NCBI RefSeq assembly: GCF_000371785.1 | Contig: NZ_AQUI01000002.1 | Location: forward strand, 2,893,276 to 2,957,275 | Source: Actinopolyspora halophila DSM 43834 | GTDB taxonomy: Bacteria > Actinomycetota > Actinomycetes > Mycobacteriales > Pseudonocardiaceae | DNA length: 64,000 bases | Reading direction: 5' to 3' | Shown: piece by piece, positions 1-64,000 of the stretch | How the letters are laid out: each line of letters starts with the position of its first letter | Numbering within the stretch: position 1 is the first letter of the stretch | Made by a program: the position numbers and the translations under genes | Notes under the pieces: generated by a model | Databases searched by the model: none | What the model saw: only the letters and a program-made list of their open reading frames with translations | Told to the model about the DNA's origin: nothing

Positions 1-609
1 CACCGTGGCCAGGATCGCGGCACCGTTGCTGTAGGTGAAGTGCGTGCCGGGAGTGTGCTCGACCGGAACGCTCAGCAGGGCACGCACCCACTCCGTGCTC
101 GGTTCCGAACGGGGCAGTCGCGTTTCCGCCATGGGGTCCGTGGCGTGCCCGGCCGTCATGGTCAGCAGATGTCTCAGCCGCATCGCGGCGAGATTCGCCG
201 ACACCCGTGCGGGAAGGAGGTCGTGCAGCGCGTCGACGATCCGGTCCTCGAGCCGGATCCTGCCCTCCTCCACGGCGAAGCCGACGGCGGTACCCAGCAC
301 GCTCTTCGTCAACGAGTAGGTGAGCTGCGCTGCGTCGGGGGTGTAGGGCTCCCACCAGCCTTCCGCCGCCACCCTGCCGTGACGCAGCAGCACGAAACCG
401 TGCCCGGCGAACCCCGCTTGCTCGAGTCCCTCCGCGAAATCCAGAATCCCGCCGGGATCCACGCCCAGCTCCTCCGGGCTCCCGCGCACCAGACCGTCGT
501 GCGAACGTGGTCGCGCCTCCGCCGCGGCAGCGGTACTCCCACCCGTCGTCATCCCCGCGATCCCGGCACCGATTCGGACCAGGAACCCACGGCGCGTCAA
601 CGCACTCAT
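1..609 (-). CDS. Serine hydrolase, beta-lactamase/class C-like, exported (partial)
   Basis: The reading frame starts at ATG 609 and runs off the left edge, so only about the first 203 residues are visible. The N-terminus (TRRGFLVRIG followed by an Ala/Gly-rich stretch) looks like a twin-arginine export signal. The body carries a SLTK motif (the SxxK nucleophile and general base of the serine beta-lactamase/penicillin-binding fold) and, later, YSN (the YxN motif). Family knowledge: these enzymes are DD-peptidases, esterases or amide hydrolases acting outside the membrane. The substrate cannot be told. The third KTG-like motif would lie outside the window. No obvious link to the neighbouring enediyne operon beyond proximity. 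Confidence 0.8.
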   Translation of the reverse strand, partial: MSALTRRGFLVRIGAGIAGMTTGGSTAAAAEARPRSHDGLVRGSPEELGVDPGGILDFAEGLEQAGFAGHGFVLLRHGRVAAEGWWEPYTPDAAQLTYSLTKSVLGTAVGFAVEEGRIRLEDRIVDALHDLLPARVSANLAAMRLRHLLTMTAGHATDPMAETRLPRSEPSTEWVRALLSVPVEHTPGTHFTYSNGAAILATV

Positions 610-1074
610 TCCCCTCGTCAGAACCTCCAACAAAAGGCTTCGTCCGAATCGGGCGCTTTCGGCCCACGCGGCGTGTGGGCCCCGGCGCGTGAGTCGGATG
701 CATCGCGAGGCGGGGAGGGCACGTGGCTACGGGCCACTGCTCGAGGTGCCCCGCAACGCTGTCGAGGGGCCGACTCACGTGACGGCTGCCCGACCAACCG
801 AGCAAAGCTCCGTTACGCGCCATTAGTACTCCAACAGCCGGTTCGTCGACCACCGGACACTCCGAGCGGCCCCCGAGTCGCGAGAGCGAACACGCGTCGA
901 ACAACCGGAACCGCCCGCCCCGCCGAGTGATTTCCCGTCGCTGGTCAGGGTGAAGCTCCGGCCGGAGAATGGAGAGCCGCACGATCACTATATTAATTTA
1001 AAGCTCACCGCGCACCTGCCGTGATCGGTCGTGCGGGCACGAGAAACCCCGACAACGACGGGAAAAGGAGAGCT
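610..1074. other. Intergenic region, divergent promoters
   Basis: This stretch separates the minus-strand serine hydrolase from the plus-strand Tat protein, so it must hold both promoters. I see no convincing gene in it. The only conspicuous element is an AT-rich patch around 985-1003 (tatattaatttaaa), very unlike the GC-rich surroundings and a plausible -10 region for the gene starting at 1075. A clear -35 was not found. Confidence 0.4.
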
Positions 1075-1827
1075 GTGAGCACTTCGGACGAGAACCGACC
1101 GGAACCCCCGTACGACGAGGACGGCACCGCACGCAGGGATTTCCTCAAGAAAGCGGCCACGGGAGCCGCGGCCGCAGCGGGCGGGCTCGCCTTCGTCGGC
1201 GGACAGGCCTCCGCGGCACAACCGCCCACACCTCCCGCGGTGGGTGCGGAGATCCCGTGCAGCTGCCTTGCTCCGGGAGTGCCGCTGACCATCGAGACGA
1301 CCACCGTCCAAATCGACTTCAGCGGCCAGATCAAGGTGCGCGTGGAGTCGTCGAACCCGCTCAATCCCTGGAGCCTGAAGCTCAAGGTCATCGGGCACGA
1401 GGTCACCGGCACCGACAACGGCGACTCCGGGGAGGAGGCGAAAAGCGCTCAACGCGAGGGGCTCGGCCGGGTCCACATCAAGCAGAGCGATGCGGAGGTC
1501 ACCCCGGAGAGCCTGTTGGAGATGACCCAGCAGTCCCCGCCGAAGTTCGAGCAGACCATGTTCCTGGACTTCACGATGACCATCGAGAACCCGCCCCAGC
1601 AGCTGATGGAGCGGTCCCTCGGCGTATCGCTGAGCAAGAAGCCGGAACCCCTCGTGCTGGCCACCAAGAATCCCGGCAAGCTCGTCGGTCACCTCAACAG
1701 CTTCCCGCCCGAGAAAGAGGTCTACCAGCTGCAGAACCCCATCGAGCTGGTGGTGCCGGACCAAAGTGAAACGATCGCCACGATCGACAGGTTCCCCGTC
1801 CAGGTCGGCAGCCTCGACGATTCCTGA
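1075..1827 (+). CDS. Tat-exported protein of unknown function
   Basis: A 250-residue protein. The GTG at 1075 is chosen because AAAGGAG lies just upstream; an in-frame GTG at 1021 has no such site. The N-terminus has RRDFLKKAA followed by an Ala/Gly hydrophobic core ending near AxA, a typical twin-arginine signal with the motif about 20 residues in. The mature part begins with a Pro-rich linker and a CSC pair, then a soluble, charged, beta-looking region with no enzyme motif I recognise. The gene stands alone on the plus strand and ends at a strong hairpin shared with the convergent enediyne operon. The function is unknown; a secreted or cell-wall protein is the most that can be said. Confidence 0.7.
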   Translation: MSTSDENRPEPPYDEDGTARRDFLKKAATGAAAAAGGLAFVGGQASAAQPPTPPAVGAEIPCSCLAPGVPLTIETTTVQIDFSGQIKVRVESSNPLNPWSLKLKVIGHEVTGTDNGDSGEEAKSAQREGLGRVHIKQSDAEVTPESLLEMTQQSPPKFEQTMFLDFTMTIENPPQQLMERSLGVSLSKKPEPLVLATKNPGKLVGHLNSFPPEKEVYQLQNPIELVVPDQSETIATIDRFPVQVGSLDDS

Positions 1828-1837
1828 CGGTTCCGTG

Positions 1838-1874
1838 CGTACTCCGGTTCGTGCGTTGCACGGACCGGAGTACG
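1838..1874. terminator. Bidirectional terminator hairpin
   Basis: The arms CGTACTCCGGTTCGTGC and GCACGGACCGGAGTACG are complementary at 16 of 17 positions (the exception is a G-T pair) around a three-base loop. The hairpin lies between the convergent stops of the Tat protein (1827) and the HxlR regulator (1892), so it can end transcription from both sides. Confidence 0.8.
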
Positions 1875-1891
1875 CCCCACCGACGCGGCGG

Positions 1892-2563
1892 TCACGCCCC
1901 CGTGCCCAGCCCCAGAACGGTGGAGCACCGCAGCACTGCCTCCGGAGCCCCGGACAACGACAACTTGCCCGCTTCGACCGCCTCCAACGGGGTGCAACCG
2001 CCGGAACCGATGCGCACGAACGTCGCCGCGTCGGTCGTGGCGATCAGTGCGGGATCCGCACAGGCCCCACGGGCCGCTTCGGTCACACCGTGATCGACCC
2101 GCAGGTGGAACACCTCGTCGTCCACCCGAAACTCGTACTCCTCCCGAGCGTTCGGGCTCCGCGTGGCATCGGCCATCGCCTCGACCGCGAGAAATCCCCA
2201 GTGCGGACGAACAACCGAGTCGTCGGGCACCTCGTCCAACAGGCTCATTCCCCAACGCGCCAGTCCCTTGACCGGTTCCCGCAGCGATTCCCCCGTGCCG
2301 GTCAGCTCGTAGACGTACCCCCGCTCGGTGCTCTCCTCGTGCGACAGGACTCCCAGTGCGCAGAGCTTCTTCAACCGCTCGGAGAGCAGATTGGTTCCGA
2401 TCCCCGGAAGATCGGCGAGCAACTCCTTGTACCGGCGAGGCCCCAGCATGCACTCCCGCACGATCAGCAGCGTCCACCGCTCACCCACGGCATCCAACGC
2501 CGCGGCCAACCCACAGTACTGGCGGTAATTGCGCTCACGTCGCTTCGGGGAAGCTCGGGTCAC
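1892..2563 (-). CDS. HxlR-family transcriptional regulator
   Basis: A 223-residue protein. Start GTG 2563 follows AAGGAG. Residues ~10-105 form a winged helix of the HxlR type (NYRQYCGLAAALDAVGERWTL, then RRYKELLADLPGIG and LLSERLKKL). HxlR proteins respond to redox stress or small ligands. The C-terminal half resembles an SCP2/sterol-carrier-like ligand domain, seen in a subset of actinobacterial HxlR proteins, so a lipid-like or polyketide ligand is conceivable. It is the last gene of the enediyne-type operon, 33 bases after the exporter, which makes it a candidate local regulator of export. The ligand is not known. Confidence 0.85.
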   Translation of the reverse strand: MTRASPKRRERNYRQYCGLAAALDAVGERWTLLIVRECMLGPRRYKELLADLPGIGTNLLSERLKKLCALGVLSHEESTERGYVYELTGTGESLREPVKGLARWGMSLLDEVPDDSVVRPHWGFLAVEAMADATRSPNAREEYEFRVDDEVFHLRVDHGVTEAARGACADPALIATTDAATFVRIGSGGCTPLEAVEAGKLSLSGAPEAVLRCSTVLGLGTGA

Positions 2564-2596
2564 AACGACTCCTTGTCCACACCGCGACGAAGCCAC

Positions 2597-4063
2597 TCAG
2601 GAGGTCTCCACTCTACCGCGCCGTGGTTGTCGCATCCCCATGACGATTCCGGCCACCACCGAACCACTGCCCACGAAGAGCGACACCACGAAGAAACCCG
2701 CCGGAGTCCCGACCAGGGTGGCCAGAGCCAACGGCCCCACCAGCCCCCCGAGCTTGCTCGCCCCGGCGATCCGGCCGAGCCCGCGGCCCCGAATGCTGCT
2801 CGCGTAGTGGATCGACGACATCGGCACCACGCTGGCGACCATCGCGTTGCTGAACAGCACCGTCGCGGTCAACGCCACCGTGAGGGCCCAGCCCTGCTGC
2901 CCCGTCAGGATCACCAGACCGAACAGCCCCAACGCGATCCCGCCTCCCAGAGCGAGCACCCGCGCACAGTGTCGCGGCGCGCTGTGCCGCAACGCCAGCG
3001 CCAACACCACGGCCACCGGCAGGGCCACCCAGGACTGTCCGGCCAGCAAACTCTCCCAGGCGCCACCGGCCACCCCGGAGGAACGCAGCACGGTGGGAAC
3101 CCAGGTCAGCACCCCCAGCGCCATCAACCCGGCCATGAAACCGTAGAAGGTGTGCAGCCGGTGCTGCCGATGACCGGACAACGAGGACAACGCCGTGTCC
3201 GGGGCACTTCGTACGGCGTTGTCACACGTGCCGGGGACCAGCGGAAGCACGAGCAGCAGCAGCCCGCCGGTGAACGCTCCGACGAGCCAGAGTGAACGCC
3301 AGCCGTAGTCGGGAGCGAGCAGCGCGGCGGACTGACTGGCCAGCAGATATCCGCCCGCTGTGGCGATCCCGGCGATGAGCGACCCCACGGCGGGCACCTG
3401 ACTCGGTCGCACCAGGGCAGTGAGCGCGCTGAAGACCACCGGCATCAACCCGCCCACGGCCAGCCCCATGAGCCAGCACATCACCAGGTTCCCCTCGAAG
3501 GTCGGCATGGAGCCGCATATCGAGGTGGAGATGAAGCCGAGCGTGGACAGCAGCAGTGTGCGCCGCACGCCGAGTCGGTCCACCAGCGTCCCCCACAGCA
3601 ACGAACCGAGCACGGTTCCGGCCAGCCCGGCCACGGGCAACATCCCCGCGTACTGGTTGCTCAGGCCGTACTCCTCCCGCATGCCGGGCAGCACGAAACC
3701 GAGCGTGGCCGTTTTGGACACGTCCACGATCAGAGCCGAGGTCAGCACGACCAGCGCGACGATCGCCGCGGGCCGTGAGGGAGCGGACGGACGGGGTGCG
3801 GAAGATCCGACTCCGGGAATCAGCAGCCCCACCAGCGCGACCACCATGCCCACGGTGATGAGCACCATGTCCCTGTGGTGCCCCTGATGCGGCCACACCT
3901 CGATACCGACCCCACCGGTGAAGAACACGAACGCGTGACGCACGGAGACCGCCACGACCACCACGGTGCCCAACGCCGCGGCCACCGTCGTGAAAGCAGC
4001 ACGCCCACGTCCACCGACGTGGTGACTCGGGGCGTCATTCGGGGACACGGTCTCCGCACGCAT
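2597..4063 (-). CDS. MFS transporter, probable product exporter
   Basis: A 488-residue, roughly 12-14 helix membrane protein of the major facilitator superfamily. The first cytoplasmic loop carries GTLVDRLGVRRT, the conserved MFS motif A (GxxxDRxGRR type). The start ATG 4063 overlaps the thioesterase stop as TGATG, so translation is coupled. The position directly after the PKS and thioesterase genes suggests export of the polyketide product or self-protection, as transporters do in known enediyne clusters. That role is inferred from context. An N-terminal extension of about 90 residues with extra helices precedes the first canonical MFS repeat. Confidence 0.85.
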   Translation of the reverse strand: MRAETVSPNDAPSHHVGGRGRAAFTTVAAALGTVVVVAVSVRHAFVFFTGGVGIEVWPHQGHHRDMVLITVGMVVALVGLLIPGVGSSAPRPSAPSRPAAIVALVVLTSALIVDVSKTATLGFVLPGMREEYGLSNQYAGMLPVAGLAGTVLGSLLWGTLVDRLGVRRTLLLSTLGFISTSICGSMPTFEGNLVMCWLMGLAVGGLMPVVFSALTALVRPSQVPAVGSLIAGIATAGGYLLASQSAALLAPDYGWRSLWLVGAFTGGLLLLVLPLVPGTCDNAVRSAPDTALSSLSGHRQHRLHTFYGFMAGLMALGVLTWVPTVLRSSGVAGGAWESLLAGQSWVALPVAVVLALALRHSAPRHCARVLALGGGIALGLFGLVILTGQQGWALTVALTATVLFSNAMVASVVPMSSIHYASSIRGRGLGRIAGASKLGGLVGPLALATLVGTPAGFFVVSLFVGSGSVVAGIVMGMRQPRRGRVETS

Positions 4064-4497
4064 CACACGACCTTCTTGTAGGGATCCAGCGCCGCGCGGA
4101 GTTCCTCCGGGACGGGCACCGTCCACTGGTTCCCGGCGGACCTGCTCGTGCACCCGATGGTCTGCGTTCCGCGCGCCACCAGTTCTGCCGAGTCGGCGAG
4201 TCGGTAGTAGTCGAACCCCATCGACACCGTGGTCTCGTCCATGTCCTCCAGCGTCATCCGCAGTTCCACGGTGTCGGCGGCGTAGAGCTCGCTGAAGAAG
4301 TCACAGTGGCAGGAGAGCGTGACCATGGCCAGGTCCGCGCGCAACGCGCGCAGCACACCGGGCGCGTGGTCGACGAGGAAGTGCTCCCGACACTGTCCCT
4401 GCCAGCGCAGGTAGTTCACGAAGTACACATTGCCGACGAGGTTGGTTTCCTCCAGAGTCACCAAATGGCGATAGTCATAGCTGCGCGAGCTCCACAT
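4063..4497 (-). CDS. Enediyne core thioesterase (E10/TEBC type), hot-dog fold
   Basis: A 144-residue hot-dog-fold acyl-CoA/ACP thioesterase. The stretch VTLEETNLVGNVYFVNYLRW matches the helix-bearing core of enediyne thioesterases such as SgcE10 and CalE7. In characterised systems this enzyme releases the linear polyene made by PksE, for example 1,3,5,7,9,11,13-pentadecaheptaene, by hydrolysis and decarboxylation. Length is as expected. The ATG at 4497 overlaps the PksE stop (TGATG), so the two are stoichiometrically coupled. The classification is strong from sequence and position; the released product is not predictable beyond a C15/C16 polyene. Confidence 0.93.
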   Translation of the reverse strand: MWSSRSYDYRHLVTLEETNLVGNVYFVNYLRWQGQCREHFLVDHAPGVLRALRADLAMVTLSCHCDFFSELYAADTVELRMTLEDMDETTVSMGFDYYRLADSAELVARGTQTIGCTSRSAGNQWTVPVPEELRAALDPYKKVV

Positions 4498-7400
4498 CAC
4501 TGGTCCCCCGTCAGGATCGCTACGGCCACAGGGTCCGGGACGTCGAGCACGGGGACAACCACCGAAGTGATGACGAACGGCCCGGAGCGGAAAAGCACCA
4601 CCCCGCCCTCGTAGACCCCGTCGAACTCCAGCGGAACGGTTCGGTCCTGTCCCGCTTCGCCCAGGGTTCGCCGAACCGTGCCCACACGTGCCGCCAGCGA
4701 GCCGAACGACTCCGGACACGGCCGGCCCAGGCGCGCGGCCAGCGTACGGTCCTCCGCGGACAGCTCCCGAGCCTCCTCGTCAGCGCCGACCGTTTCCACG
4801 GCGCAGCCGGCCCGCTCGGTTCCGGTCACCTCGAACACGAGCCCCGCGACGCCGCCGCGGGACTGCGCGGACTCCCGCGGAGTCGCGTGCTCGGCCCGCC
4901 GGACGGAAACACGAAGCCGCGGATCCGTCCCCAGCGTCGCGCCCGTACGTTCCAGGTAGACGGCCAACAAGGACTCCGGCCACGGCCACTCCCCGGACAA
5001 CGGTCCGACGTCCCGCAGCGTCAGCCCGTACCAGGCGAGCACGACCACACCGTCGGGATCACGCGCCACCACGTCCCAGATGTAGCGCCCTGCCTCGGCA
5101 CGACGTTCGCAACCGTGCACCCACAGCTCGGAGCTGTCGCTCGGCGAGACCACCAAACGCTCGCAGCCCACCGGCAACAACCGGCGATGGGGAACGCAGG
5201 CCTGCAACGCGTGCACGGTGGCGTCGTTGACCGCGGCCGAGCCCAGCAGCGGTTCCACCTCGAACCAGTCCGGCCGGTCCTTGGCCAACACCCGCACCCG
5301 GCACCGGCGCGCCCCTTCGGGAACCAGCTCCCGCACACGCCGGAACTGCCCGGTGTGGAAGTAGAGGGAACCGTAGAGCTGCTCGGGACCGAGCGGGGCC
5401 GTTTCCCACCCGGCGGATGGATGCGCACTCCGCGGAGCTTCGTCCTGGCAGAGCTCGCTCGCCGTCAGCGGGAAGGAGGCACACGCGTGCTCCACCCGGA
5501 AGTCGGTCTCCGCGCTGCGCAGCACGGCTTCGACTGCCCCCGCGCGGCGCAACACGCACACCCTGATTTTCCGGGACCCTGTCTCGGGGAGGACGACCGG
5601 CCGGTCCAACCGGAGATCGACGGCCTCCCGCAACGTCCGTCCCGCCAGCTGGGAGGCCACCTGGCTCATCGCCTCGACGAGCACCACCCCCGGCAACACC
5701 GCCGTACCGTCGAGACGGTGTTCGGCCCCGTACGAATCGCTGCTCAGGTCGAGACCCGCCTCTGCGATCAGTTCGACTCCGGGACAGTGCAGCCGGATCC
5801 GCTCCAGGAACCTTCCCCGGGCCATCCCCGCCGTGTGCTGCCCGATTCCGGACAGCGCACCCAGACGTCCGTGCACGGCCACCGAGGACGGTGTCCGTTC
5901 GTCCGCCAGCAAACGCAGGAAGAACTCCACACCCTCGTCCGGCGGAATCGCCGTGACCCCGGCGCGGGTGAGCGCGTCGAGCGCTCCCAGCCGTTCCCCC
6001 ATGCCCGCGCCGGACCACACCGACCAGTCCACGTTGAACACCCGACATCCGGGCAACGTGCCCGCCAACCGTTGCACCTCGGCACGCAGGGCCGCATTGG
6101 CCAGCGCGTAATGGCTCTCACCCCGCAGCCCCCAGGTCGAGATCACCGAACCGAAGGTCACCAGCACCCGCAGCTTCCGCTGGTCCACCTCGTCCAGCAG
6201 GTGACGCAACCCGGTGACCTTGGGAGCCACGTGATCGTGCACCGCTGCCGCGTCGAGCTGTGCGAAACGGACCGGTTCGTTGCCTCCGGAGGCGTGCAGC
6301 ACACCGTCGATCCCACCGAGGCGCTCCCGCAGACACCGCACCGCGCGACGCACCTGCGCGGCATCGGTCACGTCGGCGGACTCGTAATCGACCGTGATGC
6401 CCTCGGCACGCAGCAGCCGCAGGTTCTCGGCGAGTCGTTCGTCCTCCTCGGGAACGGAACGCCCGAGCAGGGCGAGCCGCACCCCGCTCGACCGCGCGAA
6501 GGCGGCGGCGCACTCGTACCCGATCCCCTTGGCGCCCCCGCTGACCAGCAGAACGTCCGCGTCCCCCAGTGGAAGGTCCCCGACCTGATCGAGCTCCAGC
6601 GGGGCTTCGACCGGTTCGGCGAAACCCCGCTCGGTGAGCACGTACTCGCACCAGCGCCCCGGCTCGGCGCGGAGGTGTCGCCGAGCCGCGCGGAGTCCCT
6701 CCACCGTCGCGGGCACACGCAGCACGGTGATCCCGAGTTCGGGGTGCTCGTGGTGCATACCGCGCAGAAAACCGGTCAGTTCCGCACCGTGGGTGACCGC
6801 GACGAGTCCACCCGCCTCGACCCCGGTCCTGCCCGCGCGGAGCGCGGCGTCGACGTTCTCGGGAGAAGCCGGCTCGGGCGCGTACAGCACGGGGGTGTCC
6901 TGCCCGGACAGCAGGTCCGCGGCGACCGCGCTCAGACCGTCTCCACCGGGGACGTGCGCCCCCCACCGACCCGGCGCGGCCACCGGGAGTTCCGCGGGCC
7001 GAGCCGGGTGGTGTTGTTCGGTGAAACACCGCACCCACGGTTCCACCCCGGTGGGCGCGGTCTCGTCCACGGTCTCCTCGGCCTCCGGAAGGCCCTCGAC
7101 CGTTTCCACCAGCTCCGCGATCGTGGCGTGTGCCGGACTCAACGGTTCCTCTGGGCGCTTCCTGCCGAGTGAGTCGGCGATCTCAGCCACGAGCTGGATC
7201 ACCCGCAACGAGGTCAGGTGCAGATCCGCGAGCAGTCGGGTGTCCGACTCCATCGTCTCGGGCCCGAGGTCCGTGGCCTCGGCGAGCACCTGCCGCGTCA
7301 CCGTCGCGGCATCGCGGCCGCCCGCCTCCGGCTCCGCCGACCGCTGTGGCTCCGGTTCGGACTCGGCCCGCGGTCGCCCCTGCACGTCGCTTTCGGGGCG

Positions 7401-10124
7401 TGGCTGGTCCTGCCCCGGGATCTCCGGGGCCGACGAACAGGGGTTGGACACGAACACCGGATCGCGCCACAGGTCGAAGGGGCGCGCGGCACGTCCCTCG
7501 AAGACCGGTGCCAGATCGGGCACGGCCCGCGCCGCGAACAGGGCCGCCGCCGTCTCGGCCAACGGGCGGTCCCGATCGCTGCCCGCGTCCACGCTTGCCA
7601 CGGGTATCGAGGTGTTGTCGGGCAGCAACGCGCTCAGGGTGTGGCCGGGACCCGTCTCGCAGAACAGGTCGACCTCGTCGAGGACCCCCGCCACAGCGTC
7701 GCGGAAACGTACCGGCTCGGTGAGCTGCCGGGCCAGCAGGTCGGCGACGTCGTCGGCGGCCGTGAGCACCTCGCCGGACACGGTGGACAGCGCCCGACGC
7801 CGTGGAGGAGTGATCCTTGTCGCGTGCGGCAGTGCGGCGAAACCGCGCGCGCTCTCGCTCATGGCCGCGGAGTGAAAGGCGTGCGAGACCCGCAGCAACC
7901 TGGCGGCGAGACCGCGGGCCGCCGCGCGCTCGGCCACCGCGTGCACCTCCGCCAGCGGGCCCGCCAGAACGTGGGAACGGGGACCGTTGAACGCGGCCAC
8001 GACCAGTCCGGTCCCGACGCACAGCTCCCGTGCCTGCTCCTCGTCGGCGTCGAGGCTGATCATCCCCGTGTCCGGGGCACCGTCCCGGTGCATCACACGA
8101 CCACGTTCCCGCACCAGCCCGGCCGCGTCCTCCTCGGACAGACATCCGGCCCACACCAGGGCGGCGAATTCGCCGAGACTGTGTCCCACCGCAGCGACCG
8201 GGCGCGTTCCGAGCTCTTCCAGCCAGCGCAGCGCGTTCATCGAAGCGCGGTGAATGCGCGGCTGGGCTCCGGCCGTCCCCGCTCCCCGTTCGTCGGAACG
8301 CGGCCACGAGCACACTCCCGGCCAGTGTTCGGCGAGCGCACCGCCGCTCTGGGGAGCGGGAGCACCCTGCCCGGGAAACAGCAGACCGACCCGTCCCGCC
8401 ACACCGGCACCGACATACACGCCGTCTCCGCCCCGCAGGCGGGGTTCGGAGACGACCTCGTCGAGTAGCGCGCAGGCGTGATCCGCCCGTTTGCCCAGTT
8501 CCTCGGCCGTGGCAGCCACCAGGCCCGCCCGTACCGGCCCCTGGAAATCACGGCCGAACCGGCAGGCCAGATCACGCAGCTCGGCCTCGGACAGCCGCGG
8601 GGCCAGCGCGGAGATCCGCCGCAGGACCGCACGCAGTCCCGACACGTCCTCGGCCCCCACCGCGACCACTTCGCCCTCCGGATCCGGAGGGCGCCGCACC
8701 GGCGGGGAAACGTCGCTTTCCGAGCTCTCCGCGCGCACCACGAGGTGCGTGTTGATCCCGCCGAACCCCATGGCGCTCACCCCGGCGACGCGTGGCCCCC
8801 GTGGCCACGGCTCGGGCTGGTCCGGAGCACGCAGCACCCCGCTCGCCTCCCGCAGGCGGCGATGCGGGGTCTCGCAGCCGGTGATCGGGGGCAGCACTCC
8901 GGTCTCCACGCTGCGCACCGCCTTGATCAACGAGGCGACACCGGCGGCGGCCTTGGTGTGGCCGATGTTGGCCTTGATCGACCCGAGGGCCGCGGGCGCG
9001 GGCGCGGACTCCCGCAGTCGCGCCAACGCGTCCAGCTCGACCTCGTCCCCGACCGCCGTGCCGGTGCCGTGCCCCTCGTGCAGCAGCACCTCGCCCGGAG
9101 CCGTGCCTGCCGCGGCATAGGCGCGCCGCAACGCCGCCAGCTGCCCGCGCAGCTCCGGACGAGTGATGCCGCCGTGGCCGTCGGAGGAGACCCCCCACCC
9201 GGAGATCTCGGCCCGCACCGGCAATCCGGCGCGGCGAGCGTCGGCCGTCCGCATCAACGTCACCATGCCGCAGCCCTCGCCCGGCCAGAACCCGCCGGAG
9301 TTCTCGTCGTAGACACGCATCCGGTCCGCGGCCAAGGCCCCCGCCTTGGCGAAACCGACCAGTTCGAACGGGTCCAGACTCAGGTCCACGCCCCCGGCCA
9401 GAGCGACGTCGACGCTGCCGTCATTCAGCTGCCGACACGCGTCGATCAGTGCCAGCAGCGAGGAGGAACACGCGCCGTCGACCGTGTACCCGCCCCCGCC
9501 GAAGTCGAAGTGGTTGCAGATCCTGCCCGCGATCGTATTGGACAGCCCTCCCGCCAGGGTTTCGTCGTCGGCTTCCGGGAACGGCCTCCGGTAGAGCTCG
9601 GCGGCACGATCCAGTGCCACCCGCTGCTGTTCCGGGGAGACCCCAGCCTCGTCCAACGCCGCGTTCAACACCCTGCGGGCGTAGGGCCAACGCAGCCGCA
9701 GGGACCGTGCCCGGGTCGTCTCGCCGGTGAGGGTGTTTCCCACCACCACCGCCACCCGCTGCCGGTCGATTCCGCCACCTGCCGACAACCCGGCGTCGTC
9801 GAGGGCTCGCGCCGCCGTTTCCAGCGCCAACCAGTGGGCGGGATCGGCAGCCCGGTACACCGAGCGCGGAACGCGAAAACCCGACCGGTCGAACTCCCAA
9901 CCGTCCAGCACGGCGGCGCGGGTGCTGTAGGTCCGGTCCACCGCCGCTGGATCCGGGTCGTAATAGTCGTCCGGATCGAGCCTCTCCCGGGGCAGCGCGC
10001 GAAACGCACGCCGCCGGTCGAGCACGTTCTCCCACAACTGCCCCGGACCGTCCGCGTCCGGATACCGACAGGCCATTCCGACCACAGCAACCGGTTCGAC
10101 GATTGCTGAACCCGACTCGTTCAC
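4497..10124 (-). CDS. pksE: Enediyne iterative type I polyketide synthase
   Basis: An 1875-residue megasynthase with the domain order of enediyne PKSs. KS ~10-460 has Cys219 (DGACSSSL), His351 (HGTGT) and His388 (NIGHTK). AT ~575-880 has Ser648 in GHSLGE. An ACP around 935-1010 has its phosphopantetheine Ser near 971 (LHLTSLR). KR ~1185-1410 has GGAKGIG and Tyr near 1338 (YALAN). DH ~1440-1700 has His near 1468 (HRLDGTAVLPG). A C-terminal region corresponds to the built-in phosphopantetheinyl transferase. GTG 10124 overlaps the UnbU stop and follows GGAGGGG. PksE builds the conjugated polyene precursor of the enediyne core by repeated malonyl extension. The terminal transferase domain looks degenerate (see findings). 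Confidence 0.96.
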   Translation of the reverse strand: MNESGSAIVEPVAVVGMACRYPDADGPGQLWENVLDRRRAFRALPRERLDPDDYYDPDPAAVDRTYSTRAAVLDGWEFDRSGFRVPRSVYRAADPAHWLALETAARALDDAGLSAGGGIDRQRVAVVVGNTLTGETTRARSLRLRWPYARRVLNAALDEAGVSPEQQRVALDRAAELYRRPFPEADDETLAGGLSNTIAGRICNHFDFGGGGYTVDGACSSSLLALIDACRQLNDGSVDVALAGGVDLSLDPFELVGFAKAGALAADRMRVYDENSGGFWPGEGCGMVTLMRTADARRAGLPVRAEISGWGVSSDGHGGITRPELRGQLAALRRAYAAAGTAPGEVLLHEGHGTGTAVGDEVELDALARLRESAPAPAALGSIKANIGHTKAAAGVASLIKAVRSVETGVLPPITGCETPHRRLREASGVLRAPDQPEPWPRGPRVAGVSAMGFGGINTHLVVRAESSESDVSPPVRRPPDPEGEVVAVGAEDVSGLRAVLRRISALAPRLSEAELRDLACRFGRDFQGPVRAGLVAATAEELGKRADHACALLDEVVSEPRLRGGDGVYVGAGVAGRVGLLFPGQGAPAPQSGGALAEHWPGVCSWPRSDERGAGTAGAQPRIHRASMNALRWLEELGTRPVAAVGHSLGEFAALVWAGCLSEEDAAGLVRERGRVMHRDGAPDTGMISLDADEEQARELCVGTGLVVAAFNGPRSHVLAGPLAEVHAVAERAAARGLAARLLRVSHAFHSAAMSESARGFAALPHATRITPPRRRALSTVSGEVLTAADDVADLLARQLTEPVRFRDAVAGVLDEVDLFCETGPGHTLSALLPDNTSIPVASVDAGSDRDRPLAETAAALFAARAVPDLAPVFEGRAARPFDLWRDPVFVSNPCSSAPEIPGQDQPRPESDVQGRPRAESEPEPQRSAEPEAGGRDAATVTRQVLAEATDLGPETMESDTRLLADLHLTSLRVIQLVAEIADSLGRKRPEEPLSPAHATIAELVETVEGLPEAEETVDETAPTGVEPWVRCFTEQHHPARPAELPVAAPGRWGAHVPGGDGLSAVAADLLSGQDTPVLYAPEPASPENVDAALRAGRTGVEAGGLVAVTHGAELTGFLRGMHHEHPELGITVLRVPATVEGLRAARRHLRAEPGRWCEYVLTERGFAEPVEAPLELDQVGDLPLGDADVLLVSGGAKGIGYECAAAFARSSGVRLALLGRSVPEEDERLAENLRLLRAEGITVDYESADVTDAAQVRRAVRCLRERLGGIDGVLHASGGNEPVRFAQLDAAAVHDHVAPKVTGLRHLLDEVDQRKLRVLVTFGSVISTWGLRGESHYALANAALRAEVQRLAGTLPGCRVFNVDWSVWSGAGMGERLGALDALTRAGVTAIPPDEGVEFFLRLLADERTPSSVAVHGRLGALSGIGQHTAGMARGRFLERIRLHCPGVELIAEAGLDLSSDSYGAEHRLDGTAVLPGVVLVEAMSQVASQLAGRTLREAVDLRLDRPVVLPETGSRKIRVCVLRRAGAVEAVLRSAETDFRVEHACASFPLTASELCQDEAPRSAHPSAGWETAPLGPEQLYGSLYFHTGQFRRVRELVPEGARRCRVRVLAKDRPDWFEVEPLLGSAAVNDATVHALQACVPHRRLLPVGCERLVVSPSDSSELWVHGCERRAEAGRYIWDVVARDPDGVVVLAWYGLTLRDVGPLSGEWPWPESLLAVYLERTGATLGTDPRLRVSVRRAEHATPRESAQSRGGVAGLVFEVTGTERAGCAVETVGADEEARELSAEDRTLAARLGRPCPESFGSLAARVGTVRRTLGEAGQDRTVPLEFDGVYEGGVVLFRSGPFVITSVVVPVLDVPDPVAVAILTGDQ

Positions 10125-11089
10125 CGCGCGTTCCCCTCCGAAACAGTCGATGCCACCGGAACCGGCTCGGGGGTGACGAGCTCACGCCGGACGGCCGGGC
10201 GCGCACGCCGCCGACCGAGCACGTCACCGACGACCAGGCACACGGCACGCAGCACACAAGTGATCACCAGTGCGAAAAAGAGCCCGAAAACGATGTGCAG
10301 CTGCACCAGGACCCCGTAGACGGCCGCCGTGGCGGCCCCGAACACGACCTGCCCGCGACGCGCGGACGGTGTCGTCCCCGGATCGGTGATCATGTAGTTG
10401 GTGAACAGCAGGAACGCCACCCCGGTGACCGGGAGCAGCGCGCTGATCAGCGACACCTCGGTGAGCGCTCCCCGGATCACGGCCTGAGCCAGGAAACCGG
10501 CCGCCCAACCGAGGATCAGCGGCATCTTGCCGGTCAACTTGGCGTTGAGCATCGTCCCCGCCGCCAACAGCAGCAGCGGCACCGCCGCGTCCAGCCATCC
10601 CGAGAACCACTCGGTGAACTGGTAGGGCGGTGCGATGCCCACCCACGGGAACATCAGCAGCACGACCACGATGCCCGCGTTGCTCGGGTTCAGCACGTGC
10701 CGTGAACGTCCCCCGATCGGTAGGCGCACGATGTACTTGCTGGCCACGGCGACAACGGCCGCGAACACGATCGGCAGGGCCCGTCCGTTCCCGTACAGCA
10801 GCATCGCGCACGCCAGACCGGCGATGTAGGCGGGCAGCAGGAAGTCGAGGGCCTGCCCCGGGGGACACCTGTAACGAGGACGACGTCCTCCCGCCAGGGC
10901 CTCCACCGACTCCAGCAGCAGCTCGGTGCCCACTGCCGCCAGCGCGGCCACCAACGGGGTCCGATAGGCCTGTTCGAAACCGAGCACCGTGTGCCCGAGC
11001 ACGGTCAACGCCGTGATCGAGAGCCCGAAGCGACGCAGGGCCGCGCTTCTGGGGTCGAACTGCTTCCGCGCCGGAGCCCGCAACCTCAT
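10121..11089 (-). CDS. unbU: Enediyne core protein UnbU (E5), multi-pass membrane protein
   Basis: A 322-residue integral membrane protein with about eight hydrophobic helices, a loop with KYIVRLPIGGRSRHVLNPSN and a later ITDPGTTP segment. Both resemble the RnfD/NqrB membrane subunits of ion-translocating flavin electron carriers. UnbU proteins are a constant part of the enediyne core cassette, but their chemical role is unresolved; electron transfer for oxidative steps at the membrane is a reasonable guess. The ATG at 11089 overlaps the UnbV stop by ATGA and the gene itself overlaps pksE by four bases. Confidence 0.9.
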   Translation of the reverse strand: MRLRAPARKQFDPRSAALRRFGLSITALTVLGHTVLGFEQAYRTPLVAALAAVGTELLLESVEALAGGRRPRYRCPPGQALDFLLPAYIAGLACAMLLYGNGRALPIVFAAVVAVASKYIVRLPIGGRSRHVLNPSNAGIVVVLLMFPWVGIAPPYQFTEWFSGWLDAAVPLLLLAAGTMLNAKLTGKMPLILGWAAGFLAQAVIRGALTEVSLISALLPVTGVAFLLFTNYMITDPGTTPSARRGQVVFGAATAAVYGVLVQLHIVFGLFFALVITCVLRAVCLVVGDVLGRRRARPAVRRELVTPEPVPVASTVSEGNAR

Positions 11090-13014
11090 CGTTCCTCCTC
11101 GGACGAGCCGTCGGCTCCCAGGACGATCTCGTGCCAGCCCGGCCTCACCCGTACCTTCGTGGAGTGCCGCTGCCCGCACGAGTCCCTCCAGGAGAGTTCG
11201 ACGGGGAGTTCCTCGACCGTGCGCTCACCGAGCCCGAACAACATCTCCGGCGCATCGGTTCCGCCGTGGCCGTTGGCGGGATAGAGCTGCCGGGACCGCT
11301 GCGTCCCATCGGGGAAACGCACCCGCGCCCGAGCCCCGATGGCCGGGCGGTGCCCTCCCGAACCGTCCGGTCCGCACCGCGAGGTGCTCGGTCGTCTCAA
11401 CCGAAGCCCGAGGAACTCGCCCCGTTCCGACTCGTTGCGGTACAGCGTGGAGCGATCCCACTGATTGGCCACCGCGAAGTCCTGGCGTCCGTCCGAGTCC
11501 ACATCGCCCACGGCCAGACTGCGACTGACGGCTTCGGTGCCCACACCCACGTCCTCGGCCACGTCGACGTAACGGCCACCGGGTTCCCTGGTGAAGAACG
11601 TGTTGGCATCGTCGCCGGACAGATCGTCGCCGGGGGTGAAGTTCGGCCACAGCGCGGGATGGGACAGGATCAGGTCGTTGGACATGGCCGCTTCCTGCAG
11701 CTGGGCCCACCGGTCGGTCCTTCCCGCGACGAAGCCGGTGGCGTGCAGGACCTCGGCCGTACCGTCGGCGTCGAAGTCGCCCGTGTCGACGTCCCAGCTC
11801 CATCCCGTCCGGGACAGCCCGAGCCGCTCGCTGCGGTCGTCGTAGGGCGCGTGACCGTCGTGCAGCCCCTCGCCCCCGTCCTCACCGGTGCTGAGATAGG
11901 CGAAGTTGCTCTCGTGCAGGGCATAGGGTTCGGTGATGTTGCTGACCAGCACGTCCGAGGTTTCGTCGCGGTTGAGGTCCCGGAAGGCCACCCCCATGCC
12001 CTTGAAGGAGTCGTTGCCGACCACACGGGACTTGGGCGTGTTCACGTGCCGGGTTCCGGTCGCCTCACCGAATCGGACACGTCCCGGCACGGACTCGTTG
12101 ACCAGCATGTGGTCGGGACCGAAGTCGTTGGCCACGTACAGATCGGCCCGCCCGTCCCGATCCAGGTCCTGGGTTCCCAGCGCCAGGGTCCACTGCCGTG
12201 CGCGGCGGGAGGAGAACGCCTCCGTTTCCTCCGCGAAACGCACATCGGGGCTGTCCCCGGTCGCGGCCCCCGCGAAGCGGAACAGGTGGTTGCGCCCGCC
12301 GTTGTGCGCGTTGGACAGCGAGGAGTTCATCACCAGGTCGTCGTGCCCCGCTGTCGGATCCAACACCCGGGACCCGTCGGGGAAGTAGTTCCCGACGACC
12401 AGATCCAGATGACCGTCCCCGTCGTAGTCGCCGACCGTGACCGTGTTGGTGTTCCACACCCGGGAAGGGGTGACGAGCTCACGTGCTCGGAAGGCTCCCC
12501 CCGCGGGCGAGCTCCCCGGCTCGCGCAGGAAGATCACCGGGGACCTTCCCCAGTAGTACACCAGCACGTCCTGCCGACCGTCCTCGTTGTAGTCGGCGGG
12601 CACGCACCCCATCGGTGCGGCGGGGGCAGGCGGCGGTGTGTCCGGTTCCAGGGTGAACGGCCGGTACCTGTCCCCCGTGCCCGGAGCCGGACGGATGCTC
12701 ACGGTGTCGGTACGCGGATCGACCAGGCAGAGATCGTGTGCTTCGGCCTGCCCGTCGAGGGAGAACATGCCGACGTCGGCGCCCACGGAGGAGATCCAGG
12801 ACCGGATGTCCCGGTAGGCCGGAGCCACGGTCCGCAGGTCACGGGAACCGGGGTCGTCCGCGGCGTTGATCGGCTGCGCGGTGAACCGGAACGGAGCGGC
12901 CAGCCGAGCGTGCTCCTCGGACGAGGCCGTGGGCAACCGAGCCGCGTCCCACACCAGCACACAACACAGCAGAGCAGTGATCGCGGCCAGATGCCTGCGC
13001 AGGAAAAGTATCAT
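11086..13014 (-). CDS. unbV: Enediyne core protein UnbV (E4), FG-GAP/ASPIC repeat protein
   Basis: A 642-residue protein with a hydrophobic N-terminal signal or anchor (LRRHLAAITALLCCVLVW) and a seven-bladed-propeller-like body made of FG-GAP/VCBS repeats. These carry repeated calcium-loop motifs such as DYNEDGRQD, DYDGDGHLD, DLDRDGRAD, DFDADGTAE and DVDSDGRQD. The C-terminal ~110 residues fit the ASPIC/UnbV domain. It is therefore an extracytoplasmic, Ca-binding protein anchored at the membrane. E4/UnbV is conserved in all enediyne core cassettes; its function is unknown. Start ATG 13014 overlaps the DUF1702 stop (ATGA), and its own stop overlaps UnbU. Confidence 0.92.
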   Translation of the reverse strand: MILFLRRHLAAITALLCCVLVWDAARLPTASSEEHARLAAPFRFTAQPINAADDPGSRDLRTVAPAYRDIRSWISSVGADVGMFSLDGQAEAHDLCLVDPRTDTVSIRPAPGTGDRYRPFTLEPDTPPPAPAAPMGCVPADYNEDGRQDVLVYYWGRSPVIFLREPGSSPAGGAFRARELVTPSRVWNTNTVTVGDYDGDGHLDLVVGNYFPDGSRVLDPTAGHDDLVMNSSLSNAHNGGRNHLFRFAGAATGDSPDVRFAEETEAFSSRRARQWTLALGTQDLDRDGRADLYVANDFGPDHMLVNESVPGRVRFGEATGTRHVNTPKSRVVGNDSFKGMGVAFRDLNRDETSDVLVSNITEPYALHESNFAYLSTGEDGGEGLHDGHAPYDDRSERLGLSRTGWSWDVDTGDFDADGTAEVLHATGFVAGRTDRWAQLQEAAMSNDLILSHPALWPNFTPGDDLSGDDANTFFTREPGGRYVDVAEDVGVGTEAVSRSLAVGDVDSDGRQDFAVANQWDRSTLYRNESERGEFLGLRLRRPSTSRCGPDGSGGHRPAIGARARVRFPDGTQRSRQLYPANGHGGTDAPEMLFGLGERTVEELPVELSWRDSCGQRHSTKVRVRPGWHEIVLGADGSSEEER

Positions 13015-14039
13015 CGGAGAGCTTTCTCCTCGTCGGAACGGGGATCACCACGCGACTCGCTCCGCTTGGCTCGGTGGTGTCGACTCCAGAACGCGCGAAT
13101 CTCCGCACGCCACCGCTCGTAGTGCTGCACGCTGTGCGGGTTGTCCCCCAGCGCTGCCAGGGCCAGCTCCGCCCAGCCTGCTGCCTCGGCCGCGGGAACA
13201 CCGGTGAGAGCGGTGGCTGCCCGTTCGGTGTGTTCGACACGGATGCCACAGGCCTGTCGGGCCGCGCAGGCGAAAACGCTGCCCTGCGCCAGATCCGCCG
13301 CGTACCTGCCCGCGGACCCGGCCAGCCGGGCGAGCTCCGCGCTGTCCGCTCCACCCGCGTACGTCGCGGCCAGCCCGATCCCGCTCCACAAGTCGGCGCG
13401 CCGGTGGACCGGAAAGTGCGCGACGCGTCGCGCGACGCCGTCCGGATCGGCGCACTCGTGAAACCACAACGCCCGCCCGAGCCCCTGGTCCCGAATCCCT
13501 CTGTGGCCTGCGGACAGACCACGTTCGAGACGGCACGCGCCGATGACCGCATCGGAGCGGAAGAACCCCTGGTGGAAGCCGAAACCGTCCCAGCCGAGCC
13601 AGCGCAGCAGCGGGTCACCGACCGGAAGCCCCCACCAGGGACGCAGCCGCAACCGCGCGTGCGCCCACCCCATTCCCGTGTGCACCAGATGGGGGTAGGA
13701 GTTTCCGACCCCTTCCAACAGCGCGGCGCTGCGCCGTCCCCGGGACAACGTCACCAGGTCGAGAATCGCGCATCCCATGCCCGCGCCCTCGTAGGCGAAA
13801 CCGCGCCATTGGGGTTCGAACCGCTCGATGCTGTCGACGGCCGCTTCGACCCCCGCGTTCTCGACGACCGCGTTCACGCCTTCCAGGAATGCCCGTGCTG
13901 AATCCTCCAGGCGTTGCCGTGCCGTTCCGGTGCCGAGACGGAATCGGCGCTGTCCGAAGTCGACCTGCCCGTGACCCTGCCGCAGCAACGACTTCGCCAA
14001 AGTGTTCTTCGAGGCGGTTCCGCCACCCGTCGTGCACAA
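13011..14039 (-). CDS. Enediyne core protein E3 (DUF1702, UnbL type)
   Basis: A 342-residue soluble protein of the DUF1702 family. I use the TTG start at 14039 because GGAGG lies five bases upstream. Visible family features are FEPQWRGFAYEGAGMG near residue 75, GMGWAHARLRL, WDGFGFHQGFF and HFPVHRRADLWSGIGLA, all rich in aromatic and His residues. DUF1702 proteins occur as E3 in enediyne cassettes such as C-1027 and calicheamicin, next to UnbV and UnbU, exactly the order seen here. No enzymatic reaction has been firmly assigned to the family. It starts the tightly overlapping core of the operon. Confidence 0.9.
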   Translation of the reverse strand: MCTTGGGTASKNTLAKSLLRQGHGQVDFGQRRFRLGTGTARQRLEDSARAFLEGVNAVVENAGVEAAVDSIERFEPQWRGFAYEGAGMGCAILDLVTLSRGRRSAALLEGVGNSYPHLVHTGMGWAHARLRLRPWWGLPVGDPLLRWLGWDGFGFHQGFFRSDAVIGACRLERGLSAGHRGIRDQGLGRALWFHECADPDGVARRVAHFPVHRRADLWSGIGLAATYAGGADSAELARLAGSAGRYAADLAQGSVFACAARQACGIRVEHTERAATALTGVPAAEAAGWAELALAALGDNPHSVQHYERWRAEIRAFWSRHHRAKRSESRGDPRSDEEKALR

Positions 14040-14103
14040 GTTTCCTCCCGAAAATGCGCCGGAAATGCTTCGTGGAACGCGATGTCCGCGGGAACGGACA
14101 CGA

Positions 14104-15492
14104 TCAGACCCTGTCCGGGGTGAGGACCCGGTGCATCAGTGCCTTGGTCAGGAACGGCTTCGCCTCGTGCTGGAAGTCCACTTCGGGGTGCAGTTCACGA
14201 ACCGCGCCTTCCAGAACCAGCAGGGACAGGATGGGGAAGACGAACTGCGGGTCCGCGGCCAGCCCGTAGCGCCGTTGCAGGTCGAAAAGGCGCGCCGCGA
14301 AGGTCACCAGATCGAAATCGGCCGCGCGCAGCCCGCTGTTCTCCTCGACCAGTCCGGCCAGTTCGGCGCGGAAACCGCGGGTGTCGGCTCCCGGCCGGGC
14401 CACTGCGGTCGACAGCACCACATCGGCGCAGGCGGGCCCGTCCCCGAGACTCATGCAGTAGAAGAACGCGGTGAATTTCGTGCGGGCGTGCTCGGTCAGG
14501 CGGACGGTGAATCCGGCGTCGACCATCACCGCCGAGCCGTCCTGCCGGAAGTAGAGGTTCCCCGGGTGCAGATCACAGTGCACGAACCCGTCCATGAAAA
14601 GCATCCGGTAGACCGAACGCAGCACCGCCAGCACCGCGCTCACGCACTCCTCGTCGCCGTCCCGCCGGACTCGCCGGTCGTGCAGACCGGCGACGTAGTC
14701 CATCACCAGCACGCTGCTCGTGGACAGCTCGGCGATCGCCCGGGGGACGTGGACCCACTTCTCGGGGGAGGTGCTCGTCCGCAGCTGCTCCAACCCGGCC
14801 GCCTCCCGTTCGAAGTCCAGTTGCGACTCCGCCGATTCGGCCAGCTGGTCCACGATCCCGCGCACGGGCACGCCGCGACACAGCGGCGTTCGTTCCAGCA
14901 CCCGCGCCACGGCCCGCATGAGCGCCAGGTCCCGACGCAGCACGTGTTCGACGTCGGGACGTCGCACCTTGACGGCGACTTCCCGCCCGTCCGGTGTCGT
15001 GGACCGGTAGACGCAGGCGATACTGCCGGAACCGACCAGAACCGCGTTCCGCCCGAGCGCTCTCCCGGCCTCGCCGAGCGAACTCCCGAGCAGCCCGGGC
15101 AAACCGGTGATCGGCGGTGTCGCCACATCGTCGTGCAGCCGCCCCAGAGCGCGGCACACGTGTGGCGGCAACAGGTCCACTCGCGAGCTGAGCAGTTGCG
15201 CCGCCTTGACGAACGCCGGACCGAGTTCGGAAACCGTCCGAACGAGCCAGTCGTGTCCGCTGTCACGCCCCAGCGCGTTCCCCGGACGCCGCCCGAGCAG
15301 CCGGGAGACGGCGAAACCGCATCCCGCCACGGCGCCACGACGCACGACGACGAACAGCACCCGAACGAGCCGGTGCAGCAGCGCCACGGTGCTCGTCCCG
15401 GAAGCCGGGCGTCGCGAAGGAACCGCCCCCTCACCCCCTCGCCCCGAACACGTTTCGTGGGAGCCCACCTGCGGTTGATCACTGTGCGCCAT
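14104..15492 (-). CDS. Atypical AarF/ADCK/UbiB-family protein kinase-like protein
   Basis: A 462-residue protein from ATG 15492 (a TTG one codon earlier is also possible; no clear ribosome site). It has the UbiB kinase-like fold: VKAAQLLSSRVDLLPP near 95-110, a nucleotide loop GSGSIACVYR near 154-163, Lys175 in VAVKV, HCDLHPGNLY and VDAGF. Classical UbiB/COQ8 proteins carry KxGQ and an Ala-rich AAAS loop. Here these are KAAQ and GSGS, an altered version. The family supports quinone and isoprenoid-lipid metabolism through ATPase or kinase activity. It lies 64 bases upstream of the enediyne E3 gene on the same strand, so it is probably the first gene of that operon. Its role with the polyketide is unknown. 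Confidence 0.85.
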   Translation of the reverse strand: MAHSDQPQVGSHETCSGRGGEGAVPSRRPASGTSTVALLHRLVRVLFVVVRRGAVAGCGFAVSRLLGRRPGNALGRDSGHDWLVRTVSELGPAFVKAAQLLSSRVDLLPPHVCRALGRLHDDVATPPITGLPGLLGSSLGEAGRALGRNAVLVGSGSIACVYRSTTPDGREVAVKVRRPDVEHVLRRDLALMRAVARVLERTPLCRGVPVRGIVDQLAESAESQLDFEREAAGLEQLRTSTSPEKWVHVPRAIAELSTSSVLVMDYVAGLHDRRVRRDGDEECVSAVLAVLRSVYRMLFMDGFVHCDLHPGNLYFRQDGSAVMVDAGFTVRLTEHARTKFTAFFYCMSLGDGPACADVVLSTAVARPGADTRGFRAELAGLVEENSGLRAADFDLVTFAARLFDLQRRYGLAADPQFVFPILSLLVLEGAVRELHPEVDFQHEAKPFLTKALMHRVLTPDRV

Positions 15493-15742
15493 CAATCGGG
15501 CACTCTAAGGCACAGCACCGCCGATCGTTAAGCAAGATCACCACAATCAGTGACGGGAAGGGGGCAGGAAACCCCTCACGCGTTCGATCGGCCAATGGCG
15601 TCCCTCCTGCCGCTCCTGCGGCCGTTCGACCACCGCTTCCGGCGTCGACACGGCGTACCGACATCGTCGTGCGCCACCCGCGTTCCGGTGATGTGCTGGG
15701 CACGGGCGTGCTTTCCCCTACTGCCTACCTCGGGAGGCCGGG

Positions 15743-17119
15743 ATGTCGGGCGAAGAAGTCGATGCCGTGGTGGTCGGGATGGGCCCGGGTGGCGAGGACG
15801 TGGCGGGGCGACTCGCCAGCGCGGGCCTGAACGTGGTCGGCGTGGACAACCGCCTCCTCGGCGGGGAGTGCCCCTACTACGCCTGCATCCCCACCAAGAT
15901 GATGGTTCGCGGGGCCGAGTCCCTCGCCGAAGCGCGCCGGGTTCCCCGCCTCGCAGGCGAGGCTCGGGTCAGCCCGGACTGGACCCCGGTGGCGGACCGG
16001 ATCCGCGACGAGGCCACCACCGACTGGGACGACCGGACCGCCGTGGAGCGCTTCGAGGGCACCGGCGGTCGTTTCGTCCGCGGCTTCGGACGTGTCACCT
16101 CCCCGGGCGAGGTGACCGTCTCCACTTCAGCGGGCGAGCAGGTCTTCCGCGCTCACCGCGCTCTCGTGCTCAATCCCGGCACCGAACCGGCCGTCCCACC
16201 GATCGAAGGGTTGGCGGGCACGCCGTTCTGGACCAACCGCGAAGCCGTGCGGGCCCGGGAACTTCCCTCCTCGCTGGTGGTGCTCGGCTGCGGCCCGGTC
16301 GGGATGGAGTTCGCCCAGGTCTTCGCGCGGTTCGGTGTCGCGACCACAGCGGTGGAGTCCTCTCCCCGGCTGCTGCCCGGCACCGAGCCCGAGGCATCGG
16401 CGAGCATCACCGAGGTGTTCACCGACGAGGGGATCACCGTGCGCACCGGAACCTCGGCCACCCGGGTGCATCACGACGGGGACCGTTTCACCCTGGAGCT
16501 CGGCTCGGGGGAAACGCTGACCGCCGAACAGCTCCTGGTCACCACGGGGCGCCACACGAACCTCCCCGCGCTGGGAGTGGGCAGCCTCGGACTCCCGGAG
16601 AACGCGGAGACCATCGACGTCGACGAACGCATGCGCGCCGCCGACGGGGTGTGGGCCGTCGGGGACGTGACCGGGCACGGCGCGTTCACCCACACCTCGA
16701 TCTACCAGGCACGCATAGCCGCCGCCGACATCCTCGGCAGCGGGGAGGAAACCGCCGACTACCGCGCCGAACCCGCGGTCACCTTCACCGACCCCGAGGT
16801 GGCCTCGGTGGGGATGAGCGAGTCCCTGGCACGCGAGCGGGGACTGCCCGTCCGGACGGCTGTGGCCGCGATCCCGTCCTCACCTCGCGGCTGGATCCAC
16901 AAGGCGGGCAACGACGGGTTGATCAAAGTGGTGGCCGACACCGAACGCGACATCCCGGTCGGGGCCACCGTGGTCGCCCCGCTCGGCGGGGAAGTCCTGG
17001 GCGCGCTCGCGGTCGCCGTGCACACCCAGGTGCATCTCGCCCAGCTGCGTCGGATGATCCTGGCCTATCCCACCTTCCACCGCACCATCGAAACCGTGCT
17101 GGATCAGCTGGCCGAGTAG
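15743..17119 (+). CDS. FAD-dependent pyridine nucleotide-disulfide oxidoreductase
   Basis: A 458-residue flavoprotein of the mercuric reductase/lipoamide dehydrogenase class. It begins with the FAD fold VVVGMGPGG, followed by the redox-active pair in GGECPYYACIPTK. A second nucleotide fold with LGCGPVGMEFAQ lies near 175, the FAD motif WAVGDVTGHG near 305, and a C-terminal dimerisation domain ends HPTF-like (AYPTFHRTIETVL). ATG 15743 follows GGGAGG. The C-terminal HxxxxE-type motif is present as FHRTIE, as expected for a disulfide reductase. It is a single gene transcribed away from the enediyne operon. The substrate (disulfide, quinone or metal) is not determined; no CxxC metal-binding head or tail is seen, which argues against a typical MerA. 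Confidence 0.88.
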   Translation: MSGEEVDAVVVGMGPGGEDVAGRLASAGLNVVGVDNRLLGGECPYYACIPTKMMVRGAESLAEARRVPRLAGEARVSPDWTPVADRIRDEATTDWDDRTAVERFEGTGGRFVRGFGRVTSPGEVTVSTSAGEQVFRAHRALVLNPGTEPAVPPIEGLAGTPFWTNREAVRARELPSSLVVLGCGPVGMEFAQVFARFGVATTAVESSPRLLPGTEPEASASITEVFTDEGITVRTGTSATRVHHDGDRFTLELGSGETLTAEQLLVTTGRHTNLPALGVGSLGLPENAETIDVDERMRAADGVWAVGDVTGHGAFTHTSIYQARIAAADILGSGEETADYRAEPAVTFTDPEVASVGMSESLARERGLPVRTAVAAIPSSPRGWIHKAGNDGLIKVVADTERDIPVGATVVAPLGGEVLGALAVAVHTQVHLAQLRRMILAYPTFHRTIETVLDQLAE

Positions 17120-17454
17120 TCCCCCGCGACTCGAGGCGGGGCCCGTGGCCCCGGCCTCGCGCGGGTGTCCGGGCGCGGTCCCCACCGACGTCGCGACGCA
17201 TCGCGCGCTCGGCGAAACATCCCCGATCAACGGGACACCGCGGGTCGTCTGCCCAAAAATCTCCACTAACGTAAATGTTATTTTTGTGGTGGGGAATCGC
17301 GCTACGCAGGAAACCGAACCGCGGCATTCCGGCCGTCCGGAGCACCGTGTCGTCCTCCGGTACCCGTGGCACGAGACCATTTCTCCGTGAGCTCCGGACG
17401 TGATCACGCCACGACCCGGACCGACCCCGTCAGATTCCCGCACCGGGAGAGAAG
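17120..17454. other. Intergenic region upstream of prfC
   Basis: No gene is seen here. A distinctly AT-rich block lies at 17253-17287 and contains the inverted repeat TAACgtaaatGTTA (17267-17280), which could be a promoter or operator for prfC about 170 bases downstream. The rest is GC-rich without an evident hairpin strong enough to be called a terminator for the upstream oxidoreductase. Confidence 0.35.
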
Positions 17455-19071
17455 ATGAGTCAGACACGGCAACTTTCCGAGACCGACCGAGCCGCCGAGC
17501 CGGCTCAGGAGGCCGAACGCAGGCGCACGTTCGCGGTGATCAGCCATCCCGATGCGGGCAAGTCCACGCTCACCGAGGCGCTGGCGCTGCACGCCAAGGT
17601 GATCTCCGAGGCGGGCGCGGTGCACGGCAAGGCTGGCAGGCGGGGCGTGGTTTCGGACTGGCTGTCCATGGAACGCACCCGCGGGATATCCATCACCTCG
17701 GCCGCCCTGCAGTTCGAGTACCACGAGCACGTGATCAACCTGCTGGACACCCCGGGTCACGCGGATTTCTCCGAGGACACCTACCGAGTCCTTTCCGCCG
17801 TGGACTGCGCCGTGATGCTGCTGGACTCCGCCAAGGGGCTGGAGCCCCAGACGGTGAAGCTGTTCGACGTGTGCCGCCACCGGGGCATCCCGGTGATCAC
17901 TTTCGTCAACAAGTGGGACCGCCCCGGCCGGGAAGCCCTCGAACTGTGCGACGAGCTGCGCGACCGCATCGGACTGCGCCCGATGCCGCTGACCTGGCCG
18001 GTCGGTATCGCCGGGGACTTCCGCGGAGTGCTCGACCGCCGGGACGGCGAGTTCGTGGGCTTCGAACGCACCTCGGGCGGGGCCACCATCGCCCCCGAGC
18101 ACCACATGTCGGCGGACGAGGCCGCCGAACGGGTCGGTGACGAGTGGCAGCGTGCCACCGAGGAGTCCGAACTGCTGACGGAGTCCGGCGACGACATGGA
18201 CCCGGACGCGTTCGCGCGCGCCGAGGCCAGCCCCGTGCTGTTCGGATCCGCCGTGCAGAACTTCGGTGTCCGACACCTGCTCGACGTGCTGCTCGAGCAC
18301 GCCCCGGCACCCTCCGCCCGCCCCGACGAGCGCGGAAACCCCCGGCAGTTGGACGAGCCGTTCTCCGCGTTCGTGTTCAAGGTCCAGACCGGCATGGACC
18401 CGGCCCACCGGGACCGGGTGGCCTTCGCACGAGTGTGCTCGGGCGAGTTCGAACGCGGCCTCGTCGCCACCCACGCAGGCACCCAGCGCTCCTTTTCCAC
18501 CAAGTACGCCCAGCAGATGTTCGGGCAACAACGCGACACGGTCGAGCGAGCCTACCCCGGAGACGTCATCGGACTGGTCAACGCCTCCGCACTCGGGGTG
18601 GGCGACACCCTCTACACCGGCAAACCCGCTGTGCGGTTCCCCGGCATGCCCCAGTTCACCCCGGAACACTTCGCCGTGGCCCGCACCACCGACCCCGGAC
18701 GGTCCAAACAGTTCCGCCGGGGACTGGAACAACTCGTCCAGGAGGGCGTGATCCAGCTGCTGCACTCCGAAACGCGCGGAGAGGGCGCCCCCGTGCTCGC
18801 GGCTGTCGGACCGATGCAGTTCGACGTGGTCACCCAGCGCATGGAATCGGAGTTCCGCTCCCCCCTGAAGCTGGAACAGCTCCCCTACACCGTGGTGCGC
18901 CTGGTCGGCGACCCCGGTCAACGCGCCATGCTGCACACCCACAGCAGCGAGGTGCTCGACCGTGCCGACGGCACCACGCTGGCCGTGTTCACCGACGACA
19001 TCTCGATGCGGTCCCTGCAACGCCTCAAACCCGAACTGGACCTGCGGCACGTCGTCGCCGACACGGAGTGA
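17455..19071 (+). CDS. prfC: Peptide chain release factor 3
   Basis: A 538-residue translational GTPase. The G domain has SHPDAGKST (P loop) near residue 28, RGIS (switch I region), DTPGHADF (G3) and NKWDRPGRE (G4). It is followed by the beta-barrel domain and the RF3-specific C-terminal domain (VGPMQFDVVTQRME). RF3 uses GTP to recycle RF1 and RF2 from the ribosome after termination. The length and domain order match the family. ATG 17455 follows GGAGAGA. It is a stand-alone gene, convergent with the LysR regulator only 17 bases away, with no room for a long terminator between them. Confidence 0.97.
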   Translation: MSQTRQLSETDRAAEPAQEAERRRTFAVISHPDAGKSTLTEALALHAKVISEAGAVHGKAGRRGVVSDWLSMERTRGISITSAALQFEYHEHVINLLDTPGHADFSEDTYRVLSAVDCAVMLLDSAKGLEPQTVKLFDVCRHRGIPVITFVNKWDRPGREALELCDELRDRIGLRPMPLTWPVGIAGDFRGVLDRRDGEFVGFERTSGGATIAPEHHMSADEAAERVGDEWQRATEESELLTESGDDMDPDAFARAEASPVLFGSAVQNFGVRHLLDVLLEHAPAPSARPDERGNPRQLDEPFSAFVFKVQTGMDPAHRDRVAFARVCSGEFERGLVATHAGTQRSFSTKYAQQMFGQQRDTVERAYPGDVIGLVNASALGVGDTLYTGKPAVRFPGMPQFTPEHFAVARTTDPGRSKQFRRGLEQLVQEGVIQLLHSETRGEGAPVLAAVGPMQFDVVTQRMESEFRSPLKLEQLPYTVVRLVGDPGQRAMLHTHSSEVLDRADGTTLAVFTDDISMRSLQRLKPELDLRHVVADTE

Positions 19072-19087
19072 GCACCGTCGCCACGTC

Positions 19088-20041
19088 TCACCCGGATTCG
19101 ATTCCCCGCAGCAGCCGCTCGCGCACCAGAGCGACGTGCTCGCGTTCCGGCGCCCCGGTCCGCTGGGCCAGGAAACCCGTGTTGAGCGGAGGGTCCTCGG
19201 GCTCGAGCAGCGAAACCAGGGCCCCGGAACCGAGCTCCGCGCGGCACAGGTAGCGGGGCAGGACGGTGGCCCCCGCACCGGCGACCACCGCGGCCCGCAC
19301 CCCGCGCAGATCGGGGACCACCACGGCGGCCTGCGCGGCCAGCCTCCGGCCGAAGACGTGCCGCCAGTAACGGCGCAGGATGGGCAGGTCCTCGGCATAG
19401 GTGACCAGCGGCACGTCCCCGAGCGCGCCGGGATCGTCCGGGGTGACGGCACCGATGCGCTCGGCCCACGCCGGCGCGGCCACCAGCACGAACTCCTCGT
19501 CCATGAGCGGGACCGCCGTGACCGTTCGCCCGCGCGGGCGAACGGCGGAGACCACCAGGTCGAACCGCCCGGCGCGCAGTCCTTCGAGCAGCTCGTCGGC
19601 CAGCCCCGTGGTGACCCGCAGCCGCACCCCCCGTTCGACGAGATCCCCCAACGCGGGCAACGCGCGCGCACTCAGGAACTCGGCCGGACCGGCCAGGTGC
19701 ACCGGCTCGGGCGGGACCTCGCCTTCCGCGCTGCCGCGTTCGGCCACGGCGGTTAGCGTGTCCAGCGGGGCAGCCACCTCGGCAGCCAGCTCATCGGCCA
19801 CCTTCGTGGGCACCACCCCTTTGGGCACCCTCTCGAACAGTTGCCGCCCCAGCCGTTGTTCCAACGAACGCACCTGCGCGGTCACCGCGGGTTGGGACAG
19901 ACCCAGCGACCGCGCCGCGGCGCTGAACGCCCCGGCACGGTACACGGCGAGAAACGTACGCAGCAGCCCGAGTTCCAGCGGCCCGGCCGAGGTCTCGGAG
20001 GGGAAGCCACCTCCGGATCCATCATTATTCCTATGGGCCAT
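19088..20041 (-). CDS. LysR-family transcriptional regulator
   Basis: A 317-residue regulator from ATG 20041. The N-terminal winged helix (LRTFLAVYRAGAFSAAAR, then SQPAVTAQVRSLEQRLG) lies at residues ~20-80, followed by the periplasmic-binding-like effector domain (LPALGDLVERGVRLRV through the C-terminus). It is divergent from the PfpI/DJ-1 gene with 123 bases between starts, the standard LysR arrangement for regulating the neighbour and itself. The downstream SDR and PfpI genes suggest a response to electrophiles or redox stress, but the ligand is not readable. An AT-rich patch at 20018-20065 likely holds the operators. Confidence 0.9.
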   Translation of the reverse strand: MAHRNNDGSGGGFPSETSAGPLELGLLRTFLAVYRAGAFSAAARSLGLSQPAVTAQVRSLEQRLGRQLFERVPKGVVPTKVADELAAEVAAPLDTLTAVAERGSAEGEVPPEPVHLAGPAEFLSARALPALGDLVERGVRLRVTTGLADELLEGLRAGRFDLVVSAVRPRGRTVTAVPLMDEEFVLVAAPAWAERIGAVTPDDPGALGDVPLVTYAEDLPILRRYWRHVFGRRLAAQAAVVVPDLRGVRAAVVAGAGATVLPRYLCRAELGSGALVSLLEPEDPPLNTGFLAQRTGAPEREHVALVRERLLRGIESG

Positions 20042-20164
20042 AACGAGAACTCTATTGGCTGAACAATGGCAATGCGGCCTACGGTCGACACCGTCCGTCC
20101 GAACGGACCGGACGTGAAACCACGACCTCGCCACGGGCGAGGTTCAGGAACGAAAGAGCGGAAG

Positions 20165-20860
20165 ATGGCGAAGATACTGTTCGTGATGACCGGCGCCGAC
20201 CACTGGACCCTGGCCGACGGCACCGAACACCCGACCGGGTACTGGGCCGAGGAGTTCACCGCCCCGCACCAGGTGTTCACCGGAGCCGGACACGAGATCA
20301 CCGTGGCCACCCCCGGCGACGTGGTCCCCACGGTCGACCGGTCCAGCCTGGCCCCCGAGGTCAACGGGGGCCAGGAACAGGCCGACCGCATCGCGGCGGC
20401 CCTGGAAGCGGCCACCGAGCTCAAGAACCCGGTGGAACTGGAGAACGTGCGGCTCGACGAGTACGACGCGGTGTTCTACCCCGGTGGACACGGCCCCATG
20501 GAGGACCTGGCCGTCAACGACGACTCCGCCCGGCTGCTGACGGACACGTTGAACTCCGGCAAACCGCTGGGAGTCGTCTGCCACGCCCCGGCGGCCCTGC
20601 TGGCCACCGAACGCGGGGGAGGAACCAGCCCCTTCGCCGGATACCGGCTCACCGGATTCACCAACACGGAGGAAAGCCAGGTGGGCCTGGCCGACAAGGC
20701 CGCCTGGCTGCTGCAGGACAGGCTGGTCGCCCTCGGCGCCGAGTTCTCCGAGGGACAGCCGTGGGCCCCCAACGTGGTCGTCGACCGCAACCTGTACACC
20801 GGACAGAACCCGGCCTCTTCCGGACCGCTGGCCAACGAGATCCTTCCCCTGCTGAAGTGA
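20165..20860 (+). CDS. DJ-1/PfpI-family type 1 glutamine amidotransferase-like protein
   Basis: A 231-residue protein of the Hsp31/glyoxalase III branch. It has an N-terminal alpha/beta core (ILFVMTGADHWTL) and the nucleophile elbow VVCHAPAALL, with the conserved Cys, near residue 140. YPGGHGPMEDL near 118 supplies the Gly-rich oxyanion region. Relatives detoxify methylglyoxal without glutathione or act as chaperones. ATG 20165 follows GAGCGGAAG; the frame is open further upstream but lacks a ribosome site. It is divergent from and probably regulated by the LysR gene. Confidence 0.88.
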   Translation: MAKILFVMTGADHWTLADGTEHPTGYWAEEFTAPHQVFTGAGHEITVATPGDVVPTVDRSSLAPEVNGGQEQADRIAAALEAATELKNPVELENVRLDEYDAVFYPGGHGPMEDLAVNDDSARLLTDTLNSGKPLGVVCHAPAALLATERGGGTSPFAGYRLTGFTNTEESQVGLADKAAWLLQDRLVALGAEFSEGQPWAPNVVVDRNLYTGQNPASSGPLANEILPLLK

Positions 20861-20867
20861 CGGCCGT

Positions 20868-20912
20868 CCGGGCACCGCACCACGCGTTCCCCAGCAACGG
20901 GTCGGTGCCCGG
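20868..20912 (+). terminator. Possible terminator hairpin
   Basis: The ten-base arms CCGGGCACCG and CGGTGCCCGG pair perfectly across a 25-base loop, starting eight bases after the PfpI-type stop codon. The large loop and lack of a T tract make this a modest candidate. Confidence 0.45.
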
Positions 20913-21081
20913 CCAGGAGCACGACGCGCTCCTCGGACGGGCGCGGTGACGGACCGAAACGGCAGTGCCCCGGGGCCCGTTCCGCCGGGCACGAGGCCGT
21001 TGAGGCGATACGGTCGACCGGTACACGACCACCACACCGAACCGCTCCGGAGACGACTCCGACTCTTCGGGAAGGACCGAT

Positions 21082-21774
21082 ATGCGCATCGCCATCGCCG
21101 GTGGACACGGGAAGATCGCCCTGCGGCTCACCGAGCTGCTCGCCCGGCAGGGGCAAGAAGTGCTCGGGGTGATCCGGAAACCGGACCAGGCCGCCGAGCT
21201 GGAAGTCGCCGGCTCCCGGCCGATCTCGCTCGATCTGGAGCGCAGCTCCGGCGCGGAAGCGGCCGGGGTGCTGCGGGGAACCGACGCGGTCGTCTTCGCC
21301 GCCGGTGCGGGCCCCGGCAGCGGAACGGACCGCAAATACGCCCTCGACCTGGGCGGCTCCGTACTGCTGGCCGAGGCGGCCGAAGAGGCCGGGGTGCCGC
21401 GCTTCGTGCAGATCTCCACCATCGGCGCCGGGCAACCCCCGGCCCCCGACTCCGGGGAGATCTGGGAGGCCTACATCGACGCCAAAACCCGTGCGGAGCA
21501 GGATCTGCGCTCCAGGAAGCTGGACTGGACCGTCGTCCGCCCCGGCCGACTGACCGAGGCGGAGGGAACGGGACTGGTGAACCTGTCCCCACCTCACGTG
21601 ACGCCCGGTTCCGTTCCACGTCGGGACGTGGCCGCCGTGCTCGTCGAACTGCTCACCCGTCCCGGCGGAAGTGGGCTGACACTCGAACTGACCGAGGGAA
21701 CCACCCCGATTCCCGCGGCAGTCGACGCACTGGGCACCGCACGCCCTCCCGCTCCCGGCTCCCCTCACGACTAG
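21082..21774 (+). CDS. NAD(P)-binding SDR-like oxidoreductase
   Basis: A 230-residue atypical short-chain dehydrogenase. The start of the Rossmann fold is IAIAGGHGKIALRL (GxxGxxG-like), followed by LDLERSS (acidic end of the second strand region), VVFAAGAGPGSG and the catalytic-like YIDAKTRAEQDL (YxxxK). The size and motifs match the NAD(P)H-binding proteins often found with LysR and PfpI genes in actinobacteria, where quinone or flavin reduction has been proposed. ATG 21082 lies behind GGAAGGACCG. It is probably part of the same regulon as the upstream PfpI gene. Substrate unknown. Confidence 0.85.
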   Translation: MRIAIAGGHGKIALRLTELLARQGQEVLGVIRKPDQAAELEVAGSRPISLDLERSSGAEAAGVLRGTDAVVFAAGAGPGSGTDRKYALDLGGSVLLAEAAEEAGVPRFVQISTIGAGQPPAPDSGEIWEAYIDAKTRAEQDLRSRKLDWTVVRPGRLTEAEGTGLVNLSPPHVTPGSVPRRDVAAVLVELLTRPGGSGLTLELTEGTTPIPAAVDALGTARPPAPGSPHD

Positions 21775-21820
21775 GCTGACGCCGGTCGTCACTCACTCCG
21801 CCGGTGAAGAAGGAGCCGCG

Positions 21821-22873
21821 ATGCGCGCCGTCGTGTTCGACGAGTTCGGAAGCGTGCCCGAGTTGCGCACGGTACCGGACCCGAGCCCTTCCCCGGACGG
21901 CGCGGTGATCACGGTCGAGGCAACCGGGGTGTGCCGCAGTGACTGGCACGCCTGGCAGGGCCACGAGCCCGACGTCACCCTGCCGCACGTGCCCGGGCAC
22001 GAGCTGGCCGGACGCATCTCGGCACTGGGTTCCCTGGTGCGCGGCTGGAACATCGGCGACCGGGTCACCGTCCCGTTCGTGTGCGCCTGCGGTGCGTGCC
22101 CGCAGTGCGCGGCGGGAAACCAGCACATCTGCGCGCACCAGTTCCAGCCCGGCGCCACCCACTGGGGCTCCTTCGCCGAGCAGGTCGCCGTCGAACGGGC
22201 CACGACCAACCTCGTGGCCCTGCCCGACGAGCTGGACTCGACCGCCGCGGCGACGTTGGGCTGCCGATTCGCCACCGCCTTCCGCGCGGTGCTGCGGCGC
22301 GGCGGAACACAGGCGGGGCAGTGGGTCGCGGTGCACGGCTGCGGTGGAGCGGGAATCTCGGCCGTGATGCTCGCGGCAGCGGCCGGGGCCCGGGTGGTGG
22401 CCGTGGACCTCTCCCCCGAGGCGCTGGACCTGGCCACCCGGCTGGGTGCCGTCGCCACGGTCGACGGACGCGAAACCCCCGACACGGCCGAGGCGGTCCG
22501 GGAGATCACCGGCGGAGGCGCCCACGTCTCGCTGGACTGTCTCGGACAACCGAGCACCTGCGCGGCCTCGGTGTCCTCGCTGCGCACCCACGGTGTTCAC
22601 GTCCAACTCGGCCTGATGCCCCCACAGCAGGGCGTTCCCCCGGTCCCGATGCACCTGGTGATCGCCCGCGAGCTGAGCATCGTGGGCACGCACGGGCTGC
22701 AGGCCCACGAGTACCCGGAGATGCTGCGGACGGTGGCCGCCTCCGATCTGGAGCTGCACCGGCTGGTCGGCAGGCGGATCGGTCTGGATGGGGTTCCGGC
22801 GGAGCTGGCGGCGATGAACGACCCCGTGCCAACCCGCAGCGGGCTCACCGTCGTCGAGCTCGAACACCGCTGA
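21821..22873 (+). CDS. Zinc-dependent alcohol dehydrogenase (MDR family)
   Basis: A 350-residue medium-chain dehydrogenase. Catalytic zinc ligands are in GVCRSDWH and PGHELAG. The structural zinc site is CACGACPQCAAGNQHIC, near residues 88-104. The NAD(P)-binding fold follows (VHGCGGAGISAVML). ATG 21821 follows GAAGGAGCC. Such enzymes interconvert alcohols and aldehydes or ketones in the cytosol; the substrate cannot be told. It starts only 46 bases after the SDR gene, so the two could be cotranscribed. A small hairpin follows the stop. Confidence 0.92.
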   Translation: MRAVVFDEFGSVPELRTVPDPSPSPDGAVITVEATGVCRSDWHAWQGHEPDVTLPHVPGHELAGRISALGSLVRGWNIGDRVTVPFVCACGACPQCAAGNQHICAHQFQPGATHWGSFAEQVAVERATTNLVALPDELDSTAAATLGCRFATAFRAVLRRGGTQAGQWVAVHGCGGAGISAVMLAAAAGARVVAVDLSPEALDLATRLGAVATVDGRETPDTAEAVREITGGGAHVSLDCLGQPSTCAASVSSLRTHGVHVQLGLMPPQQGVPPVPMHLVIARELSIVGTHGLQAHEYPEMLRTVAASDLELHRLVGRRIGLDGVPAELAAMNDPVPTRSGLTVVELEHR

Positions 22874-22895
22874 CCAGGATGCCGGGCACGCCGAA

Positions 22896-22917
22896 CCGGT
22901 GTGCTTGTCGACACCGG
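22896..22917 (+). terminator. Small terminator-like hairpin
   Basis: CCGGTGT and ACACCGG form a seven-base stem with an eight-base loop 23 bases after the alcohol dehydrogenase stop. There is no T tract, as is common in actinobacteria. Confidence 0.5.
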
Positions 22918-22944
22918 CACCGGGTCCGGTCCTAGGCTCGGCAC

Positions 22945-23565
22945 ATGGCGCAGTACTTCGAAGTGCACCCGGATAACCCGCAGCGACGCGCGCTCGGCCA
23001 GGTGGCCGAGATCCTCCGCTCCGAGGGGCTGGTGGTCTACCCGACCGACTCCTGCTTCGCCCTCGGCTGCCGCGTGGGCAACAAGGACGGTCTCGAACGG
23101 ATCCGCTCGATCCGCCACCTGGACCGGAACCACCACTTCACCCTGGTGTGCCGGAACTTCGCCGAACTCGGCCAGCTCGTCAACGTGAACAACACGGTGT
23201 TCCGCGCGATCAAGGCGTCCACCCCGGGCAGTTACACGTTCATCCTCCCCGCGACCAAGGAGGTGCCGCGCAGGCTGCTGCACCCCAAGAAGAAAACCAT
23301 CGGCGTGCGCATCCCCGACCACGTCACCGCACAGGCCCTGCTGGACACCCTGGACGAACCGCTGCTGTCGAGCACGCTGCTGCTGCCCGAGCAGGACGAG
23401 CCGATGACCAACGGCTGGGACATCAAACAACGGCTCAACCACGCGGTCGACGCCGTCGTCGACTCGGGCGACTGCGGCACCCAACCCACCACGGTGATCG
23501 ACTTCTCCGACGACGAGGGCGAGATCGTCCGGTACGGGGCGGGTGACCCCACCATGTTCGAGTAG
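22945..23565 (+). CDS. Sua5/YciO/YrdC-family protein, YciO-like
   Basis: A 206-residue single-domain protein of the YrdC fold: EGLVVYPTDSCFALGC near the N-terminus, RNHHFTLVCR in the middle and PGSYTFILPATKEVPRRL, then KTIGVRIPDH. YrdC/Sua5 proteins make the threonylcarbamoyl-AMP used in the universal t6A tRNA modification. The YciO branch shares the fold and weak activity but is thought to do something else. The PTDSCFALGC wording and the HPKKKTIG nucleotide-binding loop resemble YciO more than TsaC. ATG 22945 lies 72 bases after the dehydrogenase. Confidence 0.85.
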   Translation: MAQYFEVHPDNPQRRALGQVAEILRSEGLVVYPTDSCFALGCRVGNKDGLERIRSIRHLDRNHHFTLVCRNFAELGQLVNVNNTVFRAIKASTPGSYTFILPATKEVPRRLLHPKKKTIGVRIPDHVTAQALLDTLDEPLLSSTLLLPEQDEPMTNGWDIKQRLNHAVDAVVDSGDCGTQPTTVIDFSDDEGEIVRYGAGDPTMFE

Positions 23566-23617
23566 TCCCCCATCCTCCGAACTGCCCGCCTCGGCTCGTT
23601 CTGGCAGGCTTGTCCGC

Positions 23618-24802
23618 GTGATCGGCTGGGTGATCGCGGGCGGTGTGGTCCTCACGGTGTGGCTGTGGCTGCTGACCTGCCACGGCCGGTTCTGGAGCAC
23701 CGACCAACGGCTCCCCGGCAGCGCCGAACCGCACCGCTGGCCGTCGGTGGCCGTGGTGATCCCCGCCCGCCGCGAGGCCGACGTCCTGCCGCGGACCCTT
23801 CCGACCGTCTTGGCGCAGCACTACCCCGCCCACGCACGAGTGATACTCGTGGACGACGACAGCGACGACGGCACCGGCGAGCTCGCCGGGTCACTGGCCC
23901 GCGAGACCGGTGCGGGACTCCCGCTGACAGTCACCGCCCCCGGAAGCCCTCCGCAGGGCTGGACCGGCAAAACCTGGGCCCTGGCGCACGGGGTGGTCGA
24001 GGCCGGGCAGGTGGACCGGCTGCTGTTCACCGATGCCGACATCGCACACGCCCCCGACTCGCTGACCGAACTGGTGCGGGCCTGCGAGAGCGGCTACGAC
24101 CTGGTCTCGCAGATGGCGGTGCTGCGCACCGACACCCGCTGGGAACGCCTGATCGTGCCCGCGTTCGTGTACTTCTTCGCCATGCTGTTCCCGTTCCGCC
24201 GGGTCAACCGCCCCGCGAGCCGCACGGCGGCGGCCGCGGGCGGTTGTGTGCTGCTGCGGCGCGTGGCGCTGGAACGGGCGGGCGGACTGTCCGCCATCAG
24301 CGGAGCACTGATCGACGACGTGGCGCTGGCCCGACTGGTCGAACGGGCCGGTGGACGTGGCTGGCTCGGCCTGGCCGGGAAAGTCCACAGTGTGCGCTCC
24401 TACCCCCGGATGCGGGACCTGTGGCACATGATCAGCCGCAGCGCCTACACCCAGCTGCGCCACTCGCCGACGCTGCTGACCGGGACCGTCCTCGGACTCG
24501 CGCTGGTGTTCCTGGGCCCGCCCGCCGTCACGATCGCCGGCCTCGCGGGCGGCGGCCCGATCGCGCTGCTGCTCGGCGCCGCGGCCTGGGCGATCATGGC
24601 GGGCACCTTCGCGCCGATGCTGCGCTACTACGGACAGCCGGGCGCGGCGGCTTCGCTGCTGCCCGTCACGGCCGTGCTGTACGTGCTGATGACACTCGAC
24701 TCGGCCCGCCGACACCGGTACGGCCACGGCACGAGCTGGAAAGGGCGCGACTACCCTGCCACGCCATTTTCCGAACGGGAACCGAAGTCCCCCTCCGAGT
24801 AG
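23618..24802 (+). CDS. Family 2 glycosyltransferase, HpnB-like
   Basis: A 394-residue membrane glycosyltransferase. GTG 23618 is preferred because it starts directly at the first transmembrane helix (VIGWVIAGGVVLTVWLW); the longer frame encodes an unlikely Ser/Pro-rich leader overlapping the previous gene. The GT-A domain has VVIPARREADVLP, LVDDDSDDGT, the acceptor loop TGKTWALAHG, FTDADIAH (DxD) and a later ALIDDVALARLVERAG. Three to four helices follow. TGKTWA and the overall build match the hopanoid-associated HpnB family, but no hopanoid genes are nearby, so the acceptor is uncertain. It is convergent with mmuM, 27 bases apart. Confidence 0.85.
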   Translation: MIGWVIAGGVVLTVWLWLLTCHGRFWSTDQRLPGSAEPHRWPSVAVVIPARREADVLPRTLPTVLAQHYPAHARVILVDDDSDDGTGELAGSLARETGAGLPLTVTAPGSPPQGWTGKTWALAHGVVEAGQVDRLLFTDADIAHAPDSLTELVRACESGYDLVSQMAVLRTDTRWERLIVPAFVYFFAMLFPFRRVNRPASRTAAAAGGCVLLRRVALERAGGLSAISGALIDDVALARLVERAGGRGWLGLAGKVHSVRSYPRMRDLWHMISRSAYTQLRHSPTLLTGTVLGLALVFLGPPAVTIAGLAGGGPIALLLGAAAWAIMAGTFAPMLRYYGQPGAAASLLPVTAVLYVLMTLDSARRHRYGHGTSWKGRDYPATPFSEREPKSPSE

Positions 24803-24829
24803 GACCCACGGTCGAGCGCTGCCACCCGG

Positions 24830-25771
24830 TCAGACCGTGCCCTGGACCACTCGGGTGAGTTCAGTGATCCCGGCGGGGCTCACCCGACAGCACCCGCCCA
24901 CGACACGCGCCCCTTCGGCGACCCACTGCCGGGCCCGCTCGGCGGAATAGCGGTCCGGGCCGGTCCAGTCCTTCCGCGCCGGGTCCCAGCCCTCACCGCT
25001 GTTCGGGTAGGCGATCACGGGTTTGCCCGTCACCCGGCGGGCGGTGGCGACGGCGGCGGGCACATCGTCCGGACAGCAGCAGTTCACCCCGACCGCCACG
25101 ATCTCGGGCACCCCGGCAGCCACGGCGAAGGCCTCGGACATCGGCTGCCCGGCCCGGGTGTGTCCACCTTCGACGTTGTAGGTCAGCCACGCGGAAGTCC
25201 CCGTGCCCTCCAGCAGGGATACCAGGGCGCGCGCCTCATCCACGTCCGGCACCGTCTCCAGCGCCAGCAGATCCGCACCGGCCTCGGCCAGCGCTTCCAG
25301 CCTGGGACGGTGCCACCGGCGCAGCTCGTCCACGCTCAGCCCGTAGCGCCCCCGGTACTCCGAGCCGTCGGCCAGGAACGCCCCGTACGGGCCGACCGAG
25401 GCCGCCACCCAACGCTGTCGACCGTCGCCGGAGACCTCGGCACGGGCCCTGCGGGCCACCTCGACGCCGCGACGCAGCAGCCCCGCGGCTGCGTCCCGTT
25501 CGATTCCGTGCGCGGCGAATCCCTCGAACGAGGCCTGGTAGGTCGCGGTCGTGGCGATCACGGCTCCGGCGCGGAAGAACGCCAGGTGCGCCGCCTCGAT
25601 CTCCTCGGGGGCCTCCGCGAGCAACCGCGCCGACCACAGCGCGTCCGAGAGGTCGTGCCCGCGCGCCTCGAGTTCGGTGGCCAAACCACCATCGGCGATC
25701 AGCACCGGATCGGTGGCGCCGGGAAAGTTCATGCTCCCCACTCTAGTGCCGTTTCGGGCGGCGATCATCAT
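24830..25771 (-). CDS. mmuM: Homocysteine S-methyltransferase
   Basis: A 313-residue cobalamin-independent methyltransferase of the MmuM/Hmt family. It begins VLIADGGLATELEARGHDL and carries the zinc-binding cysteines in GVNCCCP and in GGCCRVSP near the C-terminus. It moves a methyl group from S-methylmethionine or S-adenosylmethionine to homocysteine, giving methionine. ATG 25771 is used because GAGGAG lies six bases upstream; ATG 25768 and 25732 are alternatives. It is a single gene. The upstream region holds an AT-rich promoter patch. Confidence 0.93.
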   Translation of the reverse strand: MMIAARNGTRVGSMNFPGATDPVLIADGGLATELEARGHDLSDALWSARLLAEAPEEIEAAHLAFFRAGAVIATTATYQASFEGFAAHGIERDAAAGLLRRGVEVARRARAEVSGDGRQRWVAASVGPYGAFLADGSEYRGRYGLSVDELRRWHRPRLEALAEAGADLLALETVPDVDEARALVSLLEGTGTSAWLTYNVEGGHTRAGQPMSEAFAVAAGVPEIVAVGVNCCCPDDVPAAVATARRVTGKPVIAYPNSGEGWDPARKDWTGPDRYSAERARQWVAEGARVVGGCCRVSPAGITELTRVVQGTV

Positions 25772-26107
25772 CGGCGACTCCTCGGGAGAAGGATTGATTT
25801 CGTTCAATACTGAAACAACAGTGACAATAAACCGGTAGGCGCCGAGACCGCTCATCCCTGCTCATGGCCACCTCGGGGCCGATCCGGGCCGTGTTCGCAC
25901 CGTCGAGGGGATGATTCCGTCCGGAACGACCGCCGGGAAAGCCCCGCTCCTCCCGTCCAAAACCATCCGAACGGGACCGGCCGAGAGGCTCGCGATGCCA
26001 CGGGAGGTACGGTTCCGAACCGGACGGGACAGCCCCGTGCACCTGACTGGCGGCATCCATCGGTGCCGGACAGCGCGCCGGGCACGGGCGGGCACGAAGG
26101 AGCGACG
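25772..26107. other. Intergenic region, divergent promoters
   Basis: It separates mmuM (minus) from the SDR-like gene (plus). No coding signal is seen. An AT-rich patch at 25793-25835 (ttgatttcgttcaatactg and following) is a likely promoter region for mmuM. The remainder is GC-rich with no notable repeat. Confidence 0.4.
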
Positions 26108-26947
26108 ATGACGGTGCTGCTCGCCGGATGCGGCGACCTCGGCACGGAGGCGGGGCTGCGTTTCGCCGCCGCGGGCCACGAGGTGGTCGGGCTGCGGCGG
26201 TCGACACACCGACTTCCCCACGGGATCACCGGCCAGTCAGTCGACCTCACGCGCGAGCTGCCGTCCGTCCCCGCCGACACCGGGATCGTCGTCATCGTGC
26301 TCACAGCGGACCGGCGTGACGCGGAAGGCTACCGGCGGACCTATTCGGACGGCACCCGGAACGTGCTCGACGCGATCGACCGGGCCGGGCTCTCTCCCCG
26401 AATCCTGTTCGTGTCCTCCACCGCCGTGTACGGAACCGCCGAAGGCTGGGTCGACGAAAGCACGCCGCCCGCTCCGAGCTCGGGAACCGGCGAGGTCATC
26501 GCCGAAACCGAACGGACCCTGCACGAACGGCGCCCCGACGCGATCGTCCTCCGGTTGGCCGGGCTCTACGGCCCGGGGCGCACCTCACTCGTCGACCGGG
26601 TGCGCGCGGGCACCGCCGACAGTGCCTCCGCACCGCGCTACACCAACCGCATCCACCGCGACGACGCCGCCGCGGCCATCGTGCACCTGACGACCGGGGT
26701 CACACGCCCGGACCCGGTGTACGTGGGGGTGGATCACCAGCCGGCCGAACGCGCCGAGGTACTGGACTTCCTGGCCGCCGAACTCGACGTCCCTCGTCCC
26801 GCCGGAGACACCCCCGCGTTCGGACGCCCGGATGACAAGCGCTTCCGCAACGACCGAATCCTCGCCACCGGATTCGAGTTCACCCACCCCACCTATCGCG
26901 AGGGGTACCGCGCCGTGCTGTCCGGCCGCGGAGTGCGACACCACTGA
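26108..26947 (+). CDS. NAD-dependent epimerase/dehydratase-like SDR (YeeZ type)
   Basis: A 279-residue extended-SDR protein. VLLAGCGDLGTEAGLRFAA is the glycine-rich nucleotide fold, LFVSSTAVYG the catalytic Ser/Thr region, and RLAGLYGPGR and RIHRDDAAAAI typical substrate-side motifs. The usual YxxxK is not obvious: the expected position reads SGTGEVIAETE, as in YeeZ-like proteins that lack the classical dyad. So it may bind NAD(P) without being an ordinary dehydrogenase. ATG 26108 follows GAAGGAG. Stand-alone gene, convergent with the histidine kinase. Confidence 0.8.
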   Translation: MTVLLAGCGDLGTEAGLRFAAAGHEVVGLRRSTHRLPHGITGQSVDLTRELPSVPADTGIVVIVLTADRRDAEGYRRTYSDGTRNVLDAIDRAGLSPRILFVSSTAVYGTAEGWVDESTPPAPSSGTGEVIAETERTLHERRPDAIVLRLAGLYGPGRTSLVDRVRAGTADSASAPRYTNRIHRDDAAAAIVHLTTGVTRPDPVYVGVDHQPAERAEVLDFLAAELDVPRPAGDTPAFGRPDDKRFRNDRILATGFEFTHPTYREGYRAVLSGRGVRHH

Positions 26948-27039
26948 CCGGACAGCAACGCCGACCGCGCACGCGGCCGCACCGGATGCCTCGTCCCCGA
27001 GCCATCGGCCGGCTCCCGAGCGCTCCCGCAGCCCCCGGC

Positions 27040-28470
27040 TCAGGAAAGCGGCAGCAGCAGCCGGAAAGTGCTGCCCCCGCGCTCGTTGGCGTGCAGCTCC
27101 ACCCGACCGTCGTGCGCCTCGGCGATCGCCGCTGTGATCGCCAGCCCCAGCCCGGTTCCGCCGGGGGAACGCTCCTCGTCGACCCGGTAGAAGCGGTCGA
27201 AGACGTGCTCCGCTTCCTCGGGGCCGATCCCCGGACCGCTGTCGGCGACCGAGACCACCGCCAACGGCCTCCCCGCCGACACCTCGGCCCCGGCGGCGGA
27301 CAACGCCCCCTCACTCGCGAAGCCGTGCGCGACGGCCACGGTGACCCCGGTGCCCGGAGCGGTGTGCACCAGGGCGTTGTTGGCGAGATTGGTCAGCACC
27401 TGCCGCAGGCGCTGCCCGTCACCGAGCACCCGCAGCGGGCTGTCCGGCGTCTCCAGCACGATCTCCCGCTCGGGATCGCGCACCCGCGCGTCGTGGACGA
27501 CGTCCCGCGCCAGGACGAGCAGCTCCACCTCGGCGAGATCGAGCGGGCGTTCCTGGTCCAACCGGGCCAGCAGGATCAGGTCCTCGACCAGGCCGCTCAT
27601 CCGACCGGCCTCGGACTCGATGCGCCCCATCATCGCCCGCACGTCCTCCTCGCGGGGCCGATCACTGCGCCGGTACAGCTCGGCGAACCCGCGGATCGAG
27701 GTCAGCGGGGTGCGCAACTCGTGCGATGCGTCCGCGACGAACCGGCGCAGCCGCTGCTCGGACAGCTCACGCTGCCGCAGCGCGTCGACCAACCGGCCGA
27801 GCATGGTGTTCAACGCCAGCCCCAACCGGCCGGTCTCGGTGCGGGAGTCCTGATCGGGAATCCGCCGCTGCAGCTCCCCACCCGCGATGGCGTCGGCGGT
27901 GCGCTCGATCCGCATCAACGGGCGCAGGCTCAGCCGAACCGTGACGGCCGCGGCCACGGCCAGCACCACGAGCACGATCCCTCCCGCCACCAGCTCGATG
28001 ACCACGAGCCGGTTCACCGTGGCGTGCACACCGGACAGCGACAGCGCCAGCGCTATGGTCTCGCCGTCCGGCAGCGTGACCGTGCGAACCCGCCACGGCG
28101 CGCCGTCCGAACGGTCCGGAACCGTCCTGATCGAGGAGTCCCGCGGGCGGCTGCGCAGCGCGGGACCACCGTCACCTCGCCCGGACCGCCCGAGCATCTC
28201 GGTCGCACGCCCCGCGGCGTCGAAGAACAGCACCCGGAAGTCGGTGGGCACTCCGCCGCGCCCACCGTCCTCCTCGGTCGGAGGTCCCGGCGGCATCCGC
28301 CGCCCCTCCTCCCAGGGACGCGACATCTCGACCAGGCGTTGATCCACCCGCTCGGTCAACGACCGCTCCAGCAGGGACACGCTGGCGAACCCCATCGACG
28401 TCAGCCCGACCACCGAGACCACCACGAGCAGCAGCGTCAACCGCCCGCGCACGGTGCGCGGCGCTCTCAT
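27040..28470 (-). CDS. Two-component sensor histidine kinase
   Basis: A 476-residue membrane sensor. Helix 1 (RLTLLLVVVSVVGLTSMGF) and helix 2 (VIELVAGGIVLVVLAVAAA) flank an extracytoplasmic sensor loop of ~120 residues, rich in Arg/Pro/Gly. They are followed by a HAMP linker, the phospho-acceptor H box (FVADASHELRTPL), and the ATPase N box (NLANNALVH), G1 (DSGPGIG) and G2 (GGTGLGLAI). ATG 28470 overlaps the response regulator stop by ATGA. The regulator gene is first in the operon. The stimulus is unknown; the nearby cell-envelope glycosyltransferases are a possible target. Confidence 0.94.
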   Translation of the reverse strand: MRAPRTVRGRLTLLLVVVSVVGLTSMGFASVSLLERSLTERVDQRLVEMSRPWEEGRRMPPGPPTEEDGGRGGVPTDFRVLFFDAAGRATEMLGRSGRGDGGPALRSRPRDSSIRTVPDRSDGAPWRVRTVTLPDGETIALALSLSGVHATVNRLVVIELVAGGIVLVVLAVAAAVTVRLSLRPLMRIERTADAIAGGELQRRIPDQDSRTETGRLGLALNTMLGRLVDALRQRELSEQRLRRFVADASHELRTPLTSIRGFAELYRRSDRPREEDVRAMMGRIESEAGRMSGLVEDLILLARLDQERPLDLAEVELLVLARDVVHDARVRDPEREIVLETPDSPLRVLGDGQRLRQVLTNLANNALVHTAPGTGVTVAVAHGFASEGALSAAGAEVSAGRPLAVVSVADSGPGIGPEEAEHVFDRFYRVDEERSPGGTGLGLAITAAIAEAHDGRVELHANERGGSTFRLLLPLS

Positions 28471-29180
28471 CGCGACCCCGGCGACAACCGCAGCATGTAC
28501 CCGACTCCGCGGATGGTGTGGATCAACGGCGGCGGCTCGGTGTCGATCTTGCGGCGCAGGTAGCTGATGTAGGACTCGACGATGCGGCTGTCCCCGCCGA
28601 AGTCGTAGTTCCACACCCTGTCGAGAATCTGGACCTTGCTGACCACCTTCTCGGAATTGATCAACAGGTAGCGCAGCAGCTTGAACTCGGTGGGTGAGAG
28701 GTTCACCAGACGACCCCCGCGACGGACCTCGTAGGTGTCCTCGTCGAGTTCGAGGTCGTGGTAGCGCAGCTTCGCCGTGGTGTCCTGCTGCGCGGGTTGG
28801 ACGCGCCGCAGGATCGCCTGCAGCCGCAGCACCACCTCGTCCAGGCTGAACGGCTTGGTCACGTAGTCGTCACCGCCTGCCGTGAGACCGGCGATCCGGT
28901 CCTCGACGGCGTCCCGCGCGGTCAGGAACAGCACGGGCACGGAATTGCCGCCCTCCCGGAGCCGGGTCGCCACCGAGTACCCGTCGATGTCGGGCAGCAT
29001 CACGTCCAGCACGACGATGTCGGGCCGGAACTCCTCCGCGGCGCGCAACGCCGCCTCCCCGCTGTCCGCCCCGCGCACCTCGAAACCGCTCAATCGCAGG
29101 GCGGAGGTCAGCAGTTCGAGGATGCTCGGCTCGTCGTCGACGACCAGAGTCCGCGCACCGTTCGCTTCCGCCACATCCAT
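28467..29180 (-). CDS. OmpR-family response regulator
   Basis: A 237-residue regulator. The receiver domain has VVDDEPS, the phospho-acceptor Asp in VVLDVMLPDIDG near residue 58 and TKPFSLDE near 110. A winged-helix DNA-binding domain follows (LSPTEFKLLRYLL, VSKVQILDRVWNYDFGG, IRGVGYML). The layout resembles the actinobacterial TrcR/MprA branch. It is cotranscribed with the overlapping kinase. ATG 29180 is preceded by GGAGGGTGAACGG. A strong hairpin separates it from the glycosyltransferase operon, so the two are independent transcripts. Confidence 0.95.
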   Translation of the reverse strand: MDVAEANGARTLVVDDEPSILELLTSALRLSGFEVRGADSGEAALRAAEEFRPDIVVLDVMLPDIDGYSVATRLREGGNSVPVLFLTARDAVEDRIAGLTAGGDDYVTKPFSLDEVVLRLQAILRRVQPAQQDTTAKLRYHDLELDEDTYEVRRGGRLVNLSPTEFKLLRYLLINSEKVVSKVQILDRVWNYDFGGDSRIVESYISYLRRKIDTEPPPLIHTIRGVGYMLRLSPGSR

Positions 29181-29212
29181 AGTATCCGTTCACCCTCCAC
29201 GAGAACGCCGAA

Positions 29213-29253
29213 CGGGCGGGAGGGCACCTCCCCGAAAGGTGCCCTCCCGCCCG
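29213..29253 (-). terminator. Strong hairpin terminator
   Basis: A perfect 17-base stem (CGGGCGGGAGGGCACCT and its complement) with a seven-base loop. It lies just after the stop of the minus-strand mannosyltransferase-like gene and before the response regulator start, so it ends the glycosyltransferase operon. Confidence 0.85.
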
Positions 29254-29268
29254 GATCACTCACACGGG

Positions 29269-31551
29269 TCACTCACAGCGGTAGAGCTCCTGGGAGCTGT
29301 CGGAGGAACCGCCCCAGGTCTGCGGATCGACCGAGGTGCAGTTGCTCTCCACCCACTGCTGGCGTTCGGAGCGCACGTTGCCGCCCATTCCGGGCATCGC
29401 CCTCGAACCCCCGCTCGAATCCTGCGAGCTCCCCTGCGAGCTCCCCTGCGAGCTCCCTCCGGGAGGACCACCTCCCCTTCCCCCGCCGAGCAGCACGAAA
29501 CCGAGCTGCCCCGAGTCCTGCCACTCGGTCAGCTGCTCCACAGACGGGGCGTCATCGGAACCGGTGAATCCACCCATCCCGACCACGGTCACATCGGAGT
29601 TGATGATGTAGGAGGTCGCCGACATCGCCCCGCCTTCCACGGCCAGCGGGATATCGCGGTCACCGGCGTTGGTCCGCACGTAGTCGAGCAGTGCCTGCTG
29701 CTGCTCACTCAGCGAAGCACCTCCGCCCGGCCCGCCCGAGCCGCCACGCATTCCCGAACCGGACCTTCCGCCGCCGTTCGGAGGCCCACCGGCGTCCTGC
29801 GAGTCGTCCCCGTCGGACCCCATCCCGCCGGAACCGTTCGGTGGTGTGCCTCCCTGGTCGGGCATGCCCCCCTGTCCGGGGAACGGTGTCTGCCCCTCTC
29901 CGGCGGCATCACCTCCACCGAATCCTCCGGGACCGCCGGATCCACCGGGGCCGCCACCACCGCCGAACATGCCCGCCGCCGGGCCGGCCGTGGGATTCAC
30001 TCCCCCCATCGCCTGAGCCGAGGAGAAGGCCCCGATCGTCGACCACACCGCGGGGACCGTCAGCACGGCGGCCAAGCCCAGCGCCAGCCCGCCACGCGCG
30101 AGCCCGCTTCGACCGTTCCGCCCGAGCAGCAGTGCCAGCAGCGCGAGCACCCCGAACCCGACGGCGAGGTATCCGGCCCAGCGGTTCCAGTCCGGGTTGC
30201 GCGCGACCAGCTCCAGGGCCCAGGCGACGCTGAGCGCCACCCCGAGCGGCAGCAACCACCACGCCTTGCCGGAGGGCTCCCGGTACCAGTGCCAGAACCG
30301 TACGATCCCCGCCCCGACCAGGGCGCCGATCGCGGGAGCGATCATCGTCGTGTAGTAGGGGTGCATGGTGCCCTGGGCGTAGCTCAACGTTCCGGCCACG
30401 ACGATCAGCCAGCCGCTCCACAGCACCCAGCCCGCGAGGCGGTCGCGGTCGACGGCGGCACCGGAACGCAGCCGCAGGACCCCCGCGACCAGCATCGCGA
30501 CCAGCACCAGCCCGCACAGCGGGAGCAGCCAGCTGATCTGCCCACCCAGGGTGTCCCCGAACATGCGCAGCAGCCCGGGTTCACCGCCGAAACCGGCGCC
30601 GCCACCACCGCCGGGAGGGCCTCCGCCGGCGCCACCGCCGGAACCGCCGGCACCACCGGGAGCTCCGGAAGCACCACCGGCACCACCGCCGGGGCCACCG
30701 CCCCCACCGTTCCGGCCTCCACCGCGGTTCTCACCGAGGATCCGGCCGAACCCGTTGTAGCCGAACACCAGGTCCCACGCCGAACCGTTCTCGCTGCCAC
30801 CGATGTAGGGCTTGGGCTCGGGCCACAGCGCGGTCGCCGCGACCCACCAGAAGGAGGAGACGACCAGCACGACGGCGGCCCCGGCCAGATCGACGAACTT
30901 GCGTCCCCACGAGCTCCGTCCACCGATCAGGTAAGCCGCCACGAAGGCGGGCAGCACCATCCAGGCCTGCAACATCTTGGTCAGGAAACCGCAGCCGACC
31001 AGGAAGGCGGCCAGCAACAGCCACGAGGTGGCCCGCTGCCCGCCACAGGCACGCGTCATCGCGTAAGCGGCGGCCACGACCAGCAGCACCAGCAGGGTGT
31101 CCGGGTTGTTGTCGCGGTTGATCACCACGGTGATCGGGGTCAGCGCCAGGACCAGCGCCGCGATCAGCGCCGCGTGCTCACCGGCCCAGCGCCGGACCGT
31201 GCGGTGCAGCAGGAACACCGCCGCCACCCCGAACACGGCTTGGGGAAACAGCACCGCGAACTGGTTGTAGCCGAACGCCTTCACCGACAGCACCTGCGCC
31301 CACAGGGCCATCGGCGGTTTGTCCACGGTCACCACACCCGCCGGGTCCATGCTTCCGAAGAAGAAGTTCTCGAAGCTGCCCGCCATCGACTTGACCGCGG
31401 CCGAGTAGTAGGTGTTGCCCCATGAGTCGCCGATGCCCCACAGGTAGAGCAGGGCGGCCAGAGCGCAGATCCCGCCGAGGGCCCACGGCTGCCAGCGGCG
31501 CCCGGAACGCGATTCGATCGGGGTGTCGGTCGCTTCGACCACACTCGTCAT
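29269..31551 (-). CDS. Family 39 glycosyltransferase, YkcB-like, with glycine-rich insertions
   Basis: A 760-residue polytopic membrane protein. An N-terminal GT39/PMT-type core (DSWGNTYYSAAVKSM, VVTVDKPPMALW, INRDNNPDTLL) sits in about ten helices and would use a polyprenyl-phosphate sugar. The C-terminal extracytoplasmic domain resembles the YkcA/YkcB C-terminal domain (LLDYVRTNAGDRDI, then GGFTGSDDAPS). Two low-complexity Gly/Pro/Ser insertions stand out, at roughly residues 278-330 and 530-625. A short GSSQ repeat lies near the C-terminus, with two Cys residues in the last ~30 residues. ATG 31551 overlaps the upstream glycosyltransferase stop (ATGA), giving a two-gene ykcC-ykcB-like operon for sugar transfer to the cell envelope. 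Confidence 0.88.
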   Translation of the reverse strand: MTSVVEATDTPIESRSGRRWQPWALGGICALAALLYLWGIGDSWGNTYYSAAVKSMAGSFENFFFGSMDPAGVVTVDKPPMALWAQVLSVKAFGYNQFAVLFPQAVFGVAAVFLLHRTVRRWAGEHAALIAALVLALTPITVVINRDNNPDTLLVLLVVAAAYAMTRACGGQRATSWLLLAAFLVGCGFLTKMLQAWMVLPAFVAAYLIGGRSSWGRKFVDLAGAAVVLVVSSFWWVAATALWPEPKPYIGGSENGSAWDLVFGYNGFGRILGENRGGGRNGGGGGPGGGAGGASGAPGGAGGSGGGAGGGPPGGGGGAGFGGEPGLLRMFGDTLGGQISWLLPLCGLVLVAMLVAGVLRLRSGAAVDRDRLAGWVLWSGWLIVVAGTLSYAQGTMHPYYTTMIAPAIGALVGAGIVRFWHWYREPSGKAWWLLPLGVALSVAWALELVARNPDWNRWAGYLAVGFGVLALLALLLGRNGRSGLARGGLALGLAAVLTVPAVWSTIGAFSSAQAMGGVNPTAGPAAGMFGGGGGPGGSGGPGGFGGGDAAGEGQTPFPGQGGMPDQGGTPPNGSGGMGSDGDDSQDAGGPPNGGGRSGSGMRGGSGGPGGGASLSEQQQALLDYVRTNAGDRDIPLAVEGGAMSATSYIINSDVTVVGMGGFTGSDDAPSVEQLTEWQDSGQLGFVLLGGGRGGGPPGGSSQGSSQGSSQDSSGGSRAMPGMGGNVRSERQQWVESNCTSVDPQTWGGSSDSSQELYRCE
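29422..29457 (-). repeat. Three perfect 12-base tandem repeats inside a coding gene
   Basis: Three back-to-back copies of CTGCGAGCTCCC, read on the minus strand as three Gly-Ser-Ser-Gln units in the C-terminal tail of the GT39 protein. The unit length is a multiple of three, so copy-number change would keep the frame. Confidence 0.9.
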
Positions 31552-32801
31552 GATTCCTCTTCCTCTGTGGAGGCCGGGGTGCGGAACACCCACGACCGCA
31601 GCAGTACGAAGCGCAACGCGGTTCCGACCACGGAGGAGACCACCAGTACCAGTACTTCCAACCAGCGTGACGGGTCGGGATTCGCGGCCTGCAGGGCCAG
31701 CAGCGCCCCCGAGGTAACCACGTAGTACAGGGCGAACACGATCAACCCCTGCAGGTGGACGCGCCCGGCCGAACCCGACTGGTTCAGAAACGTGAAGCGC
31801 CTGTTCGCCTCGGTGTTCCACAAGGTGGTCAGCACCAGCGCGACCAGATTGGCCACCAGCGGTGGCCACCAGCCGCGCAACAGCGCGTAGAGCACGGCCG
31901 TGATCCCGGTGGACAACACACCGATGGCTCCGAAGGACACGACCTGCCACAACAGCCCGTTCTTCGGCTCGGCCAGCACTGCCCGCGGATGCGCGGCCTG
32001 CGGAGCGGGGCGTCGGGGAAGGCCGGACACCCGTCCCGTGCCGGTGGCCTTGGCGCGGGCCACGCGCACCAGCCCCGAGATGTCGTCGAGAGCGGTGCGC
32101 ACCACGTCGACCCTGGTGTCGACGTCCTCCACCCAGTCGACCGGCACCTCGTGCACCCGCAGCCCGTTGTACTCGGCCAGCAGCAGCAGTTCGGTGTCGA
32201 AGAACCAGGAGTCGTCCCGCACCCGCTCGAGCAGCGGGCGCACCACGTCGGTGCGCACGGCTTTGAATCCGCACTGGGCGTCGGAGAAGCGAGCACCGTG
32301 CGTCCAGCGGATGATCTTGTTGTAGCAGCGCGAGATCAGCTCACGCTTCCCGCCGCGCACGGTCCTGGCGTTGGGAGCCAGCCGGGAACCGATCGCGAGA
32401 TCGGAGTGCCCGTTGACCAGCGGCGCCACCAGCGGGAGCAACCCGTTCAGCCCGGTGGACAGATCGACGTCCATGTACACGACCACATCGGCGTCGCTGT
32501 AGCCCCACGCCGTGCGCAACGCCAGCCCCCGCCCCTTGCTGTCCAGGTGCAGCACCCGCACCCGGTCCGAGCGCTCGGCCAGCTCGTGCGCCACCCGCAA
32601 CGTGGCGTCCGTGCTCGCGTTGTCGACCACCGTGATGCACCACTGGAACGGGAAGTTCTCCGTCAGGTGCCGCTGCAACACCTCCAGGCACCCCGGAAGC
32701 GCCCCTTCCTCGTCGTGAACCGGGATCACCACGTCCACCAGCGCGGTCCGCTGCGCTGCTCGCGTCTCGGAACCGGTGACGGCCTGCGACACGCCTGTCA
32801 T
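31548..32801 (-). CDS. Family 2 glycosyltransferase fused to GtrA-like membrane domain (YkcC-like)
   Basis: A 417-residue protein. The N-terminal dolichyl-phosphate-sugar-synthase-like GT2 domain has VVIPVHDEEGAL, VDNASTDAT, MDVDLSTGLNGL and SDAQCGFKAV. It is followed by a C-terminal four-helix GtrA-like domain (WQVVSFGAIGVLSTGI onward). Such proteins make polyprenyl-phosphate sugar and help move it across the membrane. The next gene, with which it overlaps by ATGA, is the GT39 enzyme that would use this donor on the outside. I chose ATG 32801 since the conserved domain starts soon after it and GAGGTGGTGGGG precedes it. Confidence 0.9.
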   Translation of the reverse strand: MTGVSQAVTGSETRAAQRTALVDVVIPVHDEEGALPGCLEVLQRHLTENFPFQWCITVVDNASTDATLRVAHELAERSDRVRVLHLDSKGRGLALRTAWGYSDADVVVYMDVDLSTGLNGLLPLVAPLVNGHSDLAIGSRLAPNARTVRGGKRELISRCYNKIIRWTHGARFSDAQCGFKAVRTDVVRPLLERVRDDSWFFDTELLLLAEYNGLRVHEVPVDWVEDVDTRVDVVRTALDDISGLVRVARAKATGTGRVSGLPRRPAPQAAHPRAVLAEPKNGLLWQVVSFGAIGVLSTGITAVLYALLRGWWPPLVANLVALVLTTLWNTEANRRFTFLNQSGSAGRVHLQGLIVFALYYVVTSGALLALQAANPDPSRWLEVLVLVVSSVVGTALRFVLLRSWVFRTPASTEEEES

Positions 32802-33091
32802 CCCCACCACCTCTCTTCCGGTCAGTCCGAGGACCATTCCGCCAGAGGGAAGTGCGAACGGACTGGAAAAGAGCTGGGAAAAAGCTGGACACCGCGGAAC
32901 CTTCGCACGAAGCGGTCCGCGCGCCCGGCAGCGGCGCGCACACCGGCCCGGGAGTCGCACCGGGATCGCGTGCGCACGACGCGGGCTCCCCGAACGATTG
33001 GTTCTGCCCGCTCCCCGGCGCTGACGTACGACTCCGAAGAGGTGCGGTGGTCCAGGATGAGGCCGAAACACACGGCGGAGCTGGAAGGGGC

Positions 33092-34081
33092 GTGAAGGCG
33101 GTGCACAAGGTCGGGAACCTGACCGGGCCGGGCCTGACGGACCGTTTCGGGATCGGCGGCACGGACCTCGGCGTCCTGACCACCGCCCCCGACGGACGGC
33201 TGGTGGCGGTGCTCGGTGACACCTTCGAACGCCCGAGCGTGGGAGGACCCGGTTGGCGGTCACCGGTCGTGCTCTTCGCCGACCCGGCGTCGATACGCAC
33301 CGGACTCACCTGGACCGGATCCACCGGTCCCCGCGACTACGCGGAGCAGGCACTGCCCTACCAGCACGACTCGATCATCCACGGAGTCCGGGTGAGCACC
33401 GTGATCCCGACCGACGTCATCACGATCGGCGACACCGTGTACCTGCACGTGATGGTCTGCGAAGGTATCGGCAACGTGCACTGGACCGAAGTGCACCGCT
33501 CCACCGACAACGGTGCGACCTGGACGCACACCGGAACCACCTGGCCCGGCGACCACCACGACGGCCTGTTCCAGATGCTCACCTGGGCTCAGGGGGCTGA
33601 CGGCTACGTCTACGCGTTCTCCACCGGATTCCAACGCGACCGGGGACTCATCCTGCAACGTGTGCCCGCCGACCGGATAACCGAACCGGAGGCGTGGCAG
33701 GGCTGGGGCTTCCGGGACGGCGCGTGGGCGTGGGGCAACCCGCCGACCGTCGCCCTGACCGGCGCGCACGGCGAGCTGTGCCTGCGCCCCGTCGCGGACC
33801 GGTGGCTGCTGTCCTTCTTCGACGCGGGCAACTACCGCATCGACGTGCTCGAGCTCGACCACCCGACCTCGAACCTCTACGAGGCGCGCCGCACCACGCT
33901 GCTGCGCGGAACCTCCTGGGACGGCGAGAACCACGCCACCGGGCACGTGGCCCAGCTCTACGGCGCCTACCTGGTCCCCGGATCCACACCGGACGAGCTG
34001 CACCTCGTGGTCAGCCAGTGGAACACCGAACGGAACTGGCCCTACCGGGTGATGCAGTTCGCCGGAAGCCTGCCCCGATGA
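33092..34081 (+). CDS. DUF4185 domain protein, beta-propeller-like
   Basis: A 329-residue protein of the DUF4185 family. It has repeated beta-propeller-style motifs such as GIGGTDLGVLTTAPDGRLVA, FGDT-like LGDTF, NGATWTHTGTTWPG and VVSQWNTERNWPYRVMQF. Many relatives carry a signal peptide; none is visible with the GTG 33092 start (a GTG at 33101 is the alternative), so it may be cytosolic or exported non-classically. The family is linked by some to glycan binding or glycosidase-like action, but no catalytic residues can be assigned. It is divergent from the envelope glycosyltransferase operon, which is weak support for a glycan role. Confidence 0.8.
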   Translation: MKAVHKVGNLTGPGLTDRFGIGGTDLGVLTTAPDGRLVAVLGDTFERPSVGGPGWRSPVVLFADPASIRTGLTWTGSTGPRDYAEQALPYQHDSIIHGVRVSTVIPTDVITIGDTVYLHVMVCEGIGNVHWTEVHRSTDNGATWTHTGTTWPGDHHDGLFQMLTWAQGADGYVYAFSTGFQRDRGLILQRVPADRITEPEAWQGWGFRDGAWAWGNPPTVALTGAHGELCLRPVADRWLLSFFDAGNYRIDVLELDHPTSNLYEARRTTLLRGTSWDGENHATGHVAQLYGAYLVPGSTPDELHLVVSQWNTERNWPYRVMQFAGSLPR

Positions 34082-34127
34082 ATCCCGCAGCCGCCCGGCG
34101 AGTGCGTCCCGGTAGGCCGGCCCGAGC

Positions 34128-34172
34128 AGCGCCCATCCGGTCCGGCCGAGCTGACCGGACCGGCTGGGCGCT
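34128..34172. terminator. Bidirectional terminator hairpin
   Basis: An 18-base stem with a single mismatch (AGCGCCCA...CCGGTCCGG pairing with CCGGACCGG...TGGGCGCT) and a nine-base loop. It lies between the convergent DUF4185 and polygalacturonase genes. Confidence 0.8.
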
Positions 34173-34252
34173 CACGTGCGGTGTGGCCGGGGACTTTCGA
34201 CCGCACCGCACGCGCGCCACCCGTGGACCGGAGCCCCTGGGGTGTGCTCCTG

Positions 34253-35680
34253 TCACACGCCCTCGTTCACCGTCTCGTCGTAGTGCTCGCCGTTGATGTC
34301 GACCTCGTCCAACCGCAGGTTCCGGACGTGTTCCAGCTCCATCGGCGTGTCCACCTCGCTGAAGCTGGAATCGGAGACGGTCACGTCGCTGATCGGCGAA
34401 CGCTCGTAACCCTTCAGGTACAGCGCGAAATCACCGCCCACGCTGTGCACGTCCGAGATGTTGATGTCCCGCACAGTGGGGGTGTACTCGCCCGCGTCTC
34501 CCTCCTCGTACCGGAAGTTCACCCGGATGACCTCACCACCGATCTCGGGGACGTCGTTGCTGCGGAAGTAGACGTGTTCGACCACACCACCACGCACCGA
34601 GTTGGTCTTGACCCGCAGTGCCCGGTCGAGGTTCGAACTGCTCATCGTGTTGTCCTCGGCCACCACGTTGCGCACGCCGCCGGTCATCTCGCTTCCGATG
34701 GTGACCCCACCGTGTCCGCTTCGCATGTAGTTGTCGTGCACCAGGATGTTCTCGCTGGGCACGTCGATGCGCCTGCCGTCGGCGTTGCGCCCGGACTTGA
34801 TGGCTATGCAGTCGTCACCGTTGTTGAACCGCGAATTCTTGATCACGACGTTCTCGCTGGACTCGGGGTCCACCCCGTCACTGTTCGGCCCGTTCGGACT
34901 GTCCAGGTTCACGTTGTCGACGGTCACGTTCTCGGACAGCACCGGATGGATCATCCACATCGGCGAGTTGGTGAGTGTCACGTCCCGGACCAGGATGTTC
35001 GAGCTGTTGTAGAACTGCACGAAGTTCGGGCGCAGCTTGCTGTCGGCGCCGAAATCACGCTGCTCGACCGGTACGCCGTTCTCGGCCATCTCGAACAGCT
35101 TGTCGCGGTCCTCGGTCTCGATCACACCGCCGTGACCGTTGGACCGCTGCTTCCACGGCCACCAGTGGTCCTCGTCCGCCTGACCGTCGAGCGTGCCGGA
35201 GCCGGTGATGGCGACGTTGGTGACGTCCTCGGCGTAGATGAACGGCGAGTAGTTGTACAGTTCGACGCCCTCCCAGCGGGTGCGCACGGCAGGCAGGTAG
35301 TCCTCGCGGTCCTGGCTGAAGCGAACCGTGGCCCCCTCACCGACGTGCAGGTTGACGTCGCTGCGCAGGTGGATCGCCCCGGTGCGGAACTCCCCTTCCG
35401 GGAAGATCACTTTTCCGCCTTTGACCGAGGCGGCCTCGATCGCCTCGGCGATGGCCTCGGTGCTCTCGCGCTGACCGGTGGGGTCGGCTCCGAAATCGAC
35501 CACGTTGAACGGCCGCGCGGGGATCCTGGGCGGCTGCACCTCCTTGGTGATCTCCTTCGCCAGCTGGTCCCCTGGCGGTCTCTCGTGCGCCGGATCGGCG
35601 GCCGCGCCGGATATCGGGACTACGAATCCGAGCGCGAGCGCACCGACGACGGCCAGGAAGCGGGTGCGTAACCTGAGCAT
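34253..35680 (-). CDS. Secreted glycoside hydrolase family 28 (polygalacturonase-like)
   Basis: A 475-residue enzyme with a Sec signal peptide (FLAVVGALALGFVVPISGAAA) followed by a right-handed beta-helix. The GH28 signature elements are in order: NSDGVDPESS (the NTD site), NNGDDCIAIKSG (GDD), SGHGGVTIGSE (GHG) and RALRVKT (RIK-like). The three Asp residues of NSD and GDD are the catalytic acids. It hydrolyses alpha-1,4-galacturonan (pectin) or a rhamnogalacturonan side chain outside the cell. ATG 35680 follows GAGGAGAAGGA. Its promoter overlaps a LacI-type operator identical to the one before the TRAP transporter, tying hydrolysis to uptake. Confidence 0.93.
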   Translation of the reverse strand: MLRLRTRFLAVVGALALGFVVPISGAAADPAHERPPGDQLAKEITKEVQPPRIPARPFNVVDFGADPTGQRESTEAIAEAIEAASVKGGKVIFPEGEFRTGAIHLRSDVNLHVGEGATVRFSQDREDYLPAVRTRWEGVELYNYSPFIYAEDVTNVAITGSGTLDGQADEDHWWPWKQRSNGHGGVIETEDRDKLFEMAENGVPVEQRDFGADSKLRPNFVQFYNSSNILVRDVTLTNSPMWMIHPVLSENVTVDNVNLDSPNGPNSDGVDPESSENVVIKNSRFNNGDDCIAIKSGRNADGRRIDVPSENILVHDNYMRSGHGGVTIGSEMTGGVRNVVAEDNTMSSSNLDRALRVKTNSVRGGVVEHVYFRSNDVPEIGGEVIRVNFRYEEGDAGEYTPTVRDINISDVHSVGGDFALYLKGYERSPISDVTVSDSSFSEVDTPMELEHVRNLRLDEVDINGEHYDETVNEGV

Positions 35681-35772
35681 TCCTTCTCCTCGACGGGGTT
35701 CCCCTACCGCTGTCCCGACGGCTCGTTCGTGTGCATACCACCGGGACCGCAGTGTGACTCCGGTCTCAGCGT

Positions 35773-35817
35773 AGAAACCGGTTTCTTGACTAAACCCTCC
35801 ACCGTTCCCGGTGTCAA
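35773..35817 (-). promoter_or_regulatory. Promoter and LacI-type operator of the polygalacturonase gene
   Basis: Read on the minus strand: TTGACA (35812-35817), 17 bases, TTTAGT (35789-35794), then the perfect 14-base palindrome AGAAACCGGTTTCT (35773-35786) at the expected transcription start. A repressor bound there would block initiation. The same palindrome occurs at the TRAP promoter. The rest of the 370-base gap up to the LacI gene at 36051 holds no gene; a weaker operator copy lies at 35962-35975. Confidence 0.8.
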
Positions 35818-35961
35818 TACCGATCACGGCCGGTATTCGCCCTCCGGAACTCGCACCTACCCCGCCACCAGCGTTTCCCGGAAATTCCGGACCGGGCGAG
35901 TTCCATCAAAGGCGGGGTAATGTAGCTTGAGAAGCACGCAAGGGCGCGCACCGGAGAGCCC

Positions 35962-35975
35962 GGAAATCGGTTTCC
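35962..35975 (+). promoter_or_regulatory. Degenerate operator copy upstream of the LacI gene
   Basis: GGAAATCGGTTTCC matches the 14-base operator of this locus at 11 positions, including the outer GAAA and TTTC arms. It lies 76 bases before the regulator start, a position that would allow weak autoregulation. Confidence 0.5.
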
Positions 35976-36050
35976 GAACGGCGTTCCGGCCGCACAGCAG
36001 CAGGACCGCCGTCGCGAGCACGGCCGACAACGGAAGCGGAGGACGGTCTC

Positions 36051-37055
36051 ATGGGGTCTGGGGACCGCCCCGACACTGTGACCATTCATCAGGTGGCCAA
36101 GGCCGCACGGGTCTCTCCCGCCACCGTGTCCCGGGTCATGAACCGCCGGCAGTCGGTGGATCCCGAACTGGCCCGGCGGGTACAGCAGGTCGCGGCCTCG
36201 ATGGGATACCAACCCAACGCCGTGGCCAGAGGGCTGGCGCGGGGACGCACCGGACTCATCGCGATCATCGTTCCGGATCTGGGCAATCCGATGTTCCAGT
36301 CCGTGCTTCGCGGGGCCAGCAGGGCTGCGGGCAACGAGGACTACCGCGTACTGGTCACCGACAGTCACGAATTCCCGATGGAGGAGACGCTGCTCGCCTG
36401 GGAAACGCGACTCCGCGTGGACGGCCTCGTGCTGTGCGCACCGCGCACCCACGACCAGGAGTTGCTCGACATCGCCGGGAAACTGGATCCGTTCGTGCTG
36501 GTGAACCGGCACGTCGAAGGCATGAACGTGCCCACGGTCGGCGTGGACTACGCCTCCGGAGTCCGTGCCGTCGTCGCACATCTGGCCTGGTTGGGACACA
36601 CCCGGGTGGCCTACCTGTCCGGCCCCGTGGCCAGCATGTCCAATCAGGAACGTCTGGAATCCCTCCACGAAGCGGCACACGAGCGCATGACCCTGAACGT
36701 GATCGAGTGCGGCTCGATGCACGAGGACGGTTACGAGGCGACCGACCGGGCACTGGCCACCGGAGCTACGGCGGTCATCGGCTACAACGACGTGGTCGCG
36801 CTGGGCGCGCTCGGCAAGCTCCACGAGATCGGAGTCGCGGTGCCGAACGACATCAGCGTGGTCGGCTTCGACGACATCCCCTTCGCCCGCTACTCCGCCC
36901 CCAGGCTGACCACCGTCTCCGTCCCGCAGGAGGAATTGGGGCTGCAGGCCTGGAACCGGCTCTCCGCGCTGCTGCACGACCGCGCGCTGCCCGCCGATGT
37001 GTGCTTCACCCCCCGACTGGAGGTGCGCGGGAGCACCGGTCCGGTAGCACGCTGA
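36051..37055 (+). CDS. LacI-family transcriptional regulator of the uronate locus
   Basis: A 334-residue repressor. The N-terminal DNA-binding domain is TIHQVAKAARVSPATVSRVMN, with the hinge helix region PNAVARGLARGRT. The sugar-binding core follows (LIAIIVPDLGNPMFQSVL, DGLVLCAPRT, AVIGYNDVVALGAL, VVGFDDIPFARYSAPRLTTV). It lies between the GH28 gene and the TRAP genes, whose promoters carry an identical central-CG palindrome of the kind LacI proteins bind. The inducer is probably a uronic acid or its oligomer, by context. GGAGGAC precedes ATG 36051. Confidence 0.93.
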   Translation: MGSGDRPDTVTIHQVAKAARVSPATVSRVMNRRQSVDPELARRVQQVAASMGYQPNAVARGLARGRTGLIAIIVPDLGNPMFQSVLRGASRAAGNEDYRVLVTDSHEFPMEETLLAWETRLRVDGLVLCAPRTHDQELLDIAGKLDPFVLVNRHVEGMNVPTVGVDYASGVRAVVAHLAWLGHTRVAYLSGPVASMSNQERLESLHEAAHERMTLNVIECGSMHEDGYEATDRALATGATAVIGYNDVVALGALGKLHEIGVAVPNDISVVGFDDIPFARYSAPRLTTVSVPQEELGLQAWNRLSALLHDRALPADVCFTPRLEVRGSTGPVAR

Positions 37056-37194
37056 GCCGTCCCCACGGCCTCTCGAAGCCCGGCGCGCCCCCTCCTTGCC
37101 CGTGTGAACACGCACAGTTTTCACGCGGTTCTTAATTCCACTCGTTCAGGGGTACCGAACAGTTCGCGTTCGCGCCGGCAAACACATTCAGGGG

Positions 37195-37236
37195 TTGACA
37201 CTCGGCTCGCCCCGGCTAGCCTAGAAACCGGTTTCT
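37195..37236 (+). promoter_or_regulatory. Promoter and LacI-type operator of the TRAP operon
   Basis: TTGACA (37195-37200), 16 bases, TAGCCT (37217-37222), then the palindrome AGAAACCGGTTTCT (37223-37236), identical to the one at the polygalacturonase promoter and again placed at the start of transcription. The DctQ gene begins 61 bases later. Confidence 0.82.
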
Positions 37237-37297
37237 GAGTTGTGTTGCCCGCCACACCGGGCAACCACGCGAAGTGAAGCACTGATCGGAGACAACG

Positions 37298-37873
37298 ATG
37301 TCGCAGCCGGCCTCGCCCCACCCCGTGGCCGCTCGGATTCACCGGCTGACGCTGCGCACGCTGGACGGGATCACCGACGTGCTGACCACGACCGCGCTGG
37401 CCGCGATGGTCGTGGTCATCTCGTGGCAGGTGTTCTGCCGCTTCGTGCTGCAGTTCACCCCGGGCTGGTCCTCCGAAACGGCCCTGCTGTTGCTGGCCTG
37501 GCTGGGTCTGCTCGGCATCGCCACAGGAGTCCGCGACCACGGGCACATCGCGCTCGGGGTGCTCGTCGACCGCCTGCCCCGCCCCGCACGTGCGGTGATC
37601 GGCCGACTGGCACCGGCGTTGATGGTGGTGTTCGGGCTCTACCTGGTGCAGCAGGGCAGCGAATTCACCCGGCTCATGGCGAGCTCCACCCTGCCGGCCA
37701 CCGGACTGCCCACCTCGGTGCGCTACGCGGCCATGCCCGTGGCGGGAGTGCTGATCACCTGCTACAGCGGCCTGCACCTGTTCGGACTGCTTCCGGAGAA
37801 GCAGCCGACGCAACCGGACGCGGCGACGGCGAACGACTCCGGCGGCGACCGTGACGACGAGGAACACACATGA
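37298..37873 (+). CDS. TRAP transporter small permease (DctQ type)
   Basis: A 191-residue membrane protein with four hydrophobic helices (TTTALAAMVVVISWQVFCRF, LLLLAWLGLLGIAT and two more), the DctQ signature region around the second helix including the typical W-rich segment GWSSETALLLLAWL. DctQ pairs with DctM to form the membrane part of tripartite ATP-independent periplasmic transporters, which are driven by a sodium gradient. It is the first gene of the operon; its stop overlaps dctM by ATGA. GGAGAC precedes ATG 37298. Context suggests a uronate or other acidic sugar as cargo. Confidence 0.93.
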   Translation: MSQPASPHPVAARIHRLTLRTLDGITDVLTTTALAAMVVVISWQVFCRFVLQFTPGWSSETALLLLAWLGLLGIATGVRDHGHIALGVLVDRLPRPARAVIGRLAPALMVVFGLYLVQQGSEFTRLMASSTLPATGLPTSVRYAAMPVAGVLITCYSGLHLFGLLPEKQPTQPDAATANDSGGDRDDEEHT

Positions 37874-39168
37874 GCATCGACCCCGTAGCGGTCAGCATCC
37901 TCTTCGGCGGGTTCGTCGTACTGTTGCTGCTGCGCGTACCGATAGCGCTGGCGCTGGCCACCTCCTCGGTGAGCGCGGCGCTGTGGCTGGGACTGCCACT
38001 GCCGGTGATCGGGCAGAAGCTGGTCCAGGCGCTGAACTCCTTCCCACTGCTGGCGATCCCGTTCTTCATCCTCGCGGGCGAGGTGATGTCCAGTGGCGGC
38101 GTCGCCCGCAGGCTCATCGATCTGGCCAACGTCGTCGTGGGGCACTTCCGGGGTGGGCTGGCGATGCTCAACGTGGTCGCCAGCACCTTCTTCGGCGGGA
38201 TCTCCGGTTCGGCCGTGGCCGACACCTCCTCGGTGGGCTCGGTGATGTTGCCCATGATGCGCAAGCAGGGCTACCCCGCCCACTACTCCGTGGGAGTGAC
38301 CGTTTCCAGCGCGGCACAGGGCGTGCTCATACCGCCGAGCCACAACATGATCATATTCGCGCTCGCCGCGGGCGGCAGCGTCTCGATCGGCGGCGTGTTC
38401 ATGGCCGGTCTGCTCCCCGGCATCGCCGTCGGCGTACTGCTGCTGATCATCTGCGCCCTGCTGGCCCAACGGCACGGCCACCCGAAGGGCGAACGCATCT
38501 CCGGAGCGGACATCCCACGCGTGATCTGGCAGGGTTCGCTCGGCCTGCTCACCCCGGTCATCGTGATCGGCGGCATCCTCAGCGGCGTGTTCACCGCCAC
38601 CGAATCGGCGGCCATCGCCTGCGTGTGGGCGATCCTGATCACCTTCGGGGTGTACCGGGAGGTCCCGCTGCGCGCATTCCCCGGGATGCTGCGCCGTTCG
38701 ATGAGCACGCTGTCCACGGTGCTGTTCCTGATCGCCGCCGCGGGCGCCTACGGCTATCTGCTCACCGTGATGCGCATCCCCGATGCGCTCACCCGGGCGA
38801 TCCTGTCCGTTTCGGACAACGCCGTGGTCGTGCTGCTGCTGTGCAACCTGCTGCTGCTGGTGCTCGGCGCGGTGATGGACATGGCTCCGCTCATCCTGAT
38901 CACCACGCCGATCCTGCTGCCGGTGGTCACCTCGGTGGGCATGGACCCGATGCAGTTCGGCGTCATGCTGATCCTCAACCTCGCGATCGGGCTGATCACC
39001 CCGCCGGTGGGCAGCGTGCTGTTCGTCGGCTCGGCCCTGGGCGGTATCCGCGTGGAACGCGCCGTGAAAGGAGTGCTTCCGTTCTACATCCCGCTGCTGA
39101 TCGCACTGCTGTTGATCACCTTCATCCCGCAGATCTCGCTGTTCGTCCCACGAATGCTCGGTTTCTGA
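37870..39168 (+). CDS. TRAP transporter large permease (DctM type)
   Basis: A 432-residue, about 12-helix protein of the DctM family. Conserved features are the SFPLLAIPFFILAGEVM segment, FFGGISGSAVADTSSVGSVM, GVLIPPSHNMIIFA and the C-terminal NLAIGLITPPVGSVLFVGSA. It forms the translocation channel that moves the ligand delivered by DctP together with sodium. The full length and all the conserved loops are present. Translationally coupled to DctQ. Confidence 0.96.
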   Translation: MSIDPVAVSILFGGFVVLLLLRVPIALALATSSVSAALWLGLPLPVIGQKLVQALNSFPLLAIPFFILAGEVMSSGGVARRLIDLANVVVGHFRGGLAMLNVVASTFFGGISGSAVADTSSVGSVMLPMMRKQGYPAHYSVGVTVSSAAQGVLIPPSHNMIIFALAAGGSVSIGGVFMAGLLPGIAVGVLLLIICALLAQRHGHPKGERISGADIPRVIWQGSLGLLTPVIVIGGILSGVFTATESAAIACVWAILITFGVYREVPLRAFPGMLRRSMSTLSTVLFLIAAAGAYGYLLTVMRIPDALTRAILSVSDNAVVVLLLCNLLLLVLGAVMDMAPLILITTPILLPVVTSVGMDPMQFGVMLILNLAIGLITPPVGSVLFVGSALGGIRVERAVKGVLPFYIPLLIALLLITFIPQISLFVPRMLGF

Positions 39169-39205
39169 CCCGCGAGCATTCCGTTCCCCCTCGAAAGGAG
39201 TATCC

Positions 39206-40231
39206 GTGTTCCGAGGAAACGGCTCCCCCGACAAACGCGGATCACGGTTGGCCGCGCTGCTCGCGGCGGCCGCGGTGCTGACACTGACCCTGGCCGGGTG
39301 CGGCGGTTCCGCGGCAGGCGGCAGCATCAGCTGGCGACTCGCCGAGACCCACCCGCGCGACTACCCCACGACCCAGGCCGACATCTGGTTCGCCGACCAG
39401 CTGCGCGAGCGCACCGACGGGCGCATCGACATCAAGGTGTTCCCGGACGCCCAGCTCGGCGAGGAACGGGACGTGATGGAACAGGTCAAGCTCGGCTCGG
39501 TCGAGATGACCAGAACCAACGCCAATCTCGTCACCGAATTCGTCTCCTCCTGGGAAGCCTTCGGCATCCCGTACGTGTTCGACGACGAACAACACTTCTG
39601 GAACTTCCTCAACGGCCCCGGTGGCGAACGCAAACTCGAGGAGCTGAACCAGGCCGGATACGTGGGACTGACCTACTACGACTCCGGAGCGCGCAACTTC
39701 TACACCGGCAGCGGTCCCGTCGAGGAACCCGCCGACCTGCACGGGCAGAACATTCGCGTGCAGCCGGGATCGCTGACCTCCGAGATGATCGAGACCATGG
39801 GCGGGTCGGCCACCACCATGAACTTCAGCGAGGTCTACAGCGGACTGGAGACCGGAGTCATCGACGGCGCCGAGAACAACCTTCCCAGCTACGTCTCCAC
39901 CGGGCACTACGAAGTCGCCGACGACATCAGCCTGGACGAGCACCAGCGGGTTCCCGAAGTACTGATGGTGGGCCAGCAGGCCTGGAACCAGCTCGGGGAA
40001 CAGGACAAGGAACTCGTCCGCGAGGTGGCCGAGGAATCCACCGAGGTCCAGCGCGACCTCTGGAAGAAGGAGGTCGAAGAAGCCCGCACGACCCTCGAGC
40101 AGGAAGGCGTGACCATTCACGACGTGGACACGGAGAAGTTCCGCGCGGCGGTGAGCGGAATGACCGAAAAATACACCGAACGGTTCGGTGAGTTCACCTC
40201 GGCCGTGGACGAGGCGCGGAAAACCGATTGA
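39206..40231 (+). CDS. TRAP transporter substrate-binding lipoprotein (DctP type)
   Basis: A 341-residue solute-binding protein. GTG 39206 follows GAAAGGAG. The signal peptide ends in a lipobox LTLAGC, so the mature protein is anchored outside the membrane by its Cys, as expected for an actinobacterial TRAP binding protein. The mature part has ERTDGRIDIKVFPDAQLG, GSVEMTRTNANL, the ligand-contacting Arg region GQNIRVQPGSLTSEM and SEVYSGLETGVIDGAENN, all typical of DctP. The conserved Arg in IRVQ normally binds the ligand carboxylate, fitting a uronic acid. Third gene of the TRAP operon. Confidence 0.94.
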   Translation: MFRGNGSPDKRGSRLAALLAAAAVLTLTLAGCGGSAAGGSISWRLAETHPRDYPTTQADIWFADQLRERTDGRIDIKVFPDAQLGEERDVMEQVKLGSVEMTRTNANLVTEFVSSWEAFGIPYVFDDEQHFWNFLNGPGGERKLEELNQAGYVGLTYYDSGARNFYTGSGPVEEPADLHGQNIRVQPGSLTSEMIETMGGSATTMNFSEVYSGLETGVIDGAENNLPSYVSTGHYEVADDISLDEHQRVPEVLMVGQQAWNQLGEQDKELVREVAEESTEVQRDLWKKEVEEARTTLEQEGVTIHDVDTEKFRAAVSGMTEKYTERFGEFTSAVDEARKTD

Positions 40232-40444
40232 TCGAGGTTTCCCGTTCTCCCTTGTCGTGGAGGCGCCCGGCGGAACCTCTGGCGGGCGCTCGCCGCGCCG
40301 AGACCCGACATCGCCCGACCCCCGGGCCACCCCACAACTCGGCCGGAAAACCTCGACGAGACCACGTCCCCCACACCGGCGAGGGCCGGATCACCTCGCC
40401 GAACACAGGTCCACAACGGACAGCTACTTCCGAGGAGGGAATCC

Positions 40445-41323
40445 ATGCGTGTGCTGGTAACCGGCGGCTCGGGCAGGCTCGGCGGCAGCGTGCTCGACGA
40501 ACTCGCCGACGCGGGCAACGAAACGGTCTGCGTCGACACCCAGCAGTCCAGCGGTCGTTCCGGGCGCAGCGTCTTTCCCGCCGATCTCACCGACCCCGGT
40601 GACTGCTATTCCACGATCGCCCACTTCCGGCCGGACGCCATCGTGCACCTCGCCGCGATCCCCGCACCGTTCCTGCGCAGCGAGATCGAGACCTTCCGCA
40701 CGAACAGCGCACTCGCCTTCAACGTGTGCCAGGCCGCGCACGACCTGGGTGTCGGCACCGTGCTGGTGGCCAGCAGCCCCACCGTGATGGGTTACGGCAA
40801 CACCGGCGGATGGCGCCCCGAGTACCTGCCGTTCGACGAGGAACACCCGGTCGCGCCGTGGAACTCCTACACCCTGTCCAAGACCTCCGCGGAAGAGATC
40901 GTCCGCGGATTCGCCTCCCGGGGCAGCGGAGTGTTCCACTCCTTCCGCCCCTGCTTCGTCGTGGCCCCCGCGGACTGGGAGGGAGCCCCCATCCAGGACG
41001 GCAGTACCATCCACAACAGACTGAACAAACCGGAACTGGCCGCGGCCTCCCTGTTCAACTACGTCGACGCCAGGGACGCGGCCGAGTTCGTCCGGATGCT
41101 GCTGGAGCAGGGCGGACGCATCCCCAACGGGCAGACGTTCTTCGTCACCGGGCCCGACGCGCTGGCTCGGGAACCGCTGAGCGAACTGCTGCCCCGTCAC
41201 ACCCCCGTCCCCGCCGAAACGGCCGGCGGACTGACCGGCACGAGACCGGCGTTCGACTGCGGCAAGGCCCAGCGACTGCTGGGATGGCACCCACGACGCA
41301 GCTGGCACACCGAACTGTCCTGA
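40445..41323 (+). CDS. NAD-dependent epimerase/dehydrogenase, possible uronate dehydrogenase
   Basis: A 292-residue extended SDR. VLVTGGSGRLGGSVLDEL is the NAD fold, IVHLAAIPAPFLRSE a typical early loop, VASSPTVMGYG the Ser region and YTLSK the catalytic Tyr-Lys. The segment order resembles UDP-sugar epimerases, but in this position (after a uronate-type TRAP operon and before an enolase-superfamily enzyme) oxidation of galacturonate to the aldaro-lactone by a uronate dehydrogenase-like enzyme is the most economical reading. This is an inference; an epimerase acting on a sugar is still possible. ATG 40445 follows GAGGAGGGAATCC. Confidence 0.82.
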   Translation: MRVLVTGGSGRLGGSVLDELADAGNETVCVDTQQSSGRSGRSVFPADLTDPGDCYSTIAHFRPDAIVHLAAIPAPFLRSEIETFRTNSALAFNVCQAAHDLGVGTVLVASSPTVMGYGNTGGWRPEYLPFDEEHPVAPWNSYTLSKTSAEEIVRGFASRGSGVFHSFRPCFVVAPADWEGAPIQDGSTIHNRLNKPELAAASLFNYVDARDAAEFVRMLLEQGGRIPNGQTFFVTGPDALAREPLSELLPRHTPVPAETAGGLTGTRPAFDCGKAQRLLGWHPRRSWHTELS

Positions 41324-41378
41324 TCACCCGTGCCCGCCGTGCGGCCTTCCCGTCACCGCGGGCCCGTCCCACCAAGCA

Positions 41379-41415
41379 CCCGGTCCGTTCGGCGGAGAAC
41401 ACCGAACGGACCGGG
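41379..41415 (+). terminator. Strong hairpin inside the uronate locus
   Basis: A perfect 14-base stem (CCCGGTCCGTTCGG and its complement) with a nine-base loop between the dehydrogenase stop and the enolase-superfamily start, both on the plus strand. It should end or reduce transcription before the last gene. Confidence 0.75.
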
Positions 41416-41438
41416 CCCGAGCGAACCGGACGAGCGGC

Positions 41439-42506
41439 ATGCGAATCACCGACATCGACTGCACCACGCGGCGGTTACCACTGCACGAAACCTGGGACGG
41501 TGGAGTGGACCACCACGACATCCTGATCACCCGGGTGCACACCGACACCGGCCCCACCGGGATCGGCCTCGGATGGACCCCGCTCATCGGAGCGGGGGCG
41601 ATGCGGGCGATCGTCACCGAGGACTGCGCCCCCGTGCTACGCGGACACGTCCCGGACCCCGCTCCACGCTGGCGGCAGCTGTACGACCGACTGCACGAAG
41701 CCGGCCCCGAGGGGATCACCGCGATGGCGCTGGCCTCGATCGACATCGCGCTGTGGGATCTGCGGGCCAAGTCGTTGAATCTGAGCCTGGTCGATCTGCT
41801 CGGCAGGCACCGCGACTCGGTACCCACCTACGCCAGCGGCGTCAATCTGGACAGACCCCTGGACGAACTGCTGGCGCAGGTGCGCGGCATGTTGGAATCG
41901 GGTCACACCGCGCTGAAACTCAAGGTCGGATCAACCGATCCGGAACGCGACGTCGAACGCGTGGGCAGGGTGCGTGAGCTGCTCGGCCCGAGCGGCAGTC
42001 TCATGCTGGACGCCAACCAGCGTTGGGACCTGCCCACCGCCCAACGCGCGATCAACGCCCTGTCCCGGTTCGACCCGCACTGGATCGAGGAGCCGTTACC
42101 CGCCGACGACTTCCCCGCCCATGCGCGGTTGCGTGCCTGCACGAACGTCCCGTTCGCGATCGGCGAGAACCTCCGCGGCGTGCGCCGGTTCCGCGACGCG
42201 CTCACCAGCGGGATCTGCGACGTGGCCCAGCCCAACGTGGTGCGGGTCGGCGGTATCACCCCGTTCCTGCGCATCGCGGAACTCGCCGCCACCTTCGACG
42301 TTCCGGTGGCACCGCACCTGCTGCCGGAGCTGTCCGGTCAACTGGCGTTGTGCGTACCGCTGGCGGGGATGGTGGAAGACATCGACCGGGCAAGCCTGGA
42401 CGATCTCGGAGCACTGGCCCGACCGAGCGGGGTTCGGGTCGACGCGCGCGGTGCCCGCGCCGACACGGCCCCCGGCAACGGGCTGGTTTTCGACCTCTCC
42501 TGCTGA
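41439..42506 (+). CDS. Mandelate racemase/muconate lactonizing-family enzyme (aldarate dehydratase or lactone isomerase)
   Basis: A 355-residue enolase-superfamily protein with an N-terminal capping domain and a C-terminal barrel. Catalytic elements are K160-x-K162 (LKLKV), metal ligands Asp191 (LDANQRW), Glu217 (IEEP) and Glu243 (GEN), and His293 (VAPHLLPE). The Lys and His bases flank the metal site as in MR-subgroup dehydratases and galactarolactone cycloisomerase. In a uronate oxidation pathway this would act right after a uronate dehydrogenase. The exact substrate is an inference. ATG 41439 lies 23 bases after a hairpin. Confidence 0.88.
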   Translation: MRITDIDCTTRRLPLHETWDGGVDHHDILITRVHTDTGPTGIGLGWTPLIGAGAMRAIVTEDCAPVLRGHVPDPAPRWRQLYDRLHEAGPEGITAMALASIDIALWDLRAKSLNLSLVDLLGRHRDSVPTYASGVNLDRPLDELLAQVRGMLESGHTALKLKVGSTDPERDVERVGRVRELLGPSGSLMLDANQRWDLPTAQRAINALSRFDPHWIEEPLPADDFPAHARLRACTNVPFAIGENLRGVRRFRDALTSGICDVAQPNVVRVGGITPFLRIAELAATFDVPVAPHLLPELSGQLALCVPLAGMVEDIDRASLDDLGALARPSGVRVDARGARADTAPGNGLVFDLSC

Positions 42507-42788
42507 GCCCCGCAGCACGTCGCGTGTGTGCCTGGCCGGGTTCCCGCGCGTGGGTCGACCCGATCGCCGTCCCGAACAGCACCCGGCACTCCGCATACAC
42601 TGCACCGGGAGGGTGAACGTGTCGTCGCACTGCCGCACGAGCGACCGGCCGAGACTCGCGCACCAGCCGTGGTCCCGGCCGCGGGCGAGCACTTCGTCGC
42701 GGGGACGGAGCGGTTCCGAACGACCGGGACCGCTCCCCGTCCGGAAGACCTCCCGAGGAAAACATCATCACCCGAGAAGAGGGACACG

Positions 42789-43097
42789 ATGCCGCAGGCA
42801 CACGCCGAAGTCCGCACCGAGCGCGCCCAGCGCTACCTCAAGCAGCTCGCCTCCCATCTGGGAGAACGCTGCGAGATCACCGAGGAGACCGACAGCACCC
42901 GGATCACCCTGCCGCGGGACCGGGCAAGCGGGCACTGCCTGCTGACACCGCGCGCCGAGACGCTGCTCCTGCACGCCGAGGCCGACACCGCCGACGACCT
43001 GGCCAGCGTGCAGGACGTCATCGGGCGCCATCTGGAGCGCTTCGGCGAGCGGGACGGGCTGACCGTCGCGTGGTCGGCGGAACAGCCGCAGCAGTAA
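42789..43097 (+). CDS. DUF2218 domain protein
   Basis: A 102-residue protein matching the small DUF2218 family (RAQRYLKQLASHLGERCEI; LTPRAETLLLHAEA; VQDVIGRHLERFGERDGLTVAW). In other actinobacteria these genes often lie beside metal-transport or siderophore genes, but nothing biochemical is known. Here it is a single gene. ATG 42789 follows AAGAGGGAC. The ~280 bases upstream contain no gene and no recognisable operator. Confidence 0.8.
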   Translation: MPQAHAEVRTERAQRYLKQLASHLGERCEITEETDSTRITLPRDRASGHCLLTPRAETLLLHAEADTADDLASVQDVIGRHLERFGERDGLTVAWSAEQPQQ

Positions 43098-43133
43098 CCC
43101 CGCCCCCTCGGTGAATCGGACGACACCGCGAAA

Positions 43134-43267
43134 CCACCACCACGAGCGGACCCCCACCACACCAGGTCCCCCGGTGGAGACGGACGAGAGCAGCGCGCGA
43201 AACCACTGCACGCACCACCACGAGCGAACGCGACGTCCGGTGGGCGCTCCCCACCACCACGAGCGGC
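43134..43267. repeat. Three spaced copies of CACCACCACGAGCG
   Basis: Copies at 43136-43149, 43213-43226 and 43253-43266, in the gap between the convergent DUF2218 and membrane protein genes. The first two are preceded by GCGAAACCAC, giving a longer imperfect unit. The spacing is irregular (77 and 40 bases), so it is not a simple tandem array. No gene is seen in the gap. Confidence 0.75.
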
Positions 43268-43312
43268 ACTGCCGCCCGGCGAACTCGCGACCGAACCGCG
43301 GGGCGAGCCGAC

Positions 43313-44011
43313 TCAGAGCTGCCTGCGAACCCCGGCCTCCCGTGTGACGCTGGCCGCCTGATCGACGAGATCGGTCTGCAGCGCGCGCCGTGCCTCGCCC
43401 AACCGGGGGAAGGGCAGCACGGTGCGGTGCTTTGTGTCCTCCAGGATCAGCGCCAACCCTCCGTAGAATCCCATCAGCAGCACCGCCCCGCCGACAACGG
43501 CCGAGGCGAACTGCACCGTCCCGGATCCGGTGAACTCCTGGACGCCGTTGAGCACGTAGCGGGCCGATCCCAGCAGCACCACCGCCCCCAACAACGGCTT
43601 GCCCGCCAGCGCAACCGGGCAGAGCATCGCCAGCACCACACCGATCAGCACATCCAGCGCGCCCACCAGCGGTCTCGACGAAGCCGCGGGCGAGAGCACC
43701 GTGATCAACGCGGTGGCAGGCCACGAGAAGGCGATGAGGTTGAGTGCCGTGGCCGCAACCGGCTCGCGCCCGTGGAAGGCGAAAATTCCCGCGATCAGCT
43801 GCACCGGGAACACGAACGCCGCAAGCAGCAGGAACAGGACTCGCTTGTCGGTGTCGGCCAGCAGACCGAACTGCCACAGGCTCAGCATGCCCGACCCGAT
43901 GGCGAAGGCGAAGAATCCCAGCGGAAGCGGGCTCGCGATCGGCCGCAGGCTGATCCTGGTCGCCCTCTCCACCTCGCCCTCGTCCGTGCCCGCGGACCTC
44001 GTCGCAGTCAT
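43313..44011 (-). CDS. Multi-pass membrane protein, possibly acetate/succinate permease (GPR1/FUN34/YaaH)-like
   Basis: A 232-residue protein with about six transmembrane helices. The start [23 protein letters not shown] resembles the NPAPLGLxxFA motif that opens the GPR1/FUN34/YaaH (SatP) channel family, and the number of helices fits. The match is partial: the Asn of the motif is Ser here, and the middle helices differ. A general small-acid channel is likely but unproven. ATG 44011 follows GGGCGGGGG. Divergent from the GlcG-like gene with 200 bases between them. Confidence 0.6.
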
Positions 44012-44211
44012 CCCCCGCCCGCGTACCCACGCTCCACCGCGACCAATCCCGACCCGGCGCACGCGAGTCCCCGTTCGGCGTGATCGGCATGTGTAACGGA
44101 TCACCGATGCGGGTATCCCGCCCGGGAACCGATCGCGCCGCGGTACTCGCCGATGAGTGGCAGCGACGCGAACGGTCGGACACGACGAATCGGTCCGAAG
44201 GGAGTATTCGG

Positions 44212-44649
44212 ATGGCCGGTGGCACGCCAACGACGGACGTGACGACGGAACAGGCCAACGCGATCACCCAGGCCGGCGTGCAGAAAGCGCACGGTCTGGA
44301 CCTGCTCATGAACATCGCAGTGGTCGATGTGGGCGGGAACCTGAAAGCGTTCACACGCATGGACGGAGCCTGGCTGGGCAGCATCGACATAGCGATCAAG
44401 AAGGCCCGCACGGCACGCCTGTTCGACATGCCCAGCGGAGATCTCGGCCCCATGGCCCAGCCCGGCCAGCCGCTGTACCACATCGAGTTCTCCAACGGTG
44501 GACTGATCACCTTCCCCGGCGGGATCCCCCTCACGAACGGGAACGGCCAGGTGGTGGGTGCCGTGGGAGCCAGCGGCAGCACCGTCGACAACGACCAAGC
44601 GGTCGCCCGTGCGGGCGTGTCGGCATTCGACTCGACAGGCACACAGTGA
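44212..44649 (+). CDS. GlcG/HbpS-family heme- or cofactor-binding protein
   Basis: A 145-residue protein. [47 protein letters not shown] and [22 protein letters not shown] are the conserved GlcG/HbpS blocks. Streptomyces HbpS binds heme and senses redox stress outside the cell, while others lie in glycolate or propanediol operons. No signal peptide is visible. ATG 44212 follows GAAGGGAG. The next gene, a zinc dehydrogenase, starts 19 bases after its stop, so the two are cotranscribed; such pairing of GlcG-like proteins with alcohol/aldehyde dehydrogenases suggests an accessory role in oxidation of a small alcohol. Confidence 0.87.
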
Positions 44650-44668
44650 CAACGGGGACGGAGCGATC

Positions 44669-45811
44669 ATGAAAGCTGTGGTGTACCAGGGTCCGTACGA
44701 CGTGGCGGTGCAGGAAGTCGCCGACCCACGACTCGAGGACCCCACGGATGTGCTGGTGCGGATCACCACGAGCGCGATCTGTGGCTCGGACCTGCACATG
44801 TACGAAGGACGGACCGACGCGCAGGCCGGCATCGTCTTCGGCCACGAGAACATGGGCGTCATCCAGGAAGTCGGCTCCGCGGTGGCCACCCTGCGCCAGG
44901 GCGACCGGGTGGTCCTGCCGTTCAACGTGGCCTGCGGCTTCTGCACCAACTGCCGAGCGGGCAAGAGCGCGTTCTGCCTGACCGTCAACCCGCCGGGAGC
45001 GGGCGGTGCCTACGGCTACGTGGGAATGGGCCCCTACTCGGGAGGTCAGGCCGAGTACCTGCGCGTTCCCTTCGCCGACTACAACTGCGTTCCGCTGCCA
45101 CCGGGCGAGGAGCACGAAAGCGACTTCGCACTGCTGGCCGACATCTTCCCCACCGGTTACCACAGCACCGTGCTGGCCGGGGTCCAGCCCGGCGAGACGG
45201 TCGCCGTCTACGGAGCCGGTCCGGTCGGGTTGATGGCGGCCTATTCGGCGCTGCTCAAGGGCGCCTCCCGGGTCTTCGTCGTCGACAAGGTCCCCAGCCG
45301 CCTGCAACTGGTCTCCCGGATCGGGGCCGAGCCGATCGATTTCACCCAGGGGAATCCGGCTCAGCAGATCGCCGACGCGGTACGCGACCACGGAACCGAC
45401 CGGGGAATCGACGCGGTCGGTTACCAGGCCACCGCGGCCGAGGGCGAGGAACAACCGGCCCTCGTACTCAACCAGCTGGTCGACACCGTCCGGTCGACCG
45501 GAACGATCGGCGTGGTCGGGCTCTACCTGCCCTCCGATCCCGGCGCTCCCAACGAGAACGCCGCCAAGGGCGAACTGCTGTTCAAGGTCGGGCGCTACTT
45601 CGAGAAGGGGCAGAAAATGGGCACCGGCCAGGCCGATGCCAAGCAGTACGCCCACCAACTCCGCGACCTGATCACCGCGGGGCGGGCCGAGCCCGGCTTC
45701 GTCGTCTCCCAACACCTGCCGCTGACCGGTGCTCCGGACGCGTACTCGCGCTTCGACAAGCGCGAGGAGGGGTACTCCAAGGTGCTGCTCCAGCCCGGCA
45801 GATCGGGGTGA
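44669..45811 (+). CDS. Zinc-dependent dehydrogenase, glutathione-independent formaldehyde dehydrogenase-like
   Basis: A 380-residue medium-chain dehydrogenase. Catalytic zinc ligands: ICGSDLHMY and FGHENMG. Structural zinc: CGFCTNCRAGKSAFC. NAD fold: VYGAGPVGLMAAYSA. The inserted loop GGAYGYVGMGPYSGGQAEYLRVPFAD and the long C-terminal part match the glutathione-independent formaldehyde dehydrogenase branch, in which bound NAD catalyses aldehyde dismutation. It is coupled to the GlcG-like gene and ends at a clear hairpin. A role in aldehyde detoxification is likely; the exact substrate is not fixed. Confidence 0.9.
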   Translation: MKAVVYQGPYDVAVQEVADPRLEDPTDVLVRITTSAICGSDLHMYEGRTDAQAGIVFGHENMGVIQEVGSAVATLRQGDRVVLPFNVACGFCTNCRAGKSAFCLTVNPPGAGGAYGYVGMGPYSGGQAEYLRVPFADYNCVPLPPGEEHESDFALLADIFPTGYHSTVLAGVQPGETVAVYGAGPVGLMAAYSALLKGASRVFVVDKVPSRLQLVSRIGAEPIDFTQGNPAQQIADAVRDHGTDRGIDAVGYQATAAEGEEQPALVLNQLVDTVRSTGTIGVVGLYLPSDPGAPNENAAKGELLFKVGRYFEKGQKMGTGQADAKQYAHQLRDLITAGRAEPGFVVSQHLPLTGAPDAYSRFDKREEGYSKVLLQPGRSG

Positions 45812-45872
45812 CGACGCCCCGGACCGTCCCCACTGTCCCCTCCCCGGGACAACGAGCGGGGTGACGGCCGCA

Positions 45873-45910
45873 CTCGAAGCCCGGACCGCCACGACGGCCC
45901 GGGCTTCGAG
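45873..45910 (+). terminator. Terminator hairpin
   Basis: A perfect 12-base stem (CTCGAAGCCCGG and complement) with a 14-base loop, 62 bases after the dehydrogenase stop. Confidence 0.75.
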
Positions 45911-46001
45911 CTCGTCGGGGCACCCCGCGGAACACCCGGCAGGACGAGCGGCTCGACCCCGGCCGGGAATCCGTACCGGTCCCGGAAACGTTGGCGTCGG
46001 T

Positions 46002-47000
46002 GTGACCACACCAGTGCGCTTCTCGGTCCTGGATCGCTCGCTCGTCCGCCACGGGCTCGACCCCGCGGAGTCACTGCGCCGCACCGTCCGCTTCGCCGCG
46101 GAAGCCGAAGCACTCGGGTACCACCGGTTCTGGGTGGCCGAACACCACGGCGTCCCCGGCGTGGCCGGATCGGCTCCGACCGTGCTCGCCGCGGAGGTCG
46201 CCGCGGCTACCTCCCGGATCCGGGTGGGCACGGGAGGGGTGATGCTGCCGAATCACCAGCCGCTCGTGGTGGCCGAGCAGTTCGGCGTCCTCGAATCGCT
46301 GCACCCGGACCGCATCGACCTGGGAGTGGGACGCTCACTCGGCTTCACCGCCGCGGTACGCCGAGCGCTGGGCACCGACCGGCAGGCCGCCGAACGGTTC
46401 GGCGCGCAACTGACCGAACTGCTCGGCCACTTCGCGGGCGAGCCGGATTCGCCGGTGCACGCGGTACCCTCCGAGGGGCGTCGGATCCCGGTGTTCGTAC
46501 TGGCCACCGGCGCGGGTGCCGAGCACGCCGCGGAGGCGGGACTGCCGCTGGTGATCGCCGCCCCACGGGGTGACGACGCGCTGCTGCGCTCGATCGAGCT
46601 CTACCGCCGACGGTTCCGCCCGTCGGGGCGGGCACCGCGACCCTACGTGATGCTGTCCCGCTCCGTCGCGGTCGCCGAAAGCACCGAACAGGCCCGCCGC
46701 CTGCTGCTGCCCGAGGCGTGGGCCGGCGCGTACTCGCGCGTTCACGGGGTCTTCCCACCCCTGGAGCCGGTGGAGGACGTCCTCGAGCGGCGAATGAGCA
46801 GCCGGGAACGGGAACGGTTCGAACTCGCCATGCGCGGCCACGTGTACGGCACCGCCGAGGAGGTCGCCGACGCGCTGCACTCCCTGGTGGACGAAACCGG
46901 AGCCGACGAAGTGCTGGTCACCACCAGCGGCGGCCACGACGAGGACGCCCTGCTCGACTCCTACCGGCGACTGGCACGGCTGATCCCCGCGCAACGCTGA
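46002..47000 (+). CDS. LLM-class flavin-dependent oxidoreductase (MsnO8-like)
   Basis: A 332-residue luciferase-like TIM-barrel protein. FSVLDRSLVRHG starts the barrel; AEALGYHRFWVAEHHGVPG is the hallmark of the MsnO8 subgroup, followed by VGTGGVMLPNHQPLVVAEQFG and RIDLGVGRSLG. Members use F420 or reduced FMN, mostly with unknown substrates. GTG 46002 is chosen because it starts immediately before the first strand; no strong ribosome site is seen (GTG 46014 is possible). Stand-alone gene, convergent with the ferredoxin. Confidence 0.88.
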   Translation: MTTPVRFSVLDRSLVRHGLDPAESLRRTVRFAAEAEALGYHRFWVAEHHGVPGVAGSAPTVLAAEVAAATSRIRVGTGGVMLPNHQPLVVAEQFGVLESLHPDRIDLGVGRSLGFTAAVRRALGTDRQAAERFGAQLTELLGHFAGEPDSPVHAVPSEGRRIPVFVLATGAGAEHAAEAGLPLVIAAPRGDDALLRSIELYRRRFRPSGRAPRPYVMLSRSVAVAESTEQARRLLLPEAWAGAYSRVHGVFPPLEPVEDVLERRMSSRERERFELAMRGHVYGTAEEVADALHSLVDETGADEVLVTTSGGHDEDALLDSYRRLARLIPAQR

Positions 47001-47061
47001 GCCCGCACCCGGGGCCGGAACCTACTGCCCGGCCCGGGCGATCCGCAGTGGACGCAGCCGG

Positions 47062-47253
47062 TCAGTCGATGCTCAACGCCTGTACGGGGCAGAGCTCCAC
47101 ACCCTGCTCGGCGGCGTCCTCCTTGCCCGTGGGAACCTCTTTTCCCTGCCCGATGTCGCTGTAGCCGTACTCGTCGAGCGTGAACAGCTCCGGATCGACG
47201 ATGTTGCACTGGCCGCGGGCGTCGCACAGCTCGTCGTCCACACTGACTCTCAT
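47062..47253 (-). CDS. Small ferredoxin, P450-type [3Fe-4S]
   Basis: A 63-residue ferredoxin with cysteines in CDARGQC and in the terminal CPVQAL, the spacing of the single-cluster ferredoxins that feed actinobacterial cytochromes P450. The second position of the usual CxxCxxC is replaced (CDARGQC), as in [3Fe-4S] forms. No P450 or reductase is beside it. It lies downstream of, and on the same strand as, the kinase/PLP/DUF364 operon, 211 bases after the PLP gene stop, and so could be the tail of that transcript or independent. A purine-rich GGGAAAGGTGAG stretch precedes its ATG. Confidence 0.88.
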   Translation of the reverse strand: MRVSVDDELCDARGQCNIVDPELFTLDEYGYSDIGQGKEVPTGKEDAAEQGVELCPVQALSID

Positions 47254-47464
47254 GGGGGCTCACCTTTCCCTGGCGGTTACCCGATCCGACACGGACAGCC
47301 TAACGACGCATCCGTCCCGTGTCCGAGCGCACTCCTCGGTGCGGCAGCGGACACTCTCCTCCACGCACCGAGGAAGGGGGCTCTTTTGCGGCGATCACAG
47401 GATTCGACGTCCCCGAAACCGGCAGGACCTACCCGCTCACCGGAAACTCCGACCGTAAGCGGTC

Positions 47465-48475
47465 TCAGCCAGACAGCTCCGGCCCCGGACCGCGGCGGTT
47501 CCACGCCATGCGCGACCACGGACGGCTCAGCTCCTCCCGAGTGAGCACTTCCCGCGGGGCCAGGCTGTCGAGATCGTGCGCCTCGTCGTGTCGGGCGAAG
47601 ACCGAGTCGGTATAGCGGTGCCCGGTATCGGCCGCGATGAACAGCACCGCCCTGTTCCGATTCACCGAGCTCTCCCAGTTCGCCACGAGGTACGCCGCTC
47701 CGCTGGACAGCCCCGCGAACACCGCGTGCCTGCGCAGCAGCTCGACACTTCCGGACAGAGCCGCCTCGAAGGCGGTCCAGTGGATCGTGTCGTACAGACC
47801 GTGCACCACGTTGTCGAACCGGATGGAGCTGCCTATCCCGGCGATGATGATCTCGGGGTCGGCGACGTGCTCACTTCCGAACGTGACACTGCCGAAGGGC
47901 TGCACCCCGACCAGCCGGACGTCGCTCGAACGCTGTCGCAGGTAGACCGCCAGCGCCCCCGTCGAAGCCCCGGAGCCCACCCCACCCACCACTGTCAGCT
48001 CATCGGCACCGAGCTCGCGCACGATGTGGTCGGCCACGGTTCGGTAACCGAGGTAGTGGATGTCGTCGTGGTACTGCCGCATCCAGTGGTACTCGGGATG
48101 CCGCCACAGAATCTCGCGGACACGGCGCACCCGATGGTTCTGGTCGAGTTCGAGACTTCCCGAAGGGGGCATCCGTTCCAACGTCGCGCCCAGCACCTCG
48201 AGCTGCACCCGCAACGTCTCGTCCACGGTCGTCGAGCCGACGATGTAGCACCTCAACCCGAAACGGTGACAAGCCAGGGCCAGCGCATAAGCGTAGATCC
48301 CGCTGGAACTGTCCAGCACGGTGTCCCCGGGCCGCACCCGACCCTGATCGAGCAGGCGTCGTACCGCGGCCAGCGCCGAGACGACCTTCATCGTCTCGAA
48401 TCGAACGCAAAAGACCCGGTCGGTGAGCCGCACCAGGTCCGGGCGACTGATCGCGTCCGCGATGTGCTCGTCCAT
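47465..48475 (-). CDS. Divergent fold-type-II PLP enzyme (cysteine synthase/SbnA superfamily)
   Basis: A 336-residue protein from ATG 48475 (AGGAAGGA eight bases upstream). The fold is that of O-acetylserine sulfhydrylase and SbnA: Lys30 in FETMKVVSA corresponds to the PLP Schiff-base Lys, GVGSGAST (165-172) to the phosphate-binding loop and LSSGAA (255-260) to the conserved SSG of strand 10. The substrate loop normally reading TSGNTG is SSGIYA (57-62), so the amino-acid substrate or reaction differs from ordinary cysteine synthases. Next to an amino-acid kinase, a beta-replacement or elimination on a phospho-amino acid is the likely chemistry (inference). It overlaps the kinase gene by 88 bases and is last in the operon. 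Confidence 0.85.
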   Translation of the reverse strand: MDEHIADAISRPDLVRLTDRVFCVRFETMKVVSALAAVRRLLDQGRVRPGDTVLDSSSGIYAYALALACHRFGLRCYIVGSTTVDETLRVQLEVLGATLERMPPSGSLELDQNHRVRRVREILWRHPEYHWMRQYHDDIHYLGYRTVADHIVRELGADELTVVGGVGSGASTGALAVYLRQRSSDVRLVGVQPFGSVTFGSEHVADPEIIIAGIGSSIRFDNVVHGLYDTIHWTAFEAALSGSVELLRRHAVFAGLSSGAAYLVANWESSVNRNRAVLFIAADTGHRYTDSVFARHDEAHDLDSLAPREVLTREELSRPWSRMAWNRRGPGPELSG

Positions 48476-49416
48476 GTTTCGCGTCCTTCCTGGACGGGAT
48501 AGCTCCTGAACAGGTGGGAGAAGGGAATTCCGTGCCGGTTCAGCGCGCGCACGCACTCCCGCAGCCGATCCCGGAGCTCGGGGGTGTCCGGGTCGAAGAG
48601 CAGCCCCGCGACGTTCCCGCTGTGCGCCACCTGCACACCGGCCGCCTCGACCTCCCCCGCGATCTCCTCGAGCGTGCCCAGCTCCTCCTTGGGCAGCAAT
48701 CGTTGGTTGTGCCGGGCGCTCTCGGTGCTGACCCGCCCGAGCAGCGCCACGTCGGACTCGGCGACGGCCCGCCTGAGCATGCCGCGCAGCCGCTGGAACA
48801 TCCGCACGTCCGCGTCCCGTTCCCCGCCGGATCCGACGCGGAGCGTGTCCACGGTTTCGCCTCCCCCGGTCACACAACCGACCACGATCATCCCGGGCAG
48901 GGACTTGCCGAAACGTTCGAGGACACGGCCCTGGCGCTGGGCGAACAGCAGGGCGTGGTCGTCCAGCATCAACGGATCCGAGGCGCCCTCGGCACGCACG
49001 GCTATCGCGGCGATCGTGTTCCAGGGCAGCGACACCCCGAAACCGGCGGCAACCGCACGGACGGTGGCGATGATGTCGCTGGTCGAAGAGCCCATACCGA
49101 GTCCGAGTGGCACGCTGCTGGTCAGCCGGATCCTTCCTCCGCACGAGCCCCACCGACCACGGCGTCGGCACTCCGCACCGGCCAGCACTCCCGCGGTGGC
49201 GGCCTTGGTCTTCGTCCGCGGGTAGACGCTCAGCTCCTCCGGATCCGTCCCGGGGTCCGGGATGAACTCGGCGCAGACGCCGGGACCGAACACGGGAAGT
49301 GTGGTCAAACCACGGCACAACCGCCCGTCGGAGTCCCGGAACACCCCCTGCAGGATCTCGCCGTGGTGACAGGAGCAGTACCCGAGCACCGTCTCGTGGG
49401 AGAGCGTGTGGTTCAT
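48388..49416 (-). CDS. GHMP-superfamily amino-acid kinase (PduX/L-threonine kinase-like)
   Basis: A 342-residue kinase. ATG 49416 overlaps the DUF364 stop by ATGA. The ATP-binding GHMP motif is PLGLGMGSSTSD (103-114). LGYCSCHHGEILQG at the N-terminus and VQVAHSGNVAGLLFD near the C-terminus match the PduX-like group that phosphorylates L-threonine on its hydroxyl. Thus a serine, homoserine or threonine kinase activity is likely. In the window there are no cobalamin genes, the usual PduX setting, so the phospho-amino acid probably feeds the PLP enzyme encoded next. The last ~29 residues are read in the overlap with that gene and look unlike the rest. Confidence 0.85.
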   Translation of the reverse strand: MNHTLSHETVLGYCSCHHGEILQGVFRDSDGRLCRGLTTLPVFGPGVCAEFIPDPGTDPEELSVYPRTKTKAATAGVLAGAECRRRGRWGSCGGRIRLTSSVPLGLGMGSSTSDIIATVRAVAAGFGVSLPWNTIAAIAVRAEGASDPLMLDDHALLFAQRQGRVLERFGKSLPGMIVVGCVTGGGETVDTLRVGSGGERDADVRMFQRLRGMLRRAVAESDVALLGRVSTESARHNQRLLPKEELGTLEEIAGEVEAAGVQVAHSGNVAGLLFDPDTPELRDRLRECVRALNRHGIPFSHLFRSYPVQEGRETWTSTSRTRSVARTWCGSPTGSFAFDSRR

Positions 49417-50237
49417 GAGTCGACTTTCGGAAGGCGATACCGGTACACGGCCGTGGAATCGGCGCTGAACTGCGAGAACGGGAACGGCTCGGCCAACAGC
49501 GCGGTCACTCCGCTGCCGAGGAAGGCCCGAGCGATGTTGCTCCCCGTCTGGGCGTAGACCACCAACGGCAGCTCCCGGCGGCGGCAGTGCGCGACGATTC
49601 CGTCGAACGTCCCGTTGCCCAGGGTCATTCCCGTGGCGACCACGGCCTCTGCCGCGTGCAGCACCTCGTCGGTGTCGTCGGCGACCGGATCGCCCCACCG
49701 CGTACTGCTCGTGTTGAAGTCGCAGGGCAGACATCTTCCGCCGCGTTCACGGATGGCGGCCACCAGGGGGTCGACCACCCCGATCAGCGCGACGTTCGCG
49801 CCGGAGGAGATCTCCAACAGCCCGGCGATGGCCGCGTCCCGTGACTCGGCCCGACTCTCCGGGGAGCCCGCGGGCAGCACGACTCGCTCGGCACCGGAAC
49901 CCGCGCCGTGCGGTCCGAGCACGCCGAGGTAGGCGTCCAGAGCCGCGATCCGCAGCGGCAGCGACGCGTGGCGCAGCAGCAGATCCAGCGACACCCCCGA
50001 GCACCGTTCGCAGATTCCCGGGTCCAGCTCGGCGGGCTCGAAGGCGCACGCACCGAAGACCGCTCCGACCCGGACCAGCACGTACTGATTGCGGTAAGTC
50101 ACCTCCCCTCCGGCCAGCCGGGTGCCGTGGTGGACCCAGAACACGCTGGTGGCGCTCAGCGATTCGGGCGCGGGGTCCCACTCCCCGCTAAGGGCCCCGT
50201 TCAACAGGGCGTCGACGTCCTCTTCCGCACGGATCAT
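49413..50237 (-). CDS. DUF4213/DUF364 protein ('putative heavy-metal chelation' family)
   Basis: A 274-residue protein. An N-terminal DUF4213-like domain ends with a CERCS pair (Cys76, Cys79), followed by the Rossmann-like DUF364 domain (SGANVALIGVVDPLVAAI, VVATGMTLGNGTFDGIVAHC, PLVVYAQTGSNIARAFL). DUF364 has been named for a suspected heavy-metal-chelation role on the basis of genomic context; no activity is established. ATG 50237 is chosen for the GGGAG before it; the frame stays open to a TTG at 50351 without a ribosome site. The 177-base gap to the upstream binding-protein gene is the only break in the operon. Confidence 0.82.
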   Translation of the reverse strand: MIRAEEDVDALLNGALSGEWDPAPESLSATSVFWVHHGTRLAGGEVTYRNQYVLVRVGAVFGACAFEPAELDPGICERCSGVSLDLLLRHASLPLRIAALDAYLGVLGPHGAGSGAERVVLPAGSPESRAESRDAAIAGLLEISSGANVALIGVVDPLVAAIRERGGRCLPCDFNTSSTRWGDPVADDTDEVLHAAEAVVATGMTLGNGTFDGIVAHCRRRELPLVVYAQTGSNIARAFLGSGVTALLAEPFPFSQFSADSTAVYRYRLPKVDS

Positions 50238-50413
50238 GTTCACTCCCGGAATTCCGGATCCCGCCACCGGCACACCGCTCGAGGGCGTGTTCTCCCACCA
50301 CCGGAAGAACTCGGCGCGCGGAATCCGCACAACAACGACACGACTGGTCAAAAATCGTGCCGGACGAAAATGTCACGAGAATCAGCACAGCGTCACCGCT
50401 GTTTTCCCCGGTT

Positions 50414-51400
50414 TCAGCCCTCGACCGAACGCAGGTATTCGGCGAGTTTCTCCGCGGCCTCCACATTGCGCGGGCCACTCACCGCCGCTCCGTAGTCGAG
50501 GACGTGGAAGCGGTCGTTGCGCACCGCCGGAGTCGAGGACAGCGGCGGGAACGACTTGAGGAACTCGATTTTCTCGGCTACCGGCTTGTCCCCGTAGTCG
50601 ACGACGGTGATCACCTCGGGATCGGACTCGACCACTTTCTCCCAGCCCACGGTGGTCCAGCGCTCCTCGAGCCCGGACAGGACGTTGCGGCCTCCGGCCA
50701 GGGACACGATCGCGTTGGGGGCTGCTTGGTTCCCGGAGGTGAACGGCTCGTCCGTTCCCGAGTCGTAGACGAACACGCTCATGGGATCCTCGGGCCGTTG
50801 CTCGCGCAGCTTCGCCGCACGGGCCTTGAGGTCCCGCACCACCTCCCGCGCACGCTGTTCGACGCGGAAGATCTTCCCGATGTCGATCAGGTCGGTGTAC
50901 AGCGCCTCCAGCGGGGGAACGCTGACCGGGTCGGTGCCGTAGTTGAAACAGCTCTCGGTGTGCTGGTAACTGCGTATTCCGAACCGCTCCAGCTCCTGCG
51001 GGGTGATCCCCCGACCTTCGCTGAAACCGGAGTTCCACCCCGCCAGCACCCAGTCGGCCTTCGCCGACAGCACCACTTCGAGGCTGAGCACATCGGTACT
51101 GAGCGTCTCGACCGACTCGTAGTCCTCCTTCCACGGGGATCTGGCCACCGACCGATCGGCGGTGCTCGGCATGACGATGCCGCGCATCCGGTCGGCCAGT
51201 CCGAGCGCGAACATCTTCTCGGTACTGCTCATGTCGTAGGCCACGGCACGTCGCGGCACCGGGTATTCGATCTCTTCGCCGCAGTTGTCGACGGTCACCG
51301 CGCCGCTCTCCCGCGCGGCGGAGTCGATCTCGGCCCCGCAAGCCGTGGTCAGCAGACACGCGACCAGGCCCGCGGCGAACAGGGGGATGCTCCGGTTCAA
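50414..51400 (-). CDS. Metallophore ABC transporter substrate-binding lipoprotein (FecB/BtuF type)
   Basis: A 328-residue lipoprotein. TTG 51400 overlaps the ATPase stop (TTGA) and follows GGAAGG; the signal peptide LFAAGLVACLLTTAC ends at a lipobox. The mature protein has the two-lobed class III binding fold: RRAVAYDMSSTEKMFALGLADR at the start, LSLEVVLSAKADWVLAGWNS, a long connecting helix, and ITVVDYGDKPVAEKIEFL. Family members carry ferric siderophores, heme or cobalamin. Its place inside the DUF364/kinase/PLP operon suggests it recovers the product of these enzymes loaded with metal. Confidence 0.92.
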   Translation of the reverse strand: MNRSIPLFAAGLVACLLTTACGAEIDSAARESGAVTVDNCGEEIEYPVPRRAVAYDMSSTEKMFALGLADRMRGIVMPSTADRSVARSPWKEDYESVETLSTDVLSLEVVLSAKADWVLAGWNSGFSEGRGITPQELERFGIRSYQHTESCFNYGTDPVSVPPLEALYTDLIDIGKIFRVEQRAREVVRDLKARAAKLREQRPEDPMSVFVYDSGTDEPFTSGNQAAPNAIVSLAGGRNVLSGLEERWTTVGWEKVVESDPEVITVVDYGDKPVAEKIEFLKSFPPLSSTPAVRNDRFHVLDYGAAVSGPRNVEAAEKLAEYLRSVEG

Positions 51401-52188
51401 GGGTGTTTTCCTTCCGTGCTCTCCGGATCGAGCGTGTAGTGCAGCTGGACGACTCCGGTGTCCGGATGTGGCACGACGACCGGAGTCACGCCGAAAACCC
51501 GGTGCACGGCACTCGGAGTGAGCACTTCGGACGGTGTTCCCGCCTCTACCACCGAACCGTCGTGGAAAACGGCGATGCGATCGCAGCAGGCCGCCGCCAG
51601 GTTGAGGTCGTGCAGCGCCACGAGCACCGTGAGGCCACACCCGCGCAGGTAGCTCAGCAGCTCCACCTGGTGCCGCACGTCGAGGTGGTTGGTGGGCTCG
51701 TCGAGCACGAGCACGCTCGGCTGCTGGACCAGGGCCCGCGCGATCATCACGCGCTGACGTTCTCCGCCGGACAGCGAGAGCAGGCCACGCTCGGCCAGGT
51801 GGTTGGTGTCGGTTCGACGCAGGGCGGCACGGCACAGCGCCTCCACCGAATCCCCGGCCCCCCGGGGATCGCGCGGATGCGGAAAACGCCCCATCGCCAC
51901 CGTTTCGAACACGGTGAAGTCGAGATCGGCGCCGTTGTCCTGGGTGACCGCGGCTATCATGCGGGCGCTTTCCCGCAGCGGAAGAGCGGCCAGGTCCGTG
52001 TCGTCGAGCCACACCCTTCCCGAGCTCGGTCGAACCGCCCGGTAGAGACACCGCAGCGCGGTGGACTTGCCGCTGCCGTTCGGGCCGATCAAACCGAGCA
52101 CCTCGCCGTTGAACGCCTGCAGCGTCAGGTCGTGCACCAGTGCCCTTCCCGCCTTGCGGACCGAGATCTCCTCGAGCGTCACGCGCAT
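51397..52188 (-). CDS. Metallophore ABC transporter ATP-binding protein (FecE type)
   Basis: A 263-residue ATPase. Walker A GPNGSGKST, Q loop AVTQDNGA, signature LSGGERQRV, Walker B VLVLDEPTNHLD and the switch VALHDLN are all intact. The layout matches FepC/FecE-type siderophore ATPases. ATG 52188 lies one base after the permease stop. The C-terminus extends into a GVTPVVVPHPDTG segment, common in this group. It energises the FecCD permease next to it. Confidence 0.95.
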   Translation of the reverse strand: MRVTLEEISVRKAGRALVHDLTLQAFNGEVLGLIGPNGSGKSTALRCLYRAVRPSSGRVWLDDTDLAALPLRESARMIAAVTQDNGADLDFTVFETVAMGRFPHPRDPRGAGDSVEALCRAALRRTDTNHLAERGLLSLSGGERQRVMIARALVQQPSVLVLDEPTNHLDVRHQVELLSYLRGCGLTVLVALHDLNLAAACCDRIAVFHDGSVVEAGTPSEVLTPSAVHRVFGVTPVVVPHPDTGVVQLHYTLDPESTEGKHP

Positions 52189-52189
52189 G

Positions 52190-53266
52190 TCAGTGGCCTC
52201 CGAACAGGTAACCGTTCCGGCGCAGCAGCACGACGAACACCGGAACACCGATCAACGCGGTGACCACGCCCAACGGCAGCTCGCGCGGTGCGAACAGCGT
52301 CCGGGACAACAGGTCCACCCAGACCAGCAGGATCGCCCCGGCAGGCGGGGCGACGGCGAGCACGCGGCGGTGCCCCGGCCCGGCCACGATGCGCGCGAGA
52401 TGCGGCATGACCAGTCCGACGAAACCGACCGCACCGCTGACCGCCACCAGCACGCCGGTCACCAGCGCGGTCAACGCGAACAGGTTCCTGCGCAGCGCTG
52501 TCGCGTCCACGCCGAGGCTCGCCGCCGCCTCGTCCCCGAGGGACAACACGTCCATCCGGGCACTGCTGCGCTGGAGCACGATCAGCGCCACCGCCACCGA
52601 GAGCGTCGCCAGCGGCAACGCCCCCCAAGTCGCTCCGCCCAAGCTGCCCATGAGCCAGAACAGCACGGACCGGGCGGTTTCCCCGCGGGGAGCGAAGAAC
52701 ACGATCATGCTCATCAGGGCCTGGAACGCGTAGGCCAGGGCCACCCCCACCAGCACCAACCGCAGCGGTGTGAGTCCCGCCGCGGTGCGGGCGGCCAGAT
52801 ACACCAGAACGGAGGCGCCCAACGCGGTCAGGAAGGACGCCGTCGACAGGGCGTAGACCCCCAGACCGACGAACAGCCCCAAGGAGGAGACGGCGCTGGC
52901 TCCCACCGAGGCCCCGGAGGAGATCCCCAGGATGAACGGATCGGCCAGCGGATTGCGCACCAGCGCCTGCACCGCGACACCGATGACGCTCAGTCCGGCT
53001 CCGACCACCGCTGCCAGCAGTACGCGGGGCGCGCGTACCTGCCAGACGATCGAGTACTCGGCCACCTCGGTGGAATCGATCGTGCCTCCCGTCAGCGCGG
53101 CCCCCAGGTACCGGACGGTGTCCTCGATCGGAACGGCCGTCGGCCCCAGCGCGATCCCGAGCAGCAACGACAGGAGCAGTACCGGAATCAGCGTCGACAC
53201 CACCGGTGTCAGTCCCGGTCTCGTTCGCACACCGGTCGACGTGGAACGAGGTCTCGAGCGAAGCAC
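52190..53266 (-). CDS. Metallophore ABC transporter permease (FecCD family)
   Basis: A 358-residue permease with about ten transmembrane helices of the BtuC/FecCD type: VRAPRVLLAAVVGAGLSVIG, GVAVQALVRNPLADPFILGISSGAS, and the helix-loop GAVGFVGLVMPHLAR that contacts the ATPase. One permease gene is present, so it presumably acts as a homodimer. GTG 53266 is chosen as GGAGGA lies six bases upstream; the ORF can begin at 53311 without such a site. First gene of the import/biosynthesis operon, about 90 bases from a Zur-type box. Confidence 0.94.
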   Translation of the reverse strand: MLRSRPRSTSTGVRTRPGLTPVVSTLIPVLLLSLLLGIALGPTAVPIEDTVRYLGAALTGGTIDSTEVAEYSIVWQVRAPRVLLAAVVGAGLSVIGVAVQALVRNPLADPFILGISSGASVGASAVSSLGLFVGLGVYALSTASFLTALGASVLVYLAARTAAGLTPLRLVLVGVALAYAFQALMSMIVFFAPRGETARSVLFWLMGSLGGATWGALPLATLSVAVALIVLQRSSARMDVLSLGDEAAASLGVDATALRRNLFALTALVTGVLVAVSGAVGFVGLVMPHLARIVAGPGHRRVLAVAPPAGAILLVWVDLLSRTLFAPRELPLGVVTALIGVPVFVVLLRRNGYLFGGH

Positions 53267-53355
53267 GCACCGTCCTCCTCGAAAAGCATCACTTGCCCGG
53301 GTGACCAACAAACCCCACCCGAACGCACTGCGTTACACCTCGATAATAATAATAA

Positions 53356-53370
53356 TGAAAATCATTTTCG
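53356..53370 (-). promoter_or_regulatory. Zur-type operator before the permease/biosynthesis operon
   Basis: TGAAAATCATTTTCG, a 7-1-7 palindrome with 13 of 14 arm bases paired, set in an AT-rich run (53343-53370) 90 bases before the permease start. The sequence matches at all but the last base the actinobacterial Zur consensus TGAAAATNATTTTCA. Iron control in actinobacteria normally uses the different DtxR/IdeR box, so zinc is the more likely signal. A TATTAT immediately downstream on the minus strand could be the -10. Confidence 0.75.
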
Positions 53371-53474
53371 TCTAGACCGTCCAAGACGAGACCGTGATCA
53401 CACCTCGCCGAGCGAAAGCCCCGCTTCGTCCAGCCGGGACACCGAGGCTCCGCACCCGACAGGGATCATGTTTT

Positions 53475-53489
53475 TGAAAATGATTATCA
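53475..53489 (+). promoter_or_regulatory. Zur-type operator before the MFS exporter
   Basis: TGAAAATGATTATCA, differing from the consensus TGAAAATGATTTTCA by one base and 67 bases before the exporter start. A TTGAAA -35-like hexamer begins one base upstream of it, so repressor binding would cover the promoter. Confidence 0.75.
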
Positions 53490-53555
53490 TAAGCATATGC
53501 GTCCACGGGCGCGCTCCGGAACGGACAGACACCGCACAGCACGATCGGAGTCACC

Positions 53556-54803
53556 ATGACCACGACCGCGGAACCGAACACGTCCCCATCGCCCCCACCA
53601 CGGAAATCCGTGCTGCTCGACAGTGGTTTCCTGCGCCTCTGGGTCGGTTCCACGGCCTCCGGGATGGCCACGTGGGCCCTTCCCTTCGTCCTCGGCCTCG
53701 CGGTGCTGCGCACGACGCTGACCCCCGCCGAGATCGGACTGCTGCTCGCCACGCGCACCGCGGGGTTCCTGGTGGCCGTTCCACTGGGCGGCGTGTGGAC
53801 CGACCGGCACTCCGCACGCGGAGTCGTCCTCGTCTCCGGCGCACTCGCCGCGGCGGCGACACCGGTGATCGCGATGGGCATGGGCGAGTCCACACTCCTC
53901 ACCGCCTGCGCCGCCACCGTGGTCGGTGCAGGCCAGGGCACCACGCGTCCCGCCTACCAGGCGTTGACCGCCGAAGTGGTCGACGAGGCCCGACGTCAGC
54001 AGGCCAACGCCGCGCGAACGCTCTCCGTGCGCGTGACCACGCTGGTGGCTCCCGGCAGCACCGCACTGCTGGCCACAGTGCTCAGCGTGCGGTGGCTGCT
54101 GCTGATCACCGCCTCGCTCTGGCTGGTGTCCGCGCTCGCTCCCCCCAGGGGCACGCTCCCCGGCCGCGCGGGGGAGCATCCCCCCGGCATCATCGGCGGA
54201 TTCGTCGATGGACTGCGCGAAGCCCGCCGCCACCCGTGGTTCCCGGCCGGGTTGGCCGCGTTGAGCACTGTGATCACCTTCGGTTACTCGACGACCAGCG
54301 TCGTTCTGCCCATGATCAGCCGGGACCGCTACGGAACCGAATTCGTGCTCGCGGGAGCGCTGACCGCCTACACCGCGGGAGCCCTTCTCGGGGCGGTGAT
54401 CATCGCTCGTTGGCGCCCGCGTTCCCAGGGGTGGGCGGCCCTGGGCGCGCTGGCCTGCTACGGGTTCGCCCCGCTGACCCTGCTTCTTCCCGTCCCGGCC
54501 GTCGTGGTCTTCGCTGGTTACGCGGTGGCCGGAGTCGGCATCGAACTGTTCAACGTCCCCTGGTTCACGGCCACCCAGCGCGAGGTCGATCCCCGACTGC
54601 TGGGCCGGGTGTCCTCGCTGGACTTCCTCGTCTCCTACGGGCTCGCTCCACTCGGCCTGGCACTGATCGGGCCGGCGGTCGAGCACCTCGGAACCACCTG
54701 GGTGCTCGGCACCAGCGCGCTGCTGTGCTGCGCGGTTCCCGCGCTGGTCGCCACGGCACCGGGAACCCGGCACTTCTCACGAAACCCCGTGCGCACCGGC
54801 TAG
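53556..54803 (+). CDS. MFS transporter, EntS-like, probable metallophore exporter
   Basis: A 415-residue, 12-helix MFS protein of the EntS/multidrug-like class. It starts SGFLRLWVGSTASGMATWALPF, and the motif A loop reads GGVWTDRHSARG. Relatives export siderophores such as enterobactin. It is transcribed away from the import/biosynthesis operon and its promoter carries its own Zur-type box, so it would be induced together with it. That points to export of the product made by the PLP, kinase and DUF364 proteins. ATG 53556 follows GGAGTC. Confidence 0.88.
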   Translation: MTTTAEPNTSPSPPPRKSVLLDSGFLRLWVGSTASGMATWALPFVLGLAVLRTTLTPAEIGLLLATRTAGFLVAVPLGGVWTDRHSARGVVLVSGALAAAATPVIAMGMGESTLLTACAATVVGAGQGTTRPAYQALTAEVVDEARRQQANAARTLSVRVTTLVAPGSTALLATVLSVRWLLLITASLWLVSALAPPRGTLPGRAGEHPPGIIGGFVDGLREARRHPWFPAGLAALSTVITFGYSTTSVVLPMISRDRYGTEFVLAGALTAYTAGALLGAVIIARWRPRSQGWAALGALACYGFAPLTLLLPVPAVVVFAGYAVAGVGIELFNVPWFTATQREVDPRLLGRVSSLDFLVSYGLAPLGLALIGPAVEHLGTTWVLGTSALLCCAVPALVATAPGTRHFSRNPVRTG

Positions 54804-54946
54804 CACGAGCCCCGCGCCGTTCGCACCGCCGAGATCCGCTCCCCGGGAAGCGTCCCGTCCACCTGAGAAACACCGCCCAACCCGCTGTTCGCCGCGACCC
54901 GACAGCTGCGCGGACGGTCCGCTGTCACCGGGAGGACGGAGACGGC

Positions 54947-55603
54947 TCAGGAGGGCAGCTGGCTGATCGCGGCCAGCTTGGCGTGCTGGACGTGCACCCG
55001 CACGATCGCCGCGACCATGGAGGCATCGCCCGCCGCGCAGTGGGCGACCAGCTGGTGGTGCTCGTTGCGGGCCTGCTCGTTGCGCTGCCCGGTGGTGGCG
55101 AGATTGATGTAGCGCTCGCAGGTGTGCCAGAGCATCCGCACGTGCCGTTGCATGGTTCCCTCGCCGAGGCTGGCGAACATGGCGAAGTGGAACGCGCGAT
55201 GCGCCCGGAGCTTCTCGGCACGGTCCCCGTCGGGTTCGAGGGCGTCGAGCCGGTCGAGTTCGGTTCTCATGGCCTCGGCGACACCGAGGTGGTCGTCCCG
55301 CACCGCCCGTTCCGCGGCCATGACCTCGAGAGTCTCCAGCAACCGGAAGCAGTCCTCGAGCTCCTGCTGGTGCAAGGGGCTGACCACGGCTCCCCGATGT
55401 GGATACATCTCGACCAACCCCTCGGCGACCAGCTCGCGAAAGGCCTCCCGAAGCGGCACCCGACTGACGTCCAGCTCGTTGACGAGCGTGTCCACCCGCA
55501 GCCGGGTACCGGGTGGGTAGTTGCCGAGCACGATGCGCTGTCGGATCTGATCGGCGACGATGTCGGTCCGTGTCTCGGCCGCACCTTCTTCGGCTCGGCT
55601 CAC
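54947..55603 (-). CDS. GntR-family transcriptional regulator (FadR/FCD subgroup)
   Basis: A 218-residue regulator. The winged helix is DIVADQIRQRIVLGNYPPGTRL with DVSRVPLREAFRELVAEGLV; an all-helical FCD ligand domain follows with metal-type His residues (RAHRAFHFAMF, HTCERYINL, EHHQLVAHC). GTG 55603 follows AGGAGG. It lies 68 bases after the NicX-like gene on the same strand and so is probably the last gene of the catabolic operon and its regulator. The effector is likely an aromatic or dicarboxylic intermediate. Confidence 0.9.
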   Translation of the reverse strand: MSRAEEGAAETRTDIVADQIRQRIVLGNYPPGTRLRVDTLVNELDVSRVPLREAFRELVAEGLVEMYPHRGAVVSPLHQQELEDCFRLLETLEVMAAERAVRDDHLGVAEAMRTELDRLDALEPDGDRAEKLRAHRAFHFAMFASLGEGTMQRHVRMLWHTCERYINLATTGQRNEQARNEHHQLVAHCAAGDASMVAAIVRVHVQHAKLAAISQLPS

Positions 55604-55671
55604 CTGCGGTGCCTCCTGTCGGTTCTCACCGACCCAGTTTGCCACCGCAGGTCCCGAGGCCACCGTCCCGG

Positions 55672-56700
55672 CTACCGGCCCGCGGGCCGCATGTCCGGCA
55701 CCACGACGTCGCCACCGCGCACGACCGGCTCGTCGTCGAGGTAGAGGTCGCAGTCCCGCATGGGGATGTCGAAGTGGCACGGGGTGTCGTTCGGGCCACC
55801 GAGCTCGTTGTTCGGCCCGATGGAGAACATCACGTTGCCGTACACCGCTCGGGGTTCCATCCCCATCCCTCCGGGGAAGGTGGGCGGGAGCAGGCCGTGC
55901 CAGTACGCGTGCTGGTTCAACCCCCAACCGACGTGCGACATGCCGTAGCCACGGGGATCGTCGAAGGACTCGATGTAGGACGACAGCAGCTTCGCGTCCA
56001 GCTCCCCGCGGATGTCGGTGATGAAACCCTGCTCCACGGTGATCTCCACCGGGGAACGCACGAAACTGTTGAACGGCAACAGCACGTCACCGGGCGAGAG
56101 CACGATCCTGCCGTCCACCCCCTCGTCGGTCCCGCCGGTGAACACGAAACCGGACGGCCAGTGGTCCCAGCGCCCCGGCTCGTCGGTGTAGCCGTACTCG
56201 GTCACCGCCGGATACCGGCCGAGCTGGTAGACGACGTCGGTGCCGAGCGCGTTGGTGAACCGCAACGTGGAGGACTTGGTGAGCAGCTCCTGGCCGACCT
56301 CGACCCGTTCCCGCAGCTCCCGCGTGGGGAACAACCGGGCGAGCAGTTCGACCGGTTCGACGGTGGTCAGAATTCGGGTGCCGGTGTTCTGCACCGCGAA
56401 CTGCTCCTCCGAGAACAGCAGGAAGACCAGGTCCACGACCATGTCCGCGCGCTTGAGCGCTTCGACGGCCTCGGGATTGGCCGCGAGTCCGGAGTCGCCG
56501 ACCGACCAGTTGCCGCCGCTGCTCTCGGGGGCGGGCAACCGGAGATGATAGGTGTGCGCGCCGAGCGAGCGCGCCGCGGACAGGAACGCGTCCGCGTATT
56601 CCAACCGCTCGTTGCCCTGGGAGAGGACGACCACGCGCTCCTCCTCGTGCACGGCGCTGAGCTCGAGCTGTTTACGGCACAGTTCGGTGAGGAATTCCAT
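55672..56700 (-). CDS. nicX: 2,5-dihydroxypyridine 5,6-dioxygenase-like (NicX, M29-like fold)
   Basis: A 342-residue protein of the thermophilic-aminopeptidase-like fold used by NicX. Landmarks are VVVLSQGNERLEYADAF, ANPEAVEALKRADMVVDL, ITVEQGFITDIRGELDA, SHVGWGLNQHAYW and CHFDIPMRDCDLYLDDE with the HxD metal site. NicX is an iron enzyme that opens the ring of 2,5-dihydroxypyridine to N-formylmaleamate. The four genes upstream encode exactly the following steps, which supports NicX rather than an aminopeptidase. ATG 56700 lies 27 bases after the hydrolase stop. Confidence 0.85.
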   Translation of the reverse strand: MEFLTELCRKQLELSAVHEEERVVVLSQGNERLEYADAFLSAARSLGAHTYHLRLPAPESSGGNWSVGDSGLAANPEAVEALKRADMVVDLVFLLFSEEQFAVQNTGTRILTTVEPVELLARLFPTRELRERVEVGQELLTKSSTLRFTNALGTDVVYQLGRYPAVTEYGYTDEPGRWDHWPSGFVFTGGTDEGVDGRIVLSPGDVLLPFNSFVRSPVEITVEQGFITDIRGELDAKLLSSYIESFDDPRGYGMSHVGWGLNQHAYWHGLLPPTFPGGMGMEPRAVYGNVMFSIGPNNELGGPNDTPCHFDIPMRDCDLYLDDEPVVRGGDVVVPDMRPAGR

Positions 56701-56727
56701 GGTTTCGACCCTTCGGAATCGTTCGGT

Positions 56728-57540
56728 TCAGCGCTCGTCGACGACGGCGAGCGCGTTGTCGACGGCGGCGCGGAAGCCGTCGAAGTTGTCCCACGGCACC
56801 ATGTGTCCTGCCGCGGTAACGGTGCTGATCGGCACGTCCGGGTTGCTCTCGGCGAGTTCGCGCACCCCCGAGTCGGACACCACGGGGCTCTCCGCCCCGC
56901 GGATCAACGCGACGCTCCCGCTGAGCCGTCGCCAGTACGCGAAGAAGTCCTCCCGCTCGAAACCCTCGTGGGTTTCCACCACGGCGGTGCGGTCGCAGGT
57001 GGACAGCACTCGCGCGCGCAGTTCCAGCTCCCGTCGGGGCCACTTCGGGTAGTACTTGCCGACCTCGTCCGCCGTGGTGCCGCGGGCCGCCTCGTCGAGC
57101 TGGGCCAAAAACGCCGCACGACTGGTCGGGTAGGGATCCCGACCGGGCCCGGAAAGCGGTGGGTCGACCAGCAGCAGCGGGCTTCGCCCTGCACCGTGCC
57201 GGACCCGGTACGCGGCGGCGATCCTGGCGCCGAGCGAGTGTCCGAGCAGGACCGGGTCCCGCAGCCCCAGGGCCTCCACCAGCCCGGCGACGTCGTCGGC
57301 GTAGTGCTCCAGGGTGTAATGGCCCGCGGGTGGTGTGTCGGTGCCGCCGCGCCCGCGCAGGTCCGGAACGTGGACGCGGTAACGCTCGGCGAGCCGGCAC
57401 GCGATGAACTCGGCCGTGATCGCGGGGCTGGTGATCCCAGGCAGGATCAGCAGCGGTGTGCCGTCCCTCCCGTAGGAAAGGAGGTGGTGCCGCAGCCCGT
57501 TCGCGTGCACGTATTCGCTCGTGCCAACGGTTTCCGTCAT
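56728..57540 (-). CDS. nicD: N-formylmaleamate deformylase-like alpha/beta-hydrolase (NicD)
   Basis: A 270-residue alpha/beta-hydrolase. It has LLILPGITSPAITAEF (oxyanion region), VPDLRGRGGTDTPPAGHY, the nucleophile elbow LLGHSLGARIA, and the C-terminal His in AAGHMVPWDN. The length and the RGRGGTD segment resemble NicD, which removes formate from N-formylmaleamate. ATG 57540 overlaps the monooxygenase stop (ATGA). Position between ring cleavage and maleamate hydrolysis makes the assignment good, although this fold is functionally broad. Confidence 0.83.
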   Translation of the reverse strand: MTETVGTSEYVHANGLRHHLLSYGRDGTPLLILPGITSPAITAEFIACRLAERYRVHVPDLRGRGGTDTPPAGHYTLEHYADDVAGLVEALGLRDPVLLGHSLGARIAAAYRVRHGAGRSPLLLVDPPLSGPGRDPYPTSRAAFLAQLDEAARGTTADEVGKYYPKWPRRELELRARVLSTCDRTAVVETHEGFEREDFFAYWRRLSGSVALIRGAESPVVSDSGVRELAESNPDVPISTVTAAGHMVPWDNFDGFRAAVDNALAVVDER

Positions 57541-58745
57541 AGTTGTGCCTCCGCACCGGGGAGCCCGTCGAGGGGCGGTCCGATGTAGTTCTCCGCGAAG
57601 TTCCGCGCGTAGGCGGGCGAGTTCCGCAGCTGCCACAGCCGGGACTGCTGCAGCTTCTGCCGGAAGGCCGCGTCCGGCGAGTCGGACGGGTAGTAGGTGT
57701 GCATCATGTGCAGCAACGCGTGACTGAATTCCTGGGCCTTCCAGATGTCCGGAACCCGTCGCTGCGAATACCGGTCCAGTTCGGCCTCGTCACCGGAGCG
57801 CAGGTGCCGCACGACGGTGTCGGCGAACTCGGCCGCGTCCGCGATGGCGAGGTTCATCCCTTTGCCCCCGGAAGGGGTGATGACGTGCGCGGCGTCCCCG
57901 AGCAGGAAGATCCGGCCGTGGCGCATCGGCTCGATGACCCGGCTCTCCATCTCCAGGATGTTCTTGCTGAAGATATCGCCCTCGTTCAGGGTCCATCCGG
58001 GTTTGGCCAGCCTGGTTCGCAGCTCCGTCCAGATGCGCTCGTCCGGCCAGTCCTCGATCGTGTCGCCGAACGGGACCTGCAGGTGGAAGCGGGTCACGGT
58101 GTCCGAACGCAACAAGTGACCGGCGAAGCCGTTCTCGTGCTGGGCGTAGATCGTGTGCTCCGCGGAGGGCTCGGCGTGGGCGAGCAGGGTCAACCAGCGG
58201 AACTCGTGCTGCATGGTGTACTCGGTGACCGCCTCGGCGGGAACGCCGTGCTTGCCGGCACCGTGCTGCCCGTCGGCGCCCGCGGCGTAGTCCGCCCGGA
58301 ACACCGCCCCGCCCACGCACTCGACCACGACGTGGCCGGACTCCTCGCGCACCGATTCCACCGTGGTGGCGTAGTGCACGGTCCCGCCCGCCGCCTCGTA
58401 GGCGTCGAGCAGATCGGTGACGATCTCCTGCTGCGGGTACACCCAGTGCGGTGTCCCGCCGTAGTGCGCGGAGTAATCGGTGAAGAAGCTCGTTCCCGCG
58501 GAACGGAACTCGCAGCCACGGTGCACGGTGCCTTCCGCGTAGAGGCGGGAGGCCAAACCGTGCCTGTCGAGCAGTTCGACCGTGCGGTGCTCGAGCAGTC
58601 CGGCCCGCGCACGGCCCACGATCTGCTCCCGGGTGTAGCGGTCGAGCACGACCGTGTCGACTCCCCGCGCTCGCAGCAGGTTGGCCACCGTCAATCCGGC
58701 CGGGCCCGCCCCGAGGATCGCAACCGTGGTGTCAGTGCTCGACAC
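57537..58745 (-). CDS. FAD-dependent aromatic-ring monooxygenase, PobA-like
   Basis: A 402-residue group A flavoprotein hydroxylase. VAILGAGPAGLTVANLL is the FAD fold; RARAGLLEHRTVELLDRHG, WVYPQQEIVTDLL, YAAGADGQHG, DWPDERIWTEL, FLLGDAAHVITPSGGKGMN and FAENYIG follow p-hydroxybenzoate hydroxylase (PobA) along its whole length. PobA needs NADPH and hydroxylates ortho to a ring hydroxyl. In this operon it would supply 2,5-dihydroxypyridine, for instance from 6-hydroxynicotinate as NicC does, or from a hydroxypicolinate (inference). GTG 58745 follows GAGGAGG and overlaps the maleate isomerase by 14 bases. Confidence 0.87.
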   Translation of the reverse strand: MSSTDTTVAILGAGPAGLTVANLLRARGVDTVVLDRYTREQIVGRARAGLLEHRTVELLDRHGLASRLYAEGTVHRGCEFRSAGTSFFTDYSAHYGGTPHWVYPQQEIVTDLLDAYEAAGGTVHYATTVESVREESGHVVVECVGGAVFRADYAAGADGQHGAGKHGVPAEAVTEYTMQHEFRWLTLLAHAEPSAEHTIYAQHENGFAGHLLRSDTVTRFHLQVPFGDTIEDWPDERIWTELRTRLAKPGWTLNEGDIFSKNILEMESRVIEPMRHGRIFLLGDAAHVITPSGGKGMNLAIADAAEFADTVVRHLRSGDEAELDRYSQRRVPDIWKAQEFSHALLHMMHTYYPSDSPDAAFRQKLQQSRLWQLRNSPAYARNFAENYIGPPLDGLPGAEAQL

Positions 58746-59478
58746 GACGCACCTCCTCGTCGAGTGCCGCACCACCGGCCGGGATCCGTGTGGAGTTTCC
58801 GGTGGCGCGGAGCAGTTCACGCGCCGTCGCGGTCGCCGCGGTGACCACGGGCAGGCCGAGCGCGCGCTGGACCGGTTCCACGCCGGACAGGGACGGCATC
58901 TGCACGCAGGCGGACAGCACGACCCCGTCCGCCCGCGTCCTGTCGAGCCTTTCGGCCAGTTCGGGCAATCGCGCGGGGTCGAGCCTGCCGACCTCCCGGT
59001 TGTCCGCGACACCGAGACTGAGCGAGTCGACCACCGTGATCCCGTATCCGTTCAGGTATTCCAGCACCATCCCGGTCAACGCGGGCACGTACGGCGCGAC
59101 CACGGCCACGTTGCGCATGTCCAGGTCGAGCAGGGTGCGTACGAGCGCACCCGCACTGCTGACAACCGGGCACGGCGCCTCGTGTCGAGTGGTGACGGCG
59201 CCGAGTTCCCGTTCGACGCGCTCGTGCGCACCGGGACCTTCGGCCATCAGCGCGATGAGGCACGCATAACCGATGACGTCCATCCCCGCGTCGGCGAGTT
59301 CGCCGGCGCACCGGTCGCCTTCGCCGACCATCGCGTGCAACGATTCCGCGTCGACGTTGTGCAGTGCCGCGCGGCTGGAATGGTATGTACGGTCCTCGTG
59401 GCCCAGCAACGCCGGGATTTCCGTTTCCATGGTGACGTTCGAGCTCGGCACGATGAGCCCGATCCGCTGCGTTGTCAT
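58732..59478 (-). CDS. nicE: Maleate cis-trans isomerase (NicE/MaiA)
   Basis: A 248-residue Asp/Glu-racemase-superfamily protein. VPSSNVTMETEIPALL is the signature of maleate isomerases; the two catalytic cysteines are in GYACLIALM (first half) and SACVQMPSLSG (second half). The enzyme converts maleate to fumarate by transient addition of a Cys thiolate. ATG 59478 overlaps the amidohydrolase stop (ATGA). It links the pyridine pathway to the citric acid cycle. Confidence 0.93.
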   Translation of the reverse strand: MTTQRIGLIVPSSNVTMETEIPALLGHEDRTYHSSRAALHNVDAESLHAMVGEGDRCAGELADAGMDVIGYACLIALMAEGPGAHERVERELGAVTTRHEAPCPVVSSAGALVRTLLDLDMRNVAVVAPYVPALTGMVLEYLNGYGITVVDSLSLGVADNREVGRLDPARLPELAERLDRTRADGVVLSACVQMPSLSGVEPVQRALGLPVVTAATATARELLRATGNSTRIPAGGAALDEEVRRVEH

Positions 59479-60113
59479 GCTGCTCCGTGGAGATAGGTGA
59501 GCGCGTCGTCGAGCTCGACGACGTCGCCGTACTTGGCCTGGATGTCGAAGAGTCCGGCCCGGTGTGGTTCCGCGGCGCGGTCCCCCACGCAGTCGGAGAC
59601 CACCAGGGTCGGATAGCCGTACTGCACCGCGTCCACCACGCTCGCCCGGACACAGCCGCTGGTGGTCGTTCCGCAGATCAGCAGGGTGTCCACCCGTGAG
59701 TTCACCAGCCGTGCGACGAGATCGGTGCCGAAGAAAGCGCTCGCCGCGCGTTTCTCCAGCAGCGGTTCGTCAGCGCTCCTGCCGAGGCGGGAGTCCAGTT
59801 CGACCAGCGGCGTCCCGCGCCGCAGGTCCCCGAAGCCCGGTGCTTTGCGCAGCCACGCGGTGGTCTCCCCCTTCTCGAAGACGATCGTGGTGAACAGGAT
59901 CGGTGCTCCCGTCACACGAGCGGACTCCAACAGCCGGGCCGTGGCGGCGAGTTCGTCGTCCAGGTCCGCGCCGATCCGACTCGCCGGATCGGTGAAGCCG
60001 GAAGTGAAATCCACGACCAGCACCGCCGGTCGGGTGCCACGGAGCACGGGCTCCCCGATCCCCGCTCGCCGATAACGCTCCGCGGCGTCGGCGTGCTCGG
60101 TGTCTGTGCCCAC
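59475..60113 (-). CDS. nicF: Maleamate amidohydrolase-like isochorismatase-family enzyme (NicF)
   Basis: A 212-residue cysteine hydrolase. AVLVVDFTSGFTDP has the catalytic Asp, LRKAPGFGDL the Lys region and TTTSGCVRASVVDA the nucleophilic Cys. LLEKRAASAFFGTDL is another conserved block. The length and the FTSGFTDP wording match maleamate amidohydrolases, which yield maleate and ammonia. GTG 60113 lies six bases after AAGGAGG. It is the first gene of the catabolic operon and has a well-formed promoter upstream. Confidence 0.9.
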   Translation of the reverse strand: MGTDTEHADAAERYRRAGIGEPVLRGTRPAVLVVDFTSGFTDPASRIGADLDDELAATARLLESARVTGAPILFTTIVFEKGETTAWLRKAPGFGDLRRGTPLVELDSRLGRSADEPLLEKRAASAFFGTDLVARLVNSRVDTLLICGTTTSGCVRASVVDAVQYGYPTLVVSDCVGDRAAEPHRAGLFDIQAKYGDVVELDDALTYLHGAA

Positions 60114-60153
60114 GGGCGCCCTCCTTGTCGCTGTCCCGTTGTCCCGCGAGCAG

Positions 60154-60181
60154 ACTAAATTTAATGAAATCAAACTGTCAA
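60154..60181 (-). promoter_or_regulatory. Promoter of the 2,5-dihydroxypyridine operon
   Basis: On the minus strand TTGACA (60176-60181), 16 bases, TTTAGT (60154-60159), in an AT-rich block about 40 bases before the amidohydrolase start. A good sigma-70-type match, unusual for this GC-rich window. Confidence 0.7.
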
Positions 60182-60209
60182 CGCTTCTAACACGAGGTTA
60201 TTCTCAGCC

Positions 60210-60269
60210 AGTTATCCATATTGACAGCCAGCACGTCACGGTGCTTGTAATTAAATCTTCCGGATAACT
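60210..60269. promoter_or_regulatory. Widely spaced inverted repeat in the divergent promoter region
   Basis: AGTTATCC (60210-60217) and GGATAACT (60262-60269) are perfect inverted copies 44 bases apart, in the gap between the catabolic operon and the MFS gene. They flank a plus-strand TTGACA (60221-60226). They could be two operator half-sites for the GntR regulator or the ends of a looping pair. Confidence 0.5.
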
Positions 60270-60288
60270 CGCTAAGTGAGGTACCGCT

Positions 60289-61767
60289 ATGACGAGTGCC
60301 GAACAGACCCGCACCCCCACCGCCGCAGGTGGGATCCACGGGTACCGCACCTTGTGGGCGGCGTTGTTCATCGGTTGGCTACTCGCCTATGCCGACCGCT
60401 CGATCACCGGCCCCGTGGTCACGTGGATGATCGACAACGAGGTCGCCTTCATGCAGTCGGCGAACGAGCCACACGCGCTCGGAGGACTGATCGGCAGCCT
60501 GTTCTTCGCCGGATACATGCTCACCCAGTTGCCCAGCGGCAGACTCGGCGATCGCTACGGAAATTCCGCGATGCTGACCATCTGCTTCATCTGGGCCGGC
60601 ATCGCCACCATGCTCAACGGAGTGCTCAGCGGCCTGTTCGCCTTCGTCGCACTGCGCGTGCTGACCGGACTCGGTGAGGGCGCCTTCTACTCCAACGACC
60701 GAGCACTGATCATCGCGCGGACACCCGCCCACAAACGCAGTCTCGGTCTCGGGGTCGCGATCACCGGACTGGCGTTCGGACTCACCGTGGCCTCCGTGGC
60801 CACCCCGTGGTTGCTCAACATCGGCACGGCACTGCTCGGCCGCGGAGGCTGGCGCTTCCCGTTCCTGTTCTTCGGCGTGATCACGCTGCTGTTCGGTGTC
60901 CTGCTGAGCTTCTACCTGCGCAAGCTGTTCGGGCGCAAGCAGGTGCGCGAACCGTTGGGACGTCTGCTCGGCATGTCCGCGGTGTTCGGCACGTTGATCA
61001 TGCTGCTGTTCTGGCTCACCGACTCACTCGGTCTGCCGAACTGGGTCTCCGCGCTGGCCGAGGTGGTGCTCGCGCTGGCCATCGTCGGCGTCACCCAGAC
61101 TCGACGCCGCGGTCGCGCCCGACAGAGCGAGCCCGCCCCGCCCAGGGCAGCCATCCAGTGGCGCGGCACCGCCCCGATCTACCTCGCGGCCATCGCGATC
61201 ATGTGGAGCATCTGGCTGTTCGGCTACTGGTCGGTCGAGATCGTCTCCTCCGCGGCCGACACCTCGCTCGTCCAGGCCGGACTGACCGCGGCGTTCAACG
61301 CGGGTGCGGGCATGATCGGCTTCCCCGTGGGCGGTTGGATATCCGATGTGGCCCGGAGACGCGGCTGGGGACGACGCGACATCCTCATCACCGCCACGTT
61401 GGCCCAGGGCGTGCTCGTCCTCGCCTTCGGGCTCTACCTGCAGCACACCACGCACCCCTCCCTGGCGCTGCTCGGTGTGCTGTTGTTCGGCACCGGGCTT
61501 TTCCTCAACGCCGTGCAGCCGATGTCGCAGGCACTCACCGCCGACCTCGTGCCGGAACAACAGCACGCCACGGCGTTCGGCATGTGGAACATGATCGGCG
61601 AGATCGGCGCGCTCGCCAGTCCGGTGATCAGCGGTACCGTGCGCGACGCGACCGGCTCCTGGGCACCGGCGGTGTACCTCGACGCCGCACTGGTGCTCGG
61701 CAGCGCCCTGCTCTACCTCGCGGTACACCGCGACCGCACCCCGGCCCCGCTCGGTGCGCCGGGCTGA
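60289..61767 (+). CDS. MFS transporter, aromatic-acid/anion symporter-like (probable pathway uptake)
   Basis: A 492-residue, 12-helix protein of the anion:cation symporter branch of MFS, the class of NicT and PcaK-like importers. It starts WAALFIGWLLAYADRSITGP, with GYMLTQLPSGRLGDRYGNSAM as motif A and DLVPEQQHATAFGMWNMIGE late. It is divergent from the 2,5-dihydroxypyridine operon, sharing its regulatory gap, so it probably brings in the pyridine carboxylate or hydroxypyridine substrate. ATG 60289 follows GTGAGG. No close link to the next, convergent DeoR gene. Confidence 0.88.
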   Translation: MTSAEQTRTPTAAGGIHGYRTLWAALFIGWLLAYADRSITGPVVTWMIDNEVAFMQSANEPHALGGLIGSLFFAGYMLTQLPSGRLGDRYGNSAMLTICFIWAGIATMLNGVLSGLFAFVALRVLTGLGEGAFYSNDRALIIARTPAHKRSLGLGVAITGLAFGLTVASVATPWLLNIGTALLGRGGWRFPFLFFGVITLLFGVLLSFYLRKLFGRKQVREPLGRLLGMSAVFGTLIMLLFWLTDSLGLPNWVSALAEVVLALAIVGVTQTRRRGRARQSEPAPPRAAIQWRGTAPIYLAAIAIMWSIWLFGYWSVEIVSSAADTSLVQAGLTAAFNAGAGMIGFPVGGWISDVARRRGWGRRDILITATLAQGVLVLAFGLYLQHTTHPSLALLGVLLFGTGLFLNAVQPMSQALTADLVPEQQHATAFGMWNMIGEIGALASPVISGTVRDATGSWAPAVYLDAALVLGSALLYLAVHRDRTPAPLGAPG

Positions 61768-61897
61768 CCCGAGCACACCGCGGGAACTCCCGACGCGCGG
61801 CCACGCGCGGAGAGCACCCGCTTCACCGACGCCGCCCGCCCGGCCGCCGGTCTCGGCTCGCTCCCCTCCCCGCGTGCCCGGGCGCCGGAACACCACT

Positions 61898-62662
61898 TCA
61901 GTCGGCGATGGCGACCTCCACCCCCTGCTCCTCGAACGGAGCGAGGGAGGCCGCATCGGCTTCCGCGTCGGTGACCAGCGTCCACCGCCGCGGAAGCCGC
62001 GCCCACGCGTGAAACGGACGCCGCCCGAGCTTGGCTGCGTGCACCAGCACGTACACGTGCTCGGCACGCCGGGCCATGATCTCCTTGAGCCTGGTCTGCT
62101 GCAGGTCCGCCTCGCAGATCCCCTCGTCGGCGACGACACCGTCCGCCCCGAGGAACACCCGATCGAACGTCATACGTTCCAGGGCCGCTTCGGCCAGCGG
62201 CCCGACGAATCCCTGACTGACGTGGCGCAGCGTCCCACCCAGACACTCGACGTGCAGCTCCGAATCGGCCAGCTCCTGCAACACCGTCAGTCCCGTGGTG
62301 ACCACGGTGATTTCCCGTGCACGGCGCAACTCACGACCGAGCGCCCCCGTGGTGGAGCCGGAATCGAGCAGCACCGACTCCCCTGGCCGTATCCGATCGG
62401 CCGCCCACGCGGCGATAGCCCGCTTGGCCTCGAAGGACTCGCCGCTGCGTTGACCCAGCGAGACCTCCTGGCCCGGCCCCATCGGCATGGCACCGCCGTA
62501 AGTGCGTGCCAGCTGCCCCGCCGACTCGAGTTGAGCGAGATCGCGGCGAATCGTCGAAGCGGTCACCCCGAAAGTGCTCGACAGTTCGTCGACACTGGCC
62601 AGTCCCGAGGTGGTCGCCATACGCACGATGGCGGAGCGTCGTTCCCGGGATTCACGGGACAT
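61898..62662 (-). CDS. DeoR-family transcriptional regulator
   Basis: A 254-residue regulator. N-terminal HTH: RRSAIVRMATTSGLASVDEL with FGVTASTIRRDLAQLE. The sugar-phosphate-sensing DeoRC domain has RTYGGAM, LLDSGSTTGALGREL, VTTGLTVLQEL and FLGADGV. DeoR proteins usually repress sugar or sugar-acid operons and sense a phosphorylated intermediate. It is the third gene of a minus-strand set (kinase, dehydrogenase, regulator), 21 bases after the PdxA-like stop, so the inducer is probably a four-carbon acid-sugar phosphate. Confidence 0.93.
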   Translation of the reverse strand: MSRESRERRSAIVRMATTSGLASVDELSSTFGVTASTIRRDLAQLESAGQLARTYGGAMPMGPGQEVSLGQRSGESFEAKRAIAAWAADRIRPGESVLLDSGSTTGALGRELRRAREITVVTTGLTVLQELADSELHVECLGGTLRHVSQGFVGPLAEAALERMTFDRVFLGADGVVADEGICEADLQQTRLKEIMARRAEHVYVLVHAAKLGRRPFHAWARLPRRWTLVTDAEADAASLAPFEEQGVEVAIAD

Positions 62663-62683
62663 CGTCTTCCTCCCCGGTCCGCC

Positions 62684-63685
62684 TCACACAGCGGTGGACA
62701 GCTCGGCGGCCTGGTGCAGGGCCTCGATCATGCTGTCCACATCCGCCTTTCCGGTACCCGCGATGTCGAAAGCCGTACCGTGGTCCACCGAGGTCCGGAT
62801 GACCGGAAGCCCCACAGTCACGTTCACCCCCGCATCGATCCCCAACAGTTTGACCGGAGCATGTCCCTGGTCGTGGTACATCGCCACGATCAGATCGTAG
62901 TCGCCCCGGCTGGCCAGAAAAAAAGCCGTGTCCGCGGGGAGCGGACCGTGGACATCCACACCGGAGGACCGCAGCTTCTCCACGGCGGGCACGACCTTGC
63001 TCTCCTCCTCCCGATACCCGAACAACCCGTTCTCCCCCGCGTGGGGATTGATCCCGCAGACCCCGATCCGCGGCGCGGAAACACCGGAACCCCGGATCGC
63101 CCGGTAGCCACGAAGGACGGTGCGCTCGACCAGACCGGGCTCTATCCGCCGCACGGCGTCGATCAGCCCGATGTGCGTGGTCACGTGCACGACTTTCACC
63201 TTGGGGGTCGACAGCATCATCGACACCTCCTCGGTGTCGGTCAAATACGCCAAGAGCTCGGTGTGTCCCGGGTACAGGTGCCCGGCGGCGTGCAATGCCT
63301 CCTTGTTCAACGGCGCGGTGCAGATTCCCTGCACCTCGCCACCCAGGGCGAGTTCACTCGCCATGCGCACGTAGTGGTAGGCGGCATCGCCCGCGACCGG
63401 TGAGACCTCGCCCCACGGCAGGTCGGGCGGAATCAGACCGGGGTCGATCACGTTGATCCGTCCGGACGTGAAAACGGCCTCCGCGACGGATTCCACGGCG
63501 ACGACCTCGGCTTGGCTGCCTGCGATCTCGGCGGCGCGACGCAGCCGAGCGACGTCTCCGAGGACGATCGGGCGGCAACGAGTGGTGACGGACTCGTCCA
63601 GCAACGCTCCGACGATGACCTCCGGACCGACGCCGGCCCCGTCTCCCATGGTCACGGCGATCAACGGAATGTGAGCAGTACTCAT
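62684..63685 (-). CDS. pdxA2: PdxA2-family dehydrogenase (four-carbon acid-sugar 4-phosphate)
   Basis: A 333-residue protein of the PdxA family. PLIAVTMGDGAGVGPEVI starts it, ICTAPLNKEALHAAGH and the metal-binding His in HVTTHIGL, and MYHDQGHAPVK and DHGTAFDIAGTGKAD follow. The classic enzyme makes a pyridoxine precursor, but a copy next to a DUF1537 kinase is the PdxA2 type, which oxidises and decarboxylates 4-phospho-D-threonate or erythronate to dihydroxyacetone phosphate. ATG 63685 comes one base after the kinase stop and has GGAAGG in front of it. Confidence 0.93.
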   Translation of the reverse strand: MSTAHIPLIAVTMGDGAGVGPEVIVGALLDESVTTRCRPIVLGDVARLRRAAEIAGSQAEVVAVESVAEAVFTSGRINVIDPGLIPPDLPWGEVSPVAGDAAYHYVRMASELALGGEVQGICTAPLNKEALHAAGHLYPGHTELLAYLTDTEEVSMMLSTPKVKVVHVTTHIGLIDAVRRIEPGLVERTVLRGYRAIRGSGVSAPRIGVCGINPHAGENGLFGYREEESKVVPAVEKLRSSGVDVHGPLPADTAFFLASRGDYDLIVAMYHDQGHAPVKLLGIDAGVNVTVGLPVIRTSVDHGTAFDIAGTGKADVDSMIEALHQAAELSTAV

Positions 63686-63686
63686 A

Positions 63687-64000
63687 TCAGCCTTCCGAAA
63701 TAGGACGTAGATGCCTGACGATCCGGACGAGGCTGTCCGGACCGCCGAAACTTCCCGGGCGCGTCACCACCGACGTCCCGCCGGGGGTGTGGCTGTGCAC
63801 GGCGCCGTGGTGAACCTGACCGCGGGGGAACAGCGCGTCGACCTCGACCGCTTCGAGCACCCTGCGCGCGGTCTCCCCACCGGTCAGCACGAGGTCGACC
63901 GGTGCCTCGCTGCACGCGACGGCCCGGCGCGCGGTCTCGGCGAGCAGTCGCACGAACTCGCGGGAACGCCCTGCTGCGATCTCCCCTCCGAGCCGGGAGG
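63687..64000 (-). CDS. Four-carbon acid-sugar kinase, DUF1537 family (C-terminal part)
   Basis: The last ~104 residues of a protein that continues beyond the right edge. VDLVLTGGETARRVLEAVEVD, LFPRGQVHHGAV and FGGPDSLVRIVRHL are typical of the C-terminal nucleotide-binding domain of DUF1537 kinases (DtnK/OtnK). These phosphorylate D-threonate, D-erythronate or L-threonate at C4. It precedes the PdxA2-like gene with a one-base gap, so the two form a catabolic unit. Confidence 0.88.
   Translation of the reverse strand, partial: SRLGGEIAAGRSREFVRLLAETARRAVACSEAPVDLVLTGGETARRVLEAVEVDALFPRGQVHHGAVHSHTPGGTSVVTRPGSFGGPDSLVRIVRHLRPISEG

Follow-up and report, generated by a model that had tools for sequence, protein, structure and literature searches.

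A conserved gene set with Zur-type boxes, pairing a divergent DUF364 protein with an SbnA-like PLP enzyme, as a probable zincophore system in actinomycetes

A compact operon and a divergent MFS gene at positions 47465 to 54803 of the window, the 64,000-nucleotide stretch of the Actinopolyspora halophila DSM 43834 genome analyzed here, probably form a Zur-repressed zincophore system. In this system, a ligand would be made by a PLP enzyme together with a DUF364 protein and exported, and its zinc complex would be reimported. The gene set, with its Zur-type boxes, occurs in many soil actinobacteria. The initial annotation had proposed that three enzymes alone make an exported and reimported zinc ligand; its Zur-type control and its link to an importer and an exporter hold up, and the sufficiency of the three enzymes and the function given to DUF364 are not supported as stated.

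The operon lies on the minus strand in the order FecCD-type permease (52190 to 53266; PF01032, 278 bits), ABC importer ATPase (51397 to 52188; PF00005, 111.5 bits), FecB/Peripla_BP_2 substrate-binding lipoprotein (50414 to 51400; PF01497, 68 bits), DUF364 protein (49413 to 50237), GHMP-family kinase (48388 to 49416; PF00288, 44.8 bits), and PLP fold-type II enzyme (47465 to 48475; PF00291, 112 bits). In the open reading frames as used, the binding protein and ATPase overlap by 4 bases, DUF364 and the kinase by 4, and the kinase and PLP enzyme by 88; these overlaps suggest a single coupled operon. The divergent gene (53556 to 54803, plus strand; PF07690, MFS_1) encodes a presumed exporter that scored 132 bits against TIGR00900, under that model's cutoff of 319.6. 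All of these components and the Zur-type boxes, as listed in the initial annotation, were recovered by a Pfam scan covering 19 window genes and a motif search. The reported absence of the usual metallophore makers was likewise borne out: the 19 genes included no NRPS, IucA/C, opine, or lyase family, PF00206 and PF02423 both being absent.

Box 1 (TGAAAATCATTTTCG, 53356 to 53370) lies inside a promoter-like site of the operon (TAGACG-17-TATTAT, 53374 to 53346 on the minus strand), a consensus match that is the only such site between 53200 and 53620. Box 2 (TGAAAATGATTATCA, 53475 to 53489) is 66 bases ahead of the MFS start codon. The pattern GAWAATNATTWTC has two perfect sites in the whole 5.35-Mb genome, both in the promoter region shared by the operon and the MFS gene, and the reversed-pattern control has none. 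Allowing one mismatch gave six genome sites, one of them preceding a ZnuA gene (PF01297, 185 bits), 93 bases from its called start. For TGANNATNATNNTCA at no more than one mismatch, there were three window matches versus 0.13 expected, the third being an overlapping register of box 2. The shared promoter region thus matches the actinobacterial 7-1-7 Zur box as a motif. The ChIP-derived Streptomyces Zur motif given in the available text of PMC5472717, tGaNNatSatNNtCa, fits box 2 fully and box 1 with one mismatch. Three FUR-family genes are present in the genome, one beside an ArsR-family gene and one beside a catalase gene. The ArsR-adjacent gene is also near undecaprenyl-diphosphate synthase and class II tRNA synthetase genes, which we take to be the usual actinobacterial zur setting, and is a candidate zur on that basis.

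Conservation was assessed in 80 named loci selected on PLP-enzyme similarity. After four loci without a testable upstream region were dropped, 64 of the 76 remaining relatives had a Zur-type box ahead of the gene set, versus 0.2% of shuffles; together with the two perfect boxes in the window, this supports the predicted Zur-type control. Flank-based counts dropped 15 of the 80 loci with too little flank. Among the remaining 65, a FecCD-type permease (one of two types) was found in 60, an MFS gene in 64, and a box of at least 11/14 in 59. The same annotation would have been contradicted by enzymes found mostly away from metal transporters; they are instead conserved together with importer and exporter. 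All nine congeners sampled have the trio, the importer, the MFS gene, and a box at no more than one mismatch. DUF364 loci with no box of 11/14 were L041, L044, L069, L082, L104, L107, and L119 (best 10), as well as L182, L253, and L256. The named loci, relatives, and class sample of 394 actinomycete genomes share genomes (L066 = L031, L136 = L040, L124 = L188, and L078 = L183), so the counts of the three sets are not independent.

The window DUF364 protein belongs to a divergent subfamily. It scored 43 bits against PF04016 (gathering cutoff, 23) and gave no match to PF13938, the DUF4213 N-terminal domain, which is present in L215 and L216. It has PF04016 and a G-x-T/S-x-x-N-x-T/S stretch in common with canonical DUF364/DUF4213 proteins (Dhaf4260, PDB 3L5O). 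Unlike these, it lacks a match to DUF4213, and its subfamily clusters with a PLP fold II gene in 30 of 30 cases sampled in the 394 actinomycete genomes. The 30 cases fall into two cluster types, usually boxed. Boxes were found in 16 of 17 DUF364-PLP clusters of the window type (4 of 21 such class loci, G534, G483, G512, and G761, being left out of the count), in 7 of 9 clusters with ATP-grasp, DUF364, and PLP genes, and in none of 10 PLP/ATP-grasp clusters without DUF364. Clusters of the window type usually include a kinase and a FecBCD importer; those of the second type combine DUF364 and the PLP enzyme with an ATP-grasp ligase, an epimerase-family enzyme, a methyltransferase, and an Opp-type importer. 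All nine second-type DUF364 proteins hit the subfamily profile with E ≤ 1e-63; G219, G186, and L213 exceed the PF04016 cutoff (33.9, 28.4, and 27 bits), and L250 has no PF04016 match at E ≤ 1e-5. Because the pair is boxed in two distantly related cluster types, and because the PLP lineage without DUF364 is also unboxed, we give an even chance to the reading that DUF364 and the SbnA-like enzyme are the portable two-enzyme core of an undescribed zincophore class, with DUF364 as a new ligand-building enzyme. The kinase is a dispensable part of the system. Several boxed loci have DUF364 and the PLP enzyme but no kinase, and a methyltransferase gene occurs in 33 of 99 loci, both at odds with three enzymes acting alone.

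The likely chemistry is suggested by the PLP enzyme, for whose family profile SbnA is the nearest solved structure, although its score against the SbnA model TIGR03945 (134.4 bits) is far under the cutoff of 349.95. The available text of PMC12414870 names Lys47 of SbnA and O-phosphoserine-selecting residues that include Arg132, Tyr152, and Ser185. Lys47, Arg132, and Tyr152 correspond to K30, R115, and Y135, which, like Q134, are invariant in 20 aligned sequences, and Ser185 corresponds to G167; two of the three selecting residues are kept in the family, and the third is Gly. The GHMP kinase (model pLDDT, 86.1) is probably a PduX-like amino-acid kinase, being a GHMP-family member with close relatives in B12 clusters; relatives 42 to 43% identical stand directly after CobU-family genes. 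Since kinase-free loci exist, O-phosphoserine would be favored over an L-threonine kinase route.

When zinc is short, Zur would leave both boxes and both transcripts would start, as motif and position suggest. The kinase would phosphorylate L-serine (or L-threonine), and in loci without a kinase O-phosphoserine would be supplied by primary metabolism. The PLP enzyme would then swap the phosphate for the amino group of another amino acid, in one or possibly several rounds; the N-(2-amino-2-carboxyethyl) amino acid formed would have an ethylenediamine-carboxylate core, like the products of AMA synthase and SbnA. The final ligand would be an aminopolycarboxylate resembling aspergillomarasmine or EDDS. 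DUF364, acting with the PLP enzyme, would most likely complete or further condense this product, which is the least certain part of the scheme. The MFS protein would export the ligand, and the binding protein, FecCD permease, and ATPase would take up the zinc complex. If true, this would be a widespread route to zinc-binding metabolites that dispenses with the marker enzymes known from the metallophore classes compared here. Within a protein family without known function, one subfamily would also gain a biosynthetic role open to testing, and product, zinc control, and enzyme order would become checkable in two named cluster types.

The same genes could be read as a Zur-controlled uptake and processing system, in which a foreign zinc ligand is imported and then modified or degraded by the kinase, PLP enzyme, and DUF364 to free zinc, and the MFS protein exports the waste. 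Of six canonical DUF364 loci, four have FecCD/ATPase genes no more than about 4 kb away and none has the kinase or PLP enzyme, so DUF364 could act after import, and elimination is also possible for PLP fold II enzymes. (The box control for canonical loci was uninformative, with boxes in 4 of 5 loci but also in 9 of 15 shuffles.) However, the kinase and the residues kept in the PLP enzyme favor chemistry on O-phospho-amino acids. Moreover, DUF364 lies closer to the enzymes than to the importer (fewer than 200 bases separate it from the kinase or PLP gene in 61 of 63 loci, and from an importer gene in only 31), and DUF364 and the PLP enzyme stay constant while the importer changes between two FecBCD types and an Opp type. 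We therefore regard uptake and processing as unlikely. The different company of canonical DUF364/DUF4213 genes also means that the expectation of the initial annotation, that this context would give DUF364 a function, does not carry over from the divergent subfamily of the window.

The AlphaFold model of the window DUF364 protein has a pLDDT of 90.8. Searched against the PDB by sequence profile, the protein matched 3npg, itself a DUF364 protein (E = 0.00024), and weakly an aminotransferase. An NAD-dependent, opine-dehydrogenase-like enzyme was weighed; no glycine-rich dinucleotide motif was seen in DUF364, and the glycine loop reads LIGVVDPLV, not GxGxxG. According to the available part of PMC4046660, a Serratia DUF364 gene adjoins the prodigiosin cluster. 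A full-text literature search, with EDDS and EDHA gene papers outside its scope, returned in the text available no link of DUF364 to metallophore clusters beyond a suggestion in the 2010 DUF364 structure paper (PMC2954201).

It is also conceivable, but quite improbable, that the product of the enzymes is a diamino acid (Dap or 2,3-diaminobutyrate) destined for another pathway, DUF364 standing in for SbnB or argininosuccinate lyase at the release step; the link to zinc would then be secondary. Support comes from five distant PLP loci: the kinase is present in four of them, lyase genes belonging to a single family (PF00206/ASL_C2, from a scan of L049) in four, and NRPS-like or ATP-grasp genes, identified by a scan or by clustering with a scanned gene, in three. 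Against it, no NRPS or ligase gene is present among the 19 Pfam-scanned window genes, and the importer, exporter, and boxes stay linked to the enzymes across loci.

The ligand might instead serve iron or another metal, as an EDHA-like siderophore. Siderophores or corrinoids are the usual cargo of FecBCD-type importers, FecE and EitC are among the NCBIfam neighbors of this importer, and EDHA, reportedly an aminopolycarboxylate siderophore, offers a precedent. Yet the IdeR/DmdR consensus reaches at best 10/19 in window positions 47001 to 55000, where Zur-type boxes were found instead. Iron control was rejected on this absence of an IdeR-like site, and we consider a metal other than zinc very unlikely. 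Salvage of a cofactor or precursor (F420-0, pterin, or corrinoid-like) is the least probable reading, and a very unlikely one: the top importer matches in NCBIfam are the "putative F420-0 transporter" models TIGR03868/03869/03873, relatives of the PduX-like kinase adjoin CobU-family genes, and flavin/pterin chemistry was proposed for DUF364 in the available text of PMC2954201, but the F420-0 scores are all far below cutoff (176 versus 392, 292 versus 437, and 260 versus 372 bits), for which F420-0 salvage was rejected, the PLP enzyme and exporter would have no evident role, and control appears to be of the Zur type.

The proposed zincophore system has several known counterparts. In Amycolatopsis japonicum, the [S,S]-EDDS (aes) cluster is Zur controlled, according to the available parts of PMC6103462 and PMC9252823, and its product is an amino-acid-derived aminopolycarboxylate; the window system, likewise from an actinomycete, would share this control and this kind of product. 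The kinase-DUF364 pair is a feature of the window met in none of the EDDS descriptions available. Compounds of the AMA and EDDS kind attract interest both as biodegradable chelators and as inhibitors of metallo-beta-lactamases. EDDS and EDHA clusters have an argininosuccinate-lyase-like or SbnB-like partner; such partners are absent from the window cluster genes, EDDS being compared here by description and not by sequence. Aspergillomarasmine A synthase is a fungal PLP enzyme. As described in the available text of PMC8319579, AMA synthase alone converts O-phospho-L-Ser units and L-Asp to a Zn2+-selective chelator, with no kinase, DUF364, Zur, or importer mentioned there; the likeness drawn here is one of chemistry. 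The SbnA/SbnB route to staphyloferrin B likewise combines O-phosphoserine supply, for which it includes a gene, with PLP-dependent replacement, according to the available text of PMC12414870. Staphyloferrin B, however, is an iron siderophore, and the window cluster has no SbnB-like gene and a PLP enzyme under the TIGR03945 cutoff. Staphylopine and pseudopaline are small amino-acid opine metallophores with an exporter and an ABC importer, an arrangement like that proposed for the window. Nicotianamine-synthase-like and opine dehydrogenase families are absent from the 19 scanned window genes, unlike in those systems, and the Opp-type importer of the second cluster type is a point shared with them.

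The cluster at window positions 47465 to 54803 lies in a 5.35-Mb actinomycete genome. Its minus-strand operon runs from a FecCD permease gene through genes for an ATPase, a binding lipoprotein, a DUF364 protein, and a GHMP kinase to that of a PLP fold II enzyme, with some neighboring genes overlapping by 4 and 88 bases; an MFS gene on the plus strand is divergent from it. Two Zur-type palindromes (53356 to 53370 and 53475 to 53489) lie between the operon and the MFS gene, and box 1 is inside the sole promoter-like site found in 53200 to 53620, on the operon side. The palindromes were compared with the Zur ChIP motif, tGaNNatSatNNtCa, given in PMC5472717.

When the host genome was searched with GAWAATNATTWTC, two perfect sites were recovered, both in the region of this cluster, along with six one-mismatch sites; the reversed-pattern control gave none. 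One of the six (in own-genome stretch L061) is followed, 93 bases on, by the called start of a gene for ZnuA (PF01297, 185 bits), which has an ATPase gene after it. Inspection by eye revealed no zinc link among the genes near the other five. Of three FUR-family genes in the genome, one adjoins a catalase gene. Another adjoins an ArsR-family gene, with genes for a class II tRNA synthetase and undecaprenyl-diphosphate synthase nearby, and is a candidate zur by analogy with the M. tuberculosis locus. The best IdeR-like match in 47001 to 55000 reached 10 of 19 consensus positions.

The PLP enzyme was found at E ≤ 1e-30 in 23 of 61 genomes, its own included, and in all 10 genomes of the genus; the 9 other members of the genus each have the trio of DUF364, kinase, and PLP genes, the importer, the MFS gene, and a box that has no more than one mismatch. 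A contig collection contained 477 stretches encoding a PLP relative. The best 80, which were kept, come mostly from Streptomyces, with others from Nocardiopsis, Saccharopolyspora, Amycolatopsis, Kitasatospora, Thermocrispum, and further genera; the nearest named source among them is Actinopolyspora biskrensis (96%). The named loci (L-numbers) were chosen by PLP similarity, and the locus sets overlap. Among the 65 with enough flank for gene-content counts, DUF364 is present in 63, the kinase in 64, the MFS gene in 64, and a FecCD permease in 60 (type A in 26, type B in 33, and both in 1, assigned by identity above 50%). A box matching at least 11 of 14 positions occurs in 59, all among the 63 with DUF364. 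A stricter test, which masked matched coding sequence and took in only the 400 bases ahead of cluster genes, gave such boxes in 64 of 76 loci versus 0.2% of 1,520 shuffle rounds. The 12 failures comprise five short contigs (L071, L089, L090, L110, and L133), two loci without DUF364 (L132 and L136), and five loci that do carry the full trio: L069, L104, L107, and L119, with a best box of 10, and L082, with 8 in this test and 10 in its whole stretch. In L041 and L044, relatives from other genera, the best box is also only 10.

An alignment search with DUF364 as the anchor gave matches at E ≤ 1e-8 in 30 of 394 actinomycete genomes, and in all 30 a PLP fold II gene is in the same cluster (about 2 kb from DUF364 in genome G729, of the window type). 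Twenty-one clusters are of the window type, and nine are of a second type, ordered ATP-grasp ligase, DUF364, PLP, MR/MLE-family enzyme, MFS. The DUF364 of this type is more distant, scoring above the Pfam cutoff in three cases examined and giving no Pfam match in L250. This operon (L250:8004-19341, also L212, L213, and L251 to L256), followed in L250 by a methyltransferase gene and an Opp-type importer, possibly represents a second zincophore class.

Comparison of cluster types, counting boxes with 11 or more matches out of 14 anywhere in the available stretch, revealed boxes in 16 of 17 window-type loci (all but L182, whose stretch is cut off at 14 kb) and 7 of 9 second-type loci, where they are 39 to 91 bases upstream of the first gene. 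None was found in 10 PLP loci with ATP-grasp but no DUF364 (L178 spans only 4.4 kb, and the ATP-grasp match in L181 is weak) or in 5 distant PLP loci. Shuffling of entire loci produced a box in 0 of 51, 0 of 27, 1 of 30, and 0 of 15 cases, respectively. Canonical DUF364 loci had boxes in 4 of 5 cases, a count that is uninformative because their shuffles gave 9 of 15. In a tree of 40 hand-picked PLP enzymes, for which the program warns of long branches meeting, nine of the ten DUF364-free ATP-grasp rows form a supported clade nested inside the window's clade, and the remaining row, L181, sits on a long branch; the second DUF364 type is far from the window's clade, beside a lyase group. The tree and the box counts therefore indicate that DUF364 and Zur-type boxes travel together in two separate PLP lineages and that both are absent from the ATP-grasp lineage.

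Several variants were also observed. In L040, L043, L045, L132, L174, L175, and L177 to L179, ATP-grasp ligases replace DUF364 beside a window-type PLP gene, without Zur-type boxes; most of these loci have a methyltransferase gene, and some have FecBCD. L176:7612-16425 combines DUF364, PLP, and an intervening PhyH-family oxygenase gene with an Opp-type importer; a 13-of-14 Zur-type box is about 70 bases from the start of the gene for the importer's binding protein. Palindromes matching 14 of 14 occur at L215:8549-8563 and L218:6246-6260, near a gene that looks by eye like a flavin reductase, in canonical DUF364/FecCD loci, where chance matches are frequent.

SbnA is the closest solved structure to the PLP family profile. 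Its Lys47, Arg132, and Tyr152 align with K30, R115, and Y135, none of which varies across the 20 sequences aligned (the window sequence among them). The O-phosphoserine-selecting residues of SbnA are given as Arg132, Tyr152, and Ser185 in PMC12414870; the Ser185 position is G167 here, and the enzyme falls outside the SbnA model. Two genomes from a different class have kinase relatives (42 to 43% identity) downstream of CobU, histidine-phosphatase, and class I/II aminotransferase family genes (families assigned by scanning in L053 and by clustering in L054). Because its relatives follow these genes, the kinase is likely a PduX-like amino-acid kinase. DUF364 and PLP genes are adjacent with no kinase match in L044, L140, L190, and L191; the PhyH-family gene separates them in L176, and L173 has an unassigned ORF (10436 to 11386) at a possible kinase position. 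In the five genomes with kinase-less loci that were searched, a threshold of E ≤ 1e-10 gave no kinase match for G015, G700, G799, and G682; the match in G590 belongs to a different cluster of that genome. By gene content, then, the kinase is dispensable. Its lack in some loci favors O-phosphoserine, a compound that is also supplied by primary metabolism, as in the staphyloferrin B pathway. Elsewhere, L185:15013-15718 holds a second, split kinase match (60% and 52%) about 5 kb past the cluster, and L052:5926-14037 has an odd, biosynthetic-looking series of PLP, L-amino acid ligase, and PduX-like kinase genes, then tRNA_deacylase, formyltransferase, and tRNA-synt_1d family genes.

The window's DUF364 protein (predicted structure pLDDT, 90.8) matches PF04016 and gives no DUF4213 match; DUF4213 is present in both canonical proteins scanned. 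Of 63 loci, 61 have the DUF364 gene within 200 bases of the kinase or PLP gene, and 31 have it that close to an importer gene. Among canonical loci L214 to L219, FecCD/ATPase matches are within about 4 kb in 4 of 6 (L215 to L218), and kinase or PLP matches are found in none. The constant pairing with PLP, which persists in loci with an importer from a different family (L044, L176, and L250), favors a role for DUF364 in synthesis, the alternative being a step after import. An MTS-like methyltransferase gene, absent from the window's cluster, is found in 33 of 99 loci examined (20.8 to 23 bits; Pfam cutoff, 23); among full-flank loci with DUF364, it occurs in 14 of 25 of type A and 2 of 33 of type B.

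PMC8319579 describes AMA as a Zn2+-selective chelator and states that AMA synthase, with no other enzyme, joins O-phospho-L-Ser units to L-Asp; EDDS is described as under Zur control in PMC6103462 and PMC9252823. In the simplest reading, the kinase and PLP enzyme would make an aminopolycarboxylate of the AMA/EDDS kind, DUF364 would complete it, the MFS protein would export it, and FecBCD would reimport the zinc complex. The likeness to AMA and EDDS is one of proposed chemistry and, for EDDS, of Zur control; the product, metal, and regulation of this cluster are predictions. The importer belongs to none of its best-matching models. Full-text searches gave no link between DUF364 and a metallophore cluster beyond the suggestion of a 2010 structure paper, which is not the same as the link being new. 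Outside the cluster, window positions 55672 to 63685 and 41439 to 42506 encode catabolic-looking FAD-binding, arylmalonate-decarboxylase-like, and PdxA-family proteins and an MR/MLE enzyme, and a GntR/FCD regulator gene is at 54947 with catabolic-looking neighbors.
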